Positions 1 to 64,000 of a DNA stretch of 64,000 bases are shown piece by piece. The stretch is from contig JAIQGC010000006.1 of assembly GCA_020072805.1 (NCBI GenBank), positions 1-64,000 on the forward strand, given 5' to 3'. Numbering within the stretch: position 1 is the first letter of the stretch; every line of letters starts with the position of its first letter. Source of the DNA: Terriglobia bacterium. GTDB lineage: Bacteria > Acidobacteriota > Terriglobia > Acidiferrales > UBA7541. Both the position numbers and the translations under genes were made by a program. The notes under the pieces are model-generated. The model was not told where the DNA came from and ran no database searches. It saw nothing but the letters and a program-made list of their open reading frames with translations.

Positions 1-1
1 G

Positions 2-91
2 GTTCTCTTCCTCCTCACCTTCATCCTCAACGGCCTCGCCCGCCTCCTCATCCTTCTCACCCAGCGCAAGGGTGCCGAGGTGCGCGCATGA
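2..91 (+). CDS. pstC: PstC phosphate ABC permease, C-terminal fragment
   Basis: Only the last 29 codons lie in the window. They read as a hydrophobic final membrane helix with a short basic cytoplasmic tail, the usual end of PstC, the permease partner of PstA in high-affinity phosphate uptake. The identification rests mainly on the next gene: the stop codon overlaps the PstA start in an ATGA arrangement (88-91), a typical translationally coupled pstC-pstA junction. The 5' part lies outside the window. Confidence 0.75.
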   Translation, partial: VLFLLTFILNGLARLLILLTQRKGAEVRA

Positions 92-939
92 CCGCCCGCG
101 TCCTCTGGCGCAAATCGTTGAGCGCCGTCATGCTCTCCCTCACCGGCGTCTGCGCCTTCGTCGCCGTTTCCGTTCTTTTCCTCATCCTCGGCTACCTCGT
201 CATTCATGGCGGCCGCTCCGTCAACTGGGACTTCTTCACCAAGCTCCCCGCTCCCGTCGGCGAACTCGGCGGCGGCATGGCCAACGCCATCTTGGGCAGC
301 GCCAAGCTCCTCGCTCTCGCTTCCCTCATCGGCGTTCCCTTGGGTCTTCTCGGCGGCGTCTATCTCGCCGAATTTGGCGGCCACGCTGCGGGCTTCGTCG
401 TGCGCTATGCGGCCGACCTCCTCAACGGCACTCCCTCCATCGTCATCGGTATCTTCGCCTACGCTCTCCTGGTCCTCCCCTTCAAGCACTTTTCTACCTT
501 CTCCGGCGCTTTTGCTCTCGGCATCATGATGATTCCCATCACCCTGCGCAGCACCGAGGAGTTTCTCCGCGCCGTTCCTCTGGCCCTGCGCGAAGGCGCA
601 CTGGCCCTGGGTGCCAGCAAGTGGCGCGCCATCCTTACCGTCGTCCTTCCCGCCGCCTACCGGGGGATTCTCACCGCCGTCCTCCTGGCCCTCGCCCGCG
701 TTGCCGGGGAAACCGCTCCTCTCCTCTTCACCGCATTCAGCAACCGTTTCTGGAGTCCCGGCTGGAATCAGCCCACCGCCTCGCTCCCGGTTATGATTTA
801 TACCTACGCCGTTTCGCCGTATGATGATTGGCACCGCCAGGCTTGGGCCGCCGGCCTTCTCTTGCTCGGCCTTGTGCTGGTGATCAATCTTCTGGCCCGC
901 GTCGTTCTCTCTCGCGGCGCCGCTGTGCGGAGATCTTAG
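88..939 (+). CDS. pstA: PstA phosphate ABC transporter permease
   Basis: This is a 283-aa inner-membrane permease with about six hydrophobic segments (near residues 14-38, 72-95, 104-130, 136-152, 185-208 and 254-275). A cytoplasmic EAA-type loop at about residues 168-183 ([11 protein letters not shown]) should contact the PstB ATPase. The length is normal for PstA. The start overlaps the pstC stop by 4 nt and pstB follows within 2 nt, so pstC-pstA-pstB-phoU is one operon for ATP-driven orthophosphate import. The Pho-controlled promoter would be upstream of the window. Confidence 0.95.
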
Positions 940-940
940 C

Positions 941-1765
941 GTGATGCCATCCACTGCCAACTCTTCCGTTTCTCTTGCCGCCGGCTTGCCCGCCTCCCCC
1001 GGCCGCGAACTCGCGGGCGAACACTCCATGCGCATGAATATTTCGAAACTCAATTTCTATTACGGCGAGAAACAGGTTCTCTTCGATATCAGCCTGGGCG
1101 TCGCCGCCGCCCGTCTCACCGCGCTCATCGGCCCTTCCGGCTGCGGCAAATCCACTCTCCTGCGCACTCTCAACCGCATGCACGAGACCGTCCGCAACGC
1201 ACGCCTCGATGGCGAAATTACCCTCGACGGCCAGAGCATTTTCCTTCAGGACGTTACCCAATTCCGCCGCCGCATCGGCATGGTCTTTCAGAAACCCAAT
1301 CCCTTCCCCAAATCCATTTTTGACAACGTGGCCTACGGTCCGCGCATCAACGGCGCCAGCCGCCCTCTCTCCGATGTCGTCGAAGCCAGCCTTCGCCGCG
1401 CCGCCCTCTGGGACGAAGTTAAAGACCAGCTGCACAAATCCGCCTACGAACTTTCCGGCGGCCAGCAGCAGCGCCTGTGCATTGCCCGCGCCCTTGCCGT
1501 CGAGCCTGAAGTCCTGCTGCTCGACGAACCCTGCTCCGCTCTCGACCCCATCAGCACCGCCAAGGTCGAAGAACTTCTCGTGCAGTTGAAATCCAGCTGC
1601 ACCATCGTGATCGTGACCCACAATATGCAGCAAGCCGCCCGCGTCAGCGATTTCACCGCCTTCCTGCTCAATGGTTCGCTCATCGAATTCAGCCCCACTC
1701 CGCAGCTCTTCACCACGCCCGCGGATTCGCGCACGGAGGCTTACATCACCGGGCGCTTTGGATGA
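941..1765 (+). CDS. pstB: PstB phosphate ABC transporter ATP-binding protein
   Basis: This ATPase energises PstCA. Walker A is GPSGCGKST (residues 64-72), the signature is LSGGQQQR, and Walker B is VLLLDEP followed by a conserved ALDP-type D-loop; the H-loop is in VTHNMQQ. The conserved PstB core starts only near residue 32, so the first ~30 residues are an extra N-terminal tail. A GGAG lies about 8 nt before the GTG at 941 (an in-frame ATG is at 944). A shorter protein from ATG 1028 is possible, but no Shine-Dalgarno sequence precedes it. The gene follows pstA with no real gap. Confidence 0.95.
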
Positions 1766-1829
1766 GTGCAGTGTGGAGTAGCTGCGAGAGCAAGCGAAAC
1801 GGAATTTGCCGCCCGGAGGAATGGAAACG

Positions 1830-2495
1830 ATGGAACGTCATTTCGAAAAGGATCTGAACGAATTAAAAGAGCGTCTGCTGTGGATGGGCGGCCTCGCCGA
1901 ACGCGCCGTGCACCAAGCCGTCCAGGCCGTGCTCAACGCCGACGAGCAGATTGCCCAGCGCGTCCTTGCGGAAGAAACCGCCATCAATGAAATGCAGATT
2001 GAAATTGACGACCGCGTCGTCCACGTCCTGGCCCTGCACCAGCTCATGGCCGTGGACCTCCGCTTCGTTCTGGCTGTCTCCCGCATCAATAACGACCTCG
2101 AACGCATCGGCGACCAGGCCGTCAATATCGCCCAGGCCGCCCAGCGCATCCTGCGCCACCCGCGCGTCAAGCCCTACGTGGACCTTCCCAAAATGAGCGA
2201 AATCGTCGAGGGCATGATGCGCGACGCCCTCAACGCCCTCGTCCGCCGTGACGTCGTCCTGGCCCAGTCCGTTCTCTCCCGCGACGACCAGGTGGACAAT
2301 CTCCGCGACCAGATCTTCCGCGAACTCCTCACCTACATGATGGGCGATTCCAGCGTCGTTTATCCCGCCTTCGACCTCATTCTCATGGCCAAAAATCTCG
2401 AACGCATCGGCGACCACGCCACCAACATCGCCGAAGACGTCATCTACTTTGTCCAGGGCCGCGACGTCCGCCACCCCGCCGTCGACCGCCGCTAG
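1830..2495 (+). CDS. phoU: PhoU phosphate signalling protein
   Basis: This 221-aa all-helical protein carries the duplicated PhoU repeat. Each half has a metal-binding ERIGDxxxN-type motif: ERIGDQAVNIAQ in the first half and ERIGDHATNIAED in the second. PhoU damps Pst transport and signals phosphate sufficiency to the PhoR kinase at the membrane. GGAGGA at 1815-1820 gives 9 nt spacing to ATG 1830, so that start is preferred over the in-frame ATG at 1821, which touches the Shine-Dalgarno sequence. It is the last gene of the pst operon. Confidence 0.95.
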   Translation: MERHFEKDLNELKERLLWMGGLAERAVHQAVQAVLNADEQIAQRVLAEETAINEMQIEIDDRVVHVLALHQLMAVDLRFVLAVSRINNDLERIGDQAVNIAQAAQRILRHPRVKPYVDLPKMSEIVEGMMRDALNALVRRDVVLAQSVLSRDDQVDNLRDQIFRELLTYMMGDSSVVYPAFDLILMAKNLERIGDHATNIAEDVIYFVQGRDVRHPAVDRR

Positions 2496-2518
2496 TCGTT
2501 CACGCTCGGAATTTCTCC

Positions 2519-2545
2519 GTAGGGGCGGGGCTTGCCCCGCCCGTT
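2519..2545. repeat. GC-rich intergenic palindrome, copy 1
   Basis: Arms GGGCGGGGC (2523-2531) and GCCCCGCCC (2534-2542) are separated by TT and flanked by GTA on the left. It sits between the convergent phoU and the DinB-like gene. The same design recurs at 11001, 16916 and 53333, so it belongs to a dispersed REP-like family. It could also help end transcription from both sides, although no T-run follows. Confidence 0.7.
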
Positions 2546-2569
2546 GCGGAACGAGCATGATTCCAGTTC

Positions 2570-3037
2570 CTAACTCTTCTCCAACTCCCGGCAGATATAA
2601 ATCATCTGCCCCACATGATGGTACGCATGCCCCGCGCACCGCAGCACAATCGTAAATCTGTCCCTGGCCTCCGGCTCGCGCTCCGCCGAATACTCCCGCA
2701 TCCAATCCTCTTCGCTCTGGCTGCGAATCGCCGTGGTCACCATGACGATCGTCCGGTCAAATGCCGCCAGCACCTCCTCTTTCGAACGCCGGCTCGCATC
2801 CGTGAACTCCAGATCCCGGTTTCGAACGTAGCCCGTCCCCGCCAGCCGCGCCCCGATGTAGTAATTCAGGTTTCCGGTTACGTGCAGCACCAGATGCCCC
2901 GCGCTGTTTCCGTAGCCGCGGGGATTGCGCCAGAATTGCTCCTGCGTCAGCCCCCCGGCCCACTGGTGCAGTTGCGCCGCGATGTACTCGTAATATTTCG
3001 CCAGGCTTTCCGCCATCGCCGCTGATAACGCCGCCAT
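2570..3037 (-). CDS. DinB-like four-helix metalloprotein
   Basis: This 155-aa protein looks like the DinB/DUF664 family, metal-binding four-helix bundles related to YfiT and to mycothiol or bacillithiol S-transferases. The visible histidines are HLVLH near residues 48-52 and the C-terminal HAYHHVGQM, which together fit the His triad that holds a divalent metal. There is no signal peptide, so it should be cytoplasmic. The substrate cannot be told from sequence. It stands alone, facing phoU convergently. Confidence 0.75.
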   Translation of the reverse strand: MAALSAAMAESLAKYYEYIAAQLHQWAGGLTQEQFWRNPRGYGNSAGHLVLHVTGNLNYYIGARLAGTGYVRNRDLEFTDASRRSKEEVLAAFDRTIVMVTTAIRSQSEEDWMREYSAEREPEARDRFTIVLRCAGHAYHHVGQMIYICRELEKS

Positions 3038-3344
3038 CCGCCCCTCCGTTTTGTTCCGCTCCGCGCGCGATTATTTCCCGCCAAAGATTTGCCGGAAAGG
3101 GGACAATAGCGCGGCGCCGCAGAAAGTCAAGATGCCTCGCCGAATGCGCGGGCGTTGCCGTCGGCGCCCCGCCAACGGCTCTTTTGGACTGGAAGTGCAC
3201 AATAAATAAACTGCCCGAAAAGCTCTCTTAACCTCGGAAAAAAAGCGAAAAAGACCGCTTTTCCGCCCTTTCCACAGAGTTCCACAGGGTAACTACTATC
3301 GTACTATTGACTGGTACCTTGGTTCACCGCATTCTGGTTCCAAC
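3038..3344. other. Intergenic region between divergent genes
   Basis: This 307-base stretch separates the DinB-like gene (minus) from the small plus-strand gene at 3345. It has no convincing ORF. It contains a hairpin made from AAAAGCG and CGCTTTT (3241-3262), two direct TTCCACAG repeats (3271-3289) and a weak plus-strand promoter candidate, TTGACT (3307-3312), 17 nt, then CATTCT. If that promoter is real, the transcript would begin only a few bases before ATG 3345. Confidence 0.4.
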
Positions 3345-3716
3345 ATGGCCGAATACGCCGCACATATCGGGAGCCGCGTCGAGGTGCACTACCGCGCCGG
3401 CGAAATGAGCCTGAGCGCCACGGGCATCCTGGCGGCGGATTCGGGCCGTTCCATCTTTCTCGAAGAGCGCATTGAGCAGGATGGGCGCAAGAAACAGTTT
3501 CGCTGGGAGATTCCCTATTCCTCGATTCTGCGCATCGTGGTGAATATGCCGGGGGCCACTCCGCCGCCGGTGAGCGCGCCCCAGCCCGCGGCGTTGGACG
3601 ATGAGGATCTGGAATTGGAGACGGAACCGAAGGCGGAAAAGAAGCCCGATTCCGCCGTGGATCCCGCCACGAAGCCCAATCTTTTGTCTCCCGGACGCCG
3701 CCCGCAAGAAAGCTGA
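3345..3716 (+). CDS. Conserved hypothetical small protein
   Basis: This is a 123-aa soluble protein with no signal peptide or membrane helix. The first ~75 residues alternate charged and beta-type stretches (for example VEVHYRAGEMSLSATGIL), suggesting a small beta-barrel. The C-terminal third is acidic and proline-rich and probably disordered. I do not recognise a characterised family. It precedes the dehydrogenase at 3824 on the same strand after about 100 nt, so it may be co-transcribed with it. Confidence 0.7.
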   Translation: MAEYAAHIGSRVEVHYRAGEMSLSATGILAADSGRSIFLEERIEQDGRKKQFRWEIPYSSILRIVVNMPGATPPPVSAPQPAALDDEDLELETEPKAEKKPDSAVDPATKPNLLSPGRRPQES

Positions 3717-3823
3717 TCTTCTTTTCTGCCGCGTGGCACGGACTGCGCGCCCGCTTTTCCGCTACAATTCATGCGTTGCACGTGGGCAGCGGCGGAAGCT
3801 TGCGCCGCGCAAGGAGGAGTCTG

Positions 3824-4708
3824 GTGAATTCCGCAACAGGTGCGAAAGCAAAGATTGGATTGATCGGTTTGGGGCTGATGGGCCGGCCGATGGGGCTGAA
3901 TCTGCTGAAGGCCGGGCATGCGCTGACGGTATGGAACCGCACGCCGGCCCGCGCGGAGGCGCTGGTGGCCGCGGGCGCGAGCCAGGCGGCTTCGCCGCGC
4001 GCGGCGGCCGAGGCTTGCGATGTGCTGATTACCATCGTGAGCGATCCGTCGGCGCTCCAAGAAGTGCTGTGGGGCAAGGACGGCGCGATGAGCGGCCTGC
4101 GGCGCGGCGGCATTTATATTGATTCCAGCACGGTGTCTCCCGCTCTGGCACGGAAAATTTCCGCAGCCTGCGCGGAACGCGGAGCGCGCTTCCTGGACGC
4201 TCCGGTGACCGGCGGAACGTGGGGCGCGGAAAAGGGCGAGCTGGTCTTCATGGTGGGCGGGGAAGCGGCAACGCTGGCGGAGGCCGAAGCGGTGCTGGGC
4301 GTGCTGGGGAAGAAATGGTTTCACCTGGGGCCGAACGGAGCGGGCCAGACGATCAAGCTGGCGATGAATTTGATTCTCGCATTGCAGGTGGATGCCCTGG
4401 CGGAAGCCCTGGCGCTGGTGGGCGGCGCGGGGATTGCCGGAGAAAAGCTGGTGGAGGTGCTGCAGTCGAGCATGGCCCGCGCCGCCGTGTTGGACGTGAA
4501 GGCGCCGCTGCTGCTCAAGGGCGAGTATCCGCCGAGCTTTCCGCTGCGCCTGATGCACAAGGACCTGGGCCTGGCGCTGGACCTGGCGAATCAGATTGGC
4601 GTGCCGCTGCCGGCGACGGCCGCAGCGCGGGAGATTTACAGCAGCGTGAAGGGCGCGGCCAAGGAGGATTTGGATTACGCCGCGGTGATGAAGTTCTGGA
4701 AGGGGTGA
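3824..4708 (+). CDS. NAD(P)-dependent 3-hydroxyisobutyrate-dehydrogenase-family oxidoreductase
   Basis: This 294-aa beta-hydroxyacid dehydrogenase has an N-terminal Rossmann fold with GLIGLGLMGRPMG (GxGxxG nucleotide-binding loop), the substrate motif DAPVTGGTWGAE, and the catalytic lysine in the GAGQTIKLAMN segment. These enzymes oxidise 3-hydroxyacids or reduce the matching semialdehydes, including succinic semialdehyde or glyoxylate in the GLYR branch; the exact substrate is not clear. The GTG start at 3824 is chosen because AAGGAGGAG lies at 3811-3819, 4 nt upstream. The longer reading frame from 3776 has no such site. Confidence 0.88.
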   Translation: MNSATGAKAKIGLIGLGLMGRPMGLNLLKAGHALTVWNRTPARAEALVAAGASQAASPRAAAEACDVLITIVSDPSALQEVLWGKDGAMSGLRRGGIYIDSSTVSPALARKISAACAERGARFLDAPVTGGTWGAEKGELVFMVGGEAATLAEAEAVLGVLGKKWFHLGPNGAGQTIKLAMNLILALQVDALAEALALVGGAGIAGEKLVEVLQSSMARAAVLDVKAPLLLKGEYPPSFPLRLMHKDLGLALDLANQIGVPLPATAAAREIYSSVKGAAKEDLDYAAVMKFWKG

Positions 4709-4840
4709 AGGGGCGGGATGAAATCAGGAGTGGGTGGGGGAAGGCACGCGGGGAAAAGTCAGGGAAGAAGGATGGGCCGGCTGCGGCCGTGGAGGCGATA
4801 GAGGGAGAAATCGCGGTGGTAGATGGGCGGGAAAAAAAGA

Positions 4841-4862
4841 GCCGGGCTAAAGCCCGGCCTCT
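4841..4862. repeat. GC-rich palindrome of a second type
   Basis: Arms GCCGGGCT (4841-4848) and AGCCCGGC (4851-4858) flank a 2-nt AA loop, followed by CTCTAC. It lies in the 183-nt convergent gap between the oxidoreductase and the amine-dehydrogenase-like gene. It resembles the dispersed palindromes elsewhere in the window but has a different core. A bidirectional transcription stop is another possible role. Confidence 0.5.
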
Positions 4863-4891
4863 ACATAAGCGTTGATGCGCGGTTGCGCCGG

Positions 4892-5908
4892 CTACGGCCG
4901 GGCGTTGGGGGAGAAGAAGCCGATGGGCAGGTCGCGGGAAGTGCGCAGACCGGCGGGGGCGTCGAGGATGGCGGGGATGGAGTTGACGACGACGGAGGCG
5001 GTGGTGATGTCGCCGGGGGAGCCGCCGGGGATGATCAGTTTGACGTGGGGATGGCCGAGGAGTTCGATGGTGTCGGAGGGTTCTTCGGCGCCGACGTACA
5101 TTTGCAGTTCGAGGTAGACGAGTTCCTTGCCGGCGGCGTCGGTGCCGCGGGCGATCTGGTGGACTCCGGCGGCCTGGCCCTTTTCCACGGTGAGGAATTC
5201 GGTTTTGATTTTTTCCCTGGCCACGATGGGCTCGATGGTTTCGGTGATTTTTTCGACGGGGAGGTTGAGGCTGTCGGCGATCATGGCCACGGATTCGGGC
5301 AGGCCGACGTGCTTGATGACGCCCGCGGCGACCTGGGCGCGGAACTCTTCGACGGTCATGCCGGCGCCGACTTTTTTCTGGAGAGGGAGGCGGCGCTGGC
5401 CGGCGTCCACGATGCGCACGGCTTTGGCGTGTTCGATGCGCTGGGATTCGGCGGCCAGGGTGATGACCAGCTTGTCCATGACGAAGCCGGGATTGATGCC
5501 GGTGCCGACGAGGGCCACGCCCCAGTCCTTGGCGGCGGCGTCGAGCTGCGCGGCGAGTTCGGGGTGAGTGCGGTAGGGATAGGAAAGCTCCTCGCAGGTG
5601 GAGACGACGCAGGATTCGGCTTCGAGGCAGGCGAGAAGCTGGTCCATGACCTTGGGGAGCGAAGAGGAAGTGGAATGAATGACGACGTCGGCGGAGAGGC
5701 CGAGGACTTCCTTGGCGTCGGCGGAAATTTTTATGCCCCAGGGAGCGTCGGGCGCGCCGACGACTTCGCCCAGGTCGCTGCCGGCCTTGGCGGGGTCGGT
5801 GTCAATGGCGCCGACGATTTCGATGGCCTGCTTTTCGCGCATGAGGCGGGCGATAGAAGCGCCGATGGGGCCGACGCCGAATTGGATGGCACGAATTTTC
5901 TTTTTCAC
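4892..5908 (-). CDS. NAD(P)H-dependent amine-dehydrogenase-like / dihydrodipicolinate-reductase-like protein
   Basis: This 338-aa protein has an N-terminal Rossmann fold (QFGVGPIGASIAR at about residues 9-21) and looks like the family of 2,4-diaminopentanoate dehydrogenase and DapB-like reductases. Supporting segments are VVIHSTSSS, the VSTCEELSYPY block and TGINPGFVMDKL. Diaminopentanoate dehydrogenase acts in ornithine and lysine fermentation, but the true substrate here is unknown. The gene is monocistronic, with convergent genes on its 3' side. A function in amine or amino-acid oxidation would fit the island further along, but that link is inference. Confidence 0.75.
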   Translation of the reverse strand: MKKKIRAIQFGVGPIGASIARLMREKQAIEIVGAIDTDPAKAGSDLGEVVGAPDAPWGIKISADAKEVLGLSADVVIHSTSSSLPKVMDQLLACLEAESCVVSTCEELSYPYRTHPELAAQLDAAAKDWGVALVGTGINPGFVMDKLVITLAAESQRIEHAKAVRIVDAGQRRLPLQKKVGAGMTVEEFRAQVAAGVIKHVGLPESVAMIADSLNLPVEKITETIEPIVAREKIKTEFLTVEKGQAAGVHQIARGTDAAGKELVYLELQMYVGAEEPSDTIELLGHPHVKLIIPGGSPGDITTASVVVNSIPAILDAPAGLRTSRDLPIGFFSPNARP

Positions 5909-6030
5909 GATGAGCTCCCCCCGGTTTACCGCAGCGCACAGAGCGATTTCCGCGCGGACTGGAACATAAAAGATTAGCGGAATTGCCGCGCGGAGGCAAT
6001 CGGAGAGTCGCGCGTGAGCGGGGTGGAAAG

Positions 6031-6080
6031 GCCCGCCCTCTCCGGCTGCTGCCCGGAGCCTTGCGACCGAGGAGGGCGGC
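6031..6080. repeat. Long nested stem-loop element
   Basis: An outer inverted repeat, CCGCCCTC (6033-6040) with GAGGGCGG (6072-6079), encloses an inner TCCGG (6041-6045) and CCGGA (6053-6057) stem. It ends in GGCTAC like the shorter palindromes. It lies just before the pterin dehydratase gene and contains no reading frame of its own. It is probably a larger member of the dispersed intergenic repeats. Confidence 0.45.
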
Positions 6081-6144
6081 TACAGGGTGGGCGTGGAGGG
6101 GGGCGAGTGCATGCGCTACACTGGCGCGGGAAGAGAGGTGCGCG

Positions 6145-6438
6145 ATGGCACGGCCGGAAAAATTGAGCGCAGGGGAGATTCAGGAGCGGCTGGGGAAGCT
6201 GGCGGGATGGAGCCTCGCGGGAGGAAAACTGCGGCGGGAGTTCGCGTGCAAGGATTTTTCGGAAGCGTTTGGAAAAATGGCGCGGGTGGCGCTGGCGGCG
6301 GAGAGCATGAACCATCATCCGGACTGGTCGAACTGCTGGAACCGGGTGACGGTGGAGCTTTCGACGCACAGCGCGGGGGGACTGACGGAGCTGGATTTTA
6401 CGCTGGCGGCGAAGATCAGCGGGATTTTCGGTTCGTGA
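6145..6438 (+). CDS. phhB: 4a-hydroxytetrahydrobiopterin dehydratase
   Basis: This is a 97-aa pterin-4a-carbinolamine dehydratase, which dehydrates the 4a-hydroxypterin formed by aromatic amino-acid hydroxylases (phenylalanine breakdown) so the cofactor can be recycled. The family motif NHHPDW is at about residues 56-61, followed by VTVELSTHSAGGLT, and the length is right. ATG 6145 is preceded by AGAGAGGTG. No phenylalanine hydroxylase gene is in the window. The membrane protein gene at 6464 follows after 25 nt and may be co-transcribed. Confidence 0.9.
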   Translation: MARPEKLSAGEIQERLGKLAGWSLAGGKLRREFACKDFSEAFGKMARVALAAESMNHHPDWSNCWNRVTVELSTHSAGGLTELDFTLAAKISGIFGS

Positions 6439-6463
6439 GCGCGCCTGCGGGGAGAAAAGCGAA

Positions 6464-7453
6464 ATGATCGGAGCGCATCACAGCGCGGCGGCGCTGCGCG
6501 GCCGGACGTTGATGATTGTGCGCTGGGTGGCGGGGATCGCGCTGCTGGTGGCGCTGGCGCATTTTCTGCGCATCGAAGCGCTGCGGTCGGCGCTGGGGCG
6601 CGTGCCGGGGACGCGCTTCCTGGTGGTGCTCGCGGGTTACCTGCTGGCGTATGCGGTGGGAATGCTGAAGTGGCGCATGGTGGTGAACGCGGCGGGTGCG
6701 GGGTTGTCGGTGACCAGCAGCGCGCAGTGTTATTTCGGCGGGCTCTTTGGCGATCTGTTTCTGCCATCGATTATCGGCGGAGATGTGGTGCGGCTGTCGG
6801 TGGGGCTGCGCAAGAGCGAGCGGCCGGCGGCGGTGCTGGCGGGAAATTTCGCGGACCGGCTGCTGGACCTGGCGGCGGACGTTACGCTGATCGCGGTGGG
6901 GCTGGCGCTGCTGCCGGGGAGGTCGGGACTGAACTGGAAATTGATCGGGAGCCGCGCGGTGTTTTTGCTGGGGGTGGCGGCGATTGTGGCGAGTGCGCTG
7001 AGCTTTGGGCTGCACAAGCCGCTGCTGCGCGGGCGATCGGTGCGCTTCCGCAGGTGGGTGGGAAAGTTCCGGCATGCCTTCCGGAGCGTTTCGCGGCGGC
7101 CGGGAGTGCTGGTGGCGGGATGGCTGGGGGGAATGTGCGTGCAGGGCGGATTTCTGCTGATGACGGCGCTGCTGGGGGTTTCCTGCGGGCTGGTGCTGCC
7201 GCTGGAAGTGTGGATGTTCGCCTGGCCGCTGGCGAAGATTGCCGCGCTGGTGCCGCTGACGCAGGGCGGGCTGGGCGTGAGGGAAGGAGCGCTGGTGGCG
7301 CTGCTGACGCCGTTTGGCGCGGCGGCGTCACTGGTGTTGGCAACGGGATTGGTGGCCGAGGGAATTATTATTTGCGCGGGACTGCTTTCGGGGTTGCTGG
7401 CGCTGCTGCTGCGGGAGACGGAAGAAGCGGCGGACGAGGGCAAGCCTAGCTGA
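6464..7453 (+). CDS. Flippase-like membrane protein (lysylphosphatidylglycerol synthase TM family)
   Basis: This 329-aa integral membrane protein with about eight helices resembles the UPF0104/DUF2156-associated flippase domain found in MprF and AglD. The characteristic segments are FGGLFGDLFLPSIIGGDVVR, containing the conserved GD and GG pairs near residues 92-108, and ADRLLDL near residue 130. The C-terminal part has the QGGLGVREGALV motif. Such proteins are thought to flip lipids or lipid-linked sugars. No synthase domain is attached, so it is not a full MprF. It follows the pterin dehydratase gene on the same strand. Confidence 0.82.
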   Translation: MIGAHHSAAALRGRTLMIVRWVAGIALLVALAHFLRIEALRSALGRVPGTRFLVVLAGYLLAYAVGMLKWRMVVNAAGAGLSVTSSAQCYFGGLFGDLFLPSIIGGDVVRLSVGLRKSERPAAVLAGNFADRLLDLAADVTLIAVGLALLPGRSGLNWKLIGSRAVFLLGVAAIVASALSFGLHKPLLRGRSVRFRRWVGKFRHAFRSVSRRPGVLVAGWLGGMCVQGGFLLMTALLGVSCGLVLPLEVWMFAWPLAKIAALVPLTQGGLGVREGALVALLTPFGAAASLVLATGLVAEGIIICAGLLSGLLALLLRETEEAADEGKPS

Positions 7454-7554
7454 CACGATATGATGCGCCGCAGCGGGCGAGCGTATTATTTCCAGCCCGC
7501 CCGGTTTTCAACGGCTATTTTTGTTGGGCGCAGACGGAACCGCGAGCCTGCACC

Positions 7555-9393
7555 TCACCAATACGGAGCGCCTTGCGGTCCGCGAATGTTGACAACCAGC
7601 TGATACTGGGCGGAGTTGCAACTGGCATCCGCGTACCAGTGGACGGTTGTGGAGGGATCGGTGGAGCCTTTCGCCGGCGTCTTGGACAGATAGAGACCCA
7701 CGTTGCCCCACCAGATGCCTGGCACGGTGCTGTCAATGACGGCCACCGAGTCCACCACCCAGCCATTTTTCAAAGTCTTGCCCGCGAAAAACTGATCATC
7801 GCCCTTGTGGCCAATGAAGAAGTCGCTGGAGTGGGTGATGACCGGCCAATACTGGTTGTCCAGCGGCGCGGCCAGTCCGGCATGATCGACGGGTAGGGCT
7901 ATCGTGACGATGGGAGCGGGGTCGAAGTGAACGGGAACCCGGCTGGTGTTGACTCCGCGGACCCTGGCGTAGACGGTCCCGTCGAATCCAGACTGGAAAT
8001 AGGCGAGCGAGGGGGAAACGAGAACGAAGGTGTCTCCGGGATGTTCCGCATAGGACGCCCAACTGGTCACGGTCCCCATGGCGTCGTTTCCATTGGCATC
8101 CACAAAATGAATTTCGCCGGGGGCATCGCCGAAAAATGTTCCGATGAGGTCGATCAGATTGGGATTTCCCATGATCGAGTAAAGAATCCCGGTAATCTGC
8201 GGCGCGACCGGGGCGTAGTGGAAGGTAACGCGGTTGCTGGCGAAGCCCCCGGCAGTCTTGACGTAGATCTGCACATCGGTCTGCTGCGCAACGAAGATAT
8301 GCGGAGTCATGAAGGCGACGGAAATCCCGTCGCGACTCCAGTCAAAGACGGGAATCGCCGTATCCTGCCCATTGATCACAAAGTGGAGCTCGCCCGGCGT
8401 ATTGCCGAAATTCGCGCCGGCGACGCTCCATACCGGGTACAAGGCCCCGTAGGGAGGATGCCATTCGCAGCAGACCATCACCCGATCCGTGTGACTGCTC
8501 TGCGGGTCAATTTGCGGCTGGGGCATCATCATGGCTTCCCCCTTCTGCGCGTGCATGGCCCCGGTCATGGGGATGATCGTTAGCGGCGGCGCCGAAGGAG
8601 GGGGCGCGGGAGGAGCCGCCGGAGCGTCTTTGGTGATCATCTCTCCGCGGGCAGCCGCGATACTCGCCGGCGAAAAGTTTTTGGGAGAGGGAGGCGGCCC
8701 GCCTTTGGTGATCATCTCGCCGCGAGCGGCTGCTAGACTCGCGGGCGAGAAGTCCTTAACCAGGCGCACCGGAACCGAAGACTTCGCTTGCAGGCGGCTC
8801 AGCTTCTGCGGATCGGGCGCCGCTGGTGAGGGAGAACCGGCGCCAGCAGGGGAAAGCTTGTTGCTTGCGAAGGGCTCCTTGGCCAAAGCGGACTGCTTGG
8901 CCATGGCGCGCTGCTGATGGAAGCGCATTTCCATATCGCGGAGTTGCGGGAGGGCCTGTCCGGAGTCCGCCGGAGGATGCCGCACGGTGAGCGTGCCGGT
9001 GGCCAGGGGAGCAGCGCGGCCGAAACCCGGTTTGGGTGGATTTCCTTGCGGGGCAAAGCTCACCGCCCAGAGATGGCTCTTCTTCACATCATCGGGAGAA
9101 ACCTGGTAGGTGAGCTGCACATGGCCGCTGGCGTTTTGCACCATGGGTTTGGCCAGCGGACCGTGCAGAGTGACGATCAAAGGAGCGCCTTGCCAGTCCG
9201 CCGTCACCACGATGGGTCCCGGGTGCGAGACGATGAAACCGGAAGTGGAGGTCTCCCCGGGCAGCACTTCGAATTTGTGCGGCCAGGCGGGCTCGTTCAG
9301 GGTCTGCGCAGGGGCGGGACGCGCGAGAGCCAGGGAACAGGAAAGAAAAATTCCAGCTAAAGACAGGAACAAAGTTCCAACAATTGATTTCAT
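7555..9393 (-). CDS. Secreted hypothetical protein with tandem 17-residue repeat
   Basis: This 612-aa protein of unknown function starts with a clear signal peptide (basic MK, hydrophobic run, cleavage near ALARPAPA) and should be exported. Residues ~30-145 look like a beta-rich domain. A low-complexity Pro/Ala middle (~150-300) contains two copies of FSPAS(L/I)AAARGEMITK. The C-terminal ~300 residues contain Ig/IPT-like beta segments with FGNTPGELHF and FGDAPGEIHF repeated about 90 residues apart. A GAGGGGG Shine-Dalgarno sequence and a good promoter (9432-9460) precede it. It is monocistronic. A carbohydrate- or surface-binding role is possible but unproven. Confidence 0.8.
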   Translation of the reverse strand: MKSIVGTLFLSLAGIFLSCSLALARPAPAQTLNEPAWPHKFEVLPGETSTSGFIVSHPGPIVVTADWQGAPLIVTLHGPLAKPMVQNASGHVQLTYQVSPDDVKKSHLWAVSFAPQGNPPKPGFGRAAPLATGTLTVRHPPADSGQALPQLRDMEMRFHQQRAMAKQSALAKEPFASNKLSPAGAGSPSPAAPDPQKLSRLQAKSSVPVRLVKDFSPASLAAARGEMITKGGPPPSPKNFSPASIAAARGEMITKDAPAAPPAPPPSAPPLTIIPMTGAMHAQKGEAMMMPQPQIDPQSSHTDRVMVCCEWHPPYGALYPVWSVAGANFGNTPGELHFVINGQDTAIPVFDWSRDGISVAFMTPHIFVAQQTDVQIYVKTAGGFASNRVTFHYAPVAPQITGILYSIMGNPNLIDLIGTFFGDAPGEIHFVDANGNDAMGTVTSWASYAEHPGDTFVLVSPSLAYFQSGFDGTVYARVRGVNTSRVPVHFDPAPIVTIALPVDHAGLAAPLDNQYWPVITHSSDFFIGHKGDDQFFAGKTLKNGWVVDSVAVIDSTVPGIWWGNVGLYLSKTPAKGSTDPSTTVHWYADASCNSAQYQLVVNIRGPQGAPYW

Positions 9394-9431
9394 AATTCCC
9401 CCTCGGGCTGCCCAGGAACATTATTATTTGT

Positions 9432-9460
9432 ATTAATGACGGAGTACGGCGAAGTGTCAA
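9432..9460 (-). promoter_or_regulatory. Sigma-70-type promoter of the 612-aa secreted protein gene
   Basis: On the minus strand a perfect -35 TTGACA (9460-9455) is followed by a 17-nt spacer and a -10 ATTAAT (9437-9432, 4 of 6 consensus bases). The predicted start near 9425 gives a leader of about 32 nt before ATG 9393. It sits in an AT-rich patch within otherwise GC-rich sequence. Confidence 0.65.
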
Positions 9461-9609
9461 GAAATTGTTTTCCCCTGAATGGACTCTTGTTGTTGCCGGT
9501 GGAGCACGGGTCCCATGAAACAGCGGGCCGATGTGGTTTTCGCAAATGGGAGGGTGATGGCGTAAAATGGATGATTCGGCGGTGGTATTTATTCCAGCGA
9601 GGAGAATTC

Positions 9610-10935
9610 ATGGCACAGGTCTATCCCTTTCGCGCATATCGTTATAATCCGGCCAAGGCCGATTTCCGCCGCGTCCTGACGCAGCCCTACGACAAAATTA
9701 CCCCGGCGATGCAGGAGAAATACTACGCGGCCGATCCGCACAATTTGATCACGGTGGAGAAGGGGCGGGTGCATGCCACGGATACGCCGCAGGACAATGT
9801 GTATACGCGGGCGGCGGCGGCGCTGAATGCGTGGATGGCGGGGGATATGCTCGTGGCGGATGCTGCGCCCTGTTTTTATGCGTATTTGCAGGAGTACACG
9901 ATTCCCGGGACGCAGGAGAAGCGCACGCGGGTGAGCTTTATCGGCGCGGGGAAGCTGGAGGAGTACGAGGCGGGAGTGGTCTTCCGGCACGAGCGCACGC
10001 TGACGGGGCCGAAGGCCGACCGGCTGGAGCTGCTGCGGCACACGCAGACGCACACGGGGCAGATTTTCATGATTTATTCGGATGCATCGTGCCGCGTGGA
10101 CGCGATTTTGCGGGAAGTAGCCGCGGCGGGAGCGCCGGCGACGGACGTGCGCGACGAGTACGGCGTGGCCCACCGGCTGTGGCCGGTCTCCGATGCGGCG
10201 AAGATCGCGGAGATTCAGAAGGTGATGGCCGGGCAGAAGCTGGTGATCGCCGACGGGCATCACCGCTACGAGACGGCCATCAATTACCGCAACGAGCGCC
10301 GGGCCAAAGCCGGAGCGGGTGCTTCCGCGGATGCGCCGTATGAGCGCACCATGATGACGTTCGTGAATACGTGTTCGAAGGAACTGACGATTCTGCCGAC
10401 GCACCGCGTGGTGGCCAACGTGAAGGATTTTTCGTGGGAAGGGCTCCGCGGGAAGCTGGCGGCGTGGTTCGAGATCGAGACGCTGGCGGGAGCAAACGCG
10501 GAAGAACGCGCAGCATTCATGCGCAAACTGGTGGCGGAACGCGCGCGGCGGGCGCTGGGCGTCTATGCCGGCGGCGGGAAGATTCATTTGCTGAAGCTGA
10601 AGGCGGGGACGGATATGGCGGCGCTGCTGCCGGGAGAAGAACCCATGCAGCGGGGATTGGACGTGGTGCTGCTGCACCGGGGAATTCTGGAGCAGATGCT
10701 GGGGATTACGCAGCAGGCGGTGACGGCGGAGGCCAACCTGACCTACGAGCGGGAAGCGGCGACGGCGATGGAAGCGGTGGACCGGGGAGCGGCGCAGGCG
10801 GCGTTTCTGCTGAATGCGGTGGACGCGGACGAGGTGATGCGGATCGCCACGGCGGGAGGAGTGATGCCGCAGAAATCCACGGACTTTTTTCCGAAGATGC
10901 TGAGCGGGATTGCGTTGTACAGGGTGGATGGGTGA
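9610..10935 (+). CDS. DUF1015 family protein
   Basis: This 441-aa cytoplasmic protein matches DUF1015, a widespread bacterial family without a settled function. Recognisable points are the N-terminal YPFRAYRYNP and QPYDKI, the central IADGHHRYETAINYR motif near residue 220, and the C-terminal AAFLLNAV with PQKSTDFFPKMLSG. It is full length for the family. ATG 9610 is chosen because GAGGAG lies 6 nt upstream; the longer frame from 9436 runs through the promoter region of the divergent gene. The gene is alone on its strand here. Confidence 0.88.
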   Translation: MAQVYPFRAYRYNPAKADFRRVLTQPYDKITPAMQEKYYAADPHNLITVEKGRVHATDTPQDNVYTRAAAALNAWMAGDMLVADAAPCFYAYLQEYTIPGTQEKRTRVSFIGAGKLEEYEAGVVFRHERTLTGPKADRLELLRHTQTHTGQIFMIYSDASCRVDAILREVAAAGAPATDVRDEYGVAHRLWPVSDAAKIAEIQKVMAGQKLVIADGHHRYETAINYRNERRAKAGAGASADAPYERTMMTFVNTCSKELTILPTHRVVANVKDFSWEGLRGKLAAWFEIETLAGANAEERAAFMRKLVAERARRALGVYAGGGKIHLLKLKAGTDMAALLPGEEPMQRGLDVVLLHRGILEQMLGITQQAVTAEANLTYEREAATAMEAVDRGAAQAAFLLNAVDADEVMRIATAGGVMPQKSTDFFPKMLSGIALYRVDG

Positions 10936-10998
10936 GCGGGAGTTGCGGGTAGCGTTATTGCAATGTGTTCGCCGGATCAGGCAACCGTGCTTGGGCCG

Positions 10999-11024
10999 CA
11001 GGGGCACGGCATGCCGTGCCCCTA
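10999..11024. repeat. GC-rich intergenic palindrome, copy 2
   Basis: Perfect 10-bp arms GGGGCACGGC (11001-11010) and GCCGTGCCCC (11013-11022) are separated by AT and bordered by TAC. The layout matches copy 1 with compensating base changes in both arms. It lies between convergent DUF1015 and STAS genes, the same kind of site as copies 1 and 4. Confidence 0.7.
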
Positions 11025-11039
11025 CCGAAGAAAAGTGGG

Positions 11040-11381
11040 TTAGAAGCTGGCGATGGCCGCGGCTTCGTTGTCGCGGACGTCGAAGACGGTCAGCAGCTTG
11101 GTGATCTGCAGGACTTCCTGGAACTTCTGGCCGAGGTTGCAGAGTTTCATGGTAGCTCCCTGCGTCCTGGCGCTGTGATGCGTGGCCACGAGGGTGCCGA
11201 GGCCGGCGCTATCGATGAAGGTCACGTTGCTCATGTTCAGAACGATCTTTTTCTTGCCGTCGGCAAGCAGGGCTTTCACCTTCTCGCGCAGCGCATTGCT
11301 TTCCTCGCCCAGCACGATCCTGCCGTCCATCGCCACCACAGTCACGCCACTCACTTCATGGCTGGTCATTTTCAGTGCCAC
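11040..11381 (-). CDS. STAS-domain anti-sigma-factor antagonist
   Basis: This 113-aa single STAS domain resembles SpoIIAA/RsbV proteins, which bind an anti-sigma kinase when unphosphorylated and so free a sigma factor. The phosphorylation-site motif VTFIDSAGLGTLVA is intact with its serine. Start choice: the GTG at 11381 has AGGAGG 8 nt upstream, better than the ATG four codons later; the 151-aa frame has no support for its first 38 residues. No partner kinase is adjacent. It lies downstream of the zinc-ribbon gene on the same strand. Confidence 0.88.
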   Translation of the reverse strand: MALKMTSHEVSGVTVVAMDGRIVLGEESNALREKVKALLADGKKKIVLNMSNVTFIDSAGLGTLVATHHSARTQGATMKLCNLGQKFQEVLQITKLLTVFDVRDNEAAAIASF

Positions 11382-11449
11382 TTTCTTATCCTCCTGGTTC
11401 GATTGATGCGGTGGCCAGGGCCAAACAGCGCGCCGCGGCCGGTTCCGAT

Positions 11450-11623
11450 TCAGTAGTAGTCCGAGCAGGACATGTAATACCCGCAGGTCCGGCAAATCAG
11501 CTTACAGCGCCGAGATTCCAGTTTTTGCGAGCAGACCGGACAGTACCGGGAAGGGTCTTCCCGGGGCGGCTCGGATGCCTGTTGCGCAGCAGCCGGAACC
11601 GTCTCCGAATCCGTCCTTACCAT
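11450..11623 (-). CDS. 57-aa zinc-ribbon protein
   Basis: This short gene has two CxxC pairs, YCPVCSQKL and LICRTCGYY, so a single zinc ribbon, ending in the unusual tail CGYYMSCSDYY. The N-terminal half is polar and probably disordered. A GGGAGA just before ATG 11623 is a close Shine-Dalgarno sequence. It lies between the cation-efflux gene and the STAS gene, all on the minus strand with gaps of about 70 nt, so the three may be one transcript. Function unknown. Confidence 0.6.
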   Translation of the reverse strand: MVRTDSETVPAAAQQASEPPREDPSRYCPVCSQKLESRRCKLICRTCGYYMSCSDYY

Positions 11624-11691
11624 GTCTCCCACAGCTTGAAGGTTATAGCACAACCCCAGCGGATGGGAAAGGACACAAGCAGGGGAAGGTC

Positions 11692-12630
11692 TTAGTTGCG
11701 ACGGGGCGGCAGGGGAGCGGGCATGACGTAGCTGGACTGGGCGGGGAGGCCGGCGCGTTCGAATTGCACGGTGCTGTGATGGATGGAGAATTGATGGTGG
11801 AGGGCGTCCTGAATGGCACGGAGGATGCGCTCGCTCTCGTCCATGTGCATATCGGGGATGCGCACATGGCAACTGAGCAGGGTGTGGTTCGCGCCAAGCG
11901 TCCAGATATGAATGTCGTGCACTTCCTGAACGCCGGGGACGGCCAGGATGGCCTGGGCCACGCCGGCGACTTCCGTGCCGTAGGGGCGTCCTTCGAGAAG
12001 GATATGAGCGGATTCGCGGAGGATGCCGACGCTGGACCAGAGAACGAGAGCGCCGATGGCCAGGCCCAGGAGCGGGTCGATCCACTGAGCGCCGGTGCGG
12101 TGAATGAGGAAGGCGGCGGCCAGGATGGCCACATTCGAAAGGGCGTCGCCGAAGTTGTGAACGAGGAGGCTGCGGAGATTGAGGTCGTGGCGGCCGCGAA
12201 CGAGCGAGAGGGTGATGCCGGCGTTGACGGCCAAGGCGGCGAGCGAGGTCCACACCATCCAGGATTCGACGACGTGCACGGGGGCGCGCAGGCGTTCGAA
12301 TGCTTCATAGGCGAGCCACAGGGAAAGGAGGATGAGCAGGACGGCGTTGGTGAAGGCGGCGAGGATGCCGGCGCGATGATAGCCGTAAGTCTTTTCCTCG
12401 TCGGCGGGGCGCTGGGCCCAGCGCATGGCCAGCCAGGAGATGCCCAGAGCGGGAACATCGGAAAGATTGTGGACGGCGTCATTGAGCAGCGCGACGGAAT
12501 GGCCGAGGAAGCCGCCGAAAAATTCAGCAACGACCAGGGCCAGCGTGGCGGCCATGGCCCACGCCAGAGTGGCGGGTCCGAGGGAGTGCGAGTGGGCGTG
12601 GCCGTGCTCGTGATGATGATGATCGTGCAC
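11692..12630 (-). CDS. Cation diffusion facilitator (CzcD/ZitB-type metal efflux)
   Basis: This 312-aa inner-membrane antiporter exports Zn(II), Co(II) or similar ions in exchange for protons. The N-terminus is histidine-rich (HDHHHHEHGHAHSHS), typical of zinc members. The membrane metal site is present twice: HNLSD in TM2 and HNFGDALSN in TM5. About six TM helices are followed by a cytoplasmic C-terminal domain with HDIHIWTLG. The start is a GTG at 12630. No metal-responsive regulator is adjacent; the downstream zinc ribbon may be functionally linked (inference). Confidence 0.93.
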   Translation of the reverse strand: MHDHHHHEHGHAHSHSLGPATLAWAMAATLALVVAEFFGGFLGHSVALLNDAVHNLSDVPALGISWLAMRWAQRPADEEKTYGYHRAGILAAFTNAVLLILLSLWLAYEAFERLRAPVHVVESWMVWTSLAALAVNAGITLSLVRGRHDLNLRSLLVHNFGDALSNVAILAAAFLIHRTGAQWIDPLLGLAIGALVLWSSVGILRESAHILLEGRPYGTEVAGVAQAILAVPGVQEVHDIHIWTLGANHTLLSCHVRIPDMHMDESERILRAIQDALHHQFSIHHSTVQFERAGLPAQSSYVMPAPLPPRRN

Positions 12631-12846
12631 GGATTCATTTTACTCAAGATTGGGAGAAGAGAGCGGAGTGTTTTGCGGCGGGGCGGAAGGCTTATTGGAG
12701 ATTTTGACACTTTGCCGCAGGGATGTAATTGACGCTGGGAGGCGGGACTGCGACTATCGAAACAGGCTGCGGGAGAAAGTGGACCCGCGGGGTGAAGGGG
12801 AGAAAAAGCCTGGCCGGGGGATGGACAAGGCCGGGCGGTCCCGCCA

Positions 12847-14016
12847 ATGAAGGAAGCACAGGCAAAACTGACGTTCTGGGGCGTGCGCGGGTCGACGCCC
12901 ACGGTGGATCCGGCGACGTGGCGCTACGGCGGGAATACGCCGTGCCTGGATTTCGTGGCGCCGGACGGAACGCAATTTATTTTCGATTGCGGGACGGGAT
13001 TGCGCATGCTGGGCAGCCGCTTGCAGGAGCAGGCGGGATCGTTCGCGCCGGAGACGCACATCCTGGTAACGCACTATCACTGGGACCACATTCAGGGGCT
13101 GCCGTTTTTTTCGCCATTCTACGTGGACCGCAACACCTTTCACTTCTACAGTTTCCAGTCAAAATTTCTGGGCCGGGAGAGTCTGAAGCAGGTGTTCGAG
13201 GCACAGATGGCCCTGCCGTATTTTCCGGTGGATCTATCGGCGATGAGCGCGAAGCGCACGTTCCGGGAAGTGGCCGGGGGAGAAAGTTTCCAGGTAGGAA
13301 CGACGAAAATCACCGCGCGCTGGCTGAATCATCCGCAGGGCGCGATGGGTTACCGGCTGGAAACGCCGGCGGGGATCATCGTGTACGCCACGGACAACGA
13401 GCCGGGCGACCCGGAGCTGGACCGCAGCCTGCGGGACCTGGCGGAGGGCGCGGACGTTTTTATCAATGATGCGCAATTCACCCCGGAGCAGCTGGCGGGT
13501 TCGCGGCGCGGGTGGGGACATTCGACCTGGCAGGAAGGCGTGAAGGTGGCGCGCGAGGTTGGGGCCAAGCGACTGGTGCTGTTTCATCACGACCCGGATT
13601 CGACGGACCGGGTTGTGGACGGGCTGCTGCGGCAGGCGCGCGGGGAGTTTGAGACGGTATTTGCGGCGACCGAGGGAATGGTGATCACGCTGGGAGGGAA
13701 GGAAGCGGCGGATATACACATACCGGGGTCGCGGTCCTCGCTGCGGCGGGAAGCGCAATTTCGCGCCACGGTCAGCGGAACGCGGGAGGACGGGCGGAGC
13801 TTCGAGGAAGAGACTGTGGTGCGGGACGTGTCCCTGCAAGGCGCGCTGATTCCGCTGAGCAATTGCCCGCGGCTGCAATCGGAATTGCTGGTGGACATCG
13901 AGACGCCGGGGGCCGAGGGAGTGCAGCAGAAAATGCAGCTGCGCGGCTACGTGGTGCGCGTGGAGCCGGACCGGGAAAAAGGCAGCGCGGCGGTGGGCGT
14001 GGTGTTCACGGACTGA
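12847..14016 (+). CDS. MBL-fold metallohydrolase fused to a C-terminal PilZ domain
   Basis: This 389-aa protein has two domains. Residues ~8-285 are a metallo-beta-lactamase fold with THYHWDH giving the HxHxDH site (H76, H78, D80, H81), a second-site ATDNEPGD aspartate and LFHHDPDS. The GVRGSTP start is typical of RNase Z/phosphodiesterase-like members. Residues ~295-389 look like a PilZ domain: RxxxR (RSSLR), then DVSLQG matching (D/N)xSxxG, the signature for cyclic-di-GMP binding. A hydrolase gated by c-di-GMP is the natural inference; the substrate is unknown. No strong Shine-Dalgarno sequence is visible. There is no signal peptide. Confidence 0.85.
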   Translation: MKEAQAKLTFWGVRGSTPTVDPATWRYGGNTPCLDFVAPDGTQFIFDCGTGLRMLGSRLQEQAGSFAPETHILVTHYHWDHIQGLPFFSPFYVDRNTFHFYSFQSKFLGRESLKQVFEAQMALPYFPVDLSAMSAKRTFREVAGGESFQVGTTKITARWLNHPQGAMGYRLETPAGIIVYATDNEPGDPELDRSLRDLAEGADVFINDAQFTPEQLAGSRRGWGHSTWQEGVKVAREVGAKRLVLFHHDPDSTDRVVDGLLRQARGEFETVFAATEGMVITLGGKEAADIHIPGSRSSLRREAQFRATVSGTREDGRSFEEETVVRDVSLQGALIPLSNCPRLQSELLVDIETPGAEGVQQKMQLRGYVVRVEPDREKGSAAVGVVFTD

Positions 14017-14049
14017 GCGGCGCGCGGACCCGGGAGCGAAGAAAAGAAA

Positions 14050-14505
14050 TTACTTTGCCTGCAGCGATTCGATGTAATCCGTCAAATTCTTAATGCGCAG
14101 TTGAACGATGGCCGGTGTGCTGCGATGCGTTTGCAGCGAACTGAGCAGGCGGCCCCAAACGGGCATGTCAGCGGAGCCGTGGGCGGGGGCGCTGGAGCCG
14201 AAATTCAGAATCGCGACGACGTGGGAGGCCGGATATTTTCCGCCGTTGTTCTTGGCCAGCAGGGACAAATCGGGCGGCGGAGTTTTCAGCGCGGAAGCCG
14301 CGGGGCCGTTGCCCTTGCCATCGAGGCCGTGGCAGACGGCGCAGTATTCCTTGTACATCTCTTCCCCGGAGGAAGCCGAAGTGGGCTTGATGGGTACTTT
14401 TTCGATCACTTTCTTTGGGGATGTTTCGGGTGCTTGCGGGTGGGGCCAGGCGGCCAGGGCGGGGAGCAGAAGGAGAGAAAATCCCAACAATCCGAATCGT
14501 TTCAT
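14050..14505 (-). CDS. Secreted c-type cytochrome
   Basis: This 151-aa protein has an N-terminal signal peptide (MKRFGLLGFSLLLLPALAAW) and one haem-attachment site, CAVCH, near residues 54-58. A methionine near the C-terminal side (ADMPVWG) fits the sixth haem ligand of class I cytochrome c. It should be a periplasmic or membrane-anchored electron carrier. ATG 14505 follows GAGGTG with 5 nt spacing; the longer frame from 14601 adds residues without support. It ends convergently with the MBL-PilZ gene. Confidence 0.88.
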   Translation of the reverse strand: MKRFGLLGFSLLLLPALAAWPHPQAPETSPKKVIEKVPIKPTSASSGEEMYKEYCAVCHGLDGKGNGPAASALKTPPPDLSLLAKNNGGKYPASHVVAILNFGSSAPAHGSADMPVWGRLLSSLQTHRSTPAIVQLRIKNLTDYIESLQAK

Positions 14506-14664
14506 CACGCACCTCGATGTGTGCTTTCGCCGCGGGCAGCGGCCCAATGCACGGCTTTGACAAACAGCATCTCCATACCAGTGGATACCGGACGGGTGCA
14601 AGCGTCTGTGACCGGCATCACCTGTGGAGGGAGTACGGGCGATTTCCGGAGAACGGGCAGCGGA

Positions 14665-14919
14665 TTAGCGGAGAGCGGCGAGTTGCTTATCGAGATGCTT
14701 GAGGGCGGCTTCGAGGGTGGCTTTGTAACGCGGATTGGTGGTGGCTTCCATGTCGGCCATGACTTTTTTGCGGGAGAGTTCCAGGACGTCGCGCTGTCGC
14801 TTGAGGTCCAATTGATCGGCGTTGGCGGCGCTGGCGGCTGCGGCCGCGGCGCCTTTCTTTGCGTTATCCACGGATTCCTTCTGTGCCTCGACGGACTTGC
14901 TTTCCCATCCCCTGGCCAT
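14665..14919 (-). CDS. Small conserved hypothetical, helical
   Basis: This 84-aa protein is charged and strongly helical, with an alanine-rich stretch (~residues 24-35) and heptad-like Leu/Lys/Arg spacing up to its LDKQLAALR end, suggesting a coiled coil. There is no signal peptide or metal motif. Start at ATG 14919; a start six codons earlier is possible. I do not recognise the family. It stands between the cytochrome c gene and the AhpD-like gene on the same strand. Confidence 0.6.
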   Translation of the reverse strand: MARGWESKSVEAQKESVDNAKKGAAAAAASAANADQLDLKRQRDVLELSRKKVMADMEATTNPRYKATLEAALKHLDKQLAALR

Positions 14920-15070
14920 GTACCCATTTTGACACAAATCGGGTCCGCGTGGGGGACGGAGAGAGAAACAAATGGTGCGGCTGTGGAAACAGGAAGGACA
15001 GGTAACGCGAAAGGGACATGGCGTAGATGAAGCGCGGGCGCGAAAGAAAATTCAGAGGACGCGCGGAGGC

Positions 15071-15421
15071 TCAGGGTTTCAGGGCGGCGATTTCGCGCAT
15101 GCGGGCGAAGGCGCGGCGGACGTGAGGGATGGTGATGGAGCCGCCAACGATGAGCGAGACGTTCAAGGCGTCGATGAGTTCGGCGCGGGTCCAGCCTTCT
15201 TCGGCGCAGCGGACCAAATGATAGGTGATGCAGTCGTCGCAGCGAAGAACCATGGAGGCAGTCAGGCCGAGGAGTTCCTTGGTTTTGGTGGAAAGGGCTC
15301 CGGGTTCGTAGGCCTGGTGGTCGAGAGCGAAAAAGCGTTTGATGCCGAGGTGGCCGCAGGCCAGGATTTCCTCGTTGAGGTCGGCGCGATTTTTCTGGAA
15401 GTCGTCGAGGCTGTCGGGCAT
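15071..15421 (-). CDS. AhpD-like / carboxymuconolactone-decarboxylase-family protein
   Basis: This 116-aa helical protein has the family redox/active-site motif CDDCITYHL (CxxC plus His, residues ~61-69). Single-domain members act as alkylhydroperoxidases or as gamma-carboxymuconolactone decarboxylases; the CxxC favours a peroxidase-like role. ATG 15421 has GGAGGAG a few bases upstream. A much longer reading frame extends upstream through the opposite-strand CreD-like gene, but only the last 116 codons look like a protein. It is divergent from the CreD-like gene. Confidence 0.82.
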   Translation of the reverse strand: MPDSLDDFQKNRADLNEEILACGHLGIKRFFALDHQAYEPGALSTKTKELLGLTASMVLRCDDCITYHLVRCAEEGWTRAELIDALNVSLIVGGSITIPHVRRAFARMREIAALKP

Positions 15422-15552
15422 GGCTCCTCCGGGGAGATGGGAAGCGGCGAAGGCCGCCGGGGACATACTGTAGCAGAAGAGGATGGGGAAGGGACGGAGC
15501 GGGGAGGGGATGGGGAACCGGGAAAGCGGAAGGAGGAAGAGACGGAGCGCTA

Positions 15553-15581
15553 TTGACAAAAAGCACTTTATTATACAAAGT
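15553..15581 (+). promoter_or_regulatory. Promoter with overlapping 17-bp palindrome
   Basis: A perfect -35 TTGACA (15553-15558) precedes an imperfect palindrome, ACTTT (15565-15569), 7 nt, AAAGT (15577-15581), which covers the spacer and the likely -10 (TACAAA, 15574-15579, spacing 15). A repressor bound here would block the promoter of the CreD-like gene, whose ATG is 75 nt downstream. The binding protein is not identified. Confidence 0.5.
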
Positions 15582-15655
15582 ATGAGGCTAGGGGACACGA
15601 GCCACGGTCCGTGTTCCAGCGGCGGCAAAACCAGCACACGAGGAGAGAAACGCTT

Positions 15656-16885
15656 ATGTTTCGACGGATAGCCGCAATCTGCTTCATCTTTTTTTGCACA
15701 GCCATTGCCTGGGGGATTCTGGGCTCGACCATTTTCTACCGCACCTATCAGGGAGGGGATTCGCTTTCCGCGCGGGTGGCTTCGACCTGGGGCACCGCCC
15801 AGGAGCAGGAGCCGCCATCGCTGCGCTACAGGAAACAGACGGAGCGGGTGGTGGAGAGCGAAGAAAAAGGACAGAAGGTGGCGCGCACGGTGAAGAGCAC
15901 CGTGGACGTGAAGACGGGAATCGAGAGCAGCCGGGTCTCCGCGGACTTCAACCTGGATTACCGGCAAAAGGGACTGCTGTGGTTCAGCACCTACACGGTG
16001 GGGTTCGCGGGCGACTACGGTTTCCGGAATCCCTCGGAGAAAGAAGAAACGTTTTATGTGACCCTGCCGTTTCCGGCCAAGCAGGCGGTGTATGACAACG
16101 TGGAACTGAGCCTGGACGGAAAGCCGCTGGCGGTGACGATCACGGATGCGGGAGTGAGCGCACAGGGGCTGGTGACCGGAGGAAAAACTGCCGTGCTGCG
16201 GGCCGTTTATCATTCCCGAGGACTGGACCGGTGGAGCTACAAACTGGGCGAAGGGGTCACGCAGGCGAAGGATTTTCAACTGAAGATGACCACGAACTTC
16301 GGTGGTTTCGATTTTCCGGACAACACGCTTTCCCCGACGGAGAAGAAAGCAGCGGGGAAGGGCTGGGAACTGGAGTGGAAATACCAGAATCTGGTGACCG
16401 GTTTTCAGATTGCTCTCAAGATGCCGCAAAAGCTGCAGCCGGGGCCGCTGGCGGGGAGGATCAGCTATTTCGCGCCGGTGTCTCTGTTTTTCTTTTTCTT
16501 CCTGGTGTTCATTCTGACCACGCTGCGGGACATCGATCTGCATCCGATGAACTATTTTTTCCTGGCGTGCGCGTTTTTCTCCTTTCACCTGCTGCTGGCC
16601 TATCTGGCGGATCACATTTCGATTCATTGGGCGTTCGTGATCTGCTCGGCGGTGTCCATCTTCCTGGTGGTGAGTTATCTGCGGCTGGCGGTGAGCATGC
16701 GGTTCGCGCTGGTGGAGGCGGCGCTGGCGCAGTTGATCTACCTGGTGCTGTTCTCCTACGCGTTTTTCTTTGAGGGGATGACCGGGCTGATCGTGACCAT
16801 CGGGGCGATCATCACGCTGTTCGTGATCATGCAGGTGACCGGGAGAATCCGCTGGTCGGAGAAGTTTCTGGCGCAAGGGCGGTAG
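15656..16885 (+). CDS. CreD-like inner-membrane protein
   Basis: This 409-aa membrane protein fits the CreD (inner membrane protein CreD/CET) pattern: one N-terminal helix (~residues 8-28), a large extracytoplasmic beta-rich domain (~30-275), then five or six helices at the C-terminus beginning at about residue 285 (SLFFFFFLVFIL). CreD is part of the envelope-stress and beta-lactam response in enterobacteria; the role here is inferred only from family resemblance. ATG 15656 follows GAGGAGAG, preferred over the longer frame from 15611. A palindrome-bearing promoter lies upstream. Confidence 0.8.
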   Translation: MFRRIAAICFIFFCTAIAWGILGSTIFYRTYQGGDSLSARVASTWGTAQEQEPPSLRYRKQTERVVESEEKGQKVARTVKSTVDVKTGIESSRVSADFNLDYRQKGLLWFSTYTVGFAGDYGFRNPSEKEETFYVTLPFPAKQAVYDNVELSLDGKPLAVTITDAGVSAQGLVTGGKTAVLRAVYHSRGLDRWSYKLGEGVTQAKDFQLKMTTNFGGFDFPDNTLSPTEKKAAGKGWELEWKYQNLVTGFQIALKMPQKLQPGPLAGRISYFAPVSLFFFFFLVFILTTLRDIDLHPMNYFFLACAFFSFHLLLAYLADHISIHWAFVICSAVSIFLVVSYLRLAVSMRFALVEAALAQLIYLVLFSYAFFFEGMTGLIVTIGAIITLFVIMQVTGRIRWSEKFLAQGR

Positions 16886-16913
16886 AGACGTTTGAAAAAT
16901 CATGCTCGTGCTG

Positions 16914-16943
16914 CAGCGGGCGGGGCAAGCCCCGCCCGCTACA
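16914..16943. repeat. GC-rich intergenic palindrome, copy 3
   Basis: Perfect 11-bp arms GCGGGCGGGGC (16916-16926) and GCCCCGCCCGC (16929-16939) with an AA loop, followed by TAC. It is copy 1 in reverse orientation, so the family is inserted or maintained in both directions. Unlike copies 1, 2 and 4 it lies between two genes on the same strand. Confidence 0.7.
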
Positions 16944-17011
16944 GCGTGAGGGTTGCGAAAAGGGTTGCCAGGCGGGACAGAATCAGGAGCACGGATAAAG
17001 GGTGAGTGAAA

Positions 17012-17560
17012 ATGGCGAGTTTGCTGACGCATGCGATTGCGGCAGGAGCGCTGGCGCAGGCGGGGCGTGAGGAGTGGCTGAAATCGGGCAAGTTCTGGGT
17101 GGCGGCGGTGGTGTGCTCGATGCTGCCGGACGCGGACGTGATCGGGATGCGCATGGGCGTGCCGTATGGAGCATTGTGCGGTCACCGGGGCCTGACACAT
17201 TCGCTGTTGTTCGCGGCGATTGTTGCCGTGATTGCGGCGGGGGCAATCGGAGAGAAGGCGGTGGAGCGGTGGAAAGCAGGGGTGCTGCTGTTTTGCATCA
17301 CCGCTTCGCACGGTGTGCTGGATGCGCTGACCAACGGCGGACTGGGGATCGCGTTTTTTTCACCGTTCGATGTACAGCGATATTTTTTTCCGTGGAGACC
17401 GGTGGAAGTGGCGCCGATTGGGCTGCGGGCGTTCTTGACCGTGCGAGGAGCGCGAGTGATTTGGAGCGAAATGGTGTGGCTTTGGGGGCCGCTCCTGGCG
17501 GCAGGAACGGCTTTACGCTGGCGGAGAAAGCCGAAAAGTTCTCCGCCAGCGGCTGATTAG
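17012..17560 (+). CDS. DUF457/YdjM-type membrane-bound metal-dependent hydrolase family
   Basis: This 182-aa membrane protein has the family layout: an N-terminal LLTHAIAAGA histidine, SMLPDADVIG (DxD) near residue 42, CGHRGLTHSLLF near residues 56-67 and ASHGVLDALTNGG near residue 100. These conserved His/Asp residues make a predicted metal site at the membrane. The enzymatic reaction of the family is not settled. The start may be ATG 17012 or the in-frame codon at 17006. It ends convergently with, and 4 nt over, the outer-membrane protein gene. Confidence 0.82.
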   Translation: MASLLTHAIAAGALAQAGREEWLKSGKFWVAAVVCSMLPDADVIGMRMGVPYGALCGHRGLTHSLLFAAIVAVIAAGAIGEKAVERWKAGVLLFCITASHGVLDALTNGGLGIAFFSPFDVQRYFFPWRPVEVAPIGLRAFLTVRGARVIWSEMVWLWGPLLAAGTALRWRRKPKSSPPAAD

Positions 17561-18327
17561 AAGCGATAAGAGAGGCCCATGGAGAAGGCCGGATAGAACT
17601 TGATGATTTTGAGGTCGTTGTTGATCTTGGTTTGTTGGGCCTGAACCTGGCTCTGGATGGTGGGGTCGGTGGCGACGTTGTAGCACAGAAGAACGACAAT
17701 CGGATCGCAGGCGGAGCCGTTGAGAGCGAGTTGAGCCTTGGGGGTGCCCTGGAAGATGATGCCGCCTTCGATGTGGAAGCTGAAGTGGCTCTTGCGGGGA
17801 ACCATATTGCCGAAGCCCCAGCGGATCATGGGAGCGGCTTTGTTGAGAAGGATGGCGCCGGTGCCGTTGACGGGATTGGCGGGGTCGCTCACGAGGGGCA
17901 CGCCGTTGAGGGTGAAGGTGCTGCCGCCGGGAACGAAGGCGTTGGCGGTGATTTTGTTTCCGTTGTAGAGGAGCAGGCCGGGGCTGACGTGGAAACTCTT
18001 GAAGAGGAAGATGTCCACGAGGGCTTCGGCGGAGCGGAAGCGGAGCGTGGCGTCATATTGGATGCCGTTGCTGGCGATGCGGTGGGTGTAGTTCATGCCA
18101 TTCAGGCCGGCGCGGATGTTCAAGCGGGAGCCGAGGCCGATGCCGGCTTCAACGCCGAGGCCGAGGCTGGAGACTTTCACGCCGACCGCGAAGGGGATTG
18201 GTCCGCCGCCGCTTTTCTTGTGCTTGGAAGAGGGGTCGGGTTCGGCGTTCGCGGGGCGGGGGAGAAGAACCGCGGCGAGAGCCAAAACGAGAAAAGCAGC
18301 GAAGGTATAGCGGCGAGAGTTGAACAT
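17557..18327 (-). CDS. Outer-membrane beta-barrel-like protein
   Basis: This 256-aa protein has a signal peptide (RRYTFAAFLVLALAAVLL, cleavage near PANAEP), a short charged linker (KHKKSGGG), then alternating beta segments and a C-terminal phenylalanine in SMGLSYRF, the usual sign of an outer-membrane barrel. The specific function is unknown. ATG 18327 has GGAGG 4 nt upstream, so I prefer it to the frame that begins six codons earlier. It is followed upstream by the NTF2-like gene on the same strand, about 130 nt away. Confidence 0.75.
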   Translation of the reverse strand: MFNSRRYTFAAFLVLALAAVLLPRPANAEPDPSSKHKKSGGGPIPFAVGVKVSSLGLGVEAGIGLGSRLNIRAGLNGMNYTHRIASNGIQYDATLRFRSAEALVDIFLFKSFHVSPGLLLYNGNKITANAFVPGGSTFTLNGVPLVSDPANPVNGTGAILLNKAAPMIRWGFGNMVPRKSHFSFHIEGGIIFQGTPKAQLALNGSACDPIVVLLCYNVATDPTIQSQVQAQQTKINNDLKIIKFYPAFSMGLSYRF

Positions 18328-18454
18328 GAATCCTCCAAAAATCAAAATTGAATACGAACGCGCTGGAGCGTTGCATTCATTGTGATGCAGTGGAGACGGG
18401 GGGAAGAAGGAGCGGCGGACGAAGCCGAGACGAAACGATTACCTGTACAGGCGG

Positions 18455-18952
18455 TCAGGGTTTGGGCGCGGGATCGGCGGGAACGCGGGTGGCTTGCCAG
18501 GCGACAACTTGCCAGCGATTATTGCGTTTGAGGAAGGTGGCGGTGTTGCGGAAGTAGGCGAGTTCGGTTTTGCCGGCGTTTTCGGTGCGCTGGATGAGGC
18601 GGAAGTTGAGGATGGCCATGCCGGTGTAGGGATGGATGGTGATGTCGTCGGCGTCGTAGGTGGATGCCGGTTCGCTGGGGGCGGGAGCGCCGAGGCTTTT
18701 CATGATATCGGATTTCGTGATGGTGACGCCGGCGGAGCGGGTGTAGAGGACGTCATCGGCGAAGAAATTGTCGAAGACGCGGGGGTCGGAGCGGGGGACG
18801 GCGGCGAGGAAATCGCGGAGGAGTGTGGTGATCTGCGCGGCGGCGTCCGGTTGAGAGGGCTGTGCGGATTGCGGCGAGGCGCCGGCGAAAAGAAGAGGGA
18901 TGCCGGCGAGTACGAAGAACAAAAGTACAAAGGCAGTTCTGAATGGCTTCAT
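18455..18952 (-). CDS. Secreted NTF2/SnoaL-like (DUF4440-type) protein
   Basis: This 165-aa protein has an N-terminal signal peptide (MKPFRTAFVLLFFVLAGIPL) and then a cone-shaped NTF2-like fold: the helix-rich ITTLLRDFLAAVPRSDP, FFADDVLYTRS, and a final beta strand pair ending in WQVVAWQATRV. NTF2-like proteins bind small hydrophobic ligands or act as isomerases; nothing here shows a catalytic residue for certain. It lies 52 nt downstream of the N-acyl-D-amino-acid deacylase gene on the same strand and may end that operon. Confidence 0.75.
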   Translation of the reverse strand: MKPFRTAFVLLFFVLAGIPLLFAGASPQSAQPSQPDAAAQITTLLRDFLAAVPRSDPRVFDNFFADDVLYTRSAGVTITKSDIMKSLGAPAPSEPASTYDADDITIHPYTGMAILNFRLIQRTENAGKTELAYFRNTATFLKRNNRWQVVAWQATRVPADPAPKP

Positions 18953-19003
18953 GTTTAAATCCTTCCTTTCTGTTTCAACTTTCCTGATTCACTCCTGCGC
19001 GAA

Positions 19004-20521
19004 TTACTTGGCGATGATTTTGCCGGGGCGTGCGCCGGTGGGTTTTCCGGAGGACCAGACGAGTTCGCCGGAGACGAAGACTTTTTCGATGCCGGAGGGG
19101 AGTTCGAAGGGCTGGGCGAAGGTGGAGCGGTCGATGACGGTGGCGGGGTTGAAGAGGACGAGATCGGCGACGGCGTTTTCGCGGATGACGCCGCGGTCTT
19201 TCCAGCCGAGGCGCTGGGCGGGGAGGGAAGTCATTTTGCGGATGGCTTCGGGGAGAGTGAGCCAGCCTTTTTCGCGGACAAAGAGGCCGAGGACGCGGGG
19301 GAAGGTTCCGGCGCCGCGGGGGTGGCGCATGGCGATGCCGCCGTCGCTCGCAACCATCACCCAGGGCTGCTGGTAAAAGGCTTTGATGTCGCTCTCGAGC
19401 ATGGACTGGCCGATGATGCCGGCTTCGGTTTTGGAGGCGTCGCCTTCGCGATAGATGCGGATGTACATATCGACGGGGGAGATACCGGCCTGTTTGGCGA
19501 GGTCTTCGATGGTGTGATTTTCATAGGCGGTGTTGGGGGCGAAATTGGTAATGGTGATGCGGGAGGCGCCGCCAACGTCGGCGAGGGCTTTTTCGACGCT
19601 TTTGGGATTTTCGTACTGCTTATCGGGAACGAGGACGTTGAGGCCGGAGTGCCAGGCGTCGTAGGGATAGCAGTCGGCGAGGAAGTCGACGCCGCGTTTG
19701 CGGGCGTCTTCGATGATGCGGATGTATTCGGCGGATTTGCCGAGGACGGCGGTGGTGCCGAGCTTGATGTGGGAATGTTCAACAGGAATGTGGGCGCGTT
19801 CGGCGATGGAAATTTCTTCCTGAAGGGCGTCGAAGGCTTTATCGGCTTCGTCGCGGATATGAGTTTCGTAGAAGCCGCCGTGTTTGGCGGCGGCAGCCGC
19901 GAGAGCCACGACTTCGTCGGTGGAGCTGTAGCTGCCGACTTCGTATTCGAGGCCGGAAGAGAAGCCGATGGCGCCTTCGCGCATGGACTGCTCGACGAGG
20001 GCGGCCATTTTGGAGATTTCGCCCGGCGTGGCGGCGCGCTTGTAGTTCTCGCCCATGACGGCGAGGCGCACGGCTTCGTGGCCGATGAGAGTGGCGAGAT
20101 TGAGAGCGGGAGGATCCTTGCGGCGGGCCTCGAGCCAGGGGCCGACGGGCCAGACGGAGCCGCCATCGGGGCCAAGGATGACGGTGGTGATGCCCTGGGC
20201 GAGCTGCGTTTCGGCGAGGGGATCGGCGGCGATTCCTTCGGCGGAGTGATTGTGCATGTCGATGAAGCCGGGAGCGAGGACCAGGCCGCGGGCGTCGATG
20301 ACGGTTTCGCCCTTGGCGGGGAGGAAAGAGCCGACCTTGACGATTTTACCGGTCTGGACGCGGACGCTGGCGAGGTGCAGGGGAGCGCCAGTGCCGTCGG
20401 CGAGTTGGGCGCCGGTGATGACAAAGGAAGAGGATGAGTTTTCCTGGGCATGGAGGGCGAGGGAGGCGGCAGCCAGGAGCAGGAGAGTGAGAAGCGCAGC
20501 GAACCGGGAAATAAAAGACAT
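19004..20521 (-). CDS. Secreted N-acyl-D-amino-acid deacylase (D-aminoacylase-type amidohydrolase)
   Basis: This 505-aa amidohydrolase-superfamily enzyme has a signal peptide (hydrophobic residues ~7-22, cleavage near LHAQE). The metal and catalytic residues of the D-aminoacylase group are present: HNH in PGFIDMHNHSAEG, THIRDEADK, the VEHSHIKLG pair and the essential Asp in VASDGGIAMRHPRGAG. The reaction would be hydrolysis of an N-acyl-D-amino acid or a related N-acyl amine to the free amine in the periplasm. It lies about 100 nt downstream of the polyamine-type ABC transporter genes, suggesting it feeds that transporter. ATG 20521 gives the proper signal peptide. Confidence 0.88.
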   Translation of the reverse strand: MSFISRFAALLTLLLLAAASLALHAQENSSSSFVITGAQLADGTGAPLHLASVRVQTGKIVKVGSFLPAKGETVIDARGLVLAPGFIDMHNHSAEGIAADPLAETQLAQGITTVILGPDGGSVWPVGPWLEARRKDPPALNLATLIGHEAVRLAVMGENYKRAATPGEISKMAALVEQSMREGAIGFSSGLEYEVGSYSSTDEVVALAAAAAKHGGFYETHIRDEADKAFDALQEEISIAERAHIPVEHSHIKLGTTAVLGKSAEYIRIIEDARKRGVDFLADCYPYDAWHSGLNVLVPDKQYENPKSVEKALADVGGASRITITNFAPNTAYENHTIEDLAKQAGISPVDMYIRIYREGDASKTEAGIIGQSMLESDIKAFYQQPWVMVASDGGIAMRHPRGAGTFPRVLGLFVREKGWLTLPEAIRKMTSLPAQRLGWKDRGVIRENAVADLVLFNPATVIDRSTFAQPFELPSGIEKVFVSGELVWSSGKPTGARPGKIIAK

Positions 20522-20623
20522 TCGATCTCCAGTCGAGCGGGTAAAAGATGCAAGGCGCAGCATGATGCATTGTGGAAGCGAATTACGAATCCAGAAGAGA
20601 TTACCGCAAGGGAGGGGGGAGAG

Positions 20624-21433
20624 CTAATCCAATTTTGGAGCAAGGGCGCGCGTGCGCAGGCGATGCCAGATGAGGATTAAGACGACGGAGGCGGCGAAGA
20701 TGAGGGTGGAGACGGCGTTGATTTCGGGAGTGATGCCGCGGCGGAGGCGGCCCCAGATTTCGAGGGGGAGGGTATTGTCGCGGCCGATGAGGAAGAAGGA
20801 GACGGCGATTTCGTCCATGGAGAGAGTGAAGATCAGGAGAGCGGAGGCGATGAGAGGAAGGCGGAGCCCGGGAAGAGTGACGCGCCAGAAGGTTTTCCAG
20901 GGGGTGGCGCCGAGGTCGAGGGAGGCCTCTTCGAGAGAGCGGTCGAGTTTTTGCAGGCCGGCGAAGAGTTCGGTGGTGGCGACGGAGATGAGGGCGGTGC
21001 CGTGGCCGAGGAGGACGGTGAAGAGGCTGAGTTTGAGTCCGGCGAAGACGGAAAACATGAGCAGGGAGAGGCCAGTGATGAGGCCGGGAAGGATGAGGGG
21101 AAGAAGGACGAGGCGGCGGAAGAGGGATTTTCCGGGGAAATCGGCGCGGTCGAGGGCGAGGGCGGCGAGGAGGCCGAGAGAGAGGGAGATGACGATGCTG
21201 GCGGCGGCGACGAGGAGGCTGTTGAGGAGAGCGTCCCAGATGGGGGAGTCGGCGAAGAGCAGGCGGTACCAGTCGAGGGTGAGGTGATGCGGGGGAAAGC
21301 CGCCGACGCCATCGCGATTGAAGGAGTAGGCGATGAGAACGAGGATGGGGAGATAGAGGAAGGCGAAGACGGCGAGGGAGTAGGAAACGAGGAGGGGGGC
21401 GCGGCTTGTCGAGTGGCGCGGCGGGTGGCTCAT
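20624..21433 (-). CDS. potC: PotC-like ABC transporter permease (spermidine/putrescine type)
   Basis: This 269-aa inner-membrane permease has about six helices. The EAA loop, EEASLDLGATPWKTFWRVTLP, near residues 165-185 is typical of the PotC/CysW type. With PotB it forms the channel through which the substrate is moved at the expense of ATP. ATG 21433 overlaps the potB stop by 4 nt (ATGA), so translation is coupled. The longer frame from 21514 runs inside potB and is rejected. It is the last gene of the transporter set. Confidence 0.9.
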   Translation of the reverse strand: MSHPPRHSTSRAPLLVSYSLAVFAFLYLPILVLIAYSFNRDGVGGFPPHHLTLDWYRLLFADSPIWDALLNSLLVAAASIVISLSLGLLAALALDRADFPGKSLFRRLVLLPLILPGLITGLSLLMFSVFAGLKLSLFTVLLGHGTALISVATTELFAGLQKLDRSLEEASLDLGATPWKTFWRVTLPGLRLPLIASALLIFTLSMDEIAVSFFLIGRDNTLPLEIWGRLRRGITPEINAVSTLIFAASVVLILIWHRLRTRALAPKLD

Positions 21434-22287
21434 CGGGAGGCTCCCGTGTGGGACCAGCGTTTTTCTAGACGCTCGGTGAGGAAGAGGATGGAGAGGATGA
21501 GCAGGAGGATGCACATGGAGATGGCCGCGCCGAGAGGCCAGTCATAGGCGGCGCCGAAGAGGCTTTGGACGATGTTGGCGATCATGGTGCCGGAAGGGCC
21601 GCCGACGAGAAGGGGAGCGAGGAAATCGCCGAGAGTGAGGAGAAAAGCGAAGGTGGAGCCTGCGAGAAGGCCGGGAAGGGAGAGAGGAAGAACGACGCGC
21701 AGGAAAGTGGAGCGGGGACCGGCGCCGAGGTCGTGGGAGGCTTCGAGGAGCGGGCGGGGAATCTGTTCGAGGGAGGCGTAGATGGGCAGGAAGACGAAGG
21801 GAGTGTAGATGTGCGTGAGCATGAGAACGACGGAGAAGGGGCTATAGAGAAGGAAGGAGGCGGGCTCGGTGGTGAGGTGGAGATAGTGGAGAAAACCGTT
21901 GAGAACGCCGTCGGTGCCGAGAATGGTTTTCCAGGCGTAGCCGCGGACGAGATAACTGACCCAGAGCGGAACGATGACGAGTTGATAGAGAAGTTGCTTG
22001 CGCGGGCCAGCGTGGAAGGAGAGGTAGTAGGCGAGGGGATAGCCGAGGAGAACGGAGCAGAGAGTGACGGAGGCGGCGATGCGCAGGGTGCGGAAAAGAA
22101 CCTGGAGATAGACGGGATGGGAGAAGAGGGTGCGGTAGTTGGAAAGAGTCCAGTCGTGGACCAGAAAGCCCTGGCGAACGGCCCAGAAGGAGTGAGCCAG
22201 CATGAGGGCGTAGGGAAGCAGAAGGAAGACGGCGACCCAGGCGAGCGGTGGGATGGAGATAAGCGATTTGTAGAGGCGCGAGTACAT
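21430..22287 (-). CDS. potB: PotB-like ABC transporter permease (spermidine/putrescine type)
   Basis: This 285-aa permease has an N-terminal helix at residues ~12-32 ([19 protein letters not shown]), about six helices in all, and an EAA loop [20 protein letters not shown] near residues 183-202. Family features such as [20 protein letters not shown] are clear. It pairs with PotC downstream (4-nt overlap). Its start lies 7 nt after the potA stop. Polyamines are the usual substrate, but close relatives carry other amines and small organic cations. Confidence 0.92.
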
Positions 22288-22293
22288 GGCTGG

Positions 22294-23323
22294 CTATGAT
22301 TCCCTGACGCATACGGCGTCCTGCGGGAGGAAGAAGAAATTGTGTTCGGTGGTGGCGGCGAGGCTGGCTGGATCGCTGGGGGCGGTGCGCACGCGGAGGA
22401 GTTGGTCGCCGACGGAGATTTCGAGGAGTTCGCTGGGGCCGGCGTAGATGCGCTGGAGGATGGAGGCGCGGAAGAGGATGGCGCCGGAAGGAGCGGGTTC
22501 GGCGGAAAGGCGGATGGATTCCGGGCGGAGGGAGAAGAGCGCGGGGCCGTCGGGGAGCCACTTCGCCGCGCAGGAGATTGGTCTGGCCGATAAATTGAGC
22601 GGCGTAGGCGGTGGCGGGACGGGAGTAGATTTCGCGGGGAGCGGCAACCTGTTCGAGCGAGCCGTTGCGGAGGAGAGCGATGCGGTCGGAGAGGGCCATG
22701 GCTTCGTCCTGGTCGTGAGTGACGAAGAGGAAGGTGATGCCGACTTCGCGCTGCAGGGATTTGAGTTCGGACTGCATCTGTTTGCGGAGATTGGCGTCGA
22801 GAGCGGAGAGCGGCTCGTCGAGGAGGAGGAGCTGGGGGCGGTTGATGAGGGCGCGGGCAAGAGCGACGCGCTGCTGCTGGCCGCCGCTGAGCTGGGAGGG
22901 ACGAGCGGTGGAGAAGCCGGTCATTTTGACCATGCGCAGGGAGGCTTCGACGCGGGAGGCGATTTCGGCGGACGGGACGCCGGTGACGCGGAGGCCGTAG
23001 GCGACGTTATCGCGGACGTTGAGATGAGGGAAGAGGGCGTAGTGCTGGAAGACGGTGTTAACGCGGCGGCGGTGAGGCGGGAGGGTGTCGAGACGTTCGC
23101 CGCGCATCCAGATTTCGCCGGCGGTGGGTTGCTCGAAGCCGGCGATGAGGCGGAGCAGGGTGGTCTTGCCGGAACCGCTTTCGCCGAGGAGGGTGAGGAA
23201 TTCTCCGGGGACGATATCGAGGGAGAGAGATTTCAGGACTTCCGCCGAGCCGAAGCGCTTGGAGACGGCGCGGACTTCAACGAGAGGAGCGGCGGAGACG
23301 GGAGATGAGGCGGCGGAGGTCAC
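22294..23323 (-). pseudogene. potA: PotA-like ABC ATPase, interrupted by a frame change
   Basis: The N-terminal ~255 codons (GTG 23323 down to about 22562) are an intact PotA ATPase: Walker [11 protein letters not shown]-loop [10 protein letters not shown], signature LSGGQQQR, Walker B LLLLDEP and H-loop THDQDEA. Right after [11 protein letters not shown] the frame becomes meaningless, while the C-terminal TOBE-type domain ([12 protein letters not shown] to the stop at 22294) continues in another frame. The total span of 1,030 nt is not a multiple of three, and roughly 10-20 linker residues seem missing. The GTG start overlaps the potD stop (GTGA). It is either a small real deletion or an assembly error; the ATPase half could still be made. 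Confidence 0.85.
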
Positions 23324-24381
23324 TGAGCGGCTTTGACCTCGTTCCAGATTTCGTTGTACTTGGCGCGTCGGGGGACGTCCTGCCAGAAATAGATGCGCTG
23401 CATATAGGCGTCGGGGTTGTCGAGATGCAGGGACTTTTTTTCCTCGTGGGTCATGAATTTGGCGGCGGAGGGATTGGCGGGGACGTAGCCGGTGACGGCG
23501 GTGACTTGCTTCTGGGTTTGCGCCTGGATCATGAATTCGAGGAAGGCGTGGGCGAGATCCTTGTGTTCGCTGGCGGAGGTGATCATGAGGTGGTCGATCC
23601 AGCCGGTGGTGTTTTCGCGGGGAATGGTTTCGCCGATGGGGAAGAAGGACTTGTGGAGCTGGGCGGTCATGAGGGGCCAGCCCATGGCGATGGTGACTTC
23701 GTGGTTCTGGAAGAGGTTGGTGAGTTCGCCGCCGGTGGTCCACATTTTGCGGATGTTGGGCTTGAGGGCGAGGAGCTTGGTTTTGACGGCGGCGAGTTGC
23801 TCGTCGGAGAGGTTGTAGAGCTGGTCGGGGTCGGGCTTGTCGTAGCCGAGGACCTGGGCGGCCATGTAGACGGTGGAGAGATCGTCCCAGACGGAGACTT
23901 TGCCTTTGAGCTGGGGATCCCAAAGGACGGACCAGGAGTCGGGGGGCTGGGAGAAGGCGGAAGTGTCGTAGAGGAGCGGATTGGGGCCCCACATGAAGGG
24001 AACGCCGAAGATGCGGCCGTTTGATTTGACGAGTGGGAGGGCGCGGAGCTTCGGGGAGAGTTGGTTGTAGGAGGGGAGTTGGGCCATGTCGAGAGGAGCG
24101 GCGAGGCCGGTGGAGGCGAGCATACCGGCGACGTCGCTCGAGGGGGAGATGACGTCGTAGTTGGAGGCGCTGCCGCCGCGGAGCTTGGCGACGAGCTCGT
24201 CGCTGGAGCCCATATAGGAGGCGACGACTTTGCAGTGATGGGACTCTTCAAAGGCGCGGACGTAGGAGGGGTCGGCATAGCCTTCCCATACGAGCAGGCT
24301 GAGGGTGACTTCTTTTTGGCGGCAGGCGGCGAGGGCGAAAACCAGAGAGAGAATTGCGGCTATAAGCGCGAAGCGTTTCAT
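23320..24381 (-). CDS. potD: PotD-like periplasmic substrate-binding lipoprotein
   Basis: This 353-aa binding protein is of the spermidine/putrescine type. It has a lipoprotein signal: [15 protein letters not shown] then the lipobox ALAAC at residues ~16-20. The mature part opens with [19 protein letters not shown], the usual PotD-like first strand, and has [14 protein letters not shown] and [17 protein letters not shown] 24381 has GGAG 6 nt upstream; the frame starting at 24408 would overlap the preceding gene. It captures the amine in the periplasm and hands it to PotBC. The potD-potA-potB-potC order is unlike the E. coli potABCD order. Confidence 0.92.
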
Positions 24382-24404
24382 TTGGTCTCCTAAGCGAGTG
24401 GCGG

Positions 24405-26123
24405 TCACTTGGCATCCTCCTGATAGACGACCGAGCCGTTGACCATGGTGAGGAGAACCTTGGTGGCGGCGATTTTGTGGGGGTCAATCTCGAAAAGATT
24501 TTGCGAGACGATGATGAGATCGGCAAGCTTGCCGGGTTCGAGCGAGCCTTCGGAATTTTCGCGGCGGGCAGCGAAAGCGGCGCCGAGGGTGTAGCCCTGG
24601 ATGGCTTCGGGGAGAGAGAGGCGCTGGGCGGGACCGAAGCCGCCGGGGGGAGTGCTTTCCAGGGTTTGGCGAGTGACGGCGGTTTGCAGGCCGATCCAGG
24701 GGTCAAGAGTGACGACGGGCCAGTCGCTGCCGAAAGTGTAGCGGCCGCCGGCGAGGGCGATGCTGTGCCAGGACCAGGCGCGGGAGGTGCGGTCGGGGCC
24801 GGCGTTGCGTGCCCAGACCTCGGTGAGGTTTACACCGGGGTAGGAATGCAGAGGCTGCATGCTGGCGATGACGCCGAGCTGGCCGAAGCGGGGAATGTCG
24901 GAGGCGGCGATGGTTTCGATGTGCTCGATGCGGGGGCGGCGGCCGGAGGTGTGATTCGCGGCGGCGGCGTTTTCGTAGGCGTCGAGGGCGGTGCGCACGG
25001 CGAGTTCGCCGATGGAGTGGGTGAAAAGCTGCAGGCCGCGTTTATCGAGTTCGGCGACGGCGGCGTTGTAGTTGGCGGGGGTCCAGAAGAGGGCGCCTTT
25101 GGTGGAAGGGTCGTCGGAGTAAGGGCCGAGCATGGCGGCGGTATGGGCTTCAACGACGCCGTCGAGCATGAATTTGACGGCGTCGGTGTCAATCCAATCG
25201 TCGTGGAAAATTTTGCGGGCGGATTCGATGGCCTCGAGGTCCTGGGGACGGAGTTCGGGAGGGTTCAGGAAATAGGCGATGGTAAAGCGCAGGGTGAGAT
25301 CGCCGGAGCGGCGGAGCTGGTCATAGAGAGCGAGTTCCTCGAAATCGCCGCCGCAGCTGTGGACGCGAGTGAGGCCGTTGCGATTGGCCCAGCGGATGCC
25401 GTCGCGCAGGGCGGCGAGTTTATCCTCGCGGGTGGGTTTGGGAATGACGGCGGCGACCAAAGCTTGAGCTTCTTCCTTGAGGGCGCCGGTGGCTTCGCCC
25501 GTTTGCGGGTCGCGGACGATGATGCCGTTGGGGGGATTGGGGGTATCGCGGGAGATGGAAGCGAGAGCCAGGGCCTTGGAATTGGCCCAGTAGGTGTGGC
25601 CGTCGTAGCCTTCGAGGAAGACGGGGCGATCGGGGAAAAGTTCATCGAGATATTTCTTGTGGGGGAGGGCGGCGGCGCCAAACATGGCGTAGTCCCAGCC
25701 GCGGCCGAGGATCCAGGAGTTGCCGGGATGGGCGGCGGCGTAGGCGCGGAGGCGCTGCTGGATGTCGGCGGGATCTTTCGCGCCTTCAAGATTGACGCGG
25801 CCAAGGCTGAAGGAGCCGTCGAGGAAATGGATGTGGGAATCGGTGAAGCCGGGGAGGACGAGATGGTTGTGGGCGTCGAGAGTTTTGGTTTGGGGGCCGC
25901 GGCGCTTTTCGATTTCGGCGGGGGAGCCCACGGCAACGATTTTGCCGGCGCGGATGGCGAGGGCTTCGGCCCAGGGATGCTGGGGGGCGAGGGTATAGAT
26001 TTTGGCGTGAAGAAGGATGGTGTCGGCGGGAGCCGGGGAAGCGGACTGGGCGAGAGAAGCAGCGGCGGCGACAGACAGAAGCACCGCGGCGAAAAGCATG
26101 CGCAAGAAACGAGCGGAATTCAT
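24405..26123 (-). CDS. Secreted YtcJ-like metal-dependent amidohydrolase
   Basis: This 572-aa amidohydrolase-3 (TIM-barrel) protein has a signal peptide (FLRMLFAAVLLSVAAAASLAQ). Metal-site residues are visible: HIH in FTDSHIHFLDG, VHSCGG, IEHIET, FTHSIGELAVR and the Asp in TFGSDWPV. The C-terminal beta domain is LEPGKLADLIIVSQNLFEID. The natural substrate of this family is uncertain (amides and cyclic amides are reported for relatives). It lies 23 nt upstream of potD, so its product may be what PotD binds. ATG 26123 has GAGG 7 nt upstream; a TTG two codons earlier is the alternative. Confidence 0.85.
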   Translation of the reverse strand: MNSARFLRMLFAAVLLSVAAAASLAQSASPAPADTILLHAKIYTLAPQHPWAEALAIRAGKIVAVGSPAEIEKRRGPQTKTLDAHNHLVLPGFTDSHIHFLDGSFSLGRVNLEGAKDPADIQQRLRAYAAAHPGNSWILGRGWDYAMFGAAALPHKKYLDELFPDRPVFLEGYDGHTYWANSKALALASISRDTPNPPNGIIVRDPQTGEATGALKEEAQALVAAVIPKPTREDKLAALRDGIRWANRNGLTRVHSCGGDFEELALYDQLRRSGDLTLRFTIAYFLNPPELRPQDLEAIESARKIFHDDWIDTDAVKFMLDGVVEAHTAAMLGPYSDDPSTKGALFWTPANYNAAVAELDKRGLQLFTHSIGELAVRTALDAYENAAAANHTSGRRPRIEHIETIAASDIPRFGQLGVIASMQPLHSYPGVNLTEVWARNAGPDRTSRAWSWHSIALAGGRYTFGSDWPVVTLDPWIGLQTAVTRQTLESTPPGGFGPAQRLSLPEAIQGYTLGAAFAARRENSEGSLEPGKLADLIIVSQNLFEIDPHKIAATKVLLTMVNGSVVYQEDAK

Positions 26124-26249
26124 GAGCAACCTCGTTTGGAAAGAAAGCAGTCCTGCACCGGGATGATAACGGTTCGCCGGGGGTTTTTCACCGGGAGAAA
26201 TGGCGAAGAGGAGCGAGGCGAAAAAATATTGTGCGGTTGCGCGGCCATA

Positions 26250-27086
26250 TCAGAAGGAGGGCGGGGTGTTGATCCACAGGAGGCAGGTTTCGCCGCGGCC
26301 GGAATTTCTCCAGCGGTGGGGGATGGAGCTTTGGAAGCAGAAGCTGTCGCCGGCGCGCAGGAGATAGTGTTCGGTTTCATTGAGCCAGAGTTCGAGCTGG
26401 CCCTTGAGGATGTGCAGGAACTCCTCGCCGACGTGGGTGTAGGATTCGCCGCTGCCGCCGCCGGGTTTGATGCGGAAGAGATGGGGTTCGAGGGAGGTAT
26501 TGCCCCAGGCGAGGAGCTCCATGCGCACACCCGGAGTCGTTTCGAGGACTTTTCTTTGCGCGGGAGAGACCAGGAGCTGATTCTGCGCAGAAGGCTCGAA
26601 GAAGGAGAGGATGTTGGTCTTATAGAAGCGGGCGATGCGTTTGAGCGTGGCGATCGAAGCGCGCATCTGGCCGCGTTCGAGGGCGCTGAGGAAGCCGGTG
26701 GAAACGGAGGTGGAGCGGGCCACCTGGGCGAGGGAGAGGCCGCGGGCGAGGCGCAGGCGGCGGAAACGGTGGCCGGGGTGAGCGGCGCTTTCTGAGGCAG
26801 CGGTAGGAGCGCCGCGTTTGAGGATGTGAACGACAGCGGCGGGATTGAGGCCGCGGGAACGGCGGAGAAAGATGGCGCGCTGGAGAAGGCGGACATCGGC
26901 GGCGGTGTAGAGGCGGTATTTGCCGCGAGAGCGGCGGGGGGAGAGGAGGCCGAGGGCTTCCCAGGCGCGAAGTGCGGAGGAGGAGATGCCGATGCGTTTG
27001 GCGACGTCGCTGATGCGCAGGTGCTGGGAGGAGTGCGCGGGGCGTCGTGGAGCGAGATTCTTTTTGCTTGACAGGGGCATAGCCAT
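26250..27086 (-). CDS. Three-domain regulator: MerR helix-turn-helix, XRE helix-turn-helix, cupin
   Basis: In this 278-aa cytoplasmic regulator residues ~23-92 are a MerR-type DNA-binding domain (LRISDVAKRIGISSSALRAWE then the KYRLYTAADV wing). Residues ~105-160 are a second, XRE/HTH_3 domain (FRRLRLARGLSLAQVARST, GFLSALERG). Residues ~200-275 are a cupin with YTHVGEEFLHILKGQLELW and IPHRWRNSG, the likely ligand-sensing barrel. XRE-cupin is the build of PuuR, the putrescine regulator; the added MerR domain is unusual. It lies at the divergent point between the amidohydrolase-pot operon and the receptor operon and probably controls both and itself. Confidence 0.88.
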   Translation of the reverse strand: MAMPLSSKKNLAPRRPAHSSQHLRISDVAKRIGISSSALRAWEALGLLSPRRSRGKYRLYTAADVRLLQRAIFLRRSRGLNPAAVVHILKRGAPTAASESAAHPGHRFRRLRLARGLSLAQVARSTSVSTGFLSALERGQMRASIATLKRIARFYKTNILSFFEPSAQNQLLVSPAQRKVLETTPGVRMELLAWGNTSLEPHLFRIKPGGGSGESYTHVGEEFLHILKGQLELWLNETEHYLLRAGDSFCFQSSIPHRWRNSGRGETCLLWINTPPSF

Positions 27087-27091
27087 TCACT

Positions 27092-27116
27092 AACCTTGCG
27101 GGATTATAGTAAGGTT
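27092..27116. promoter_or_regulatory. MerR-type dyad operator in the divergent intergenic region
   Basis: Inverted repeats AACCTT (27092-27097) and AAGGTT (27111-27116), 13 nt apart, lie between the regulator and the TonB receptor gene. ACCTT...AAGGT is the core of known CueR/MerR operators, and a MerR domain is encoded next door. The dyad covers the regulator's own -10, so autorepression is likely; a plus-strand TATAGT (27105-27110) within it could serve the receptor gene. Confidence 0.55.
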
Positions 27117-27131
27117 CGGGGCGGACAGCAA
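27103..27131 (-). promoter_or_regulatory. Promoter of the MerR-XRE-cupin regulator
   Basis: On the minus strand: -35 TTGCTG (27131-27126), exactly 17 nt, -10 TATAAT (27108-27103). The predicted start near 27096 is about 10 nt before ATG 27086, so the leader is very short and contains at most a weak AAGG ribosome site. It overlaps the dyad at 27092-27116. Confidence 0.6.
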
Positions 27132-27162
27132 GGTGGAAATCTTCAAATCGCGGGGGTGCGAA

Positions 27163-30100
27163 ATGAAAGGGAACGACAAGCGAGCGGGTTTTGTGGGGAT
27201 GCTGGCGGCGTTGCTGCTGGCCGTGCTGCTGGCGGCGCCGATGGGAATGGCGCAGAGCACGGGCGGGCGCATCCGCGGAACGGTGATGGATTCGAGCGGG
27301 GGCGCGGTGGCGTCGGTGAAGGTGACGCTGACGAATGAGGCCACGGGCGCGAAGCGCGAAGTGCAGAGCAGCGGGGACGGCGAATACATGTTCCTGGAAG
27401 TGCCGGTGGGCACGTACCAGGTGGAAGCGCAGCAGGCGGGATTCAAGAAGTACGTGCGCAAAGGGATCGAGCTGCGGCTGAACGAAGTACTGGCGCTGGA
27501 CATCACGCTGCAGGTGGGCGGTTCAACGGAGACCGTGGAAGTAACGGGAGCGCCGCCGCTGGTGGACACGACCTCGACGCAATTGGGCGCGGTGGTCAAT
27601 GAGCGCTCGGTGACGGAGTTGCCCCTGGCGCAGCGGGATACGTATCAGTTGCTGTCCCTGCAGCCGGGCGTGCAGTCCACGCTGGGCGTGGACAACGTAT
27701 TCGGCAGCGAGAAGGCCGGCGTGGTGAGCGTGAACGGCGGGCGCGGGCGGGACAACAATTTTACAGTGAACGGCGGCGACGGCAACGACCAGTTCGCCAA
27801 CCTGCCGGCGGTGCAGCCTTCGCCGGATACGATCGCGGAATTCCGCATGCTGACGAACACGTTTGACGCGGAATACGGGCGCAACTCGGGCGCGGTGATC
27901 AACGTGGTGACCAAGTCCGGGACCAACGACTGGCACGGCAACCTCTACGACTACTTCCGCAACAAGAATCTGAATGCCAAGGGCTTTTTCGATGACTCAA
28001 AGCTGGATTATTTGCAGAATCAGTTTGGCGCGACGTTCGGCGGGCCGGTGAAGAAGGACAAGACGTTTTTCTTTGCCTCGTTTGAGGGCGACCGGAAGCG
28101 CAAGGGCACTTCTTCGGACACGGTGGCGGTGCCCACGGCGCTGGAGCGCAGCGGAGATTTTTCGGCTGGAGGGGGCTTCGGCGGAATTTTGTCCAATGCC
28201 AGTATTTTGAACAATCGCCCCGGTTGCCTTACGGCCCTGGGTCTTGGTGCGCCGATTGTGGATGGCACCGCGTATTCCTCGATTTTCACCACGGGAGTGA
28301 TACCCACGGCCTGTATGGACCAGACGGCGCGCGATTTGATGACGCTGGTGCCGAGCGCCAACCGTCCGGACGGGACGTGGCAGGGAGTGCCGCTGGGGCA
28401 TGAGCGCAGCAATCAGTTCACGGTCAAGCTGGATCAGGAACTGACCAGCAAGCAGCATCTGACCGGGTACTACTACTTCACGCAGCACTATCTGGCCAAG
28501 CCGTTTGCGCGGTTCCAGGCTGGCGGAGCAACGCTGCCCGGCTACGGCGACCTGACCGACGAGCGCACCCAGCAGATTAACGTCAGCCACACCTGGCAAC
28601 TGGGGAGCAACGGAGTCAATGAGGCGCGGTTTACTTTCTTGCGCGAGGGGCAAGGAACCTATCTGCACCCGCAGCACACCAGTTTGTTGAAGGACTCCTG
28701 TCCGCAAGTGGTCGCCAATAACTGCTTCATCGACCTGAGCAATCCGACCAATGCGGGCAATTCGAGCTTGGGTATCAATCCGGCGCTGGGCTCCGGGAGA
28801 GAAGGCCTGCCTTTCGTTTCGATCTCCGGCGGATTCTCGATGGGCAATAACTTTGAGGGAGAACTGCCGCAGAAGGGGAATAGCTACCAATTTACGGACA
28901 GCTACGGAAAAGTGATTGGCAAGCACAGCCTGAAGTTCGGTGCGGATTTCCGCATCCAGCAGTTCGACCAGAGACTCTATTTCGACGTCAACGGCGCGTT
29001 CTATCTGTATGGCGGCGGTCCGAACGAACCCTGCTATGGCGGCGCGCTGGATGCAAACGGAATCTGTCAGGGGAACATCAACCTGTTCCCGAACTTCCTG
29101 CTGGGCCTGAACGACAACTACATTCAAGGTTCGGCGCAGGATGAATTGGTGCGCAGCAAGGCGGCCTACCTCTTCGCGCAGGACAGTTGGACCATCACTC
29201 CGAACTTGACGCTGAACTACGGAATTCGATGGGAGTTGAACACGCCGCTGACGGATAAGGGACAGAAGGTGCAAACGTTCCATCCGGGGCAGAACTCGAC
29301 CGTCTATCCGTGCCAACTGAACGCCTCGAGCATTCTCAACTACCAGACCAATTACGGGATTGCGAATCCAACTTGCGACAATACGGGAGTCACCCCGACC
29401 GGCGTAGTAGTGCCGGGGGATTCCGGTGTGCCCGCGGGGCTGACCAATCCGTATTACAACGCCTTTGCGCCGCGCATCGGCCTGGCCTGGAGTCCGGGCG
29501 GTGATGGCGCGCTGGGGAAGCTGTTTGGACGGAAGGGACAGACCAGCGTGCGGGTGGGGTTTGGGATGTTCTACAACCCGATCGAGCAGTTGGTGCTCGA
29601 GCAGTTCAGCGCCGAGCCGCCATTCGGGGGCAGCACGAGCATCTATAACACCACATTCAGCCTGCCGTTCCAGTATCAGGATGGCACCAGCGCTCCCAAC
29701 CCGTTCAACGGAATCCTGAATCCGCCGCGCAACAGCCCCGTGGACTGGTCGATCTTCCGTCCCATGCTGTTCTACGGACAATGGCCGGCGAACATGAAGT
29801 CGCAATACGCGGAGCAGTACAACCTGACGATTCAGCGGGAGATTATGAAGGACCTGGTCTTCCAAATCGGCTACGTGGGCCGTCAGGGTCACCGCCTGCT
29901 GGCGACGCGCGACCGCAACCCCGGCAACGCTCAGACCTGCAATGACTTGAACAACATCTCAACACTTACCGGGGACGCGGGCCTGGCCTGCGGGCCGTGG
30001 TATGAGGATAGCTCGTTTTTTATTCCGGCGGGCACGATTCCCGCTGGGGTCACCCTGCATCTGCCCTATGGTTCGGTGGCAAGCGTGACCGGACCGAACC

Positions 30101-30939
30101 CGACGGACATCACCCTGGTGGGCCTGCGGCCGTTTTCTTCGCCCATCTGCGAACCGACAACCGGGGTGGGTTGCCCGGTGGACGGTATCCCCGTGATCAC
30201 CAGCATCTTTTCGCAGGATACAATCGCCAACTCGTCCTATAACTCGCTGCAGGCCAGCCTGGAAAAGCGCTTCTCGCACGGCGTGCAGTTCCAGGCGTCG
30301 TACACGCTGGGCAAATCGCTGGACTACGCGTCCACGTTTGAAAGCCTGGTGGACCCCTACAACATGAAGCGCAACCGTTCGCTTTCGATCTTTGACGCGA
30401 AGCACCGCTTCGTCTTCAGCTTCGATTGGGAACTGCCCGTGCCCAAGCATGAAGGATTCGCGGGGAAGGTCGTGAATGGGTGGTCGCTGTCCGGGATTAC
30501 CCAGTTCCAGACCGGATTCCCCGTCCGCATCACCTCGCAGGATGACATGGAGCTGCAGGGCAGCTTCGACTTCGAGATGCCCGGGCAGCCGAACTTTGCT
30601 CCGGGAGCCGTCTTCCATGCGACGGACCCGCGCATTAACGGCTACGGGTTCGATCCCAACACGTTCACCAACGCCACGGTGGCGCTGGGCACAATCGGCA
30701 ACGCGCCGCGGACCATCTGCTGCGGTCCCAGTTCGTTGAACACGGACATGGGGTTCCAGAAACAGATTCCCGTGAATGAAAGGGTCCATTTCGAATTCCA
30801 CGGGCAATTCATGAACGTGTTCAACCACACGCAGTTCATGCAGCCGGATGGCAATATCACCGACGGCGGGGATTTCGGGCGGGTGAAGCGCGCGCGCGAT
30901 CCGCGGCTGATGCAGTTCGCCTTGAAGCTGTACTTCTAG
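27163..30939 (+). CDS. Oar-like TonB-dependent outer-membrane receptor
   Basis: This 1,258-aa protein starts with a signal peptide (AALLLAVLLAAPMGMAQ). A carboxypeptidase-regulatory-like Ig-type domain at residues ~35-115 (GTVMDSSGGAVASVKVTL...GTYQVEAQQAGF) is followed by a plug region (TETVEVTGAPPLVDTTS, TLGAVVNERSVTELPL) and a large beta-barrel ending LKLYF. This architecture is common in Acidobacteriota and Myxococcota (Oar). It should take up or bind a bulky substrate at the outer membrane, powered by TonB (not in the window). ATG 27163 is preferred to the GTG ten codons upstream. It is the first gene of the plus-strand catabolic operon. Confidence 0.93.
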   Translation: MKGNDKRAGFVGMLAALLLAVLLAAPMGMAQSTGGRIRGTVMDSSGGAVASVKVTLTNEATGAKREVQSSGDGEYMFLEVPVGTYQVEAQQAGFKKYVRKGIELRLNEVLALDITLQVGGSTETVEVTGAPPLVDTTSTQLGAVVNERSVTELPLAQRDTYQLLSLQPGVQSTLGVDNVFGSEKAGVVSVNGGRGRDNNFTVNGGDGNDQFANLPAVQPSPDTIAEFRMLTNTFDAEYGRNSGAVINVVTKSGTNDWHGNLYDYFRNKNLNAKGFFDDSKLDYLQNQFGATFGGPVKKDKTFFFASFEGDRKRKGTSSDTVAVPTALERSGDFSAGGGFGGILSNASILNNRPGCLTALGLGAPIVDGTAYSSIFTTGVIPTACMDQTARDLMTLVPSANRPDGTWQGVPLGHERSNQFTVKLDQELTSKQHLTGYYYFTQHYLAKPFARFQAGGATLPGYGDLTDERTQQINVSHTWQLGSNGVNEARFTFLREGQGTYLHPQHTSLLKDSCPQVVANNCFIDLSNPTNAGNSSLGINPALGSGREGLPFVSISGGFSMGNNFEGELPQKGNSYQFTDSYGKVIGKHSLKFGADFRIQQFDQRLYFDVNGAFYLYGGGPNEPCYGGALDANGICQGNINLFPNFLLGLNDNYIQGSAQDELVRSKAAYLFAQDSWTITPNLTLNYGIRWELNTPLTDKGQKVQTFHPGQNSTVYPCQLNASSILNYQTNYGIANPTCDNTGVTPTGVVVPGDSGVPAGLTNPYYNAFAPRIGLAWSPGGDGALGKLFGRKGQTSVRVGFGMFYNPIEQLVLEQFSAEPPFGGSTSIYNTTFSLPFQYQDGTSAPNPFNGILNPPRNSPVDWSIFRPMLFYGQWPANMKSQYAEQYNLTIQREIMKDLVFQIGYVGRQGHRLLATRDRNPGNAQTCNDLNNISTLTGDAGLACGPWYEDSSFFIPAGTIPAGVTLHLPYGSVASVTGPNPTDITLVGLRPFSSPICEPTTGVGCPVDGIPVITSIFSQDTIANSSYNSLQASLEKRFSHGVQFQASYTLGKSLDYASTFESLVDPYNMKRNRSLSIFDAKHRFVFSFDWELPVPKHEGFAGKVVNGWSLSGITQFQTGFPVRITSQDDMELQGSFDFEMPGQPNFAPGAVFHATDPRINGYGFDPNTFTNATVALGTIGNAPRTICCGPSSLNTDMGFQKQIPVNERVHFEFHGQFMNVFNHTQFMQPDGNITDGGDFGRVKRARDPRLMQFALKLYF

Positions 30940-30959
30940 GAACGGAACAGCACGGAGGA

Positions 30960-30985
30960 GAGGCGGGCCGCAGAAGGCTCGCCTC
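30960..30985 (+). terminator. Strong hairpin after the receptor gene
   Basis: Arms GAGGCGGGCC (30960-30969) and GGCTCGCCTC (30976-30985), with one G-T pair and a 6-nt loop, form a stable stem 21 nt after the receptor stop. Only a mixed pyrimidine stretch, not a clean T-run, follows. It may partly stop transcription or protect the upstream mRNA 3' end, lowering expression of the genes after the receptor. Confidence 0.45.
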
Positions 30986-31107
30986 GCTCTTCCATCTGCA
31001 CGGAGCCCGGGCCCGGACGATTCGGCGGATGCCGGGCGGAGAGAACACCGCGCAACTGTAGCCGTCCAAGGAAACTCCGCCCTGCCTAAGAATCAGGGAG
31101 CAATGAA

Positions 31108-32487
31108 ATGCACGACGCACTGAAGAATGAAATCAGCACCTACGAAAAGCGCACGCCGAAATCGGCGGCATCGCACACGCGGGCGCTGAAGAGGATTCCG
31201 CTGGGAGTGGCCAGCAACTACCGGGCCTATGATCCATATCCGCTGTTCGTGAAGGAAGCGCAGGGAAGCAAGATCCGGGACATTGACGGCAACGAGTACG
31301 TGGACCACAACCTATGCTTCGGGACGCTGATGGCGGGGCATTCGCATCCGGAAGTGGTAAAGGCGGTGGAGGCGCAGCTGCACCATGGCACGGCCTACGG
31401 CATGCCGCACGACATGGAATGGGAACTGGCCGAGGAGATCTGCGGGCGGTATCCGGTGGAGATGGTGCGCTTCGGCTCGAGCGGGACGGAAGCGACGATG
31501 CACGCATGCCGAATTGCGCGGGCGGCGGCCGGGCGGGACAAGATTATCAAGTTCGAAGGCTCCTACCACGGACTGCACGACACGGCGCTGATCAGCGTGA
31601 AGCCCAAGCCAGAAGAGTACGGCGACGCGGATGCGCCGAATTCGGTTCCGGGCGGGCTGGGAGTGCCCCAGGCCAGCGTGGCCAACGTGGTGATAGCCAG
31701 CTTCAATAACCTGAAGAGCGTGGAGCGGCGGTTCAAGGGAAATCCGGGGCAGATTGCCGCGGTTATTCTGGAGCCGATCCTGATGAACGTTGGGCTGTGC
31801 ATGCCGCAGCCGGGGTTCCTGGAAGGACTGCGCAAGCTGTGTACGGAAAACGGAGCGCTGCTGATCTTCGACGAAGTGAAAACGGGAGCGAAACTGGGCT
31901 GGGGCGGAGCGAGCGAAGCCTACAACGTGAAGCCGGACATTACCTGCCTGGCGAAATCCATCGGCGGAGGATTCCCGCTGGCGGCGTTTGGAACAAGCCG
32001 GAAGGTGATGGACCTGATCTCCGACCACAAGGTATTTCACGGCGGGACGTACAACACGAATCCGATTTCGATGGCGGCGGGGCTGGCGACGTTCCGCTCG
32101 GTGCTCACGCGCGAGAATTATGCGCACGTGGCCAAGCTGAGCAAGAAGCTGGCGGAAGGATACCGCAAGACGATCGCGAAGGTGGGCTTGAAGGCGTACG
32201 TGGCCAGCGCGGGTGCGAACGGGGCACTGATGCTGTACCCCAAGGAAATCCAGAACTATCGCGACTGGACGCTGGTGGACATTGACCTGTGGAGACAGTA
32301 CTGGTTCGGGATGGTCAACCGGGGGGTGCTGGCGCAGCCCTACTGGTGGGACGAGCAGTGGACGATTTCCGTGCAGCACACGGAAGCGGACATTGACAAG
32401 CACCTCGCGGCGTTCGAGGACGTGGCTCCGGGGCTGGCGAAGGCGCAGCAGGAGCGCGGGCCGGTGACGGTCGCGGCGGGACACTAA
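31108..32487 (+). CDS. Class-III PLP aminotransferase, glutamate-1-semialdehyde-aminomutase-like
   Basis: This 459-aa fold-type-I PLP enzyme has the Schiff-base lysine K283 in CLAKSIGGGFPLAAFGT, a phosphate-binding SSGTEATMHACR segment near residue 130, and FDEVKTGAKLGWGG with the cofactor-binding Asp. It resembles HemL-like aminotransferases, but the context (no haem genes; next to an amine permease and a dehydrogenase) favours a catabolic omega-aminotransferase that turns a terminal amine into an aldehyde. ATG 31108 follows AGGGAGC. The permease gene is 29 nt downstream. Confidence 0.88.
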   Translation: MHDALKNEISTYEKRTPKSAASHTRALKRIPLGVASNYRAYDPYPLFVKEAQGSKIRDIDGNEYVDHNLCFGTLMAGHSHPEVVKAVEAQLHHGTAYGMPHDMEWELAEEICGRYPVEMVRFGSSGTEATMHACRIARAAAGRDKIIKFEGSYHGLHDTALISVKPKPEEYGDADAPNSVPGGLGVPQASVANVVIASFNNLKSVERRFKGNPGQIAAVILEPILMNVGLCMPQPGFLEGLRKLCTENGALLIFDEVKTGAKLGWGGASEAYNVKPDITCLAKSIGGGFPLAAFGTSRKVMDLISDHKVFHGGTYNTNPISMAAGLATFRSVLTRENYAHVAKLSKKLAEGYRKTIAKVGLKAYVASAGANGALMLYPKEIQNYRDWTLVDIDLWRQYWFGMVNRGVLAQPYWWDEQWTISVQHTEADIDKHLAAFEDVAPGLAKAQQERGPVTVAAGH

Positions 32488-32516
32488 GGTAAATCGACAG
32501 CAACGGGAGAGCGGAC

Positions 32517-33941
32517 TTGGCAAACGAGGTCCTGACGGAACAGGCGGGGGAGCAGGAGCAGCCCCATCTCAAGCGAGTATTAGGCCGTTGGGACCTTGTG
32601 CTGCTATTTGTCGTCGCGGTTTTCAACCTCAACGTGGTGCCCAGCATCGCGGCCAACGGAGGAGTGACCGTCTGGCTGTGGGTGGTGGCGCTGATCCTCT
32701 TTTTCGTGCCGCAGGGAATCGCGGTGATCGAACTCTCCCATCGCTATCCGGGCGAAGGGGGAGTTTACCTGTGGGCGAAAAAGGAATTTGGAGATTTTCA
32801 CGGGTTTCTTTCCGGGTGGTGCTACTGGACGAATAACATGATGTACGTGCCCACGGTGATGCTGTATTTCGTGGGCGTTTCGGTGTTCGTGCTGGGGCCC
32901 AGCCATGCGCAACTGGCGGACAACCGCATGTTTGCGCTGGGAGCCTCGGTGGTGCTGCTGGGGTTGCTGGTGGTGCTGAACGTGGTTGGTCTGGGCGTGG
33001 GCAAGTGGGTGAATAATGCCGGGGCGGTGGGGACGGGAATTGCCGCGGCGATACTGATTGGCCTGGGGCTGCTAGTGTGGATGCGCTTTGGGACGACGGT
33101 AACGGCGAACGATTTTCGAATTCCGGCGAATCCGCGGTTTCTCATTAATTCGTTTGGGGTAATCTGCTTCGGGCTGGTGGGGCTGGAACTGGCTTCGGTG
33201 ATGGGCGACGAGATCCAGGATCCGCGGAAGACATTGCCGGGAGCGGTGGCCTGGGGCGGGCTGCTTTCCGGAGCGCTCTATATAGGAGCGACGCTGACGC
33301 TGCTGACGGGCGTGAAGCAGAGCGACATCAGCGTGCTGCAGGGAATCGTGCAGGCCGTGGAGCATATGGCGGCGCGGGTGGGCGGCGGATGGATTGTGGC
33401 GCCGTTCGCGCTGATGCTGAGTATTTCGATTGCGGGAATCGGCTCGGCGTGGCTGGGCGGTTCGGCGCGCATTCCATTCGTGGCGGGCCTCGATTCCTAC
33501 ATGCCGTCGTGGCTGGGCAAGGTGCATCCGAAATATGGCACGCCCTATGCGGCGTTGATTGTGCACGCGGTGATATCCCTGATCCTGGTGATTGTGAATT
33601 TCACGGTGACGGATTCCGGGGTGCAGGAGACATTTCAGAAGCTGCTTTCGCTGGCGGTGGTGCTGCAACTGATTCCGTTTATCTATCTGTTCGCGGCGCT
33701 GCTGAAGATCGCGCGGGATAAGACGAGGGAGGCGGGATATTACCAGCCGTGGGTGCTTTATGCCGCGGGCGGCAGCGGGCTGCTGACGACGATATTGGGG
33801 ATCCTCGTGGTGTTTTCGCCGGCGGCGCAGATCAAGTCGATCCTGTCCTATGAAATTTGGATGGTGGGAGGAACCGCTGGATTTATCGGTTTGGCGGCGT
33901 TTTTCTTTTTTGTGTACGGCGGGCGGAAAGCGGCGCGGTAA
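32517..33941 (+). CDS. APC-family amino-acid/polyamine permease
   Basis: This 474-aa protein with about 12 TM helices begins with an APC-type first helix (LGRWDLVLLFVVAVFNLNVVPSIAANG). The segment LSHRYPGEGGVYLWAKKEFG is the usual loop of amino-acid/polyamine antiporters and symporters. The start is a TTG at 32517 with GGAGAG about 6 nt upstream; the next in-frame ATG is too far inside. It should import or exchange an amine or amino acid, complementing the ABC transporter encoded on the other strand. It sits 29 nt after the aminotransferase and 37 nt before the dehydrogenase, in one operon. Confidence 0.9.
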   Translation: MANEVLTEQAGEQEQPHLKRVLGRWDLVLLFVVAVFNLNVVPSIAANGGVTVWLWVVALILFFVPQGIAVIELSHRYPGEGGVYLWAKKEFGDFHGFLSGWCYWTNNMMYVPTVMLYFVGVSVFVLGPSHAQLADNRMFALGASVVLLGLLVVLNVVGLGVGKWVNNAGAVGTGIAAAILIGLGLLVWMRFGTTVTANDFRIPANPRFLINSFGVICFGLVGLELASVMGDEIQDPRKTLPGAVAWGGLLSGALYIGATLTLLTGVKQSDISVLQGIVQAVEHMAARVGGGWIVAPFALMLSISIAGIGSAWLGGSARIPFVAGLDSYMPSWLGKVHPKYGTPYAALIVHAVISLILVIVNFTVTDSGVQETFQKLLSLAVVLQLIPFIYLFAALLKIARDKTREAGYYQPWVLYAAGGSGLLTTILGILVVFSPAAQIKSILSYEIWMVGGTAGFIGLAAFFFFVYGGRKAAR

Positions 33942-33978
33942 GCGCGCTTGAGGATTCAAGAGAAGCGTGGAGGGGACA

Positions 33979-35460
33979 ATGTCCAGCACGGCAAAACAGA
34001 GCGTTCGCAGCTACCAAAACTACATCAACGGGAAGTTCGTGAGCAGCGCGACGGGCGAGACCTTCGCGGTCTATGACCCTTCCACGGAAGAAGTGATCGC
34101 GCAGGTGGCGGCGGGCGGCGCGGCGGATGTGGACAGCGCGGTGAAGGCGGCGCGCGCGGCTTTTGATACCGGCGACTGGGGAAAGACCTCGGCGCAGGAC
34201 CGCGGACGGATTCTCTTTAAGCTGGCGGAAAAAATTCGTGCCAACGCAGCCATGCTGTCCGAGCTGGAATGCCGCAACACGGGCAAGCCGCTGGTGGAGG
34301 CGGAATACGACATCGCCGACGCGGCGACCTGTTTTGAATACTACGGCGGGCTGGCCAACAAGGTGATGGGGCAGACGATGCCGGTGCCGGCCAACGGCCT
34401 AAGCTTCACGCTGAAGGAGCCGATGGGCGTGGCCGGGCAGATAATTCCGTGGAACTATCCGCTGGTGATGGCGGCGTGGAAGCTGGGGCCGGCGATCGCG
34501 GCGGGCTGCACAATCGTGCTGAAGCCCGCGGAGCAGACGCCCTGCACCATGATGGAAGCGGCACGGTGGTTCGAGGAAGCCGGGCTGCCGCCGGGAGTGG
34601 TGAACATCGTGAACGGGATGGGCGAGACGGCGGGAGCGGCGCTGGTGGCCCACCCCGGCGTGGACAAGATTGCCTTCACGGGCAGCGCGGCGGTGGGCAA
34701 GATCATCGTGAAGAGCGCGGCGGACACGCTGAAGCGGGTGACGCTGGAGCTGGGCGGAAAATCGCCGAACATTTTCTTCGCGGAAGCGGACTGGGAAGCG
34801 GCGGTGGACGGCGCGCTGTTCGGCGTGTTCATCAACCAGGGGGAAGTGTGCTCGGCGGGGAGCCGCATCCTGGTGGAGAAGAAGATCTATTCAAAATTTG
34901 TCGAGGCCATGACGGAGAAGGCCAAAAAGATCAAGCTGGGGCCGCCGATGGACCGGGAAACGAAGATGGGGCCGCTGGTCAGCCGGGAACAGTACGACCG
35001 GGTGACGTCCTATCTCGAACTGGGGAAGAAGGAAGCGCGGGTGGCCAGCGGAGGCGGGCGGCCCAAGGAGTTTGCCAAGGGGTATTACGTGCAGCCGACG
35101 ATTTTCTGCGACGTGAACAATAACGCGCGGATCGCCCGCGAGGAAATTTTCGGGCCGGTGGCCACGGTGATTCCGTTCGAAAACGAAGCGGAGGCCATCC
35201 GCATCGCCAACGATACGCCGTACGGGCTGGCGGCGGCGGTGTGGACGCGGGACATTTTCAAGGCGTTTCGCGTGGTTAAGGCGGTGCGCGCGGGGATCGT
35301 GTGGATCAACCACATGCAGCCGACGTACGTGGAAGCGCCCTGGGGCGGCTACAAGCAGTCGGGATTCGGGCGCGAGCTGGGGCCGTGGGGGCTGGAAGAA
35401 TATCTCGAAACCAAGCAGGTGTTCGTGAACCTGGACGAGACACCGATCGGGTGGTACTGA
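33979..35460 (+). CDS. Aldehyde dehydrogenase, betaine/amino-aldehyde type
   Basis: This 493-aa NAD(P)-dependent aldehyde dehydrogenase has the catalytic Cys291 in INQGEVCSAGSR, the general base Glu257 in LELGGKSPN, and the cofactor Asn in IPWNYPLVMAAWK. The sequence style (MQPTYVEAPWGGYKQSGFGR) is closest to betaine-aldehyde and gamma-aminobutyraldehyde dehydrogenases (BetB, PuuC, PatD types). It would oxidise the aldehyde formed by deamination of an amine to an amino acid such as GABA. ATG 33979 has GGAGGGG upstream; the GTG at 33967 overlaps that site. The stop overlaps the next start by one base. Confidence 0.92.
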   Translation: MSSTAKQSVRSYQNYINGKFVSSATGETFAVYDPSTEEVIAQVAAGGAADVDSAVKAARAAFDTGDWGKTSAQDRGRILFKLAEKIRANAAMLSELECRNTGKPLVEAEYDIADAATCFEYYGGLANKVMGQTMPVPANGLSFTLKEPMGVAGQIIPWNYPLVMAAWKLGPAIAAGCTIVLKPAEQTPCTMMEAARWFEEAGLPPGVVNIVNGMGETAGAALVAHPGVDKIAFTGSAAVGKIIVKSAADTLKRVTLELGGKSPNIFFAEADWEAAVDGALFGVFINQGEVCSAGSRILVEKKIYSKFVEAMTEKAKKIKLGPPMDRETKMGPLVSREQYDRVTSYLELGKKEARVASGGGRPKEFAKGYYVQPTIFCDVNNNARIAREEIFGPVATVIPFENEAEAIRIANDTPYGLAAAVWTRDIFKAFRVVKAVRAGIVWINHMQPTYVEAPWGGYKQSGFGRELGPWGLEEYLETKQVFVNLDETPIGWY

Positions 35461-36821
35461 TGAGCACAATACAGATTCGCACGGCAATTCCCGGGCCCAA
35501 GTCGAAGGCTCTGATGGAGCGGCGCGTGGCGGCGGTTCCGCGCGGACCGTTTCATGCGCTTCCGGTGTTCGCGGCGTCCGCGGAGGGCGCGGTCATCGAG
35601 GACGTGGACGGCAACCGCTTTCTGGATTTCGCCGGCGGGATCGGCTGCCTGAACATGGGCCACCGCGCGCCGGGAGTGCTGGCGGCGGTGCGCAGCCAGA
35701 TGGAGAAGTTTCTGCACGTGTGCTTCAGCATGACGCCGTATGAAAGCTATATCGCGGTGGCGGAAAAGCTGAACGCGCTGGCGCCGGGAAAGTTCGCGAA
35801 GAAGACATTTTTGGCGAACAGCGGAGCGGAAGCGGTGGAGAACGCCATCAAGATCGCGCGGGCGTACACCAAACGGCCGGCGGTGATCGCGTTCGAAGAC
35901 GCGTTTCACGGGCGGACATACATGTCCATGGCGCTGACCAGCAAGACGCATCCGTACAAGGCGGGGTTCGAGCCGTTTCCGGGGGAGATTTATCGCATAC
36001 CGTACGCGTATTGCTACCGGTGTTCGTACGGGATGAAGTATCCCTCGTGCGGAACGGCCTGCGCGAGCCAGCTGGAAAACGCCTTCAAGAAGGTGGTGGC
36101 GGCGGAAACGGTGGCCGCGGTGATTGCCGAGCCGGTGCTGGGAGAAGGCGGATTCGTGGCGCCGCCGCGGGAATTTTTCACGATGATTCAGGAGATCTGC
36201 CGGAAGAACGGCATTCTGTTCATCGCCGATGAGGTGCAGAGCGGCATCGGGCGCACGGGAAAAACTTTTGCGATCGAACATTACGGGGTCGAGCCGGACA
36301 TCATCACCACGGCCAAGTCGCTGGGCGGAGGGCTGCCGCTGGCGGCGGTGACCGGGCGCGCGGAGGTGATGGACGCGCCGGGACTGGGCGGGATTGGCGG
36401 AACATTCGGAGGGAATCCGGCGGCGTGCGCGGCGGCGCTGGCGACGCTGGAGATCCTGGAGAAGGAAGGATTGCTGGCGCGCTCGACGGCAATCGGCAAG
36501 AGGTTCGAGGAGCGCGCGCGGGGATGGCAGAAGAAGTGGGCGCTGGTGGGGGATGTGCGCGGACTGGGAGCCATGTGCGCGATTGAGCTGGTGCGCGACG
36601 CGGAAACGCGCGAGCCGGGCGAGGCGGAGATGAAGGAAGTGGCGCAATACTGCACGGAGCACGGCGTAATCACGATCACGGCGGGAACGTTTGGAAATGT
36701 GCTGCGAATACTGGTGCCGCTGGTGGTCACGGACGCGCAGTTGGATGAAGGCTTGGATGTAATCGAGCAGGCGCTGGCGGGCGTGGCGGAGCGTTCGCGC
36801 ACCGCGCTTTCGCACGCCTAG
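35460..36821 (+). CDS. gabT: 4-aminobutyrate-type aminotransferase
   Basis: This 453-aa class-III PLP aminotransferase has the catalytic K286 in TTAKSLGGGLPLAAVTGR, NSGAEAVENAIKIAR for phosphate binding and IADEVQSGIGRTG with the PLP Asp. The pattern matches GabT/PuuE, which converts GABA plus 2-oxoglutarate to succinic semialdehyde plus glutamate. The start overlaps the dehydrogenase stop (TGATG), so the two are translated together: aldehyde to omega-amino acid, then transamination. No succinic-semialdehyde dehydrogenase gene is adjacent. It ends the receptor-led operon. Confidence 0.9.
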   Translation: MSTIQIRTAIPGPKSKALMERRVAAVPRGPFHALPVFAASAEGAVIEDVDGNRFLDFAGGIGCLNMGHRAPGVLAAVRSQMEKFLHVCFSMTPYESYIAVAEKLNALAPGKFAKKTFLANSGAEAVENAIKIARAYTKRPAVIAFEDAFHGRTYMSMALTSKTHPYKAGFEPFPGEIYRIPYAYCYRCSYGMKYPSCGTACASQLENAFKKVVAAETVAAVIAEPVLGEGGFVAPPREFFTMIQEICRKNGILFIADEVQSGIGRTGKTFAIEHYGVEPDIITTAKSLGGGLPLAAVTGRAEVMDAPGLGGIGGTFGGNPAACAAALATLEILEKEGLLARSTAIGKRFEERARGWQKKWALVGDVRGLGAMCAIELVRDAETREPGEAEMKEVAQYCTEHGVITITAGTFGNVLRILVPLVVTDAQLDEGLDVIEQALAGVAERSRTALSHA

Positions 36822-36847
36822 CGCGGACAGCAGGGAGCCGCAGGATT

Positions 36848-37543
36848 CTAGCGGAGTTCTTTTTCGCCGAAGAGATCCTTCAAATTAATATAGAGGCGCC
36901 GGGCGGCGCGGAAGAGGGCTTCAATGCCCTCGGTTTCGGGCTTGATTTCGTGCTCGGTGAGGCCGGAGTTTACGGCTTCGCAAAGCTGCGCGGCGCGGCG
37001 GACGCGTTCGGTGAAGAGCAGGGGAAGGACGGTGGCCGTGTCGCGATGCTGGCGCTGGCGCTCCTGCCATTCCTGGACGGCCCAGGCGGTCTTGCGCACA
37101 TAATCCACGGCGTCGCGGAATTCGCGCAGGACGCGGGGGTCCACGTTGCCCGCGGTGATCTCTTGATCCAGACGCTTGAGTTCGATAGTCGTTTTTTTCA
37201 CCCAGAAGGTGAGGCCCCAGAAGGTTTCGCTGGGCTGCAAAAGCTCGACGGCGATGCCGAGCAAGACGCCGTCCTTGGCGCGGCGGATGGCGCCGGCGCG
37301 CGCCCGGATTTCCTCGCCGGTGATGAGATTGCGCAGGACGAGTTCGGTGCCGGCCCGCGGATACTTTTCAGAGTTCAGAAACTGCAGCAAGCCTCCATGA
37401 ATGCTGACATCCTTGGCGTGGGCTTCCGCCGTATGCGAGGAATGACCGGAAGCGCCCCAGTCTACCTGGATGGGCGCAAAGAGGGGGTAGCGGGTACTGC
37501 GCCGGCGGGCGGCGTCCTGGACGGGCTGGTCTTGCATGGCCAC
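36848..37543 (-). CDS. PilZ-domain protein with helical C-terminal extension
   Basis: In this 231-aa protein residues ~12-110 are a PilZ domain with both cyclic-di-GMP signatures: RRSTR (RxxxR) and DVSIHG ((D/N)xSxxG). The C-terminal ~115 residues are charged and helical (ELKRLDQEITAGNVDPRVL, AAQLCEAVNSGLTE), perhaps a partner-binding module. The GTG at 37543 is preferred since AAGGAGG ends 6 nt upstream; the ATG two codons later has poorer spacing. It is convergent with the gabT-type gene; a functional link to amine catabolism is not shown. Confidence 0.82.
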   Translation of the reverse strand: MAMQDQPVQDAARRRSTRYPLFAPIQVDWGASGHSSHTAEAHAKDVSIHGGLLQFLNSEKYPRAGTELVLRNLITGEEIRARAGAIRRAKDGVLLGIAVELLQPSETFWGLTFWVKKTTIELKRLDQEITAGNVDPRVLREFRDAVDYVRKTAWAVQEWQERQRQHRDTATVLPLLFTERVRRAAQLCEAVNSGLTEHEIKPETEGIEALFRAARRLYINLKDLFGEKELR

Positions 37544-37703
37544 AGAGCACCTCCTTGTTCGCTTGTCTTCACTTTAGCGGAAGCGCGGGCGGGCTGGACG
37601 GAAGTTGCCGTAATGGTTACTCTTTAAGAGAATGAATTATAATGGAGAGGTCGTGCGCGGAAATCCTGGCTGCTTGGCAAGACGGAAAGAAAGCCGATAG
37701 CCG

Positions 37704-37732
37704 TTGCCGCTGTCCGGGGAATGCTCTACACT
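37704..37732 (+). promoter_or_regulatory. tRNA promoter
   Basis: -35 TTGCCG (37704-37709), exactly 17 nt, -10 TACACT (37727-37732). The predicted start near 37739 is about 23 nt before the tRNA 5' end at 37762, leaving a short leader to be removed by RNase P. This is the best-spaced promoter upstream of the tRNA. Confidence 0.7.
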
Positions 37733-37761
37733 GAAAACCGACCGCGCTGATGGCAGTGGAA

Positions 37762-37837
<76 letters not shown>

Positions 37838-38085
37838 ACCGAGCGGCAAATTCCGTGGGAGATCCACCACGAAGCTTGCTTTGAGGTAGTCTTTTCCGTG
37901 CTGCAGAGCCCACTGCGCCCCCCATTTGCAGGTTGGCTTTATTTCCCCGATTGCCCTGCGAAGAAAAGCTGGTCCCTCGGTGGTTCCTCCAGCTCCCTTC
38001 GATGAGTGGTTGCCTATGCAAGCATCCGCAGATACAATTTTGCTACCGTGCCACTTTACGAGAGTTCATCGTCGAGGTGTTTCTG

Positions 38086-38616
38086 ATGCGCCGTGCCAAA
38101 CGATCCCATGCTGCATCGCCGCAGGAGAACGGCTCCCGCACGTCCTCCATGGCGCTCGATTTCAAGGACTACGTCCCCGCGCACCTGACCTTCCTCGCCA
38201 ATAAAATATCCAGCGGCGCTTCGGCGGTCTACCGCCCGCGCTTTGGCGTGGGCATCACCGAATGGCGCATCATGGCGCTGCTGGCCCGGGAGGCGTGGGT
38301 CAGTCCGCGGTGGGTTTCCGAGGCCACCGGTCTGGACAAGGGAGCGGTCAGCCGCAGCATTCAATCGCTGCGTGAGGGCGGGCACGTCGAGGTTCGCCCG
38401 GACCAGTATGACCGCCGGAGCCAGATTCTGGCGCTGACCCCCAAGGGCCTTGCCCTGCACGATCGCATCGTGCAGCTGGCGCGCAAAAGGGAACAAAAGC
38501 TGTTGAGCGGATTTTCCAGCGAGGAACGCGCTCTTCTGACGCAGTTTTTGGCCCGGATGGAATCTCAAGTGCCCGCCGCCAACGCTCTCGCCGAGGAGCC
38601 CGAGTCCGGCCAGTAA
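38086..38616 (+). CDS. MarR-family transcriptional regulator
   Basis: This 176-aa winged-helix regulator has its helix-turn-helix at WVSEATGLDKGAVSRSIQSL (residues ~83-102), followed by the wing YDRRSQILALTPKGLALHD with the conserved DxR. MarR proteins usually repress nearby genes until a small aromatic or amine ligand binds. ATG 38086 has GAGGTG 7 nt upstream; the longer frame from 37933 overlaps the sequence just past the tRNA. It is 147 nt before the flavoenzyme gene on the same strand, the likely target. Confidence 0.88.
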   Translation: MRRAKRSHAASPQENGSRTSSMALDFKDYVPAHLTFLANKISSGASAVYRPRFGVGITEWRIMALLAREAWVSPRWVSEATGLDKGAVSRSIQSLREGGHVEVRPDQYDRRSQILALTPKGLALHDRIVQLARKREQKLLSGFSSEERALLTQFLARMESQVPAANALAEEPESGQ

Positions 38617-38762
38617 GGCGTGCTCTCGCTGTGCGGTAGTCCCGGCGTTTGCTTTTGCTTGATCGCGCAGTCCTTGTTCAGACTGGTCCGCGCGGAACTG
38701 GAAAGAAATGATGCGCAAGGCGCAGCGAGGCCGCTGTTTGCAGCGCGCGAAAGCGGGAGTAC

Positions 38763-40093
38763 ATGACCGACTACAAGAAATGCAGTTTCTGGCTGGACAC
38801 GCTCGGCGAAGAACTTGCCCCGCGTCCGGCTCTGCAGCGTTCCGCGGAAGTGGACGTGGCTGTCCTGGGAGCCGGCTTTTCCGGCTTGTGGACCGCCTAC
38901 TACCTGCTGCGCGATAACCCCGGGCTGCGCGTGGCCGTGGTGGAAAAGGAAATCGCCGGCTACGGTGCTTCGGTGCGTAACGGCGGATGGTGTTCGTCGA
39001 AGTTTCCGGTGACCCCGGTGGAACTCGAGCGCCGCTACGGGCGCGACGCCGCGCGGGCGCTGATGCTGGCGATGTACGACACGGTGGACGAAGTAGCCCG
39101 CGTGTGTGAAGCCGAGCGCATTGACGCGCAGTTTCAGATGGGCGGGCCGGCTACGAACGCCTGGGGCTGGGCGACCGCCACGTGCTGCTCAGCGCCGCCG
39201 AGGCCGCCGAGCGCGTCCGCGTGACCAACGTGCAGGGCGCGCTCTTCGCCGCGCACAATGGCAGCGTGAATCCCGGCCGCCTCGTCCGCGGCCTGGCCCG
39301 CGCCGTCGAGCGCCGCGGCGGCGTCATCTACGAGCAGACCGAAGTGACGCAGTTCGCCGGGGGTGCTGCGCCGCGGCTGGTCACGCCGGGCGGCGAACTC
39401 CGCGCGAAAAAAGCCCTCGTTCTGGCGGGGGAAGCCTATCTCTCCCGCCTGCCCGCACTGCACCGCGCGATTCTGCCCATGTACTCGCTCATCGCCGTCA
39501 CCGAGCCGCTTTCCTCCGCGCAGTGGGCGCAAATCGGCTGGGAGCGCCGCGAAAGCCTGGCCTCCTTCCGCCACACGGTGGACTACCTGACGCGCACCGC
39601 CGACGGCCGCATCCTTTTCGGCAGCCGCGGCGCGCCCTATCTTTTCGGCTCGAAGATCACCGACGAGCAGGACCGCCACGCCGCCACGCACGGAAAAATT
39701 CATCAGTACGTCGCCGAATGGTTTCCCGCGCTCCGGGATGTGAAATTCACGCACGCCTGGGGCGGCCCGGTGGGCATGCCGCGCGACTGGATGCCCATGG
39801 CCTCCTTCGACGCCTCTTCGCGCATCGGCACCGCGCGCGGCTATACCGGCCAGGGAGTTTCCACCACGAATCTGCTGGGAAGGGTTCTTGCGGAATTAAT
39901 TTCCGGAAAGCGCACGGGCCTCGATACGCTGCCCGTGGCGCAACGCCATTCGCCCAACTGGGAGCCGGAACCGCTGCGCTGGATGGCCGTGCGCTACGCC
40001 CAGAACACGTTTCTGCGCATGGATGAAGCCGAGGAAAGCGGCCGGAGCCGGCCGTGGCATTCTTTTATCGCGGACCAGATCGGCAAGCACTGA
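38763..40093 (+). pseudogene. Gamma-glutamylputrescine-oxidase-like FAD enzyme, interrupted by a frame change
   Basis: The first part (38763 to about 39146) has the FAD-binding Rossmann motif VAVLGAGFSGLWTAYYL, then ASVRNGGWCSSKFP, typical of DadA/PuuB-like amine oxidases. After FQMGG the frame fails; YERLGLGDRH resumes in another frame at about 39149 and runs cleanly to the stop at 40093 (VNPGRLVRGLARAVERRGG, SRGAPYLFGS, GGPVGMPRDWMPM, GYTGQGVSTTN). About 20-25 residues normally present at the junction seem missing. Intact relatives oxidise N-substituted amines to an aldehyde and ammonia or amine. It is downstream of the MarR gene. It may be a decayed gene or an assembly deletion. Confidence 0.82.
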
Positions 40094-40126
40094 CGCTTTT
40101 TTGATCGCCGGCCACCCGGCGAATCG

Positions 40127-41782
40127 TTAGCGCTTCTGCGCCTTCGCCGGCTTAGCCACCGGGGCGCTGCGCGCCTGCAGCTCTTCGTAGGTGCCCTTGA
40201 AGTCCTCGACGTGCCCGCCCTGAATGTGCCAGATGCGCGTGGCCACTTCGTCGAGGACGTCCTCGTCGTGGGTGACCAGCAGCAGCGTGCCTTCATACTT
40301 CTGCAGGGCGATATTCAGCGCGTTGATGGCTTCCAGGTCCAGGTTGTTGGTGGGTTCGTCCAGCACCAGAACATTGGGCTTCTGCATCATCAGCTTGCAG
40401 AACAGCAGCCGCGCCGTCTCTCCGCCGGAGAGCGCCTTGGTGGCCTTCAGGGAGTCTTCGCCGCTGAAGAGCATCTGCCCCAGCAGCCCGCGCAGTTCTT
40501 CCTGCGACGCCGTGGGGTTGAACTGCCAGAGCCATTCGATCGCGGTCATGCCCTTGGATTTGTCCACGGTGGTGTCGCCGAAGTCCTGCGGGAAATAGCC
40601 CACGGTCACTTCGTGGCCCCACACCACGTTGCCGCCGTCCACGGGGAACCTGCGGTCGGCGTCCGGAACGAAGTCCCCGGCGTTGTGAATCAGCGATTTC
40701 AGCAGGGTGGTCTTGCCCGCGCCGTTGCGCCCGATGATGGCGATTTTCTCCCCGCGCGTCACGCTCGCCGAAAACGACTGGATCACTTTCAGCGGCTCAT
40801 ACGATTTCGCCAGGCGCTTGGCCTCCAGCGGCAGCCGCCCGGACTGCTTTTCGATGGCGAAGCGGATGTAAGGGCGCTGAATGTTGGAGCGGGCCAGTTC
40901 CGTCGTCTGCAGCCGCTCGACTTCCTTCTTGCGCGAAGTGGCCTGCGCCGAGCGCGTGCCCGCGGAAAAGCGCGCAATAAAGTCGTTCAGCTGGGCGATT
41001 TTCTTTTCGCGCACTGCGTTGTCCTTCTCGATGCGCGTGCGAATCTGTGTCTTGGCCAGCACCATGTCGTCGTAGCCGCCGTTGTACATGATGATGGTTT
41101 CGTAGTCGATGTCGGCGATGTGCGTGCACACGCTGTTCAGGAAGTGCCGGTCGTGCGAAATCACCAGCAGCACGCCTTCATACTCGAGCAGATAGTCCTT
41201 CAGCCAGTGCAGCGAATCCAGGTCCAGGTTGTTGGTGGGCTCGTCCAGCAGCAGCGCCGGAGGGTTGCCAAAGAGCGCCTGCGCCAGCAGCACGCGCACC
41301 TTCTGCCCGCCCTGCAGTTCCTTCATCTTGCGCTCGTGCAGCTCGGACTCCACGCCCAGCCCGTCCAACAGCACCGCCGCGTCGGCCTCGGCCGTGTAGC
41401 CGCCTTCCTCGCCCACCACGCCTTCGAGTTCGCCCAGGCGCATGCCGTCGGCGTCGGAGAGCTGCTCGTGCGGCTTGGCGTAGAGCGTGTCGCGCTCCAC
41501 CAGCGCCTTCCACAGCGGCGCGTTGCCCATAATCACCGCGTCAATCACGCGGTATTCGTCGAAGGCGAACTGGTCCTGCCGCAGGATGCCCATTTTTCTG
41601 GGGCGCCCGATGGTGCCCTTGGTGGGCTCGAGTTCGCCCGCCAGGATCTTCATGAACGTGGATTTGCCCGCTCCGTTGGGCCCCGTGATCGCGTAGCGCC
41701 GCCCGGGAAGAAACGAGCAGGTGACCTCCTCGAACAGGATTCTTCCGCCGAAGCGCATAGTGATGTCATTGACCGTGAGCAT
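40127..41782 (-). CDS. ABC-F family ATPase (YbiT/EttA-type)
   Basis: This 551-aa soluble protein has two ATPase domains and no membrane segments: Walker A GPNGAGKST (~34-42) and GRNGAGKTT (~347-355), signatures LQGGQKVR and LSGGETARLL, and Walker B LLLDEPTNNLDLDS and LVLDEPTNNLDLEA. A linker (~residues 235-320) carries the interdomain P-site tRNA-interaction motif region. ABC-F proteins bind ribosomes and ease stalled translation or give antibiotic protection; the subtype resembles YbiT. It is convergent with the flavoenzyme gene and is unlikely to belong to the amine genes. Confidence 0.93.
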   Translation of the reverse strand: MLTVNDITMRFGGRILFEEVTCSFLPGRRYAITGPNGAGKSTFMKILAGELEPTKGTIGRPRKMGILRQDQFAFDEYRVIDAVIMGNAPLWKALVERDTLYAKPHEQLSDADGMRLGELEGVVGEEGGYTAEADAAVLLDGLGVESELHERKMKELQGGQKVRVLLAQALFGNPPALLLDEPTNNLDLDSLHWLKDYLLEYEGVLLVISHDRHFLNSVCTHIADIDYETIIMYNGGYDDMVLAKTQIRTRIEKDNAVREKKIAQLNDFIARFSAGTRSAQATSRKKEVERLQTTELARSNIQRPYIRFAIEKQSGRLPLEAKRLAKSYEPLKVIQSFSASVTRGEKIAIIGRNGAGKTTLLKSLIHNAGDFVPDADRRFPVDGGNVVWGHEVTVGYFPQDFGDTTVDKSKGMTAIEWLWQFNPTASQEELRGLLGQMLFSGEDSLKATKALSGGETARLLFCKLMMQKPNVLVLDEPTNNLDLEAINALNIALQKYEGTLLLVTHDEDVLDEVATRIWHIQGGHVEDFKGTYEELQARSAPVAKPAKAQKR

Positions 41783-41920
41783 AACCTTCCCATTCTAGCA
41801 AGGATTGGCCCGCGCTGCTTGCGATTGCCGCCTGTAACCGCTTTGCGCCCCGGGAAAGATGCCCTGTTCCGCTTTCTTCTGTGCCAGAATCAGCACAGCA
41901 GCGGCGGTTTGGAGGGCTTC

Positions 41921-42568
41921 TTGCACGACGACCTTTTCCGCGCCATGCGCGATTCCATTGTGGATGGTGACCCCGAAGTAGCCGCGCGGTTGAGCCGCGA
42001 TTCCATCGCGCTGGGCGTCCCGCCGCTGGAGGCTATCAACCGCGGCTTCGTCGCGGGGCTGACGCACGTGGGCGAGCAATTTGCCGCGGGAGAATTTTTT
42101 CTGCCCGATCTGGTCCTGGCCGGGGAAGCCATGAAAGCCGCGGTGGCCATTCTCGAACCGGAGATGAAGAAGTCCGGCGCGCAGCGCGAAGTGCTGGGCA
42201 CGGTCGTGCTCGGCACGGTCCAGGGCGACATTCACGAAATTGGCAAGACTCTGGTGGGCACCATGCTCACCGCCAGCGGCTTCGCGGTTCACGACCTCGG
42301 CGTGAATGTTCCTTTCGAAACGTTTGCCGCCAAAGCCCGCGAACTCGGCGCGGACATCGTCGGCGTCTCCGCCCTGCTCACCACCACCATGACCGGGCAG
42401 AAGGACGTTGCCGAGGCTCTCGAGCGCCACGGCCTCCGCCCGCGCGTCAAGCTGATCCTTGGAGGCGCGCCCGTGACGCACGACTGGGCCCGGGAAATCG
42501 GCGCCGACGGCTACGGAGAAGACGCCCTGGCCGCGCTCTCCCTGGCAAGAACGTTGCTCGGGAAGTAG
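41921..42568 (+). CDS. Corrinoid (cobalamin-binding) methyl-carrier protein, MtgC/MttC-like
   Basis: In this 215-aa protein the N-terminal ~85 residues are a helical cap (LFRAMRDSIVDGDPEVAARL). The rest is a B12-binding Rossmann domain with the base-off motif GDIHEIGK, giving the cobalt-ligating His105, then VGVSALLTTTM and LILGGAPVTHDWA. Length and layout match the methyl carriers of one-carbon methyltransferase systems. The start is TTG 41921 with GGAGGG 4 nt upstream; the frame extends far back antisense to the ABC-F gene, which is spurious. The MttB-family gene starts 13 nt after it. Confidence 0.9.
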   Translation: MHDDLFRAMRDSIVDGDPEVAARLSRDSIALGVPPLEAINRGFVAGLTHVGEQFAAGEFFLPDLVLAGEAMKAAVAILEPEMKKSGAQREVLGTVVLGTVQGDIHEIGKTLVGTMLTASGFAVHDLGVNVPFETFAAKARELGADIVGVSALLTTTMTGQKDVAEALERHGLRPRVKLILGGAPVTHDWAREIGADGYGEDALAALSLARTLLGK

Positions 42569-42581
42569 CCGGAGCCTGACC

Positions 42582-44030
42582 ATGCAGCCCAAGCTGGAAC
42601 TGCTCGACGGAGAACTGCTCGAAAAAATTCTGGGCGAAGCGTATACGCTGCTTGCCGAGCCGGGCATTCGCGTGCAGGCAGCGGACGCCGTCGAACTGCT
42701 GTCCGCCGCCGGCGCGCGCATCGAAAACGGCGTGGCGCGCATCCCCGAAGCGCTGGTGCGCCGCGCTCTCTCCTCCGCGCCGCGCGAATTCTTTCTGCAT
42801 AATCGCGCCGGGGAGCCCGCCGTCCGTTACGGCGGCGATGCCGTGCATTTCGATCCCGGCTCTTCCTGCGTCCACATTCTCGACCCGCAAACCATGCAGC
42901 ACCGCATGACCCGCACCGCGGACCTCGAACGCCTGGTGCAGGTGGCCGAAATGCTTCCGCAATACACCGCGCAGTCCACCGCCGTCGTCTGCAATGACGC
43001 GCCGCAGGAGATTGGCGACCTCTGGCGGCTGCATGTGGTCCTGCGGCATTCGGGCAAGCCGGTGGTGACCGGCGCATTTTCCGCTCACACCGCTCCGGCC
43101 ATGATCGACCTGCTGGCCGCGGACTGCGGTGGCCGCGCCGCGCTGAAAGCCAGGCCGCGCGCCATCTTCGATGTCTGCCCCTCTCCTCCTCTCAACTGGT
43201 CCGATTTCGCCGCGCAGAATCTGGTGGACCTGGCCCGCGCGGGAGTTCCCGCTGAAATTATTTCCGTGCCCATGGCCGGGGCCACCGCTCCGGTGACGCT
43301 CGCGGGCGCCGTCGTGCAGCATGCCGCCGAATGCCTCGCCGGCATCGTCATTCACCAGCTGGCCCAGCCCGGCGCTCCCGTCGTCTGGGGCGGCGCGCCG
43401 GCCATTTTCGATATGCGCACGGGAATTACGCCCATGGGAGCCATTGAAACGGCCATGCTCAATGCCGCCTGCTCGCAAATCGGCAAACATTTCGGCTTGC
43501 CCACCCACGGCTATCTCGGCGGCAGCGACGCGAAAATTCTCGACGCACAGGCCGGAATGGAAACTTCCTCCGCCGTCCTGCTCGGCGCGCTCGCCGGCAT
43601 CAACATGATTTCCGGCGCGGGCATGCTCGATTCGCTGGCCTGCCACAGCGCGGAAAAGCTGGCGCTGGACGCCGAAGCGATTGCCGCGGCGCAGCGCGTT
43701 CTCCAAGGCATCAGCCCGCGCGGCGATTCCCTGGCTACGGCCATGTTCGCGCAGGCCGGCTTCGCCGGTGAATTTTTAAAACTGCCCGAAACCCGCCGTC
43801 TTTTCCGCACGGAACAGCATCTTCCTTCGCACCTGATCGATCGTGGCACGCTGCATTCCTGGGAGCAGGGCGGTTCACAGGACCTCTTCGCCCGCGCGCG
43901 CGCTCGCGTGAACGAACTCGTCGCCGCCTACAAACGCCCCGAGCTGCCTAAACAAATCGAAAGCGAATGGAAAGCCATCCTTCAGGAGCAGGCGCGGCGC
44001 GCGGGCAGTCAGCAGGCGGCAGGCCTGTGA
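42582..44030 (+). CDS. MttB-superfamily methyltransferase lacking pyrrolysine
   Basis: This 482-aa protein of the trimethylamine-methyltransferase (MttB, COG5598) superfamily has matching segments GSSCVHILDPQT, WSDFAAQNLVDLARAG, IISVPMAGATAPVTLAGAVV and GYLGGSDAKILDAQAG. The frame is continuous with no in-frame amber stop, so it is a non-pyrrolysine member like MtgB, MtpB and MtcB, which demethylate quaternary amines (glycine betaine, proline betaine, carnitine). It should transfer a methyl group from an unknown N-methylated substrate to the corrinoid protein encoded 13 nt upstream. Confidence 0.92.
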   Translation: MQPKLELLDGELLEKILGEAYTLLAEPGIRVQAADAVELLSAAGARIENGVARIPEALVRRALSSAPREFFLHNRAGEPAVRYGGDAVHFDPGSSCVHILDPQTMQHRMTRTADLERLVQVAEMLPQYTAQSTAVVCNDAPQEIGDLWRLHVVLRHSGKPVVTGAFSAHTAPAMIDLLAADCGGRAALKARPRAIFDVCPSPPLNWSDFAAQNLVDLARAGVPAEIISVPMAGATAPVTLAGAVVQHAAECLAGIVIHQLAQPGAPVVWGGAPAIFDMRTGITPMGAIETAMLNAACSQIGKHFGLPTHGYLGGSDAKILDAQAGMETSSAVLLGALAGINMISGAGMLDSLACHSAEKLALDAEAIAAAQRVLQGISPRGDSLATAMFAQAGFAGEFLKLPETRRLFRTEQHLPSHLIDRGTLHSWEQGGSQDLFARARARVNELVAAYKRPELPKQIESEWKAILQEQARRAGSQQAAGL

Positions 44031-44049
44031 GTTTCAGGATGACGATGCG

Positions 44050-44737
44050 ATGAAGCGAGAACTTGATGCGCCGGATTTCGGGCGGGAGCTAAGCGGTCTG
44101 CTGATCGAAGTGGACGTGGACCAGGTCCTGCGCGCGCAGGGCGCCGACCCCGGAAAACTCCGCGCGCGCCAGCCCCGCGCCGTGGATCTAGCGGAGCGCG
44201 CCTTGCGGGAAGGGATGCAGGTTCTCGCGCCGCGCGTCCTCTGCCGCTCGTTCACCGTGCAGTCCGTCCTGCATGTCTGCCAGCCCCTACGCTGACTACA
44301 CAGAGATGCTAGGTCGTGAACAGCTGGACCTGGTGATCGTGGCCACGCTCGGCGAAAAACTGGATGCGCTTATCGCCGCCATGCAGACTCGCGACATCTC
44401 CCTGGCCCTGGCGCTCGACGGCTTCGGCACCGCCGCCATCGAAGCCCTCTCCATGTCCATCTGCCGGCATTTCGGGGAAGTGGCCGAGCGCGAATCGCTG
44501 CACAGCTCTCTGCCGTTCAGCCCGGGCATGGCCGGATGGGACCTGCAAACGGGCCAGCGGGGAATCTTCGGCCTGCTCGACGCCGCTTCCATCGGCCTGC
44601 GCCTCAGCCCGTCCTTTCTGATGATTCCGCAAAAATCTCTTTCGCTGGTCATCGGCATCGGCAGGGAAGTGCGCGAAGGCGGCTCGCTTTGCGAATTCTG
44701 CAATTTGCGGGAAACTTGCCGTCACAGAAGTTTGTAA
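44050..44737 (+). pseudogene. MetH reactivation-domain-like protein, interrupted by a frame change
   Basis: The first part (44050 to about 44285), with IEVDVDQVLRAQG and LAPRVLCRSFTV, is the N-terminal half of a stand-alone relative of the MetH activation domain (Met_synt_B12 family), which holds SAM for reductive reactivation of B12 enzymes. The second half continues in another frame from about 44300: LDLVIVATLGEKLDALIAAM, LDGFGTAAIEAL, FSPGMAGWDLQTGQRGIFGL and a CEFCNLRETCRHR cysteine tail. A few codons appear lost at the junction. Its place right after the methyltransferase points to reactivation of the corrinoid protein. Its 3' end overlaps the convergent homocysteine methyltransferase gene by 16 nt. 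Confidence 0.78.
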
Positions 44738-45597
44738 ACGCCACTCGCGGCCATGGCCCGGATGAAGTCCGGACTCGTCCCGCAGCATCCTCCGATGAAT
44801 ACCGCTCCCGCCGCGGCCATCTCGCGCGCATCCGCGGCAAACTCCTCCGGCGTGGTGCGGTAAATCGCTTTGCCGCCAATCATCTCCGGCATTCCCGCGT
44901 TGGGCTTGATCCACACCGGCAGCGTTGTCGCCGCGCACAGCCGCCGGCAGATCGCGATGTAGCCGCGGATCCCGCTGCCGCAGTTCGCTCCGATGGCCTG
45001 CACGCCGGCGGAAACAAGCGCTTCGGCGGCTTGCTCGGGCGTCGTGCCCATGATGGTGCGGTCGCGGTTTTTTCCTGAATCGAAGACCATCGAGACGATC
45101 ACGGGCAGGCCGGCCGCGAGCGCCGCCTCCGCCGCGATGCGCGCCTCGGTCAAATCCGTCAGCGTCTCCAGCAGAAGGGCGTCGGGGCCTTCCTCGGCCA
45201 GCGCGCGCGCCTGCGCGGCAAAGGCGTCCTTCATCTGCTGCTCGGTAATCTCCTTGGTCACCAGCATTTTTCCCGTCGGCCCTATCGAAGCGAAAACCAG
45301 CGCGCGCGTTCCCGCCGCCTCGCGCGAGATGCGCACTCCGGCGCGGTTGATGGCCGCGGTCTGCTCCGCAAGGCCGTTGAGAGCCAGGCTCACGGGATTG
45401 GCGCGGAACGTGTTCGTCAGGATTACGCGGCTGCCCGCCTGCACATAGGATTCGGCGACTTCGCGCACGCGTTCCGGGTGCGCAAGATTCCACCCGTCCG
45501 GATCGGCGCCCGGCGGCAGCCCGCGCTTCTGCAGTTCCGTTCCCCACGCGCCGTCGGCGAGCAGGGGCGCTTGCTTGATCCAATCGTTCCAGGGCAT
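44722..45597 (-). CDS. Homocysteine S-methyltransferase (MetH N-terminal-type)
   Basis: This 291-aa TIM-barrel enzyme uses zinc held by three cysteines: GANCGSG and GGCCGTS supply them. The opening DGAWGTELQKRGLPPGADPD and VILTNTFRANP are characteristic of the homocysteine-binding module of MetH, MmuM and BHMT-type enzymes. It would pass a methyl group to homocysteine to give methionine. It is on the strand opposite to the corrinoid genes but converges tightly with them, so it could be the acceptor arm of the cassette. ATG 45597 is preferred over the longer frame. Confidence 0.88.
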   Translation of the reverse strand: MPWNDWIKQAPLLADGAWGTELQKRGLPPGADPDGWNLAHPERVREVAESYVQAGSRVILTNTFRANPVSLALNGLAEQTAAINRAGVRISREAAGTRALVFASIGPTGKMLVTKEITEQQMKDAFAAQARALAEEGPDALLLETLTDLTEARIAAEAALAAGLPVIVSMVFDSGKNRDRTIMGTTPEQAAEALVSAGVQAIGANCGSGIRGYIAICRRLCAATTLPVWIKPNAGMPEMIGGKAIYRTTPEEFAADAREMAAAGAVFIGGCCGTSPDFIRAMAASGVYKLL

Positions 45598-45704
45598 GGC
45601 GACAGGTCTCCGCGTCCTGCTGATTCTACAACGGGCCGCGGTTGGAAGGCAGCGGAGCATCCGGTGTACAATGCGTGAGTTCAAATATTCTTCAGGAGAA
45701 AACC

Positions 45705-46172
45705 ATGGCCAAGAAACCGACTACCGCTGACGCCGAATTGATCCTCCGCCTTTACGATCTCCGCCGAGAAGCCGAACTGCGCAAGGCGCGCAGCTGGGGC
45801 CTCATTCAATTCTGGCCGGAAAGCGCTGACGACTATCTGAAGGTGGGCATGGCCCTGGGCACGCAGGAAAACGCGTGGCTGCGGCAGGTGCTCGGCTATT
45901 GGGACATGGCGGCGTCGCTGGTGCTGCGCGGCGCGCTCAATGCCGATCTTTTTCTCGAAGGCGCTTCCAGCGGCGAAATGTTCTTCCTCTTCTGCAAGAT
46001 TCAGCCGCACCTCAAGGAAATTCGCGAGAAGATGCAGAATCCCAAGATGATGGCCAACATCGAAAAAGTGATTTATCTGACCAAGGAAAGCCGCGAACGC
46101 TTCGAAATGCTCAAGAAGATCGTGGCCAGCCGCCGTCAGGCAATGAAGGCAGCGGCCGCCAAGACCAGCTAA
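45705..46172 (+). CDS. Conserved hypothetical protein
   Basis: This 155-aa cytoplasmic, mostly helical protein (LRREAELRKARSW, EIREKMQNPKMMANIEKVIYLTKESRERFEMLKKI) has no signal peptide, metal motif or recognised domain. The regular charged spacing of its C-terminal half suggests a long helix or helix pair. ATG 45705 has AGGAG 7 nt upstream. It is divergent from the homocysteine methyltransferase gene and convergent with the acyl-AMP ligase fusion, so it stands alone. Confidence 0.7.
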   Translation: MAKKPTTADAELILRLYDLRREAELRKARSWGLIQFWPESADDYLKVGMALGTQENAWLRQVLGYWDMAASLVLRGALNADLFLEGASSGEMFFLFCKIQPHLKEIREKMQNPKMMANIEKVIYLTKESRERFEMLKKIVASRRQAMKAAAAKTS

Positions 46173-46182
46173 CCCAGCCGAT

Positions 46183-48954
46183 TCAGGCGGAAGCCGATTC
46201 CGCGCGAATCGCTGCCAAGAGTTCCCCCACCACGCGCCGCAATTTCTCCGCGAATGCGGCGTAGTGCGTCTCCGCTTCCGCCTGGTTCGCCTGTGTCTCT
46301 GCCACGGGCTCGGGAGCCAATGCCGGGCCGAAGCGCACCCGCAGCCGCGTGCCGCTCCAGGGCAGGAACGCCCGCCAGGAAAGCGCCCGGTTGCGCGGCC
46401 ACACTTCATAGAACCCTTCGAGCGCGGCGGGAATCACCGGCGCCTGAAGATGCGAAGCGAGAATCGCCGCGCCCTTGCGGAATTTCTTGAGTTCCCCGTC
46501 AATCGTGCGTTCTCCTTCGGGAAACAGCACCAGCACTTTCCCGTGGCGCAGGCCGCAGGCCCCCGCCTGCATCGCCTGCATCAGGTTCGCGTCCGGGTCC
46601 ACCGGAGCGACGTGCAGCGCCCGCGCCGCCCGCGCCCGCAGCGGCGTGGCGAAATATTCGCTTGCGCCCACGAAAAACAGCCGCCGGAAGAGGCCGTAGG
46701 GCAGCGCGCCTACCAGCAGAAACACATCCAGATAGCTCTGGTGATTGGGGCAAAGCAAAAACGCGCCGTCCTTCGGCAGATGCTCCGTGCCGCTCACGCG
46801 CAATCCCAGCAGCAGCCGTGCCGCCAGATGCACGCAGCGCAGCGTCACAAAGCTCGCCAGCGTCACCGCCTTGTGCGGTTTTAAAATTTCCTTCAGCAGT
46901 GGCTGCTCTTCCGGCAGATCGCTCAGCAGCTTGTCCCAGGCGTTCACCCGCCGCCCCGCCGCGCCTTTTCCGGCGTGCGCGCGCACCGCTTCCACCAGTT
47001 GCCGCACGGTGTAAGCCGCTTCGCCCGCTTCCGGGGTAATCGCCGTTTCGAAAAGCTGTTCGAGATTGGTCAGCAGCTCGACCCGCTCGATCGAATCCAG
47101 CCCCAGGTCGAGCTCCAGGCTGGCGTCCGGATGCACCGCGGACTTGTCATGCGCGGCTTCGCGCACCAGTTCGAGCGCGCGCGCCAGATCCGCGTCGGCT
47201 TCCCAGGCCGCGTCCGCCGGCCGCGCGGCTTTGGCCTCGCCGGCTTCTTTCGCCGCCTCTTGCGCGTGCTCGCGCGTTTCGCGCTCGATCTGGAAGCGCT
47301 TCAGCTTGCGCGTCGCCGTGCGCGGCAGCGGCTCCATGCGGATTGCGTAACTCAGAATGCGCTTGTGCGCCGGCAGGTGCACGGAAATATTTTCGATGTC
47401 GAAGCGCAGCGCTTCCTTGATGTTGACGATCTTGCGCTCGCGCAGAATCTCCAGGTTCGGCACAATCACCGCGTGCAGCCGCTCCGCCGCCGGCTCTCCC
47501 GGCGCCGCCAGCCCCATCACGCACAGCTCGGCGATGTATGGCGTTTGCAGGTAATACGCTTCGATCTCCTCCGGGTAGATATTTTTCCCGGAGCTCAGCA
47601 CGATCACTTCTTTTTTTCTTCCCGTGACCGAGACGCGCCCCTGCCCGTCGATCGTTCCCAGATCGCCGGTCAGGAACCATCCGTCCCGCAGCACCGCCGC
47701 CGTCGCATCCGCGCGATGAAAATATCCCTGCATCACAATCGGTCCGCGGATGGCGATTTCCCCCCGCGCGTCGCCCTCCTCCGCCCCTGCCGCCGGAGGC
47801 ATGATCTTCACCTGCACGCCGGGCAGCGCCCGCCCCGCGAATCCCAGTCCGCCCTCGCCCAGGCGTGTCACCGTGGCCGCGCCGGCGGTTTCCGTCAGTC
47901 CATACGCCTCGAGCAAGCTGAAGCCCAGGCGGTAGAAGTCCCGCCCCACCGCGGGATCGAAGCGCGCCCCGCCGGTCACCAGGTAGCGCATCTCCCGCCC
48001 GATCACCTCATGCACCGCGCGAAAGACGTAGGGGCCGATATTCACGCCGGGAAAATGCCGCAGCGCCGCCGTGGTGGCTAGCAGCGCCGCGAATATCTTT
48101 TTCTTCAGCCACCCGCCTTCGGCCACCCTGGCCAGAACTTTCTGGTGAATCAGATAATAAAATTGCGGCACGCAGCAGAACAGCGTGGGGCGGTGCTGCC
48201 GCAGCGCCTTCAGCAATTCGCTCGAGCTGATCTCCTCGAGAAAAATCACCCGCGCTCCCACGGCGAAGGGCAGCAGCAGATTGGCCAGTTGCGCCAGCGC
48301 GTGATAGAGCGGCATCACCCCCAGAATCGCGTCCTTCTCGGTGATCTTCACCGTGCTGAAGACCGCTTCCGCTTCCGCCAGCAGATTCCCGTGAGTCAAC
48401 ACCACGCCCTTGGGGTCGCTGGTCGTTCCCGAGGTGTATAGGATGGCCGCGGGATCTTCGCGGCGCGCGGGGCAGGGAGGCAGCGCGGGCCATTCCCGCT
48501 GGCGCAGCTCTTCAAAGCTCGGCAAACCCGCCTGCGTTCCGCGCAGCAGCGCCACTTCCGCCGCCGATGCGCTCAGCTTCCTGGCCTGCTCGACGTCCGC
48601 GAGAAAACGCTCCGTCGTAAAAATGATCCTGGCCCCGCTGTCCCGCAGCAGTGTGGCAATCTGCTGCGCCGAATAGTGCGTATCCAGTGGCACGGCCAGC
48701 ACCCCGGCGCGCAGCGCTCCCAGATACACCGCGCACCAGGCGATATCGTTGTCGGCCAGGATCGCGCAGGTCTCTCCCGCGCTCAGCCCGCGCGAGAGCA
48801 GAAACGCCGCGGCCGCTTCCGCCTGCCGCCGCAGCTCCGCGTAGGTCACCGCCTCGATGCTCTCGCGGTGCTGCAGTTCGATGGCCGTGCGCGCGGCATG
48901 ACGCGCGGCCACGTCCGCGAACTTCTCGTAGAAATTGCTCCAGTTTTCCGCCAT
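46183..48954 (-). CDS. Fused acyl-AMP ligase, acyl carrier protein and PlsC-type acyltransferase
   Basis: This 923-aa protein has three domains. The adenylation domain (~1-560) has the P-loop LYTSGTTSDPKG, EAYGLTETAG and LTGDLGTID. An ACP (~590-665) carries the phosphopantetheine serine S621 in DLGLDSIERVELL. A lysophospholipid-type acyltransferase (~715-923) has NHQSYLD (an HxxxxD motif, H738) and FPEGERTIDG. It would load a fatty acid onto its own ACP as thioester and transfer it to a lysolipid or glycerol acceptor; E. coli Aas lacks the built-in ACP in this order. A GTG 12 codons upstream (48990) is an alternative start. It acts at the inner face of the membrane. Confidence 0.9.
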   Translation of the reverse strand: MAENWSNFYEKFADVAARHAARTAIELQHRESIEAVTYAELRRQAEAAAAFLLSRGLSAGETCAILADNDIAWCAVYLGALRAGVLAVPLDTHYSAQQIATLLRDSGARIIFTTERFLADVEQARKLSASAAEVALLRGTQAGLPSFEELRQREWPALPPCPARREDPAAILYTSGTTSDPKGVVLTHGNLLAEAEAVFSTVKITEKDAILGVMPLYHALAQLANLLLPFAVGARVIFLEEISSSELLKALRQHRPTLFCCVPQFYYLIHQKVLARVAEGGWLKKKIFAALLATTAALRHFPGVNIGPYVFRAVHEVIGREMRYLVTGGARFDPAVGRDFYRLGFSLLEAYGLTETAGAATVTRLGEGGLGFAGRALPGVQVKIMPPAAGAEEGDARGEIAIRGPIVMQGYFHRADATAAVLRDGWFLTGDLGTIDGQGRVSVTGRKKEVIVLSSGKNIYPEEIEAYYLQTPYIAELCVMGLAAPGEPAAERLHAVIVPNLEILRERKIVNIKEALRFDIENISVHLPAHKRILSYAIRMEPLPRTATRKLKRFQIERETREHAQEAAKEAGEAKAARPADAAWEADADLARALELVREAAHDKSAVHPDASLELDLGLDSIERVELLTNLEQLFETAITPEAGEAAYTVRQLVEAVRAHAGKGAAGRRVNAWDKLLSDLPEEQPLLKEILKPHKAVTLASFVTLRCVHLAARLLLGLRVSGTEHLPKDGAFLLCPNHQSYLDVFLLVGALPYGLFRRLFFVGASEYFATPLRARAARALHVAPVDPDANLMQAMQAGACGLRHGKVLVLFPEGERTIDGELKKFRKGAAILASHLQAPVIPAALEGFYEVWPRNRALSWRAFLPWSGTRLRVRFGPALAPEPVAETQANQAEAETHYAAFAEKLRRVVGELLAAIRAESASA

Positions 48955-49162
48955 GGGGAAGTGTCCGCTCCGCCTCAGTGCTTTTATCACGTTTCCGCCT
49001 TCGCCGGAAACCTCTTCGCCGTTGTTTCACGTGGAACTTATCATTGCCGTCTCAATACCCTACATTTGTCTTTCCTAAATGGCGAGTTTACGCAATGATA
49101 GGCGCTCATAACCCAGCCCGGACCATTTTCCGGCCAGCGAAAGGACGGTTTTTTCTCCCTCG

Positions 49163-50410
49163 ATGAATCCGCCACGGAATTCCGCACGATACGAGTTTTC
49201 TCTCGTCGTCCTCATGTTTTTCGCCTGGGGCACCGTTTTTCTCGACCGCATGAGCCTTTTCTATCTGGCCCCCTATTTCACAAAAGAACTGCAGCTCTCG
49301 CACGCGCAGGTGGGCATGCTGGCTTCGGCGCTGGCCATTACCTGGGCCGTTTCCGGTCTTTTCTTCGGCGCGGTCTCCGACCGGATTGGCCGGCGCCCGG
49401 TGCTCATTCCTGCTGTCTTCCTCTTCTCCGTTCTCTCCTGGCTTTCCGGCGTGGCGCGCTCGTTCGGCCAGCTTTTCATTGTTCGCGCGCTCATGGGCGT
49501 GGCCGAAGGGCCGAGCTGGTCCACAATGACGGCTACCATCGAGGAGTCCTCTTCTCCCGCGCGGCGCGGCAGGAATATCGGCGTGGTGGTGAGCGCAGGC
49601 GCGCTGGTGGGCATGGCGCTCGCTCCGGTGATGACCACGCAGATCGCTTCGCGCTACGGCTGGCGCACCGGTTTTTTTGCGGCGGGAATACCCGGCATCC
49701 TTCTGGGTGTCCTGCTTTGGAAAGTCCTGCGCGAGTCCGCGCGCAATGTCGTGGGCGACCGCGACGGCGGTGCCGCTATCGAGCATCCCCGTGCCACGTG
49801 GAGCGACTACGTGAACCTGCTGCGCTACCGCAACATCTGGCTATGCGCCATCGCCGCCACCGGCTTCATGACCTGGCTTTTCGTCATGCATGCCTTTGCT
49901 CCGCTCTACATCACCGAGGTGTCCAAGAAAACCCCCACGCTGGCGGGCTTTGTCATCGGCGCGAGCGGCCTGGGCGCGTTCGTGTGGGGCTGGCTCTACC
50001 CGTGGTTTTCCGACCGCACCGGGCGCAAATCCATGCTCATTCTCATCGCGCTGATTTCGGCGTTTACGCCCCTGGCGTATCAGGTTCCGTTTCTGGTCCT
50101 GCATCCGTGGCTGATGGCCGCGGCCGCGTTTATCGCCAACGGCGGGCAGGCCATCTCCGCGCTGGCTCTAGTGCTGATCCCCACGGAATCCGTCCCGGCG
50201 CGCTTTTCGGCGACGGCCATCGGCCTGGTCACGCTCATCGGGGAGGTTTTCGGCGGCACACTGGCGCCTTCGCTCGCTGGAAAAATCGCTGATCAGCACG
50301 GGCTGGCTTCCGCGCTGTGGATCGCTTCGGCTGGGGCCATTATGGTTTTTCTCGCCGCCGCATTCATGAAGGAAACCGCTCCGGCCCGGACGCGCGTGCC
50401 GCAGTCTTAG
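49163..50410 (+). CDS. MFS transporter
   Basis: This 415-aa inner-membrane protein has 12 predicted TM helices and the MFS signature between TM2 and TM3 (GAVSDRIGRRP), repeated in weaker form in the second half (YPWFSDRTGRKS). The TM1 segment FAWGTVFLDRMSLFYL and the layout suggest an anion:cation-symporter or organic-acid type importer. There is no clear Shine-Dalgarno sequence before ATG 49163. It lies 9 nt upstream of the amidase gene, so the two should be co-transcribed; the substrate may be the amide's product or the amide itself. Confidence 0.9.
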   Translation: MNPPRNSARYEFSLVVLMFFAWGTVFLDRMSLFYLAPYFTKELQLSHAQVGMLASALAITWAVSGLFFGAVSDRIGRRPVLIPAVFLFSVLSWLSGVARSFGQLFIVRALMGVAEGPSWSTMTATIEESSSPARRGRNIGVVVSAGALVGMALAPVMTTQIASRYGWRTGFFAAGIPGILLGVLLWKVLRESARNVVGDRDGGAAIEHPRATWSDYVNLLRYRNIWLCAIAATGFMTWLFVMHAFAPLYITEVSKKTPTLAGFVIGASGLGAFVWGWLYPWFSDRTGRKSMLILIALISAFTPLAYQVPFLVLHPWLMAAAAFIANGGQAISALALVLIPTESVPARFSATAIGLVTLIGEVFGGTLAPSLAGKIADQHGLASALWIASAGAIMVFLAAAFMKETAPARTRVPQS

Positions 50411-50419
50411 GAAGAGGAA

Positions 50420-52003
50420 ATGGCTCCTGAGAAGGAAGACAAACTCGCTTCCGAACTGACCCGCAGGGAATTTCTGGCGGCAACGGGAAAACTGACTGGC
50501 GCGGTCGCCGCGGGAACGATTCTTGGCGCGGCGGAGAGCGCTCCGGCTGCGGCGGCCTCCGCCCTTCCCGATCTCGTAAAACTCGACGCCCTCGACCTTT
50601 CCAAAGCCATTCACTCCAAACAGGTTTCCTGCCGGGAAGTGATGCAGACTTTCCTCGGCCACATCGAGCGCTTCAATCCCCGCGTCAACGCCATCGTCTC
50701 CCTGCAGCCCCGCGATTCGCTTCTGAAGCAGGCCGAGGAACGCGACGCGCAACTCGCCCGCGGCGAATCCCTTGGCTGGATGCACGGTTTCCCCCACGCG
50801 GTAAAAGATTTGGCGGCCACGCGCGGCATTCGCACCAGCGGCGGCTCTCCCCTGGTGGACGGCATCCCCACCGAGGACGAAATCTTCGTCGAGCGCCTGC
50901 GCAAGAACGGCGTGGTGCTCATCGGCAAGACCAACGTCCCCGAATTCGGCCTCGGCTCGCAGTCCTACAATCCCGTCTTCGGCGCCGTCGGCAACGCCTA
51001 CGACCCGACCAAGACCTCCGGCGGCAGCAGCGGCGGCGCATCCGTCAGCATGGCCCTGCGCATGCTCCCCGTCGCCGACGGCAGCGACATGATGGGCTCG
51101 CTGCGCAATCCCGCCGCCTTCAATAACGTCATCGGATTCCGCCCCTCCTGCGGCCGCGTTCCCGCCGGTCCTTCCAAGGAAGTGTTTCTCGAACAGCTTT
51201 CGACCGACGGCCCCATGGGCCGCAGCATCCGCGACGTTGCCGCTCTGCTCTCCGTGATGGCCGGGCCGGATCCGCGCGCCCCGCGCGCGCTTGACGATAA
51301 TCCGCAACTCTTTCTGCGCCCGCTCGAACGCGATTTTAAGGGCGTGCGCATCGCCTGGCTGGGCGATCTCGGCGGTCATCTTCCATTCGAGCCGGGCGTG
51401 CTCGATCTCTGCAAATCCTCCTTCAAATCTTTCGAATCCCTCGGCTGCCGCGTCGAGGAAGCCCGCTTCGATTTTTCCCCGCAACTTCTCTGGCGCACCT
51501 GGCTCACCCTGCGCCACTGGCTCATCTCGAATCATCTCGGCGCGTTTTACGCCGACCCCGCCAAGCGCGCACAATTGAAGCCCGAAGCCCAGTGGGAAGT
51601 CGAAGGGGGGCTGCGCCTGACCGCCGCCGGGGTCTACCAAGCCCTGGAAGCCCGCTCCGCATTTTATGCCGCTCTGATCAAGCTTTTCGAAACCTACGAA
51701 TATCTCCTCCTGCCCAGCGCCCAGGTCTTTCCCTTCGACGTGAATGTGCACTGGCCGAAATCCATCAACGGCGTTTCCATGGACACCTACCACCGCTGGA
51801 TGGAAGTCGTCGTCCCCGGCACTCTTTCCGGCTGTCCGGTCATCAACGTTCCGGTGGGCTTCGGTCCCGCCGGCCTGCCCATGGGCATGCAGATCATCGG
51901 CAGAAATCACGCTGATTTCGCCGTTCTCCAACTGGCCTTCGCCTATGAGCAGGCCACCCAGTGGGTGCAGCGCAATCCGCCGCCGCTCCTTGAAAGCGCC
52001 TAG
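50420..52003 (+). CDS. Tat-type exported amidase (amidase-signature family)
   Basis: This 527-aa protein has a twin-arginine-like N-terminus, TRREFLAATGKL, at residues ~14-25, followed by a hydrophobic stretch, so export by Tat is likely. The amidase-signature Ser-Ser-Lys triad is present: the Lys in HAVKDLAA, and the serines of KTSGGSSGGASVSMA with DGSDMMGSLRNPAAF. The enzyme hydrolyses carboxamides to acid and ammonia, probably in the periplasm. It is flanked by MFS transporter genes on both sides with gaps of 9 and 12 nt. Confidence 0.9.
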   Translation: MAPEKEDKLASELTRREFLAATGKLTGAVAAGTILGAAESAPAAAASALPDLVKLDALDLSKAIHSKQVSCREVMQTFLGHIERFNPRVNAIVSLQPRDSLLKQAEERDAQLARGESLGWMHGFPHAVKDLAATRGIRTSGGSPLVDGIPTEDEIFVERLRKNGVVLIGKTNVPEFGLGSQSYNPVFGAVGNAYDPTKTSGGSSGGASVSMALRMLPVADGSDMMGSLRNPAAFNNVIGFRPSCGRVPAGPSKEVFLEQLSTDGPMGRSIRDVAALLSVMAGPDPRAPRALDDNPQLFLRPLERDFKGVRIAWLGDLGGHLPFEPGVLDLCKSSFKSFESLGCRVEEARFDFSPQLLWRTWLTLRHWLISNHLGAFYADPAKRAQLKPEAQWEVEGGLRLTAAGVYQALEARSAFYAALIKLFETYEYLLLPSAQVFPFDVNVHWPKSINGVSMDTYHRWMEVVVPGTLSGCPVINVPVGFGPAGLPMGMQIIGRNHADFAVLQLAFAYEQATQWVQRNPPPLLESA

Positions 52004-52015
52004 CGAAAGTTTCTT

Positions 52016-53314
52016 ATGGCCGACGCAAAAATCACCGCCCGGCGCACTCCGCTCACCCGCAATCAGATCCGCGGCTTCTGGGCCTCCTGGGGCGGCTTCA
52101 CTCTCGACGGCATGGACTCCTTCATCTACGCGCTCGTCTTGGTGCCCTCCCTGCGCGAGCTTCTTCCGCGCTCCAGCATCGAACCAACAAAAGGCCACAT
52201 CGGCTACTACGGCGGGCTGCTCTTCGCTGTATTCCTCGTTGGCTGGGGACTCGCCTTTCTCTGGGGCCCCATCGGCGATAAATTCGGCCGCGTGCGCACG
52301 CTGATGCTCACCATCGTCTGGTACTCCCTCTTCACTTTTCTCAGCGCTTTCGTCACCGGCATCTGGCAACTAGCCATTCTTCGCCTGCTCGCCGGTATCG
52401 GCATCGGCGGCGAATGGGCCATGGGCGGCACCTTCGTGGCCGAGGAGTGGCCCGAGGACCGCCGCCGCGCCGGCGCCGGCTACATGCACAACGGCTTTTA
52501 CGTCGGCGTCTTCCTCGCCGCGCTCGCCAACTACGCCATCGGAGGCCGCTTCGGCTGGCGCGGCATGTTCGTCGTGGGCGGTCTGCCCGCGCTGCTGCTG
52601 GCCTGGGTCCGCCACGGCGTCGTCGAACCCGAACGCTGGCAGCGGAAGAAAGATGTGGTGAGTTCGTGGAATGTTTTGCGCCCGCTCGCCGTGCTTTTCT
52701 CCCACCCCTGGCGCCGCCGCACCATTCTCAATTCGCTCTTCATGCTCGTTTCCATCTGCGGCCTCTGGGCCGGCACCGTCTATGTTCCCGCCGCCGTCAC
52801 CGCCCTCGCCGAAGCCGCCGGACGCGCCGGTCCCGCCGCCGCGCAACTGGCCTCCCGCGCCACCATGCTGGTCGCCTTCGCCACCATCCTGGGCTGCCTA
52901 GCCATGCCCTGGCTCGCCGAACGCCTCGGCCGCCGCGGCGCTCTCGGTCTCTATTTCGCTCTGATGATGGTTTTTATCGCCGTCACCTTCGGCAAAATCT
53001 TCTATCTCGGCGCGGCCGGGCTGCCTTGGTTCTTCGTCTGTCTTTTCTTCCTGGGCTTCGGCGGCGCCAATTTCGCCGTCTACACCCTCTGGCTGCCCGA
53101 GCAGTACCCCACCGAATGCCGCGCCAGCGCCTTCGCCTTCGCTACTTCCTTCGCGCGCTTCGGCGGCGCGGGGATTACTTTTCTAGTTGGCGCAGGAGTC
53201 CAGCACTTTGGCTCGCTCGGCACGCCGGTGGCTCTCACCGCTCTGGCCTTCGCCTTCGGCCTCCTCCTCCTCCCCTTCGGCGCGGAAACCCGCGGGCACA
53301 CTTTGCCTGCATAG
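52016..53314 (+). CDS. MFS transporter, metabolite:H+ symporter type
   Basis: This 432-aa, 12-TM transporter begins with WASWGGFTLDGMDSFIYALVL (the D in TM1 is usual in the aromatic-acid/sugar-acid symporter subfamilies). The GPIGDKFGRVR signature and LLAGIGIGGEWAMGGTFVAEEWP are also present. The latter is typical of the sialate/carboxylate-like MFS group (SHS/AAHS). It is 12 nt downstream of the amidase gene. With the first MFS gene it frames the amidase, suggesting uptake of an amide or its acid product. Confidence 0.9.
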   Translation: MADAKITARRTPLTRNQIRGFWASWGGFTLDGMDSFIYALVLVPSLRELLPRSSIEPTKGHIGYYGGLLFAVFLVGWGLAFLWGPIGDKFGRVRTLMLTIVWYSLFTFLSAFVTGIWQLAILRLLAGIGIGGEWAMGGTFVAEEWPEDRRRAGAGYMHNGFYVGVFLAALANYAIGGRFGWRGMFVVGGLPALLLAWVRHGVVEPERWQRKKDVVSSWNVLRPLAVLFSHPWRRRTILNSLFMLVSICGLWAGTVYVPAAVTALAEAAGRAGPAAAQLASRATMLVAFATILGCLAMPWLAERLGRRGALGLYFALMMVFIAVTFGKIFYLGAAGLPWFFVCLFFLGFGGANFAVYTLWLPEQYPTECRASAFAFATSFARFGGAGITFLVGAGVQHFGSLGTPVALTALAFAFGLLLLPFGAETRGHTLPA

Positions 53315-53330
53315 CGTGAGAGTGATGCTG

Positions 53331-53354
53331 TAGGGGCGGAGCTTGCTCCGTCCG
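53331..53354. repeat. GC-rich intergenic palindrome, copy 4
   Basis: TAGGGGCGGAGC, then TT, then GCTCCGTCC: 9 pairs between 53334-53342 and 53345-53353, including one G-T pair. It is the same layout as copy 1 at 2519 with changes in both arms, and lies between the convergent MFS and carboxylase genes. Confidence 0.65.
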
Positions 53355-53387
53355 CGGTTGCTGCTGAATGCTGGAACGGTGGTGAGG

Positions 53388-54956
53388 TTACAGCGGAATA
53401 TTCCCGTGCTTCTTGCGCGGGTTCGTATCCTTCTTGTTTTCCAGCGCCCGCAGCGCAGTGATCAGCTTCCCGCGCGTCTCCGCCGGCTCGATTACCGCGT
53501 CAATATACCCGCGTTCGGCGGCCACGAACGGATTGGCGAAGCGTTCACGAAACTCCTCGATCTTTTCCCGGCGGAGGGCTTCGCGGTCTTTCTCCGGCGT
53601 CTTGTCCAATTCGCGCCTATAAACAATATTGACCGCGCCCTCCGGCCCCATTACCGCAATCTCCGCCATGGGCCAGGCAAAATTCGCGTCCGTGCGGATA
53701 TGTTTCGACGCCATCACGCAATACGCCCCGCCATAGGCCTTGCGCGTGATCACCGTGATCTTGGGCACGGTCGCTTCCGCGTAGGCATAGAGCAGCTTGG
53801 CTCCGTGGCGGATGATTCCCCCGAACTCCTGCTGCGTCCCGGGAAGAAATCCCGGCACATCCTCGAACGTAATCAGCGGAATATTGAACGCGTCGCAGAA
53901 GCGCACGAACCGCGCCCCCTTCACCGACGCGTTGATGTCCAGCACTCCCGCAAGGAACGCCGGTTGATTGGCCACGATGCCCACGGGCTTTCCGTCCAGC
54001 CGCGCGAAACCTACCACGATGTTTTTGGCGAAGTGCTCGTGCACCTCGCAAAAATACCCATCGTCCATGATCGCGTGAATGGCGTCCTTGATGTCGTAGG
54101 GTTTCTGCGCGTCGTCCGGCACCAGCGTATTGAGCGACTCCTCGCGGCGCGTGGGCGAATCGCTGGTCGCCCGCCGCGGCGGGTCCTCCATGTTGTTCGA
54201 AGGCAGGAAGCCCAGCAGCTCGCGGATCATCGCGCAGCAGTCGGCGTCGTCCTGCGCCACGAAATGGGCCACGCCGCTCGTCGCGTTGTGGGTCATGGCC
54301 CCGCCCAGCTCCTGCTTAGTCACGTCCTCGTGCGTCACCGTCTTGATCACATCCGGCCCGGTGACGAACATGTACGACGTCTCGCGGGTCATCAGAATGA
54401 AATCGGTGATCGCCGGGGAATAGACCGCCCCGCCCGCGCACGGCCCCAGAATCGCGCTGATCTGCGGCACCACCCCGCTGGCCAGCGTATTGCGAAGAAA
54501 AATATCAGCGTAGCCCGCCAGCGACATCACCCCTTCCTGAATGCGCGCGCCGCCCGAATCGTTCAGCCCGATCAGCGGAGCGCCATTGCGCATGGCCAGG
54601 TCCATCACCTTGCAGATTTTCAGCGCGTTCGTTTCCGAGAGCGACCCGCCGAAGACCGTAAAATCCTGCGCGAAAACATAAACGGCTCGCCCATCCACCC
54701 GCCCGAATCCGGTAACGAATCCGTCTCCCGGCGGGCGCTGCTCCTCCATTCCGAAATCCACGCAGCGGTGCCGCACAAACTTGTCCAGCTCCTCGAACGA
54801 TCCTTCGTCCAGCAGCAGGTTGATGCGCTCCCGCGCGGTCAGTTTCCCGGCCTTGTGCTCGCGCTCGCGGCGTTCGGCGCCGCCGCCGGCTTCGGCTTCC
54901 GCGGAAAGCCGCCGCAGCTCCTCGATCCGGTCGTGCTGTTTCCCCTTGGCGCTCAT
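53388..54956 (-). CDS. Acyl-CoA carboxylase, carboxyltransferase (beta) subunit
   Basis: This 522-aa subunit of the PccB/MmdA type transfers the carboxyl group from carboxybiotin to propionyl-, methylcrotonyl- or acetyl-CoA. The double crotonase-like fold is visible: [36 protein letters not shown] and [14 protein letters not shown] with [16 protein letters not shown] 54956 has GGGAGG 9 nt upstream; a longer frame up to 55118 overlaps the next gene. No biotin carboxylase gene is in the window, so the partner lies elsewhere. It is the last gene of the long minus-strand run. Confidence 0.92.
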
Positions 54957-54990
54957 GCGGTGCATCCTCCCGGGAATTCTTCGCCGGCTT

Positions 54991-55254
54991 TCAGTGCGCT
55001 GCTCCGTCCGGAGTGGATTGCGGCTTGGGACTCTTGGGGCCAAAGATGCGCACGGCCAGATGCGTCCCCACCCACACCGTGCCCAGCAGCACCACCACGC
55101 CCAGCACGATCTCTGCACCCACGGCCACGGTTCGCAGCGGCATGGATCCGATGGAAGTCACATATTCTGTGGCGGCAATCAGGATGTACAAAGCGGCCAG
55201 GGTGAGCGTGCAAATCAGCACGGTGGTCAGTACGGCGGCGATTATTTTACCCAT
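54991..55254 (-). CDS. Small two-helix membrane protein
   Basis: This 87-aa protein has two membrane helices (residues ~5-27 and ~46-70) and a short polar tail ([14 protein letters not shown]). There is no recognised family and no catalytic motif. It sits 34 nt upstream of the carboxylase gene and 65 nt downstream of the DUF3592-like gene, so it is part of the same run. Confidence 0.65.
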
Positions 55255-55319
55255 GTCTCATGGAAGGATAGCGCAGGGAACCCTGAAACGGAAATGCCGC
55301 CGGCCCGAATCCGCGAATC

Positions 55320-55781
55320 TTACCGCAGTCCGGACCAGTCGTCCGCCACCAGAATCGAATTCGTCGGGTTGGCCGCATCGTATTTCACGCTGGCGGGATG
55401 GCCCGGCACTAGGCGGTCGTGCTGCACCTGGCTGTCCAGCCCGGTGATGTCCTGCGCCGTCTGATAGGTCACGCCGGAAATGGAATAGCTGTACCAGACA
55501 TGTTTGCGCTTGAGCGGCGCCTTGCCCGCAGCCGGGTTCGAGCGGAACAGTCCCCCGCGCGCGGCAGGAATCTCTTCGGCTTGCTCCACCAGATCCACAA
55601 TCTGCCCTTCGGCGATGCGCCCGATGCGGTTCAGATGCAGCCGCCGCCTCCGCTCGGCCTCCTCGGTGTCTTCCGGGGAACGAAATAGCGCATAGACCAC
55701 GCTGCCAAAAATCAGCAGCGCCGCGCCGGCGGCCAGGGCCGCCAAGCGCCAGTCCTCCAGCAATCGTTTTACGAGCTCCAC
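55320..55781 (-). CDS. DUF3592-like membrane-anchored protein
   Basis: This 153-aa protein has one N-terminal helix (residues ~14-32, LAALAAGAALLIFGSVVYAL) and a soluble beta-rich part with KHVWYSYSISGVTYQTAQDI and VKYDAANPTNSIL. The latter is the usual pattern of DUF3592, where strands end in a YxPxNP-like motif. The function of the family is not known. It is 25 nt downstream of the transaldolase-type gene. Confidence 0.7.
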   Translation of the reverse strand: MELVKRLLEDWRLAALAAGAALLIFGSVVYALFRSPEDTEEAERRRRLHLNRIGRIAEGQIVDLVEQAEEIPAARGGLFRSNPAAGKAPLKRKHVWYSYSISGVTYQTAQDITGLDSQVQHDRLVPGHPASVKYDAANPTNSILVADDWSGLR

Positions 55782-55806
55782 GATCGTTCCTCGCCGCGCG
55801 CCTCGC

Positions 55807-56508
55807 TCAACGCGATCCCGTCTTCGCCGGAGCCAGAATATCCCCCAGCGATTCCCGCGCCTTCTCCCAATCCTTCAGGAAGACCTCCAGTCCGCGGTCG
55901 GTCAGCGGATGCTTGAAGAGCTGCTCGAATACCTTGTACGGCATCGTGCCGATATGCGCGCCCATGCGCGCCGATTCCACCACGTGCAGCGGCCCGCGCA
56001 GGCTGGCCGCCAGCACCTCCGTCTTGAAATTGTAGTTGCGGTAGATTTCCACGATCTGCCGCACCATGGCCAGGCCGTCCTCGGAAATGTCATCCAGCCG
56101 GCCGATGAAGGGGCTCACGAAATGCGCCCCGGCCTTGGCCACCAGCAGCGCCTGCGACGGCGTGAAGACCAGCGTCATGTTTACCTTGATGCCTTCGCGC
56201 GACAGCACGCTGCACGCCCGCACGCCCTCCGCCGTCGTCGGGCATTTCACCACGATGAACTTGTGCCACTTGGCCAGCTCGCGCCCCTCGCGCACCATTC
56301 CTTCGCTGTCCGTGGAAACCACTTCGGCGCTGACCGCCGCGGCGATCTTCTGCTCCTCGAAAATCCGGCAGATTTCCAGCACGTGCTCGCGGAACGGCTT
56401 GCGTTCCTTGGCCACCAGCGACGGATTGGTGGTCACCCCGTCCACGACTCCCAGCGATACGCCCTGGCGGATTTCCTCCAGATTAGCGGTGTCCAGAAAG
56501 ATCTTCAT
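55807..56508 (-). CDS. fsa: Transaldolase / fructose-6-phosphate-aldolase-type enzyme
   Basis: This 233-aa small transaldolase has the N-terminal [27 protein letters not shown], and the Schiff-base lysine in [11 protein letters not shown] (~residue 88). Family hallmarks [23 protein letters not shown] follow. The compact size (about 220 aa) indicates the TalC/FSA branch. It either transfers dihydroxyacetone units in the pentose-phosphate pathway or condenses dihydroxyacetone with glyceraldehyde-3-phosphate; the branch is hard to settle from sequence alone. It lies 55 nt downstream of the FAH-like gene. Confidence 0.9.
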
Positions 56509-56563
56509 CGAGCGGCGCCTCCCGTGGCGGCTATTCTACCGGATGGCGCGGAAAAGCGGTAAC

Positions 56564-57352
56564 TCACTCCCGCGGCGCCTGCACCGGATTGCCCAGCGTC
56601 CCGATGCCCTCCACAGAAACCTCCACCGTGTCCCCGGGCGTCAGCGGACCCACTCCCGCGGGCGTGCCCGTGGCGATGATGTCGCCGGGATTCAGCGTCA
56701 TCATCCGCGAAATCCAGCGCACCAGGTAGAGCACCGGATAAAGCATCAGCGAAGTTCGCCCGGACTGCCGTACCTTCCCGTTTACGCGCGTCTCCACGAG
56801 CACGTCCCCGGGTTCCAGCTCCGTTTCGATGTGCGGCCCCACCGGGCAAAACGTGTCGAAGCCCTTGGCCCGGTCAAACAGCGTTTCCGCTTTTTGAATG
56901 TCCCGCGCGGTCACGTCGTTGAGGCAGGTGTAACCCAATATGTACGGGCGCACATCCTCCTCGTCCTTGATGTGCGCGCAGCGCCGCCCCATCACCACCG
57001 TCAGCTCGCCTTCGTGCTCCACCTGTTTCGAAAACCGCGTCAGCACGATGGCTTCCCCCGGACCGATGATGGCCGAGGGCGGCTTCAGAAAAATCAGAGG
57101 CTCCTTGGGTGTTTCGTGGCCCAGTTCGGCGATGTGCGCGGCATAGTTGCGTCCCACGCAGACTACCTTGCTGGGTTCGACCGGCGCCAGCAGGCGAATC
57201 TCGTTCAGCGCCCAGCTGCGCGTCCCGTGCGTCCATTGGCCCCAGGGCGTTCCGTGGATCTCCTGGACCTCCGCGCCGGCCAGCAGGCCGTAGCGGGCCT
57301 GCGGCGGAGACGAATTCTCGCGTTGCAACGGTTCAAAGCGGCAGAATTTCAT
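56564..57352 (-). CDS. Fumarylacetoacetate-hydrolase-family protein
   Basis: This 262-aa protein has a short N-terminal cap and the FAH barrel with the metal ligands and catalytic motif: CVGRNYAAHIAELGH, FLKPPSAIIGPGEAI, EHEGELTVVMG and LNDVTARDIQ, then GDIIATGTPAGVG. Relatives split C-C bonds in acylpyruvates or 2-hydroxyhepta-dienedioates or act as oxaloacetate decarboxylases; the substrate here is not known. It is 6 nt downstream of the membrane protein gene and 55 nt upstream of the transaldolase gene. Confidence 0.88.
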   Translation of the reverse strand: MKFCRFEPLQRENSSPPQARYGLLAGAEVQEIHGTPWGQWTHGTRSWALNEIRLLAPVEPSKVVCVGRNYAAHIAELGHETPKEPLIFLKPPSAIIGPGEAIVLTRFSKQVEHEGELTVVMGRRCAHIKDEEDVRPYILGYTCLNDVTARDIQKAETLFDRAKGFDTFCPVGPHIETELEPGDVLVETRVNGKVRQSGRTSLMLYPVLYLVRWISRMMTLNPGDIIATGTPAGVGPLTPGDTVEVSVEGIGTLGNPVQAPRE

Positions 57353-57358
57353 CGGTTT

Positions 57359-57817
57359 TCAGCTCGTGTGATGACGTGTTTGCGCAACATGCTCGACCCG
57401 GATGCTCCACAGGATCGTCCCGATCCAGGCGATGGTAGCCGCGAAAAGATACAGCACCCCGCCCAGCATGAACAAATGGAACGCTCCCATGCGCCCGGCC
57501 AGGCTGGAAAAATAAAAACAATACAACCGGTAAGCCAGACTGAAAATCCCCCATGCCGTGATCCCGCTCAAAAACAACTGCGAAGGAAACCGCAGGAACC
57601 GCACCAGCGGCACCAGTACGAGGATCCCCACAGCCGCCGCCCCGGCAACATTGCGCTCCCAGGCAAACCGTTCCAGCCACGGCGCGCGATTGGCCAGGAG
57701 CAGCCAGAAAAGCATCGCCGCGGAAAGCACCACGCCGGTGTATATCCCCGTGCGCAGCGCCGCGCTCTTCAGCCACGCCAGCAGCCGGTAGCCGGTCAGA
57801 TGTGCCCGCAAGGCCAT
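57359..57817 (-). CDS. Small polytopic membrane protein of unknown function
   Basis: This 152-aa protein has about four TM helices (near residues 27-46, 57-74, 85-107 and 113-138) and a basic N-terminus. I do not recognise it. ATG 57817 avoids overlap with the FN3 lipoprotein gene; a start 18 codons earlier (57871) would overlap it by 20 nt. It is packed between the lipoprotein and FAH-like genes. Confidence 0.65.
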   Translation of the reverse strand: MALRAHLTGYRLLAWLKSAALRTGIYTGVVLSAAMLFWLLLANRAPWLERFAWERNVAGAAAVGILVLVPLVRFLRFPSQLFLSGITAWGIFSLAYRLYCFYFSSLAGRMGAFHLFMLGGVLYLFAATIAWIGTILWSIRVEHVAQTRHHTS

Positions 57818-57851
57818 TTCGAATTCTCTCCACTCGCTGCCTGCCGCGCCC

Positions 57852-59012
57852 TTACGGCTGCGTCTCGGCAAGTTCCAGGTCGGCCGCGCCGCTCGCTGCG
57901 CTTTCGTTTCCGCTGCGATCCACGGCCGTCACCGTATACCAATAATGATGTCCCGCTTGTATTGAATTATCACGGAAGGCCGGAGTGGGCAACAATTCCG
58001 GCGTCAAAACTGCACCCGCTGTGCCCTCTTTTTCACTCCGGTAGACGCGGTATCCAGCCAGGTCGCTCTCCGCGTTCATGCTCCAGCTCAACTCCGCTTG
58101 CCCCGCCGGCCGCTCCCCTCCCGGCACATACACGGCCACCAGCCCCTGCGGCGCGCCCGGCGGAAAAATGTCCCGCGCTTCCACCACCAGCGCCGCCGAA
58201 TCCGGCGATTCCAGGCTGTTCGCTTCATCCCCCGCAGGCGCGCTCACCGCGCGCACCGTATACAGATACGTCGCGCCGAAAACAAACTGCGTGTCCGCAA
58301 ACTCTCTGCCCGCGGCCGGTCCCAGCAGCGCCGGCGGCGATTTCCATTTTGCCTTGCTCGGGTCCGCCGCAGCCTCCGTCGCGGAGCCCGGTTCCAGTTC
58401 GCCGCGGTAGACGCGGTAGCCGCTGACCGCCGCGCCGCCAGCCGCCGCCGCGCTCCAGGTAAGCTGAATGGCCGATTCCGTCAGGCGCGCGGCCAGGCCG
58501 TTGACGCGCTCCGGCGGCGGATAGAGCCGCAGAATCACCGTGTTGGAATCTCCGGAAGCCCGCTTCTTCGAGACACGCGAACGTACTCGATAGGCATAGC
58601 CCGCGCCGGGATGCGCGCGCAGTTCCTCGGCGGAAATCACATCGCGAAAGCGCACCTGGCCCCCGGCGCTCAGCGTGGGCAGCATCGCTCCCGGCACCGT
58701 GTACACCATGTGGAAGGAGTCCGGGTCGGCCGTGCCGTCGTCGCGCAGCGTCCCTCGGTAAATCTCGATCTCCGGCGGCTCGGCCAGGGCTTCTCCGTCC
58801 GCGCTTGCTTGCGGAGCGGCAAAGCTTAGCGCGACTCCCTCGCCCTGCTGCCGCGCGGCCAGATCCCCGATCGCCGCCGGCACAACCTTCCGCGGCGGAC
58901 GCGGATCTCCCGGTGCTCCGCATCCCGCCAGCAAAAAATAAAAAACAATGGAAATCGGCAAACTGAAAATCAGGCGGGCGGCGGCGTGCGGCTGCATCTC
59001 GCGCATGTTCAC
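57852..59012 (-). CDS. Fibronectin type III lipoprotein
   Basis: This 386-aa protein has a lipobox after a hydrophobic signal (IVFYFLLAGC), so the mature protein is anchored at cysteine ~31. About three FN3-like beta modules follow, with YRVYRGELE, YLYTVRAVS and YRVYRSEKE...YWYTVTAVDRSGNES signatures. It probably binds cell-surface or matrix material. The first start is a GTG at 59012 with GGGGGAG about 9 nt upstream; ATGs at 59006 and 58997 are alternatives. It is 48 nt downstream of hslU, an unusual partner. Confidence 0.82.
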   Translation of the reverse strand: MNMREMQPHAAARLIFSLPISIVFYFLLAGCGAPGDPRPPRKVVPAAIGDLAARQQGEGVALSFAAPQASADGEALAEPPEIEIYRGTLRDDGTADPDSFHMVYTVPGAMLPTLSAGGQVRFRDVISAEELRAHPGAGYAYRVRSRVSKKRASGDSNTVILRLYPPPERVNGLAARLTESAIQLTWSAAAAGGAAVSGYRVYRGELEPGSATEAAADPSKAKWKSPPALLGPAAGREFADTQFVFGATYLYTVRAVSAPAGDEANSLESPDSAALVVEARDIFPPGAPQGLVAVYVPGGERPAGQAELSWSMNAESDLAGYRVYRSEKEGTAGAVLTPELLPTPAFRDNSIQAGHHYWYTVTAVDRSGNESAASGAADLELAETQP

Positions 59013-59060
59013 CGGATGGCGCTCCCCCTGTTTCGAATTTCGTATTGCGAATTTCCGCTT

Positions 59061-60512
59061 TTACAGAATGTAGCGGCTCAGATCCTGGTTCTTGACGATC
59101 TCCGTCAGTTGCTTGGCCACGTACTCTTCATCAATCTTGACCGTCTTCTTCTTCAGATCCGGCGCCTCGAAGGAGATCTCGTCCAGCACTTTTTCCAGGA
59201 TCGTGTGCAGCCGCCGCGCCCCGATATTTTCCGTCTGCTCGTTCACGCTCGTGGCGAACCGCGCAATCGCCGCCACCGCATCCTCCGTGAAGCTCAGCTT
59301 GACCCCTTCGGTCTCCAGCAGCAGCGTGTACTGCTTGATCAGCGCGTTCTTCGGCTCCGTCAGAATCCGGATGAAATCCTCCTCGCGCAGCGATTGCAGC
59401 TCCACGCGAATCGGCAGCCGCCCCTGCAACTCCGGGATTAGGTCCGAGGGCTTGCTCACGTGAAACGCCCCCGCGGCCACGAACAGAATGTGGTCGGTGC
59501 GGATCATCCCGTAGCGCGAGTTCACCGTGGTCCCTTCGATGATCGGCAGAATGTCCCGCTGCACGCCCTCGCGCGACACATCCGGCCCGTGCCCGCTCTC
59601 CCGCCCCGCCACCTTGTCAATCTCGTCGATGAAGATAATCCCCATCTGCTCGGCCCGCTCCACCGCCAGCCGCGTCACCTGCTCCATGTCGATCAGCTTG
59701 CTCTCTTCTTCCTGGATCAGGTATTCGAACGCGTCCGCCACGCTCATCTTCCGCTTTTTCTTCTGCTGCCCGAAAAAGCCCGAGAGCATGTCCTTCACGT
59801 TGACGTCCATCTCCTCCACGCCCTGGTTCGAGACGATCTCGAACGACGGCATGGAGCGCTCGCGCACCTCCACCTCCACCATGCGCTGGTCCAGCTTGCC
59901 CTCTCTCAATTGCGTCCGCAGCTTTTCCCGCGTCCGCTGCGCCTGCTCGCGCTGCGCCGCGTCCGCCGCCGCCGCTTCCTGCGGCCCCAGTCCCGGCGCC
60001 ACCGCCGGCGGCGAAGGCGGCAGCAGCAGGTCCAGCACGCGCTCTTCGGCGGCCTGTTCCGCGCGCTCCGCTACTTCATCCAGCTTCTCCTCGCGCACCA
60101 TGTCGATCGATGTCTCCACCAGGTCGCGCACCATCGATTCCACGTCGCGCCCCACGTAGCCCACTTCCGTGTACTTGGAGGCCTCCACTTTCACGAATGG
60201 GCAGCCCGCCAGCCGCGCCAGCCTCCGCGCGATCTCCGTCTTGCCCACTCCCGTCGGCCCGATCATCAATATATTTTTGGGAAGGATGTCTTCGGCGATT
60301 TCCGGCGCCAGCTTCTGCCGCCGCACGCGGTTGCGCAGGGCCACCGCGATGGCCCGCTTGGCCGCCGCCTGCCCCACGATGTACTTGTCCAGTTCCAGTA
60401 CGATTTCCCGCGGCGTCAGGTCGTCCAGCGCGGGCAGCTCGGCCATTTCTCCTGCCGCGGGCGCGTTGCCGTTGGAAAGCAGCGTGATCTCTTTATCGGA
60501 CTTGCCGGGCAT
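59061..60512 (-). CDS. hslU: HslU ATPase of the HslUV protease
   Basis: This 483-aa AAA+ unfoldase feeds substrates to HslV. It has Walker A GPTGVGKT (~86-93), Walker [13 protein letters not shown] (~290), the pore-loop motif [13 protein letters not shown] just after Walker A, and the C-terminal LSRYIL that docks into HslV. A long central I-domain with charged coiled stretches lies at ~135-260, and an extra ~25-residue N-terminal tail precedes the usual start. It is 57 nt downstream of hslV. It acts in cytoplasmic protein quality control. Confidence 0.96.
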
Positions 60513-60569
60513 AAGCTGGAATCTCTTCCTCTCGCAAATGGCGCAATGGCTCGCTCAATTTCCTTGCGG

Positions 60570-61094
60570 CTACAACTCTTCCATCGTGAAATTCGTGTTC
60601 GTGAAGATGCAGATCTCGCTGGCGATGCGCATGGATTCCTGCGCCACTTCCTTCGCGCTCATCTTCGTGTTCTTCAGCAGCGCCCGTCCCGCCGACAGCG
60701 CGTATGTCCCTCCCGACCCGATTGCGCAGATCCCGTCATCCGGCTCGATCACGTCCCCGTTGCCGGACAGCAGAAACGTCCCTTTCCCGTCGGCCACGAT
60801 CAGCAGCGCTTCCAGGTGCCGCAGAGCACGGTCCTTGCGCCATTCCTTGGCCAGCTCCACCGCTGCCTTGGCCAGATTCCCCGAATACTCCTGCAGCTTC
60901 CCTTCGAATCGCTCGAAAAGTGACAGCGCATCCGCCGTCGAGCCCGCGAATCCCGCCAGCACCTTGTCGTTGAACAGCCGCCGCGTCTTTCGCGCCGTGT
61001 GCTTCATCACGTGATCGCCCATGGTCACCTGCCCATCCGCGATCAGCACCACTTTCCCTTCCTTGCGCACGCACAACACCGTCGTTCCATGCAT
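60570..61094 (-). CDS. hslV: HslV peptidase of the HslUV protease
   Basis: This 174-aa threonine-protease subunit forms the double-ring proteolytic core. It starts [15 protein letters not shown], where the catalytic N-terminal threonine is exposed after processing, as in Thermotoga-type Hsl[29 protein letters not shown] and the end [14 protein letters not shown] are typical. The start at 61094 gives normal length; an ATG 9 codons upstream (61121) would add a short propeptide. A TATAAT lies just before the upstream ATG (61128-61133). It is the first gene of the hslVU operon. Confidence 0.94.
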
Positions 61095-61341
61095 CTCGCC
61101 GGACTTTGCTCCGCTGGCCATTCGGGCATTATACAGCGCGGCGGTGGCCCACGCCATTCCGCCCTTTCCGCGGCCCTCCTTGCCCAGTAACCGAATGACG
61201 ACCCCGGTACGCGGGTTCTATTGTCACCGAACCGGAACTGGCGGACACTGGCCCCAAGACGGGCCCTCCGGACTCTTCCTGCAAACCGGGGGTTAAGTGT
61301 TTTCAGTCGAGAAATTTTGCTTCACCAGCCGGGAGGGCGTG

Positions 61342-61680
61342 ATGAGCGAGGACGGCACCAAAGCTCTAGCCGATTGCAGGCGCCGCTATGAGCGCATCGA
61401 TTTGCCCAAGGGCCCCCAGGTCGCCTGGCAGGGCGGCGGCAAGCGCGTGGTCTCCCGCGTTCACAGTCTCTCCATGGGCGGCCTGTTCATCATTACGGAG
61501 AAACCCCTGGATACCGGCACCACCTTGAAACTGATGTTCGATGTCCCCGACGGCAACGTCGAGGCCATGGCCATCGTGCGCACCTGCAATCCCGGCGAAG
61601 GCATGGGCGTTCAATTCAGCAAGATGAACCAGGAAGACCGCGCGCGTCTGGATAAACTGCTGCGCCGCCTGCTGCGCTGA
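61342..61680 (+). CDS. Small PilZ-domain protein with incomplete c-di-GMP motif
   Basis: This 112-aa PilZ-like protein has the RxxxR motif (RRYER) near residue 15, but the second signature reads SLSMGG where (D/N)xSxxG is expected, so the acidic/amide position is lost. Binding of c-di-GMP is therefore uncertain. The beta-barrel layout is otherwise normal (GLFIITEKPLDTGTTLKLMF). ATG 61342 follows GGGAGGG; a frame 15 codons longer lacks support. A second PilZ gene follows in the same direction. Confidence 0.8.
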   Translation: MSEDGTKALADCRRRYERIDLPKGPQVAWQGGGKRVVSRVHSLSMGGLFIITEKPLDTGTTLKLMFDVPDGNVEAMAIVRTCNPGEGMGVQFSKMNQEDRARLDKLLRRLLR

Positions 61681-61870
61681 CCGCCTCGCGCCCGTTTTCT
61701 TCCCTGTGGCCAAACGGGAAACAGCCTCCGGTTTTATTCATTGCTTCCGCGCAGGGGGGGATGAAAGACTGTGACCGAACCACAACCTTGGCCCAGTCTC
61801 TTCGTCTGGCCCGATCCTCTGGCCGGATCGTGAACGGGAAGGCACGCGGCATGGCACGGCTGAAAATCTG

Positions 61871-62197
61871 ATGACCACTTCTCCCCGCCTCTATCGCCGC
61901 CGCTACCGCCGCGTTCCCGTGCCCATTCTCTACTGGGTTACCTGGGAGACCTCCGGCAGGCGCCAGGTTTCCCGCGCCCTCACCGCGGGCCTCGGCGGAA
62001 TGTTTCTCTCCACCACCGACCCCCCGCCCGCGGGCACGTACCTCACGCTCATTTTCGAATGTCCCGGCAAGGAAGTTCAGACCCAGGCCGTTGTCCGCAA
62101 CTCCATCTTCGGCTCCGGCATGGGCGTCGAGTTCAAAGGCATGAAGGATGAAGACCGCAATCAGATCAGCGCTTTGCTGAAGCAGTGGAACCACTGA
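61871..62197 (+). CDS. Small PilZ-domain protein lacking the c-di-GMP signature
   Basis: This 108-aa PilZ-like protein has a very basic N-terminus (RLYRRRYRRV) with an RxxxR-like pair. At the second signature position it reads ALTAGLGGMFL, where both the D/N and the S are missing. It is probably a paralogue of the upstream PilZ gene (same length and overall layout) specialised for protein contact instead of nucleotide binding. The 190-nt gap between the two genes holds no other ORF. Confidence 0.78.
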   Translation: MTTSPRLYRRRYRRVPVPILYWVTWETSGRRQVSRALTAGLGGMFLSTTDPPPAGTYLTLIFECPGKEVQTQAVVRNSIFGSGMGVEFKGMKDEDRNQISALLKQWNH

Positions 62198-62221
62198 GCG
62201 GGGAAGCGCGCCCCCGCGAAC

Positions 62222-63103
62222 TCAGGGCTTGTCCTTCTCTTTCTCTTTGTCCTTGTCCCAGGACTTCTCGGACTCGTGCTTGCCCTTCTTTTTCTTGGCC
62301 ATTGCCGCCCACTGCTTGTCCAGCGACGCCCGCGTGAACAGTTCGTCCGCAATTTTCGGATTGTAGCTGCAATCAAAATAGAACGCCTGATAAATCCGCC
62401 GCCCGTCCCGTTCCCGCGCCACCTGCTTGGGCGACTGCACGCCATCTATGACGTGAAAATTCGAATAGGTGGTCAGCTCCTCGGTGCGTTCCCTCGTCAT
62501 GTCGTTCCGCGTGATCACCACGCTGCGCATCGGCAGGTGCGTCGCCCGGTTGATGGCGATGCGGAACGTGCGCCGCTCCAGGTCCACAATCTCCACCCAG
62601 TCCACTTCCGCCAGATCCACGATGTCGCTCCCGCCGTAGCGGAACACCATTCCCTCTTCCTTCAGCCGCAGCCGCAGCAGCGTGTCCATGTCCCGCTTCA
62701 CCTGTTCCTGGAAGTCGGTGACCGCCGTCGCCGGCTGCTCGCTCACCCCGCCCTTGTCCAGCGACCAACCTGCGTCTCCGGCAAAAAGCTCCACGAAATT
62801 CCCCTTCTTCGTGTACTCCGTGCGGTTCTTGTCCGGATACCGCCAGTAATCCTTGAACGTCGCGTATCCCGTCAGCTCTCCGTTGTGGTCGAACTGCGCC
62901 AGCCGCCCGTCGCACACGCTTTCCCGCACGCCCAGATACGCCGGCCCTCCCAGCGCCGCGGTCATCTGCTGCAATAGTTCGCGCGCCTTCGCCGCGCTGG
63001 CCTCCGGCATCATGGTGTCGGGATTCTGCGCCGCCGTCCGCGGCGCCGCTCCTGCCCCCAACACCGCCGCCAGCACCGCCACTCCCAGCGTTTTTAGCCG
63101 CAC
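62222..63103 (-). CDS. Secreted hypothetical protein
   Basis: This 293-aa protein has a signal peptide (LGVAVLAAVLGAGAAPRTAAQ), a beta-rich middle resembling LolA-type outer-membrane lipoprotein-sorting folds (KDYWRYPDKNRTEYTKKGN, RRTFRIAINRATHLPMRSV), and a basic, lysine-rich C-terminal tail (KKKKGKHESEKSWDKDKEK). The fold guess is tentative. The GTG at 63103 has GGGGGA 8 nt upstream; the longer frame runs antisense into the SDR gene. It overlaps the SDR stop by 10 nt and would be translated after it. Confidence 0.68.
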   Translation of the reverse strand: MRLKTLGVAVLAAVLGAGAAPRTAAQNPDTMMPEASAAKARELLQQMTAALGGPAYLGVRESVCDGRLAQFDHNGELTGYATFKDYWRYPDKNRTEYTKKGNFVELFAGDAGWSLDKGGVSEQPATAVTDFQEQVKRDMDTLLRLRLKEEGMVFRYGGSDIVDLAEVDWVEIVDLERRTFRIAINRATHLPMRSVVITRNDMTRERTEELTTYSNFHVIDGVQSPKQVARERDGRRIYQAFYFDCSYNPKIADELFTRASLDKQWAAMAKKKKGKHESEKSWDKDKEKEKDKP

Positions 63104-63858
63104 AAGACCGATCCCCCGTTTACATTGATGATCTCCCCGGTCATAAAGTTGGCCAGGTCGGACGCCAAAAACAGGATCGGCCCGGCAATCTCTTCCGCCG
63201 TCGCCGGGCGCCCCAGCGGAATCACCGCCGCGGCCATCTTGGCCCCGGCCTTCGTCTGCAGCACCGGGTTGGACATATCCGTCGCCACCCACCCTGGGGC
63301 CACGCTGTTAACCAGGATGTTGTGCCGCGCCAGTTCCGTCGAAAGCCCCTTGGTCAGGCTGATGACCCCTCCCTTGGACGCCCCGTAATGCGTGTGGAAC
63401 GATTCTCCGCGCTGCCCCGCCGTCGAGCTGATGGGAATGATCCGCCCGCCCTTCTGCTTGATCATGTGCGGCACGCAAAAATGAATGATGGAATAGACGC
63501 TCTTCAGGTTCACCCGCATCATCTCGTCCCATTGCGCTTCGCTCATCTTTTCGATCGGCAGGTCCTCCAGGTTCCACACTCCCGCGTTGGCCACCACGAT
63601 GTCCACACGCCCCAGCCGCGCCACGCACTGTTCCACCAGCTTCTTGTTGTCCGCCATCTTCCCGCAATCCGCCTTGAACGCTTCCACCCGCGTCCCGTGT
63701 TTGCGCGCTTCCGCTTCGATCTGCGCCGCCGCTTCCTTGCTCCGGTGGTAGTTGAACACCACGTCGGCTCCCGCCTGCGCGAAGAGTTTTACCGCTGCCG
63801 CTCCGATGCCCCGCGACCCGCCGGTGATAAGTGCCGCCTTGCCTGCCAGTGAAATCAT
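63094..63858 (-). CDS. Short-chain dehydrogenase/reductase, FabG-like
   Basis: This 254-aa SDR enzyme has the cofactor motif TGGSRGIG (~12-19), NAGVWN, the catalytic Ser in ISSTAGQ, and the YxxxK pair in HYGASKGG, with GEIINVNGGSVLCG at the C-terminus. It is probably a 3-oxoacyl-ACP reductase-like or other ketoreductase using NAD(P)H; the substrate is undefined. ATG 63858 has GGGGAGA 4 nt upstream. It partly overlaps the downstream secreted protein gene. Confidence 0.9.
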   Translation of the reverse strand: MISLAGKAALITGGSRGIGAAAVKLFAQAGADVVFNYHRSKEAAAQIEAEARKHGTRVEAFKADCGKMADNKKLVEQCVARLGRVDIVVANAGVWNLEDLPIEKMSEAQWDEMMRVNLKSVYSIIHFCVPHMIKQKGGRIIPISSTAGQRGESFHTHYGASKGGVISLTKGLSTELARHNILVNSVAPGWVATDMSNPVLQTKAGAKMAAAVIPLGRPATAEEIAGPILFLASDLANFMTGEIINVNGGSVLCG

Positions 63859-63920
63859 GAAGTCTCCCCGAAATTGAATGTACGAAAATCGCTACTGCAA
63901 CAGCAAAACTCGCTCCCGGC

Positions 63921-64000
63921 CTATGCCCGCGACCCGTATCCCCGCGCGACCGCCGCTCCCACCAATTCCCGGAACAGTTTCTGCGCCAGCGCATCCTCCG
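63921..64000 (-). CDS. C-terminal fragment of a truncated gene
   Basis: Minus-strand sequence ending at the TAG at 63921-63923 gives 25 or so residues with a plausible protein end (LAQKLFRELVGAAVARGYG). The pattern resembles the final helix of a dehydrogenase-type enzyme, but it is too short to identify. The rest lies beyond the window; it is 63 nt upstream of the SDR gene on the same strand and could be co-transcribed with it. Confidence 0.4.
   Translation of the reverse strand, partial: EDALAQKLFRELVGAAVARGYGSRA

Follow-up and report, generated by a model that had tools for sequence, protein, structure and literature searches.

A protein that carries two unrelated DNA-binding heads on one sensor is unusual, and the gene for such a protein lies at the point where two operons diverge in the window analyzed here, a 64,000-nucleotide stretch of a contig from a Terriglobia bacterium. 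Given this architecture and position, we wondered which DNA site the protein recognizes, whether it activates or represses its neighbors, and which signal it responds to. An ORF check placed its gene at exactly 26250-27086, and the surrounding genes are the following:

26250..27086, minus strand: MerR-XRE-cupin regulator, 278 aa, with the start at Met1 (27086) or Met3 (27080)
27163..30939, plus strand: Oar/TonB-type outer-membrane protein (CarboxypepD_reg and OMP_b-brl_4), first gene of the divergent operon; ORF listed from 27133
31108..32487, plus strand: class-III aminotransferase, glutamate-1-semialdehyde-aminomutase-like
32517..33941, plus strand: amino acid/polyamine permease, GadC-like
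33967..35460, plus strand: aldehyde dehydrogenase (ALDH), betaine-/aminobutyraldehyde-/succinate-semialdehyde-dehydrogenase-like, below the equivalog cut-offs shown
35457..36821, plus strand: GABA transaminase gabT (TIGR00700 equivalog, 579.9 bits vs a cut-off of 506.65)
24405..26129, minus strand: amidohydrolase (Amidohydro_3), the next gene after the regulator and a conserved neighbor
20624..24408, minus strand: Pot-type (spermidine/putrescine family) ABC transporter potD-potA-potB-potC
19004..20563, minus strand: D-aminoacylase-like amidohydrolase, conserved at the L101 locus

Within the transporter genes, potA (22294-23340, minus strand) is split between two frames and its L101 homologue reads through, so that the split copy is either a pseudogene or an assembly error.

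The initial annotation, made from the sequence letters, had divided the 278-aa chain into a MerR-type HTH, an XRE HTH, and a cupin. With the Pfam gathering cut-offs as the threshold for all three calls, MerR_1 was found at residues 24-90 (E 1.5e-15, 57.5 bits vs a cut-off of 21.6), HTH_3 at residues 109-159 (E 2.1e-14, 53.7 bits vs 23), and Cupin_2 at residues 203-272 (E 2.7e-17, 62.7 bits vs 27.2). Both HTH regions score as DNA-binding domains, and the order and limits of the three domains, as well as the divergent position of the gene, were borne out. The start of a relative (L101/L063) aligns with Met3, and the true start may therefore be 27080 rather than 27086. An AlphaFold2 model built on a shallow alignment of 8 sequences (mean pLDDT 73.3, pTM 0.40) contains three folded units at about 23-90, 104-162, and 179-278, joined by low-confidence linkers at 92-101 and 165-178; at this pTM the mutual placement of the domains is not predicted and their arrangement is not interpretable. 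In the MerR family, a long dimerisation helix follows the winged helix. In our model, a helix at 82-90 is followed by the linker at 92-101 and then by the XRE domain.

The two parts of the chain resemble different families. The MerR part matches CarH (5c8d) and CueR chains in sequence over residues 11-85, and shares with the MerR family (HspR, CarH, CueR, and others) a complete winged-helix MerR_1 domain; it differs in that the winged helix has no MerR-type effector domain after it, and the XRE head starts about 13 residues past the MerR match. The best Foldseek matches of the model, the HppE-type protein 2bno and the Vibrio XRE-cupin protein 1y9q, both fall on the XRE-cupin part, but HppE is an epoxidase, the 1y9q match has no MerR head, and the global superposition with the regulator is poor (rmsd ~13 Å). 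When only the cupin part was compared by VIA-align, cupin 4e2g gave a Z of 15.6 over 104 residues with an rmsd of 2.8. The C-terminal 180 residues (99-278) align end to end with the model of PuuR, the putrescine-utilisation repressor of E. coli (NCBIfam NF007408). The score of 72.1 bits is far under the equivalog cut-off of 211, and the protein is thus PuuR-like but not PuuR. PuuR likewise has an XRE head followed by a cupin and ends in ...HTPTTF, compared with ...NTPPTF in the regulator family, and the genes puuE and puuC of the E. coli puu cluster code for a GABA aminotransferase and an aldehyde dehydrogenase, respectively. Unlike the regulator, PuuR is 185 aa long and has no MerR head.

The regulator is not confined to one genome. 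In a phylum-wide sample of 297 genomes, 29 gave matches at E<=1e-15; full-length relatives covering all three domains occur in 11, and the remaining matches cover the XRE-cupin part only. At E<=1e-40, matches were found in 46 of 299 genomes of the class, one of them (G553) cut by a contig end. Outside the phylum, 122 plasmid records match at E<=1e-20, 121 of them with at least 80% coverage, and nearly all are rhizobial (82 from Sinorhizobium, 15 from Shinella, 9 from Ensifer, 8 from Agrobacterium, and a few others), with identities of 32-41% among the matches listed. A Pfam scan of 8 further proteins found MerR_1, an XRE-type HTH, and Cupin_2 together in 7. Several candidates were rejected: L008 (Corynebacterium) as a partial relative, as its Pfam match is to MerR only, and L022-L040, L005-L007, and L061 as full relatives, as their matches span the XRE-cupin part only. 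In the databases the plasmid relatives are annotated as 'MerR family transcriptional regulator', a label that conceals both the sensor and the second head.

Comparison of the Acidobacteriaceae and rhizobial members gave mean identities of 44% for the MerR domain, 35% for the XRE domain, and 49% for the cupin, while the linker between the heads is only 10% identical; for the recognition helices, the values are 57% (MerR) and 42% (XRE). Judged from these alignments, the MerR-type head is as conserved as the XRE head, and both are kept. All 74 aligned members have the same residue at R40, R52, and R58 in the MerR domain and at Y216, H218, E221, H257, and W271 in the cupin, whereas position 222 is occupied by E in 69 members and by D in 5. 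We take H218, E222, and H257 to occupy the positions where cupins bind metal, which makes metal binding by this cupin likely; metal cupins are among its nearest structures in Foldseek and VIA-align. A quick tree built from the XRE-cupin part (44 fused and 24 unfused rows) sets the two kinds of protein apart almost completely; 3 changes are required, located at weak forks beside the long branches PuuR and L022, so a single origin of the MerR fusion appears possible.

The neighborhood of the regulator is also conserved. Among its Acidobacteriaceae relatives (at least 50% identity, 43 loci), gabT lies near the regulator in all 19 loci with long enough DNA, a count that left out L133, whose contig ended early, and loci that were unextended or short. 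The order TonB-aminotransferase-permease-ALDH-gabT is kept in 18 of the 19, and in the other locus (L099) gabT adjoins the regulator in a different arrangement. One of 13 more distant Acidobacteriota loci is too short; gabT occurs within about 10 kb in 8 of the 12 assessable ones, counting L048, where only a fragment of gabT is present at a contig end, and is not nearby in the other 4. On plasmids of the main rhizobial branch, gabT is directly divergent from the regulator in 15 of 17 loci, usually together with gabD, the exceptions being Microvirga L056 and Roseateles L111. These two belong to eight family loci with long flanks in which gabT is absent, together with the plasmid loci L059 and L116 and the paralogues L092, L093, L094, and L096. 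On this evidence from gene order, gabT is the conserved partner of the regulator across two phyla.

In nearly all close relatives, the DNA upstream of the regulator includes the block AACCTTRC TATAATCCN GYAARSTTAG, which contains a palindrome that overlaps the -10 boxes of two putative promoters:

27092..27116, palindromic: AACCTTGC-N9-GTAAGGTT, 25 bp, the proposed operator, with the core TTRC-N9-GYAA at 27096-27112
27068..27096, plus strand: putative promoter of the TonB...gabT operon, TTGACA (27068-27073), N17, TAACCT (27091-27096), the latter on one palindrome arm
27103..27131, minus strand: putative promoter of the regulator, TTGCTG (27131-27126), N17, TATAAT (27108-27103), the latter in the palindrome center

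We searched de novo for degenerate palindromic dyads with gaps of 3-16 in 43 Acidobacteriaceae and 15 rhizobial regions. Sixteen loci had been left out before counting, as shorter copies of loci kept at greater length or, for L088, because of a contig-end cut, and the rhizobial set omits L110 (match in two pieces) and L111 (no gabT). TTRC-N9-GYAA ranked first in the Acidobacteriaceae (38/43). The top rhizobial dyads were TRCA-N15-TGYA, ranked first (13/15), and TRCA-N7-TGYA, which is the YTRC-N9-GYAR site; in the latter form the site ranked fourth (14/15; shuffles mean 0.8, max 4), and it is present in 39 of the 43 Acidobacteriaceae regions (shuffles mean 3.2, max 8). For the half-site YTRC/GYAR, a gap of 9 is far above the shuffles in both groups and gaps other than 9 and 6 are near background; the gap of 6 has a smaller excess (14/43 and 5/15 regions, respectively). 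ACCT-N15-AGGT was an extra dyad in 16 of the 43 Acidobacteriaceae regions. Because YTRC-N9-GYAR was picked after viewing both groups, the clean test is the Acidobacteriaceae pattern TTRC-N9-GYAA held out against the rhizobial regions, where it occurs in 9 of 15, compared with a mean of 0.39 and a maximum of 3 in 300 shuffles. The same pattern occurs in 4 of 591 control stretches of rhizobial loci and in 16 of 987 in Acidobacteriaceae loci. The commonest rhizobial form of the site is TTGCATTTTTTCTGCAA. Many of the compared upstream sequences are related, so these counts overstate independence, and what speaks most for the proposed site is that the two phyla agree.

On both strands of its own genome (3.98 Mb), 27092-27116 is the only match to the long form at <=1 mismatch, and a backward control pattern gave 1 match per strand. 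The strict form occurs in 3 of 13 distant Acidobacteriota loci and in none of the four outliers L059, L116, L111, and L056; it was not found at L047, where a divergent gabT is present, nor was a YTRC-N9-GYAR or TTRY-N9-RYAA site found in the E. coli puuA-puuD and puuA-ymjE intervals. Some other distant Acidobacteriota have TTGTAAT...ATTRYAA-like palindromes near the start, which could be chance in AT-rich DNA. As far as these comparisons go, the site is most closely associated with the branches that are linked to gabT, and part of the family lacks it. At five Shinella and Neorhizobium loci (L053, L113, L114, L118, and L062), the gabT-regulator interval contains the site twice, at a distance of 29-33 bases, and the second copy is followed by an additional TGCAA half-site.

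The placement of both divergent promoters is based on conservation. In all 38 loci with the exact core, TTGACA-N17/18-TAnnnT faces the TonB operon with the palindrome arm as its last hexamer, and in 30 of the 38, TTGnnn-N16/17-TATAAT faces the regulator with TATAAT as the palindrome center; the exact core with TATAAT is missing in 5 of the 43 Acidobacteriaceae loci (L064, L107, L105, L102, and L099). A generic sigma-70 scan called neither promoter, because one hexamer is weak in each, TAACCT and TTGCTG both matching the consensus at 3 of 6 positions. A protein bound at the palindrome would cover both -10 boxes, a geometry that suits occlusion. The opening codons of the regulator gene (27068-27086) contain the putative -35 box of the divergent operon, and the regulators of relatives from outside the genus have their start further downstream.

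Taking the site, the promoters, and the neighborhood together, we consider it likely that the MerR-XRE-cupin protein is a ligand-responsive local repressor of GABA/amine catabolism, and it is probably a little-studied on/off switch for the use of GABA or related amines as food. It would work as a PuuR-type XRE-cupin repressor with an N-terminal MerR-type winged helix added. A dimer would sit on the 25-bp palindrome at 27092-27116. It would thereby mask the -10 region of the regulator promoter, from which the amidohydrolase and Pot-transporter genes are probably transcribed as well, and, at the TonB-aminotransferase-permease-ALDH-gabT operon, the -10 box together with the start region. Both transcription units would be kept repressed until a metabolite of an amine pathway occupies the cupin; GABA is the most likely one, or a compound close to it such as putrescine or succinate semialdehyde, whereupon the ligand-bound protein would release the DNA. 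Repression is proposed by analogy with P. aeruginosa, in which, according to PMC7901475, the seven XRE-cupin regulators with determined regulons inhibit mostly adjacent metabolic genes from sites in core promoters.

The initial annotation had expected control of both operons and sensing of a putrescine-type amine. The first is likely in view of the conserved palindrome in the intergenic fragment 27087-27162. The second was retained in part: the XRE-cupin part is PuuR-like, but putrescine as the only signal was dropped as the first choice, because gabT, and no putrescine enzyme, is the neighbor common to both phyla, which makes GABA, or an amine feeding into GABA, the better guess. Putrescine is possible as a signal, given the Pot transporter and the aminotransferase and ALDH genes. 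Going by the family names of the neighboring genes, the order aminotransferase-ALDH-gabT would fit a route from putrescine through 4-aminobutanal and GABA to succinate semialdehyde, and the permease and the Pot transporter would serve the entry of amines.

There is a modest chance that the cupin ligand lies outside GABA/polyamine metabolism, for example a dipeptide or an acylated amino acid handled by the amidohydrolases. Two amidohydrolases and the TonB-type protein are conserved neighbors, and four Acidobacteriaceae paralogues of ~40% identity (L092-L094 and L096) adjoin a TonB-type gene, three of them also an amidohydrolase; at these loci, neither gabT nearby nor the strict palindrome was found in the long-flank and upstream checks. 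Against such a ligand stands gabT as the neighbor common to both phyla. As this alternative concerns the ligand alone, it is compatible with the repressor model.

How the two heads would divide the operator under the repressor model can be framed from conservation. Of the two, the MerR head may be somewhat more likely to read the TTRC/GYAA half-site, a weak preference drawn from its recognition helix, which is more conserved between the phyla than that of the XRE head. A bolder arrangement, which we regard as speculative and rather unlikely, is that the two MerR and two XRE heads of a dimer grip one composite operator while a metal-dependent cupin senses GABA, one kind of head contacting the inner half-sites TTRC/GYAA, which are 9 bases apart, and the other kind contacting AACC/GGTT in the outer arms. 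The N15 dyads, ACCT-N15-AGGT in the Acidobacteriaceae and TRCA-N15-TGYA in the rhizobia, are hints of such a composite site. If true, this would define an ancient class of GABA-sensing regulators common to Acidobacteriota and Alphaproteobacteria, in which the MerR domain is an extra clamp for repression and not a promoter-twisting activator.

MerR regulators often activate, and those that do have their operator inside a promoter spacer of 19-20 bp. A corresponding model for this locus, in which the promoter-bound protein represses its own gene and, on sensing a ligand through the cupin, twists the DNA to open the weak TTGACA-N17/18-TAnnnT promoter, draws on the complete MerR domain with its invariant R40, R52, and R58 and on a catabolic promoter whose -35 box is perfect and whose -10 box is poor, as at activator-dependent promoters. 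However, a spacer of 19-20 bp was not found on either side: it is 17-18 bp on the catabolic side (38/38 loci) and 16-17 bp on the regulator side (30/38). The former is normal for sigma-70, unlike the targets of MerR activators, and no untwisting would be needed. The palindrome, moreover, lies not within the catabolic spacer but over and downstream of the -10 box, and the known XRE-cupin proteins repress (PMC7901475). With normal spacers and a site over, rather than between, the hexamers of the catabolic promoter, activation of the MerR type is unlikely, and the bending or promoter distortion suggested in the initial annotation so far lacks support. Least probable, and very unlikely in our judgment, is that the palindrome is the site of another regulator or a mere promoter element and that the protein acts elsewhere: in the Acidobacteriaceae the palindrome center is a TATAAT box that selection would keep anyway, but in the rhizobia, where ATTTTTTCT takes the place of TATAAT in the center, both the arms and the spacing of 9 bases are retained, and besides the site the two phyla have the regulator and gabT in common.

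The preferred model, a local repressor of GABA/amine catabolism, places the protein beside known regulators from which it differs in composition. The P. aeruginosa XRE-cupin repressors (ErfA, PsdR, PauR, and others) have two of its three domains and repress neighboring metabolic genes locally, through motifs that are palindromic where determined and lie mostly in core promoters, but have no MerR head; the word MerR is absent from PMC7901475. The novelty is thus a MerR head added to the XRE-cupin kind, not a new kind of system. Our search of the open literature found no study of the MerR-XRE-cupin architecture or of such a regulator of gabT. GabR/MocR regulators are GABA-responsive and have gabT as a target, like the presumed signal and target here. 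MocR regulators combine a GntR-type head with an aminotransferase-like domain and are unrelated to the MerR-XRE-cupin protein.

The operator and the regulon predicted here, along with the likely signal, appear to be conserved between Acidobacteria of the soil and symbionts of legumes, among them Sinorhizobium. Together with the two heads, they make it testable which head reads which bases, and also whether a MerR domain can function without its usual promoter-twisting role. In rhizobia, the protein is a candidate for the GABA-responsive control of gabT; a 2002 paper, going by its title, reportedly deals with GABA induction of gabT in R. leguminosarum. A second branch of MerR-XRE-cupin proteins, at 32-33% identity, is represented by L059 and L116 on plasmids of Agrobacterium and Shinella. 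These adjoin electron-transfer-flavoprotein, purU, and folD (formyl-tetrahydrofolate) genes rather than gabT, and these neighbors suggest a one-carbon or methyl-amine regulon for this branch.

Follow-up and report, generated by a model that had tools for sequence, protein, structure and literature searches.

A block of genes from a Terriglobia bacterium probably codes for a relay that carries methyl groups from an amine, by way of an MttB-family methyltransferase, a corrinoid protein, and a homocysteine methyltransferase (HMT), to homocysteine, with no need of a folate module. The window analyzed was a 64,000-nucleotide stretch, contig C48 of a 3.98-Mb draft genome (G000; 157 contigs, 99.8% complete), and genome-wide statements on G000 are based on family and protein searches. 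We propose that the MttB-family enzyme would demethylate a quaternary amine, putatively of the betaine type, and load the methyl group onto Co(I) of the corrinoid protein, and that HMT would pass it on to homocysteine, yielding methionine and leaving the demethylated amine behind. Inactive Co(II) would be re-reduced by the activase-like protein and, in two sibling species, also by RamA. Such a relay would dispense with a folate module and, since MetH is intact in G000, would be an auxiliary route beside it.

This amine-to-homocysteine mechanism had been put forward in a preliminary description of the sequence. It is largely supported by gene content, linkage, ancestry, selection, and a search of sibling genomes that found no stand-alone folate:corrinoid methyltransferase; the direction of transfer, the substrate class, and the activity are what we infer. 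Homocysteine is the likely acceptor because of the family context of HMT and because no other acceptor was found, and the donor is assigned to the quaternary-amine class by MttB homology.

Organization of the Gene Block

The four genes claimed to lie within 3.7 kb were found at the positions given in the preliminary description (Table 1), and Pfam assigned domains to the three intact proteins. The genes for the corrinoid protein, the MttB-family enzyme, and the activase-like protein are transcribed in the same direction with short gaps between them, and the HMT gene overlaps the 3′ end of the activase-like gene, tail to tail. No Rfam families were detected near the block, and promoter and terminator scans there gave no more than expected by chance. 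The dN/dS values against the near siblings G007 and G009 were 0.12–0.18 for the corrinoid protein, MttB, and HMT, which are thus under purifying selection.

TABLE 1. Genes of the methyltransferase block and their positions in the window.
Feature	Position	Strand	Remarks
Corrinoid (B12-binding) methyl carrier, 215 aa	41921..42568	+	TTG start; PF02607 and PF02310; His105 is the candidate lower ligand
MttB-family methyltransferase, 482 aa, non-pyrrolysine	42582..44030	+	PF06253, 303.7 bits
Activase-like gene, N-terminal part, frameshifted	44050..44295	+	Aligns with the N-terminus of intact 238–255 aa sibling proteins
Activase-like gene, C-terminal part, other frame	about 44306..44737	+	Aligns with the C-terminus of the sibling proteins; C-terminal Cys cluster
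Zinc-type homocysteine methyltransferase (HMT), 291 aa	44722..45597	-	PF02574, 230 bits; convergent with the operon

G000 contained a single PF06253 gene and also heme-copper oxidases, the latter in agreement with the previous view of the host as likely aerobic. An intact MetH of 1218 aa was encoded elsewhere in the genome, so that describing the block as a methionine synthase split into separate genes is misleading for G000. A protein of 609 aa was also found, with a homocysteine-methyltransferase N-terminus and a C-terminus that is MTHFR by reading of the sequence.

Two other regions of the window were recorded. At 38763-40093, 3 kb from the broken activase gene, a gene for an FAD-dependent (DAO) oxidoreductase is split over two frames, through either assembly error or decay. 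Upstream, at 31108-36821, lies a cluster resembling amine catabolism, with aminotransferases, a permease, an aldehyde dehydrogenase, and a GABA-transaminase-like gene. A similar pair of aldehyde dehydrogenase and GABA-transaminase-like genes occurs near the block in the sibling genome G035 (L099:17646-19999), and based on the recurrence of this pair, the amine used by the block may be of the butyrobetaine/GABA kind.

The MttB-Family Enzyme and the Corrinoid Protein

The window MttB carries Gly314 at the position that aligns with pyrrolysine in Methanosarcina MttB, and its frame is open, with no in-frame amber or other stop codon. A pyrrolysine-dependent MttB was therefore rejected, as had been anticipated. 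Matches of the family in the PDB include solved MtgB-type structures. Among 80 named MttB relatives, those of Terriglobia consist of a corrinoid-mttB pair with no HMT nearby, and some of Chloroflexota belong to larger clusters with mtgD, four of which also carry a distant (25–30%) HMT. In the Terriglobia relatives L023, L034, L035, L038, L042, and L048, the pair adjoins divergent etfB-etfA-etfQO genes, which suggests electron transfer linked to demethylation. Plasmid records contained distant MttB relatives only (<60% identity). Three records titled Patescibacteria or Collierbacteria (L066, L073, and L087) code for proteins 56–57% identical to the window MttB, due to either mis-binning or transfer.

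The corrinoid protein contains a DIHEIGK motif that includes His105. Its best NCBIfam match was an MtgC model, at 222 bits and below the cut-off of 310; the curated MtgC models likewise scored below cut-off, and the protein lay just above the cut-off of TIGR02370. Phylogenetic analysis placed the five proteins of the genus in a single clade (100/97), which falls within MttB-partnered corrinoid proteins of Terriglobia and Chloroflexota and apart from the HMT-partnered ones.

HMT and Its Orthologs

HMT contains the zinc-type cysteines C206, C271, and C272, as judged by motif, and aligns with the homocysteine domains of MetH. Orthologs of 51–65% identity were common outside the genus (399 genomes of the class), and at most of the loci examined there a corrinoid protein gene and a RamA gene were near. 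The donor partner in these operons is a folate enzyme or a UroD-type methyltransferase. In the second type the order corrinoid - HMT - DUF1638 - UroD-type methyltransferase - RamA recurs, as established by full reading of L241:6234-10976 and L249:8818-13531, and by similarity at L239, L244, L246, and L250. This operon was found across one Acidobacteriota family that also possesses full MetH. At L142, L235, and L270, and partly at L242, MTHFR-like and MtgD-like genes adjoin the HMT, RamA, and corrinoid genes. Full-length MetH was not found in the genome of L142, which is 96% complete, or in that of L235 (95%), so at these two loci HMT probably serves as the homocysteine module of a methionine synthase divided among separate proteins. 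HMT stands alone at L140 and L248. In the HMT tree the six sequences of the genus form one clade (100/100) within a mostly corrinoid-linked group. Based on the prevalence of corrinoid-RamA operons among its orthologs, the most likely activity of the window HMT is that of a corrinoid:homocysteine methyltransferase. An HMT of 41–43% identity was also seen in another member of Acidobacteriota (L145:1-9907; G075, contig C124), after a RamA-type activase (PF14574) and CO dehydrogenase/acetyl-CoA synthase-like genes, the latter assigned by eye only.

Linkage and Origin of the Block

The gene mttB was present in five (G000, G007, G009, G034, and G035) of the 36 genomes sampled from the genus, and in all five HMT lies beside it. 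The HMT orthologs of the four siblings are 69–81% identical to that of the window, lie at the corresponding end of the block, and are oriented as in the window relative to the other genes. The only further genome of the genus with an HMT ortholog was G019, where it adjoins a fragment of a corrinoid gene of the same type, with no mttB; this arrangement looks like a decay relic. Finding all five mttB genomes within the six HMT genomes has a hypergeometric p = 1.6e-5 (calculated by hand), a value that is indicative only, the species being related. Of greater weight is the finding that the genes flanking the block differ between the window, G007/G009, and G034/G035, and the block itself is kept together. 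Co-occurrence across genomes, which had been suggested as a check, was thus borne out within the genus. The preliminary description had also held that HMT always unlinked to MttB would speak against it: within the genus every mttB has HMT beside it, and this objection applies in part outside it, where most relatives of either gene are unlinked to the other. Since the corrinoid protein groups in the trees with MttB-partnered proteins and HMT with proteins of another operon type, the block is a hybrid, formed when an MttB-corrinoid pair and the HMT of another type of corrinoid operon came together.

Search for a Folate Acceptor

A search with PF00809 detected two genes each in G007, G009, G034, G035, and G019, namely MetH and one scoring best as FolP-like, and no stand-alone folate:corrinoid methyltransferase of the MtgD type in these genomes. 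This result is in line with the earlier proposal of methionine formation without a folate module. G000 held one extra match, an MtgD-like stretch at the end of a contig (C115:28494-29195). This stretch meets an aminotransferase gene on C115, and each of the two breaks off at the point where they join (L105:13185-14417); the aminotransferase is cut to about 203 aa, and its frame runs to 389–443 aa in siblings. Because a gene that is full-length in siblings and the MtgD-like gene are cut at one point, we infer that this contig end is chimeric, and the MtgD-like stretch was rejected as a reliable part of G000.

Reactivation of the Corrinoid Protein

The frameshift in the activase-like gene lies between about 44277 and 44306, and intact copies are present in four sibling genomes. 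The name "MetH-activation-like" given to this protein is weakly supported: an activase profile matched MetH activation domains weakly, at the level of a motif (41.7% probability), and the C-terminal piece scored 17.3 bits against PF02965, which is below its cut-off of 25; the intact copies had no Pfam match. Structure prediction for the family reached a pLDDT of 39. The broken pieces showed dN/dS values of 0.28–0.53 against G007/G009. Searches of G000, G007, and G009 detected no RamA (PF14574) gene, yet the activase-like gene is intact in the latter two; G034 and G035 have an additional RamA/RACo-type corrinoid activase inside the block (PF14574, PF17651, and Fer2). With the activase gene broken and RamA not found, activity of the relay in the window strain is doubtful, and the relay may be impaired there. 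Reactivation in this strain could be accounted for only by an assembly error behind the frameshift or by help from MetH in trans.

Comparison With Known Systems

A homocysteine acceptor coupled to an MttB enzyme in an aerobe had been thought new. It is not, since the aerobe Ruegeria pomeroyi DSS-3 has MtgBCDE, in which a betaine enzyme of the MttB type, a folate enzyme, and a homocysteine module work through one corrinoid carrier, and the MtgBCDE genes are also co-localized in Sinorhizobium meliloti (PMC12478193, PNAS 2025). The folate enzyme MtgD is essential in that system, and its mutants need methionine (PMC12478193). The window block resembles it in belonging to an aerobe and in comprising a PF06253 enzyme without pyrrolysine, a stand-alone corrinoid protein, and a PF02574 homocysteine module. 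It differs in the lack of a reliable MtgD, in the convergent and adjacent HMT, in the intact MetH of the genome, and in a corrinoid protein that falls outside the cut-off of the MtgC model. The RamA-type reactivase of MtgBCDE was not found in G000, G007, and G009, whereas G034 and G035 carry it within the block. What is new is the variant, apparently without a folate module, in Acidobacteriota; the general principle was already known.

Phaeobacter inhibens has a three-part methionine synthase with RamA and DUF1638 as helpers (PMC5764234). Here too the homocysteine and corrinoid modules are separate, and RamA-like and DUF1638 helpers accompany relatives of the window HMT; however, MttB takes the place of the pterin module at the window locus and RamA was not found in G000. 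With no pterin module at the locus and an intact MetH in the genome, the block is not a split MetH of the Phaeobacter type. MtgABC of the anaerobe Desulfitobacterium hafniense, which likewise combines a non-pyrrolysine MttB-family enzyme and a corrinoid protein, transfers the methyl group to tetrahydrofolate and lacks the homocysteine module present in the window block (described in PMC12478193). BHMT shares the PF02574 fold, and the net reaction would be equal if the donor were glycine betaine, but BHMT is one enzyme without corrinoid, whereas the donor and acceptor enzymes of the window are separate. The core methionine synthases MesA-D are folate-independent, distant relatives of MetE that use a corrinoid-borne methyl group (PMC7857596); the window block would also form methionine from such a group without folate binding, with an HMT of the MetH/PF02574 type. 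Related UroD-corrinoid-RamA clusters were reported in a 2023 preprint on MtaA-like clusters, which does not mention Acidobacteria (PMC10418091). No description of the folate-module-free variant or of acidobacterial corrinoid-HMT-UroD operons was found in a search of largely open-access literature.

Alternative Explanations

Several observations count against the relay: HMT is on the opposite strand and not in the same transcript as the operon, most of its orthologs and most MttB relatives elsewhere are unlinked to each other, HMT is alone at L140 and L248, the activase gene is broken and RamA was not found in G000, the genomes of the genus share ancestry so that co-occurrence is not independent, and the presence of MetH makes the block dispensable for methionine as such. 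HMT could accordingly be an independent enzyme, using for example S-methylmethionine or betaine directly, that merely neighbors or hitchhikes with the corrinoid-MttB operon, as its convergent orientation, the stand-alone orthologs, and the restriction of the linkage to one genus would allow. We regard this as distinctly improbable, in view of the intact block among changing flanks, the G019 relic retaining exactly corrinoid gene and HMT, and the mostly corrinoid-linked HMT family. It is quite unlikely that the block is a catabolic demethylase of the MtgBCD type, in which a folate enzyme encoded at another locus would pass the methyl groups from the MttB enzyme and corrinoid protein on to tetrahydrofolate and HMT would only draw on the same carrier. 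That arrangement is the published model of the closest known system, in Ruegeria (PMC12478193), and mtgD occurs near MttB relatives in Chloroflexota; but the five sibling genomes searched have no MtgD-type gene, and the MtgD-like copy on C115, the one candidate in the window assembly, is truncated, joined to a truncated aminotransferase, and looks chimeric.

The proposed relay might also be ancestral, its genes left over and now inactive in this strain. The frameshifted activase, the failure to find RamA in G000, and the fragments retained in G019 fit such a decay, which we nevertheless consider unlikely: the genes for the corrinoid protein, MttB, and HMT are unbroken and show low dN/dS, an assembly error could explain the frameshift given the number of contigs in the draft and the second split gene, the activation domain of MetH itself could help in trans, and G007 and G009 also lack RamA while keeping the activase-like gene intact.

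Biological Significance

On a wider scale, it is an evenly balanced proposition that corrinoid-homocysteine methyltransferase cores of Acidobacteriota have swapped their donor enzyme several times (folate enzyme, UroD-type, or MttB) and that the window genus holds the folate-module-free version, forming methionine directly from a quaternary amine. If this is true, corrinoid-homocysteine cores would accept exchangeable donor enzymes, and the UroD-type operons of the class would become testable as methionine-forming systems. The block would then be a B12-dependent counterpart of BHMT, and aerobic soil bacteria could draw the methyl groups of methionine from methylated osmolytes, bypassing folate.
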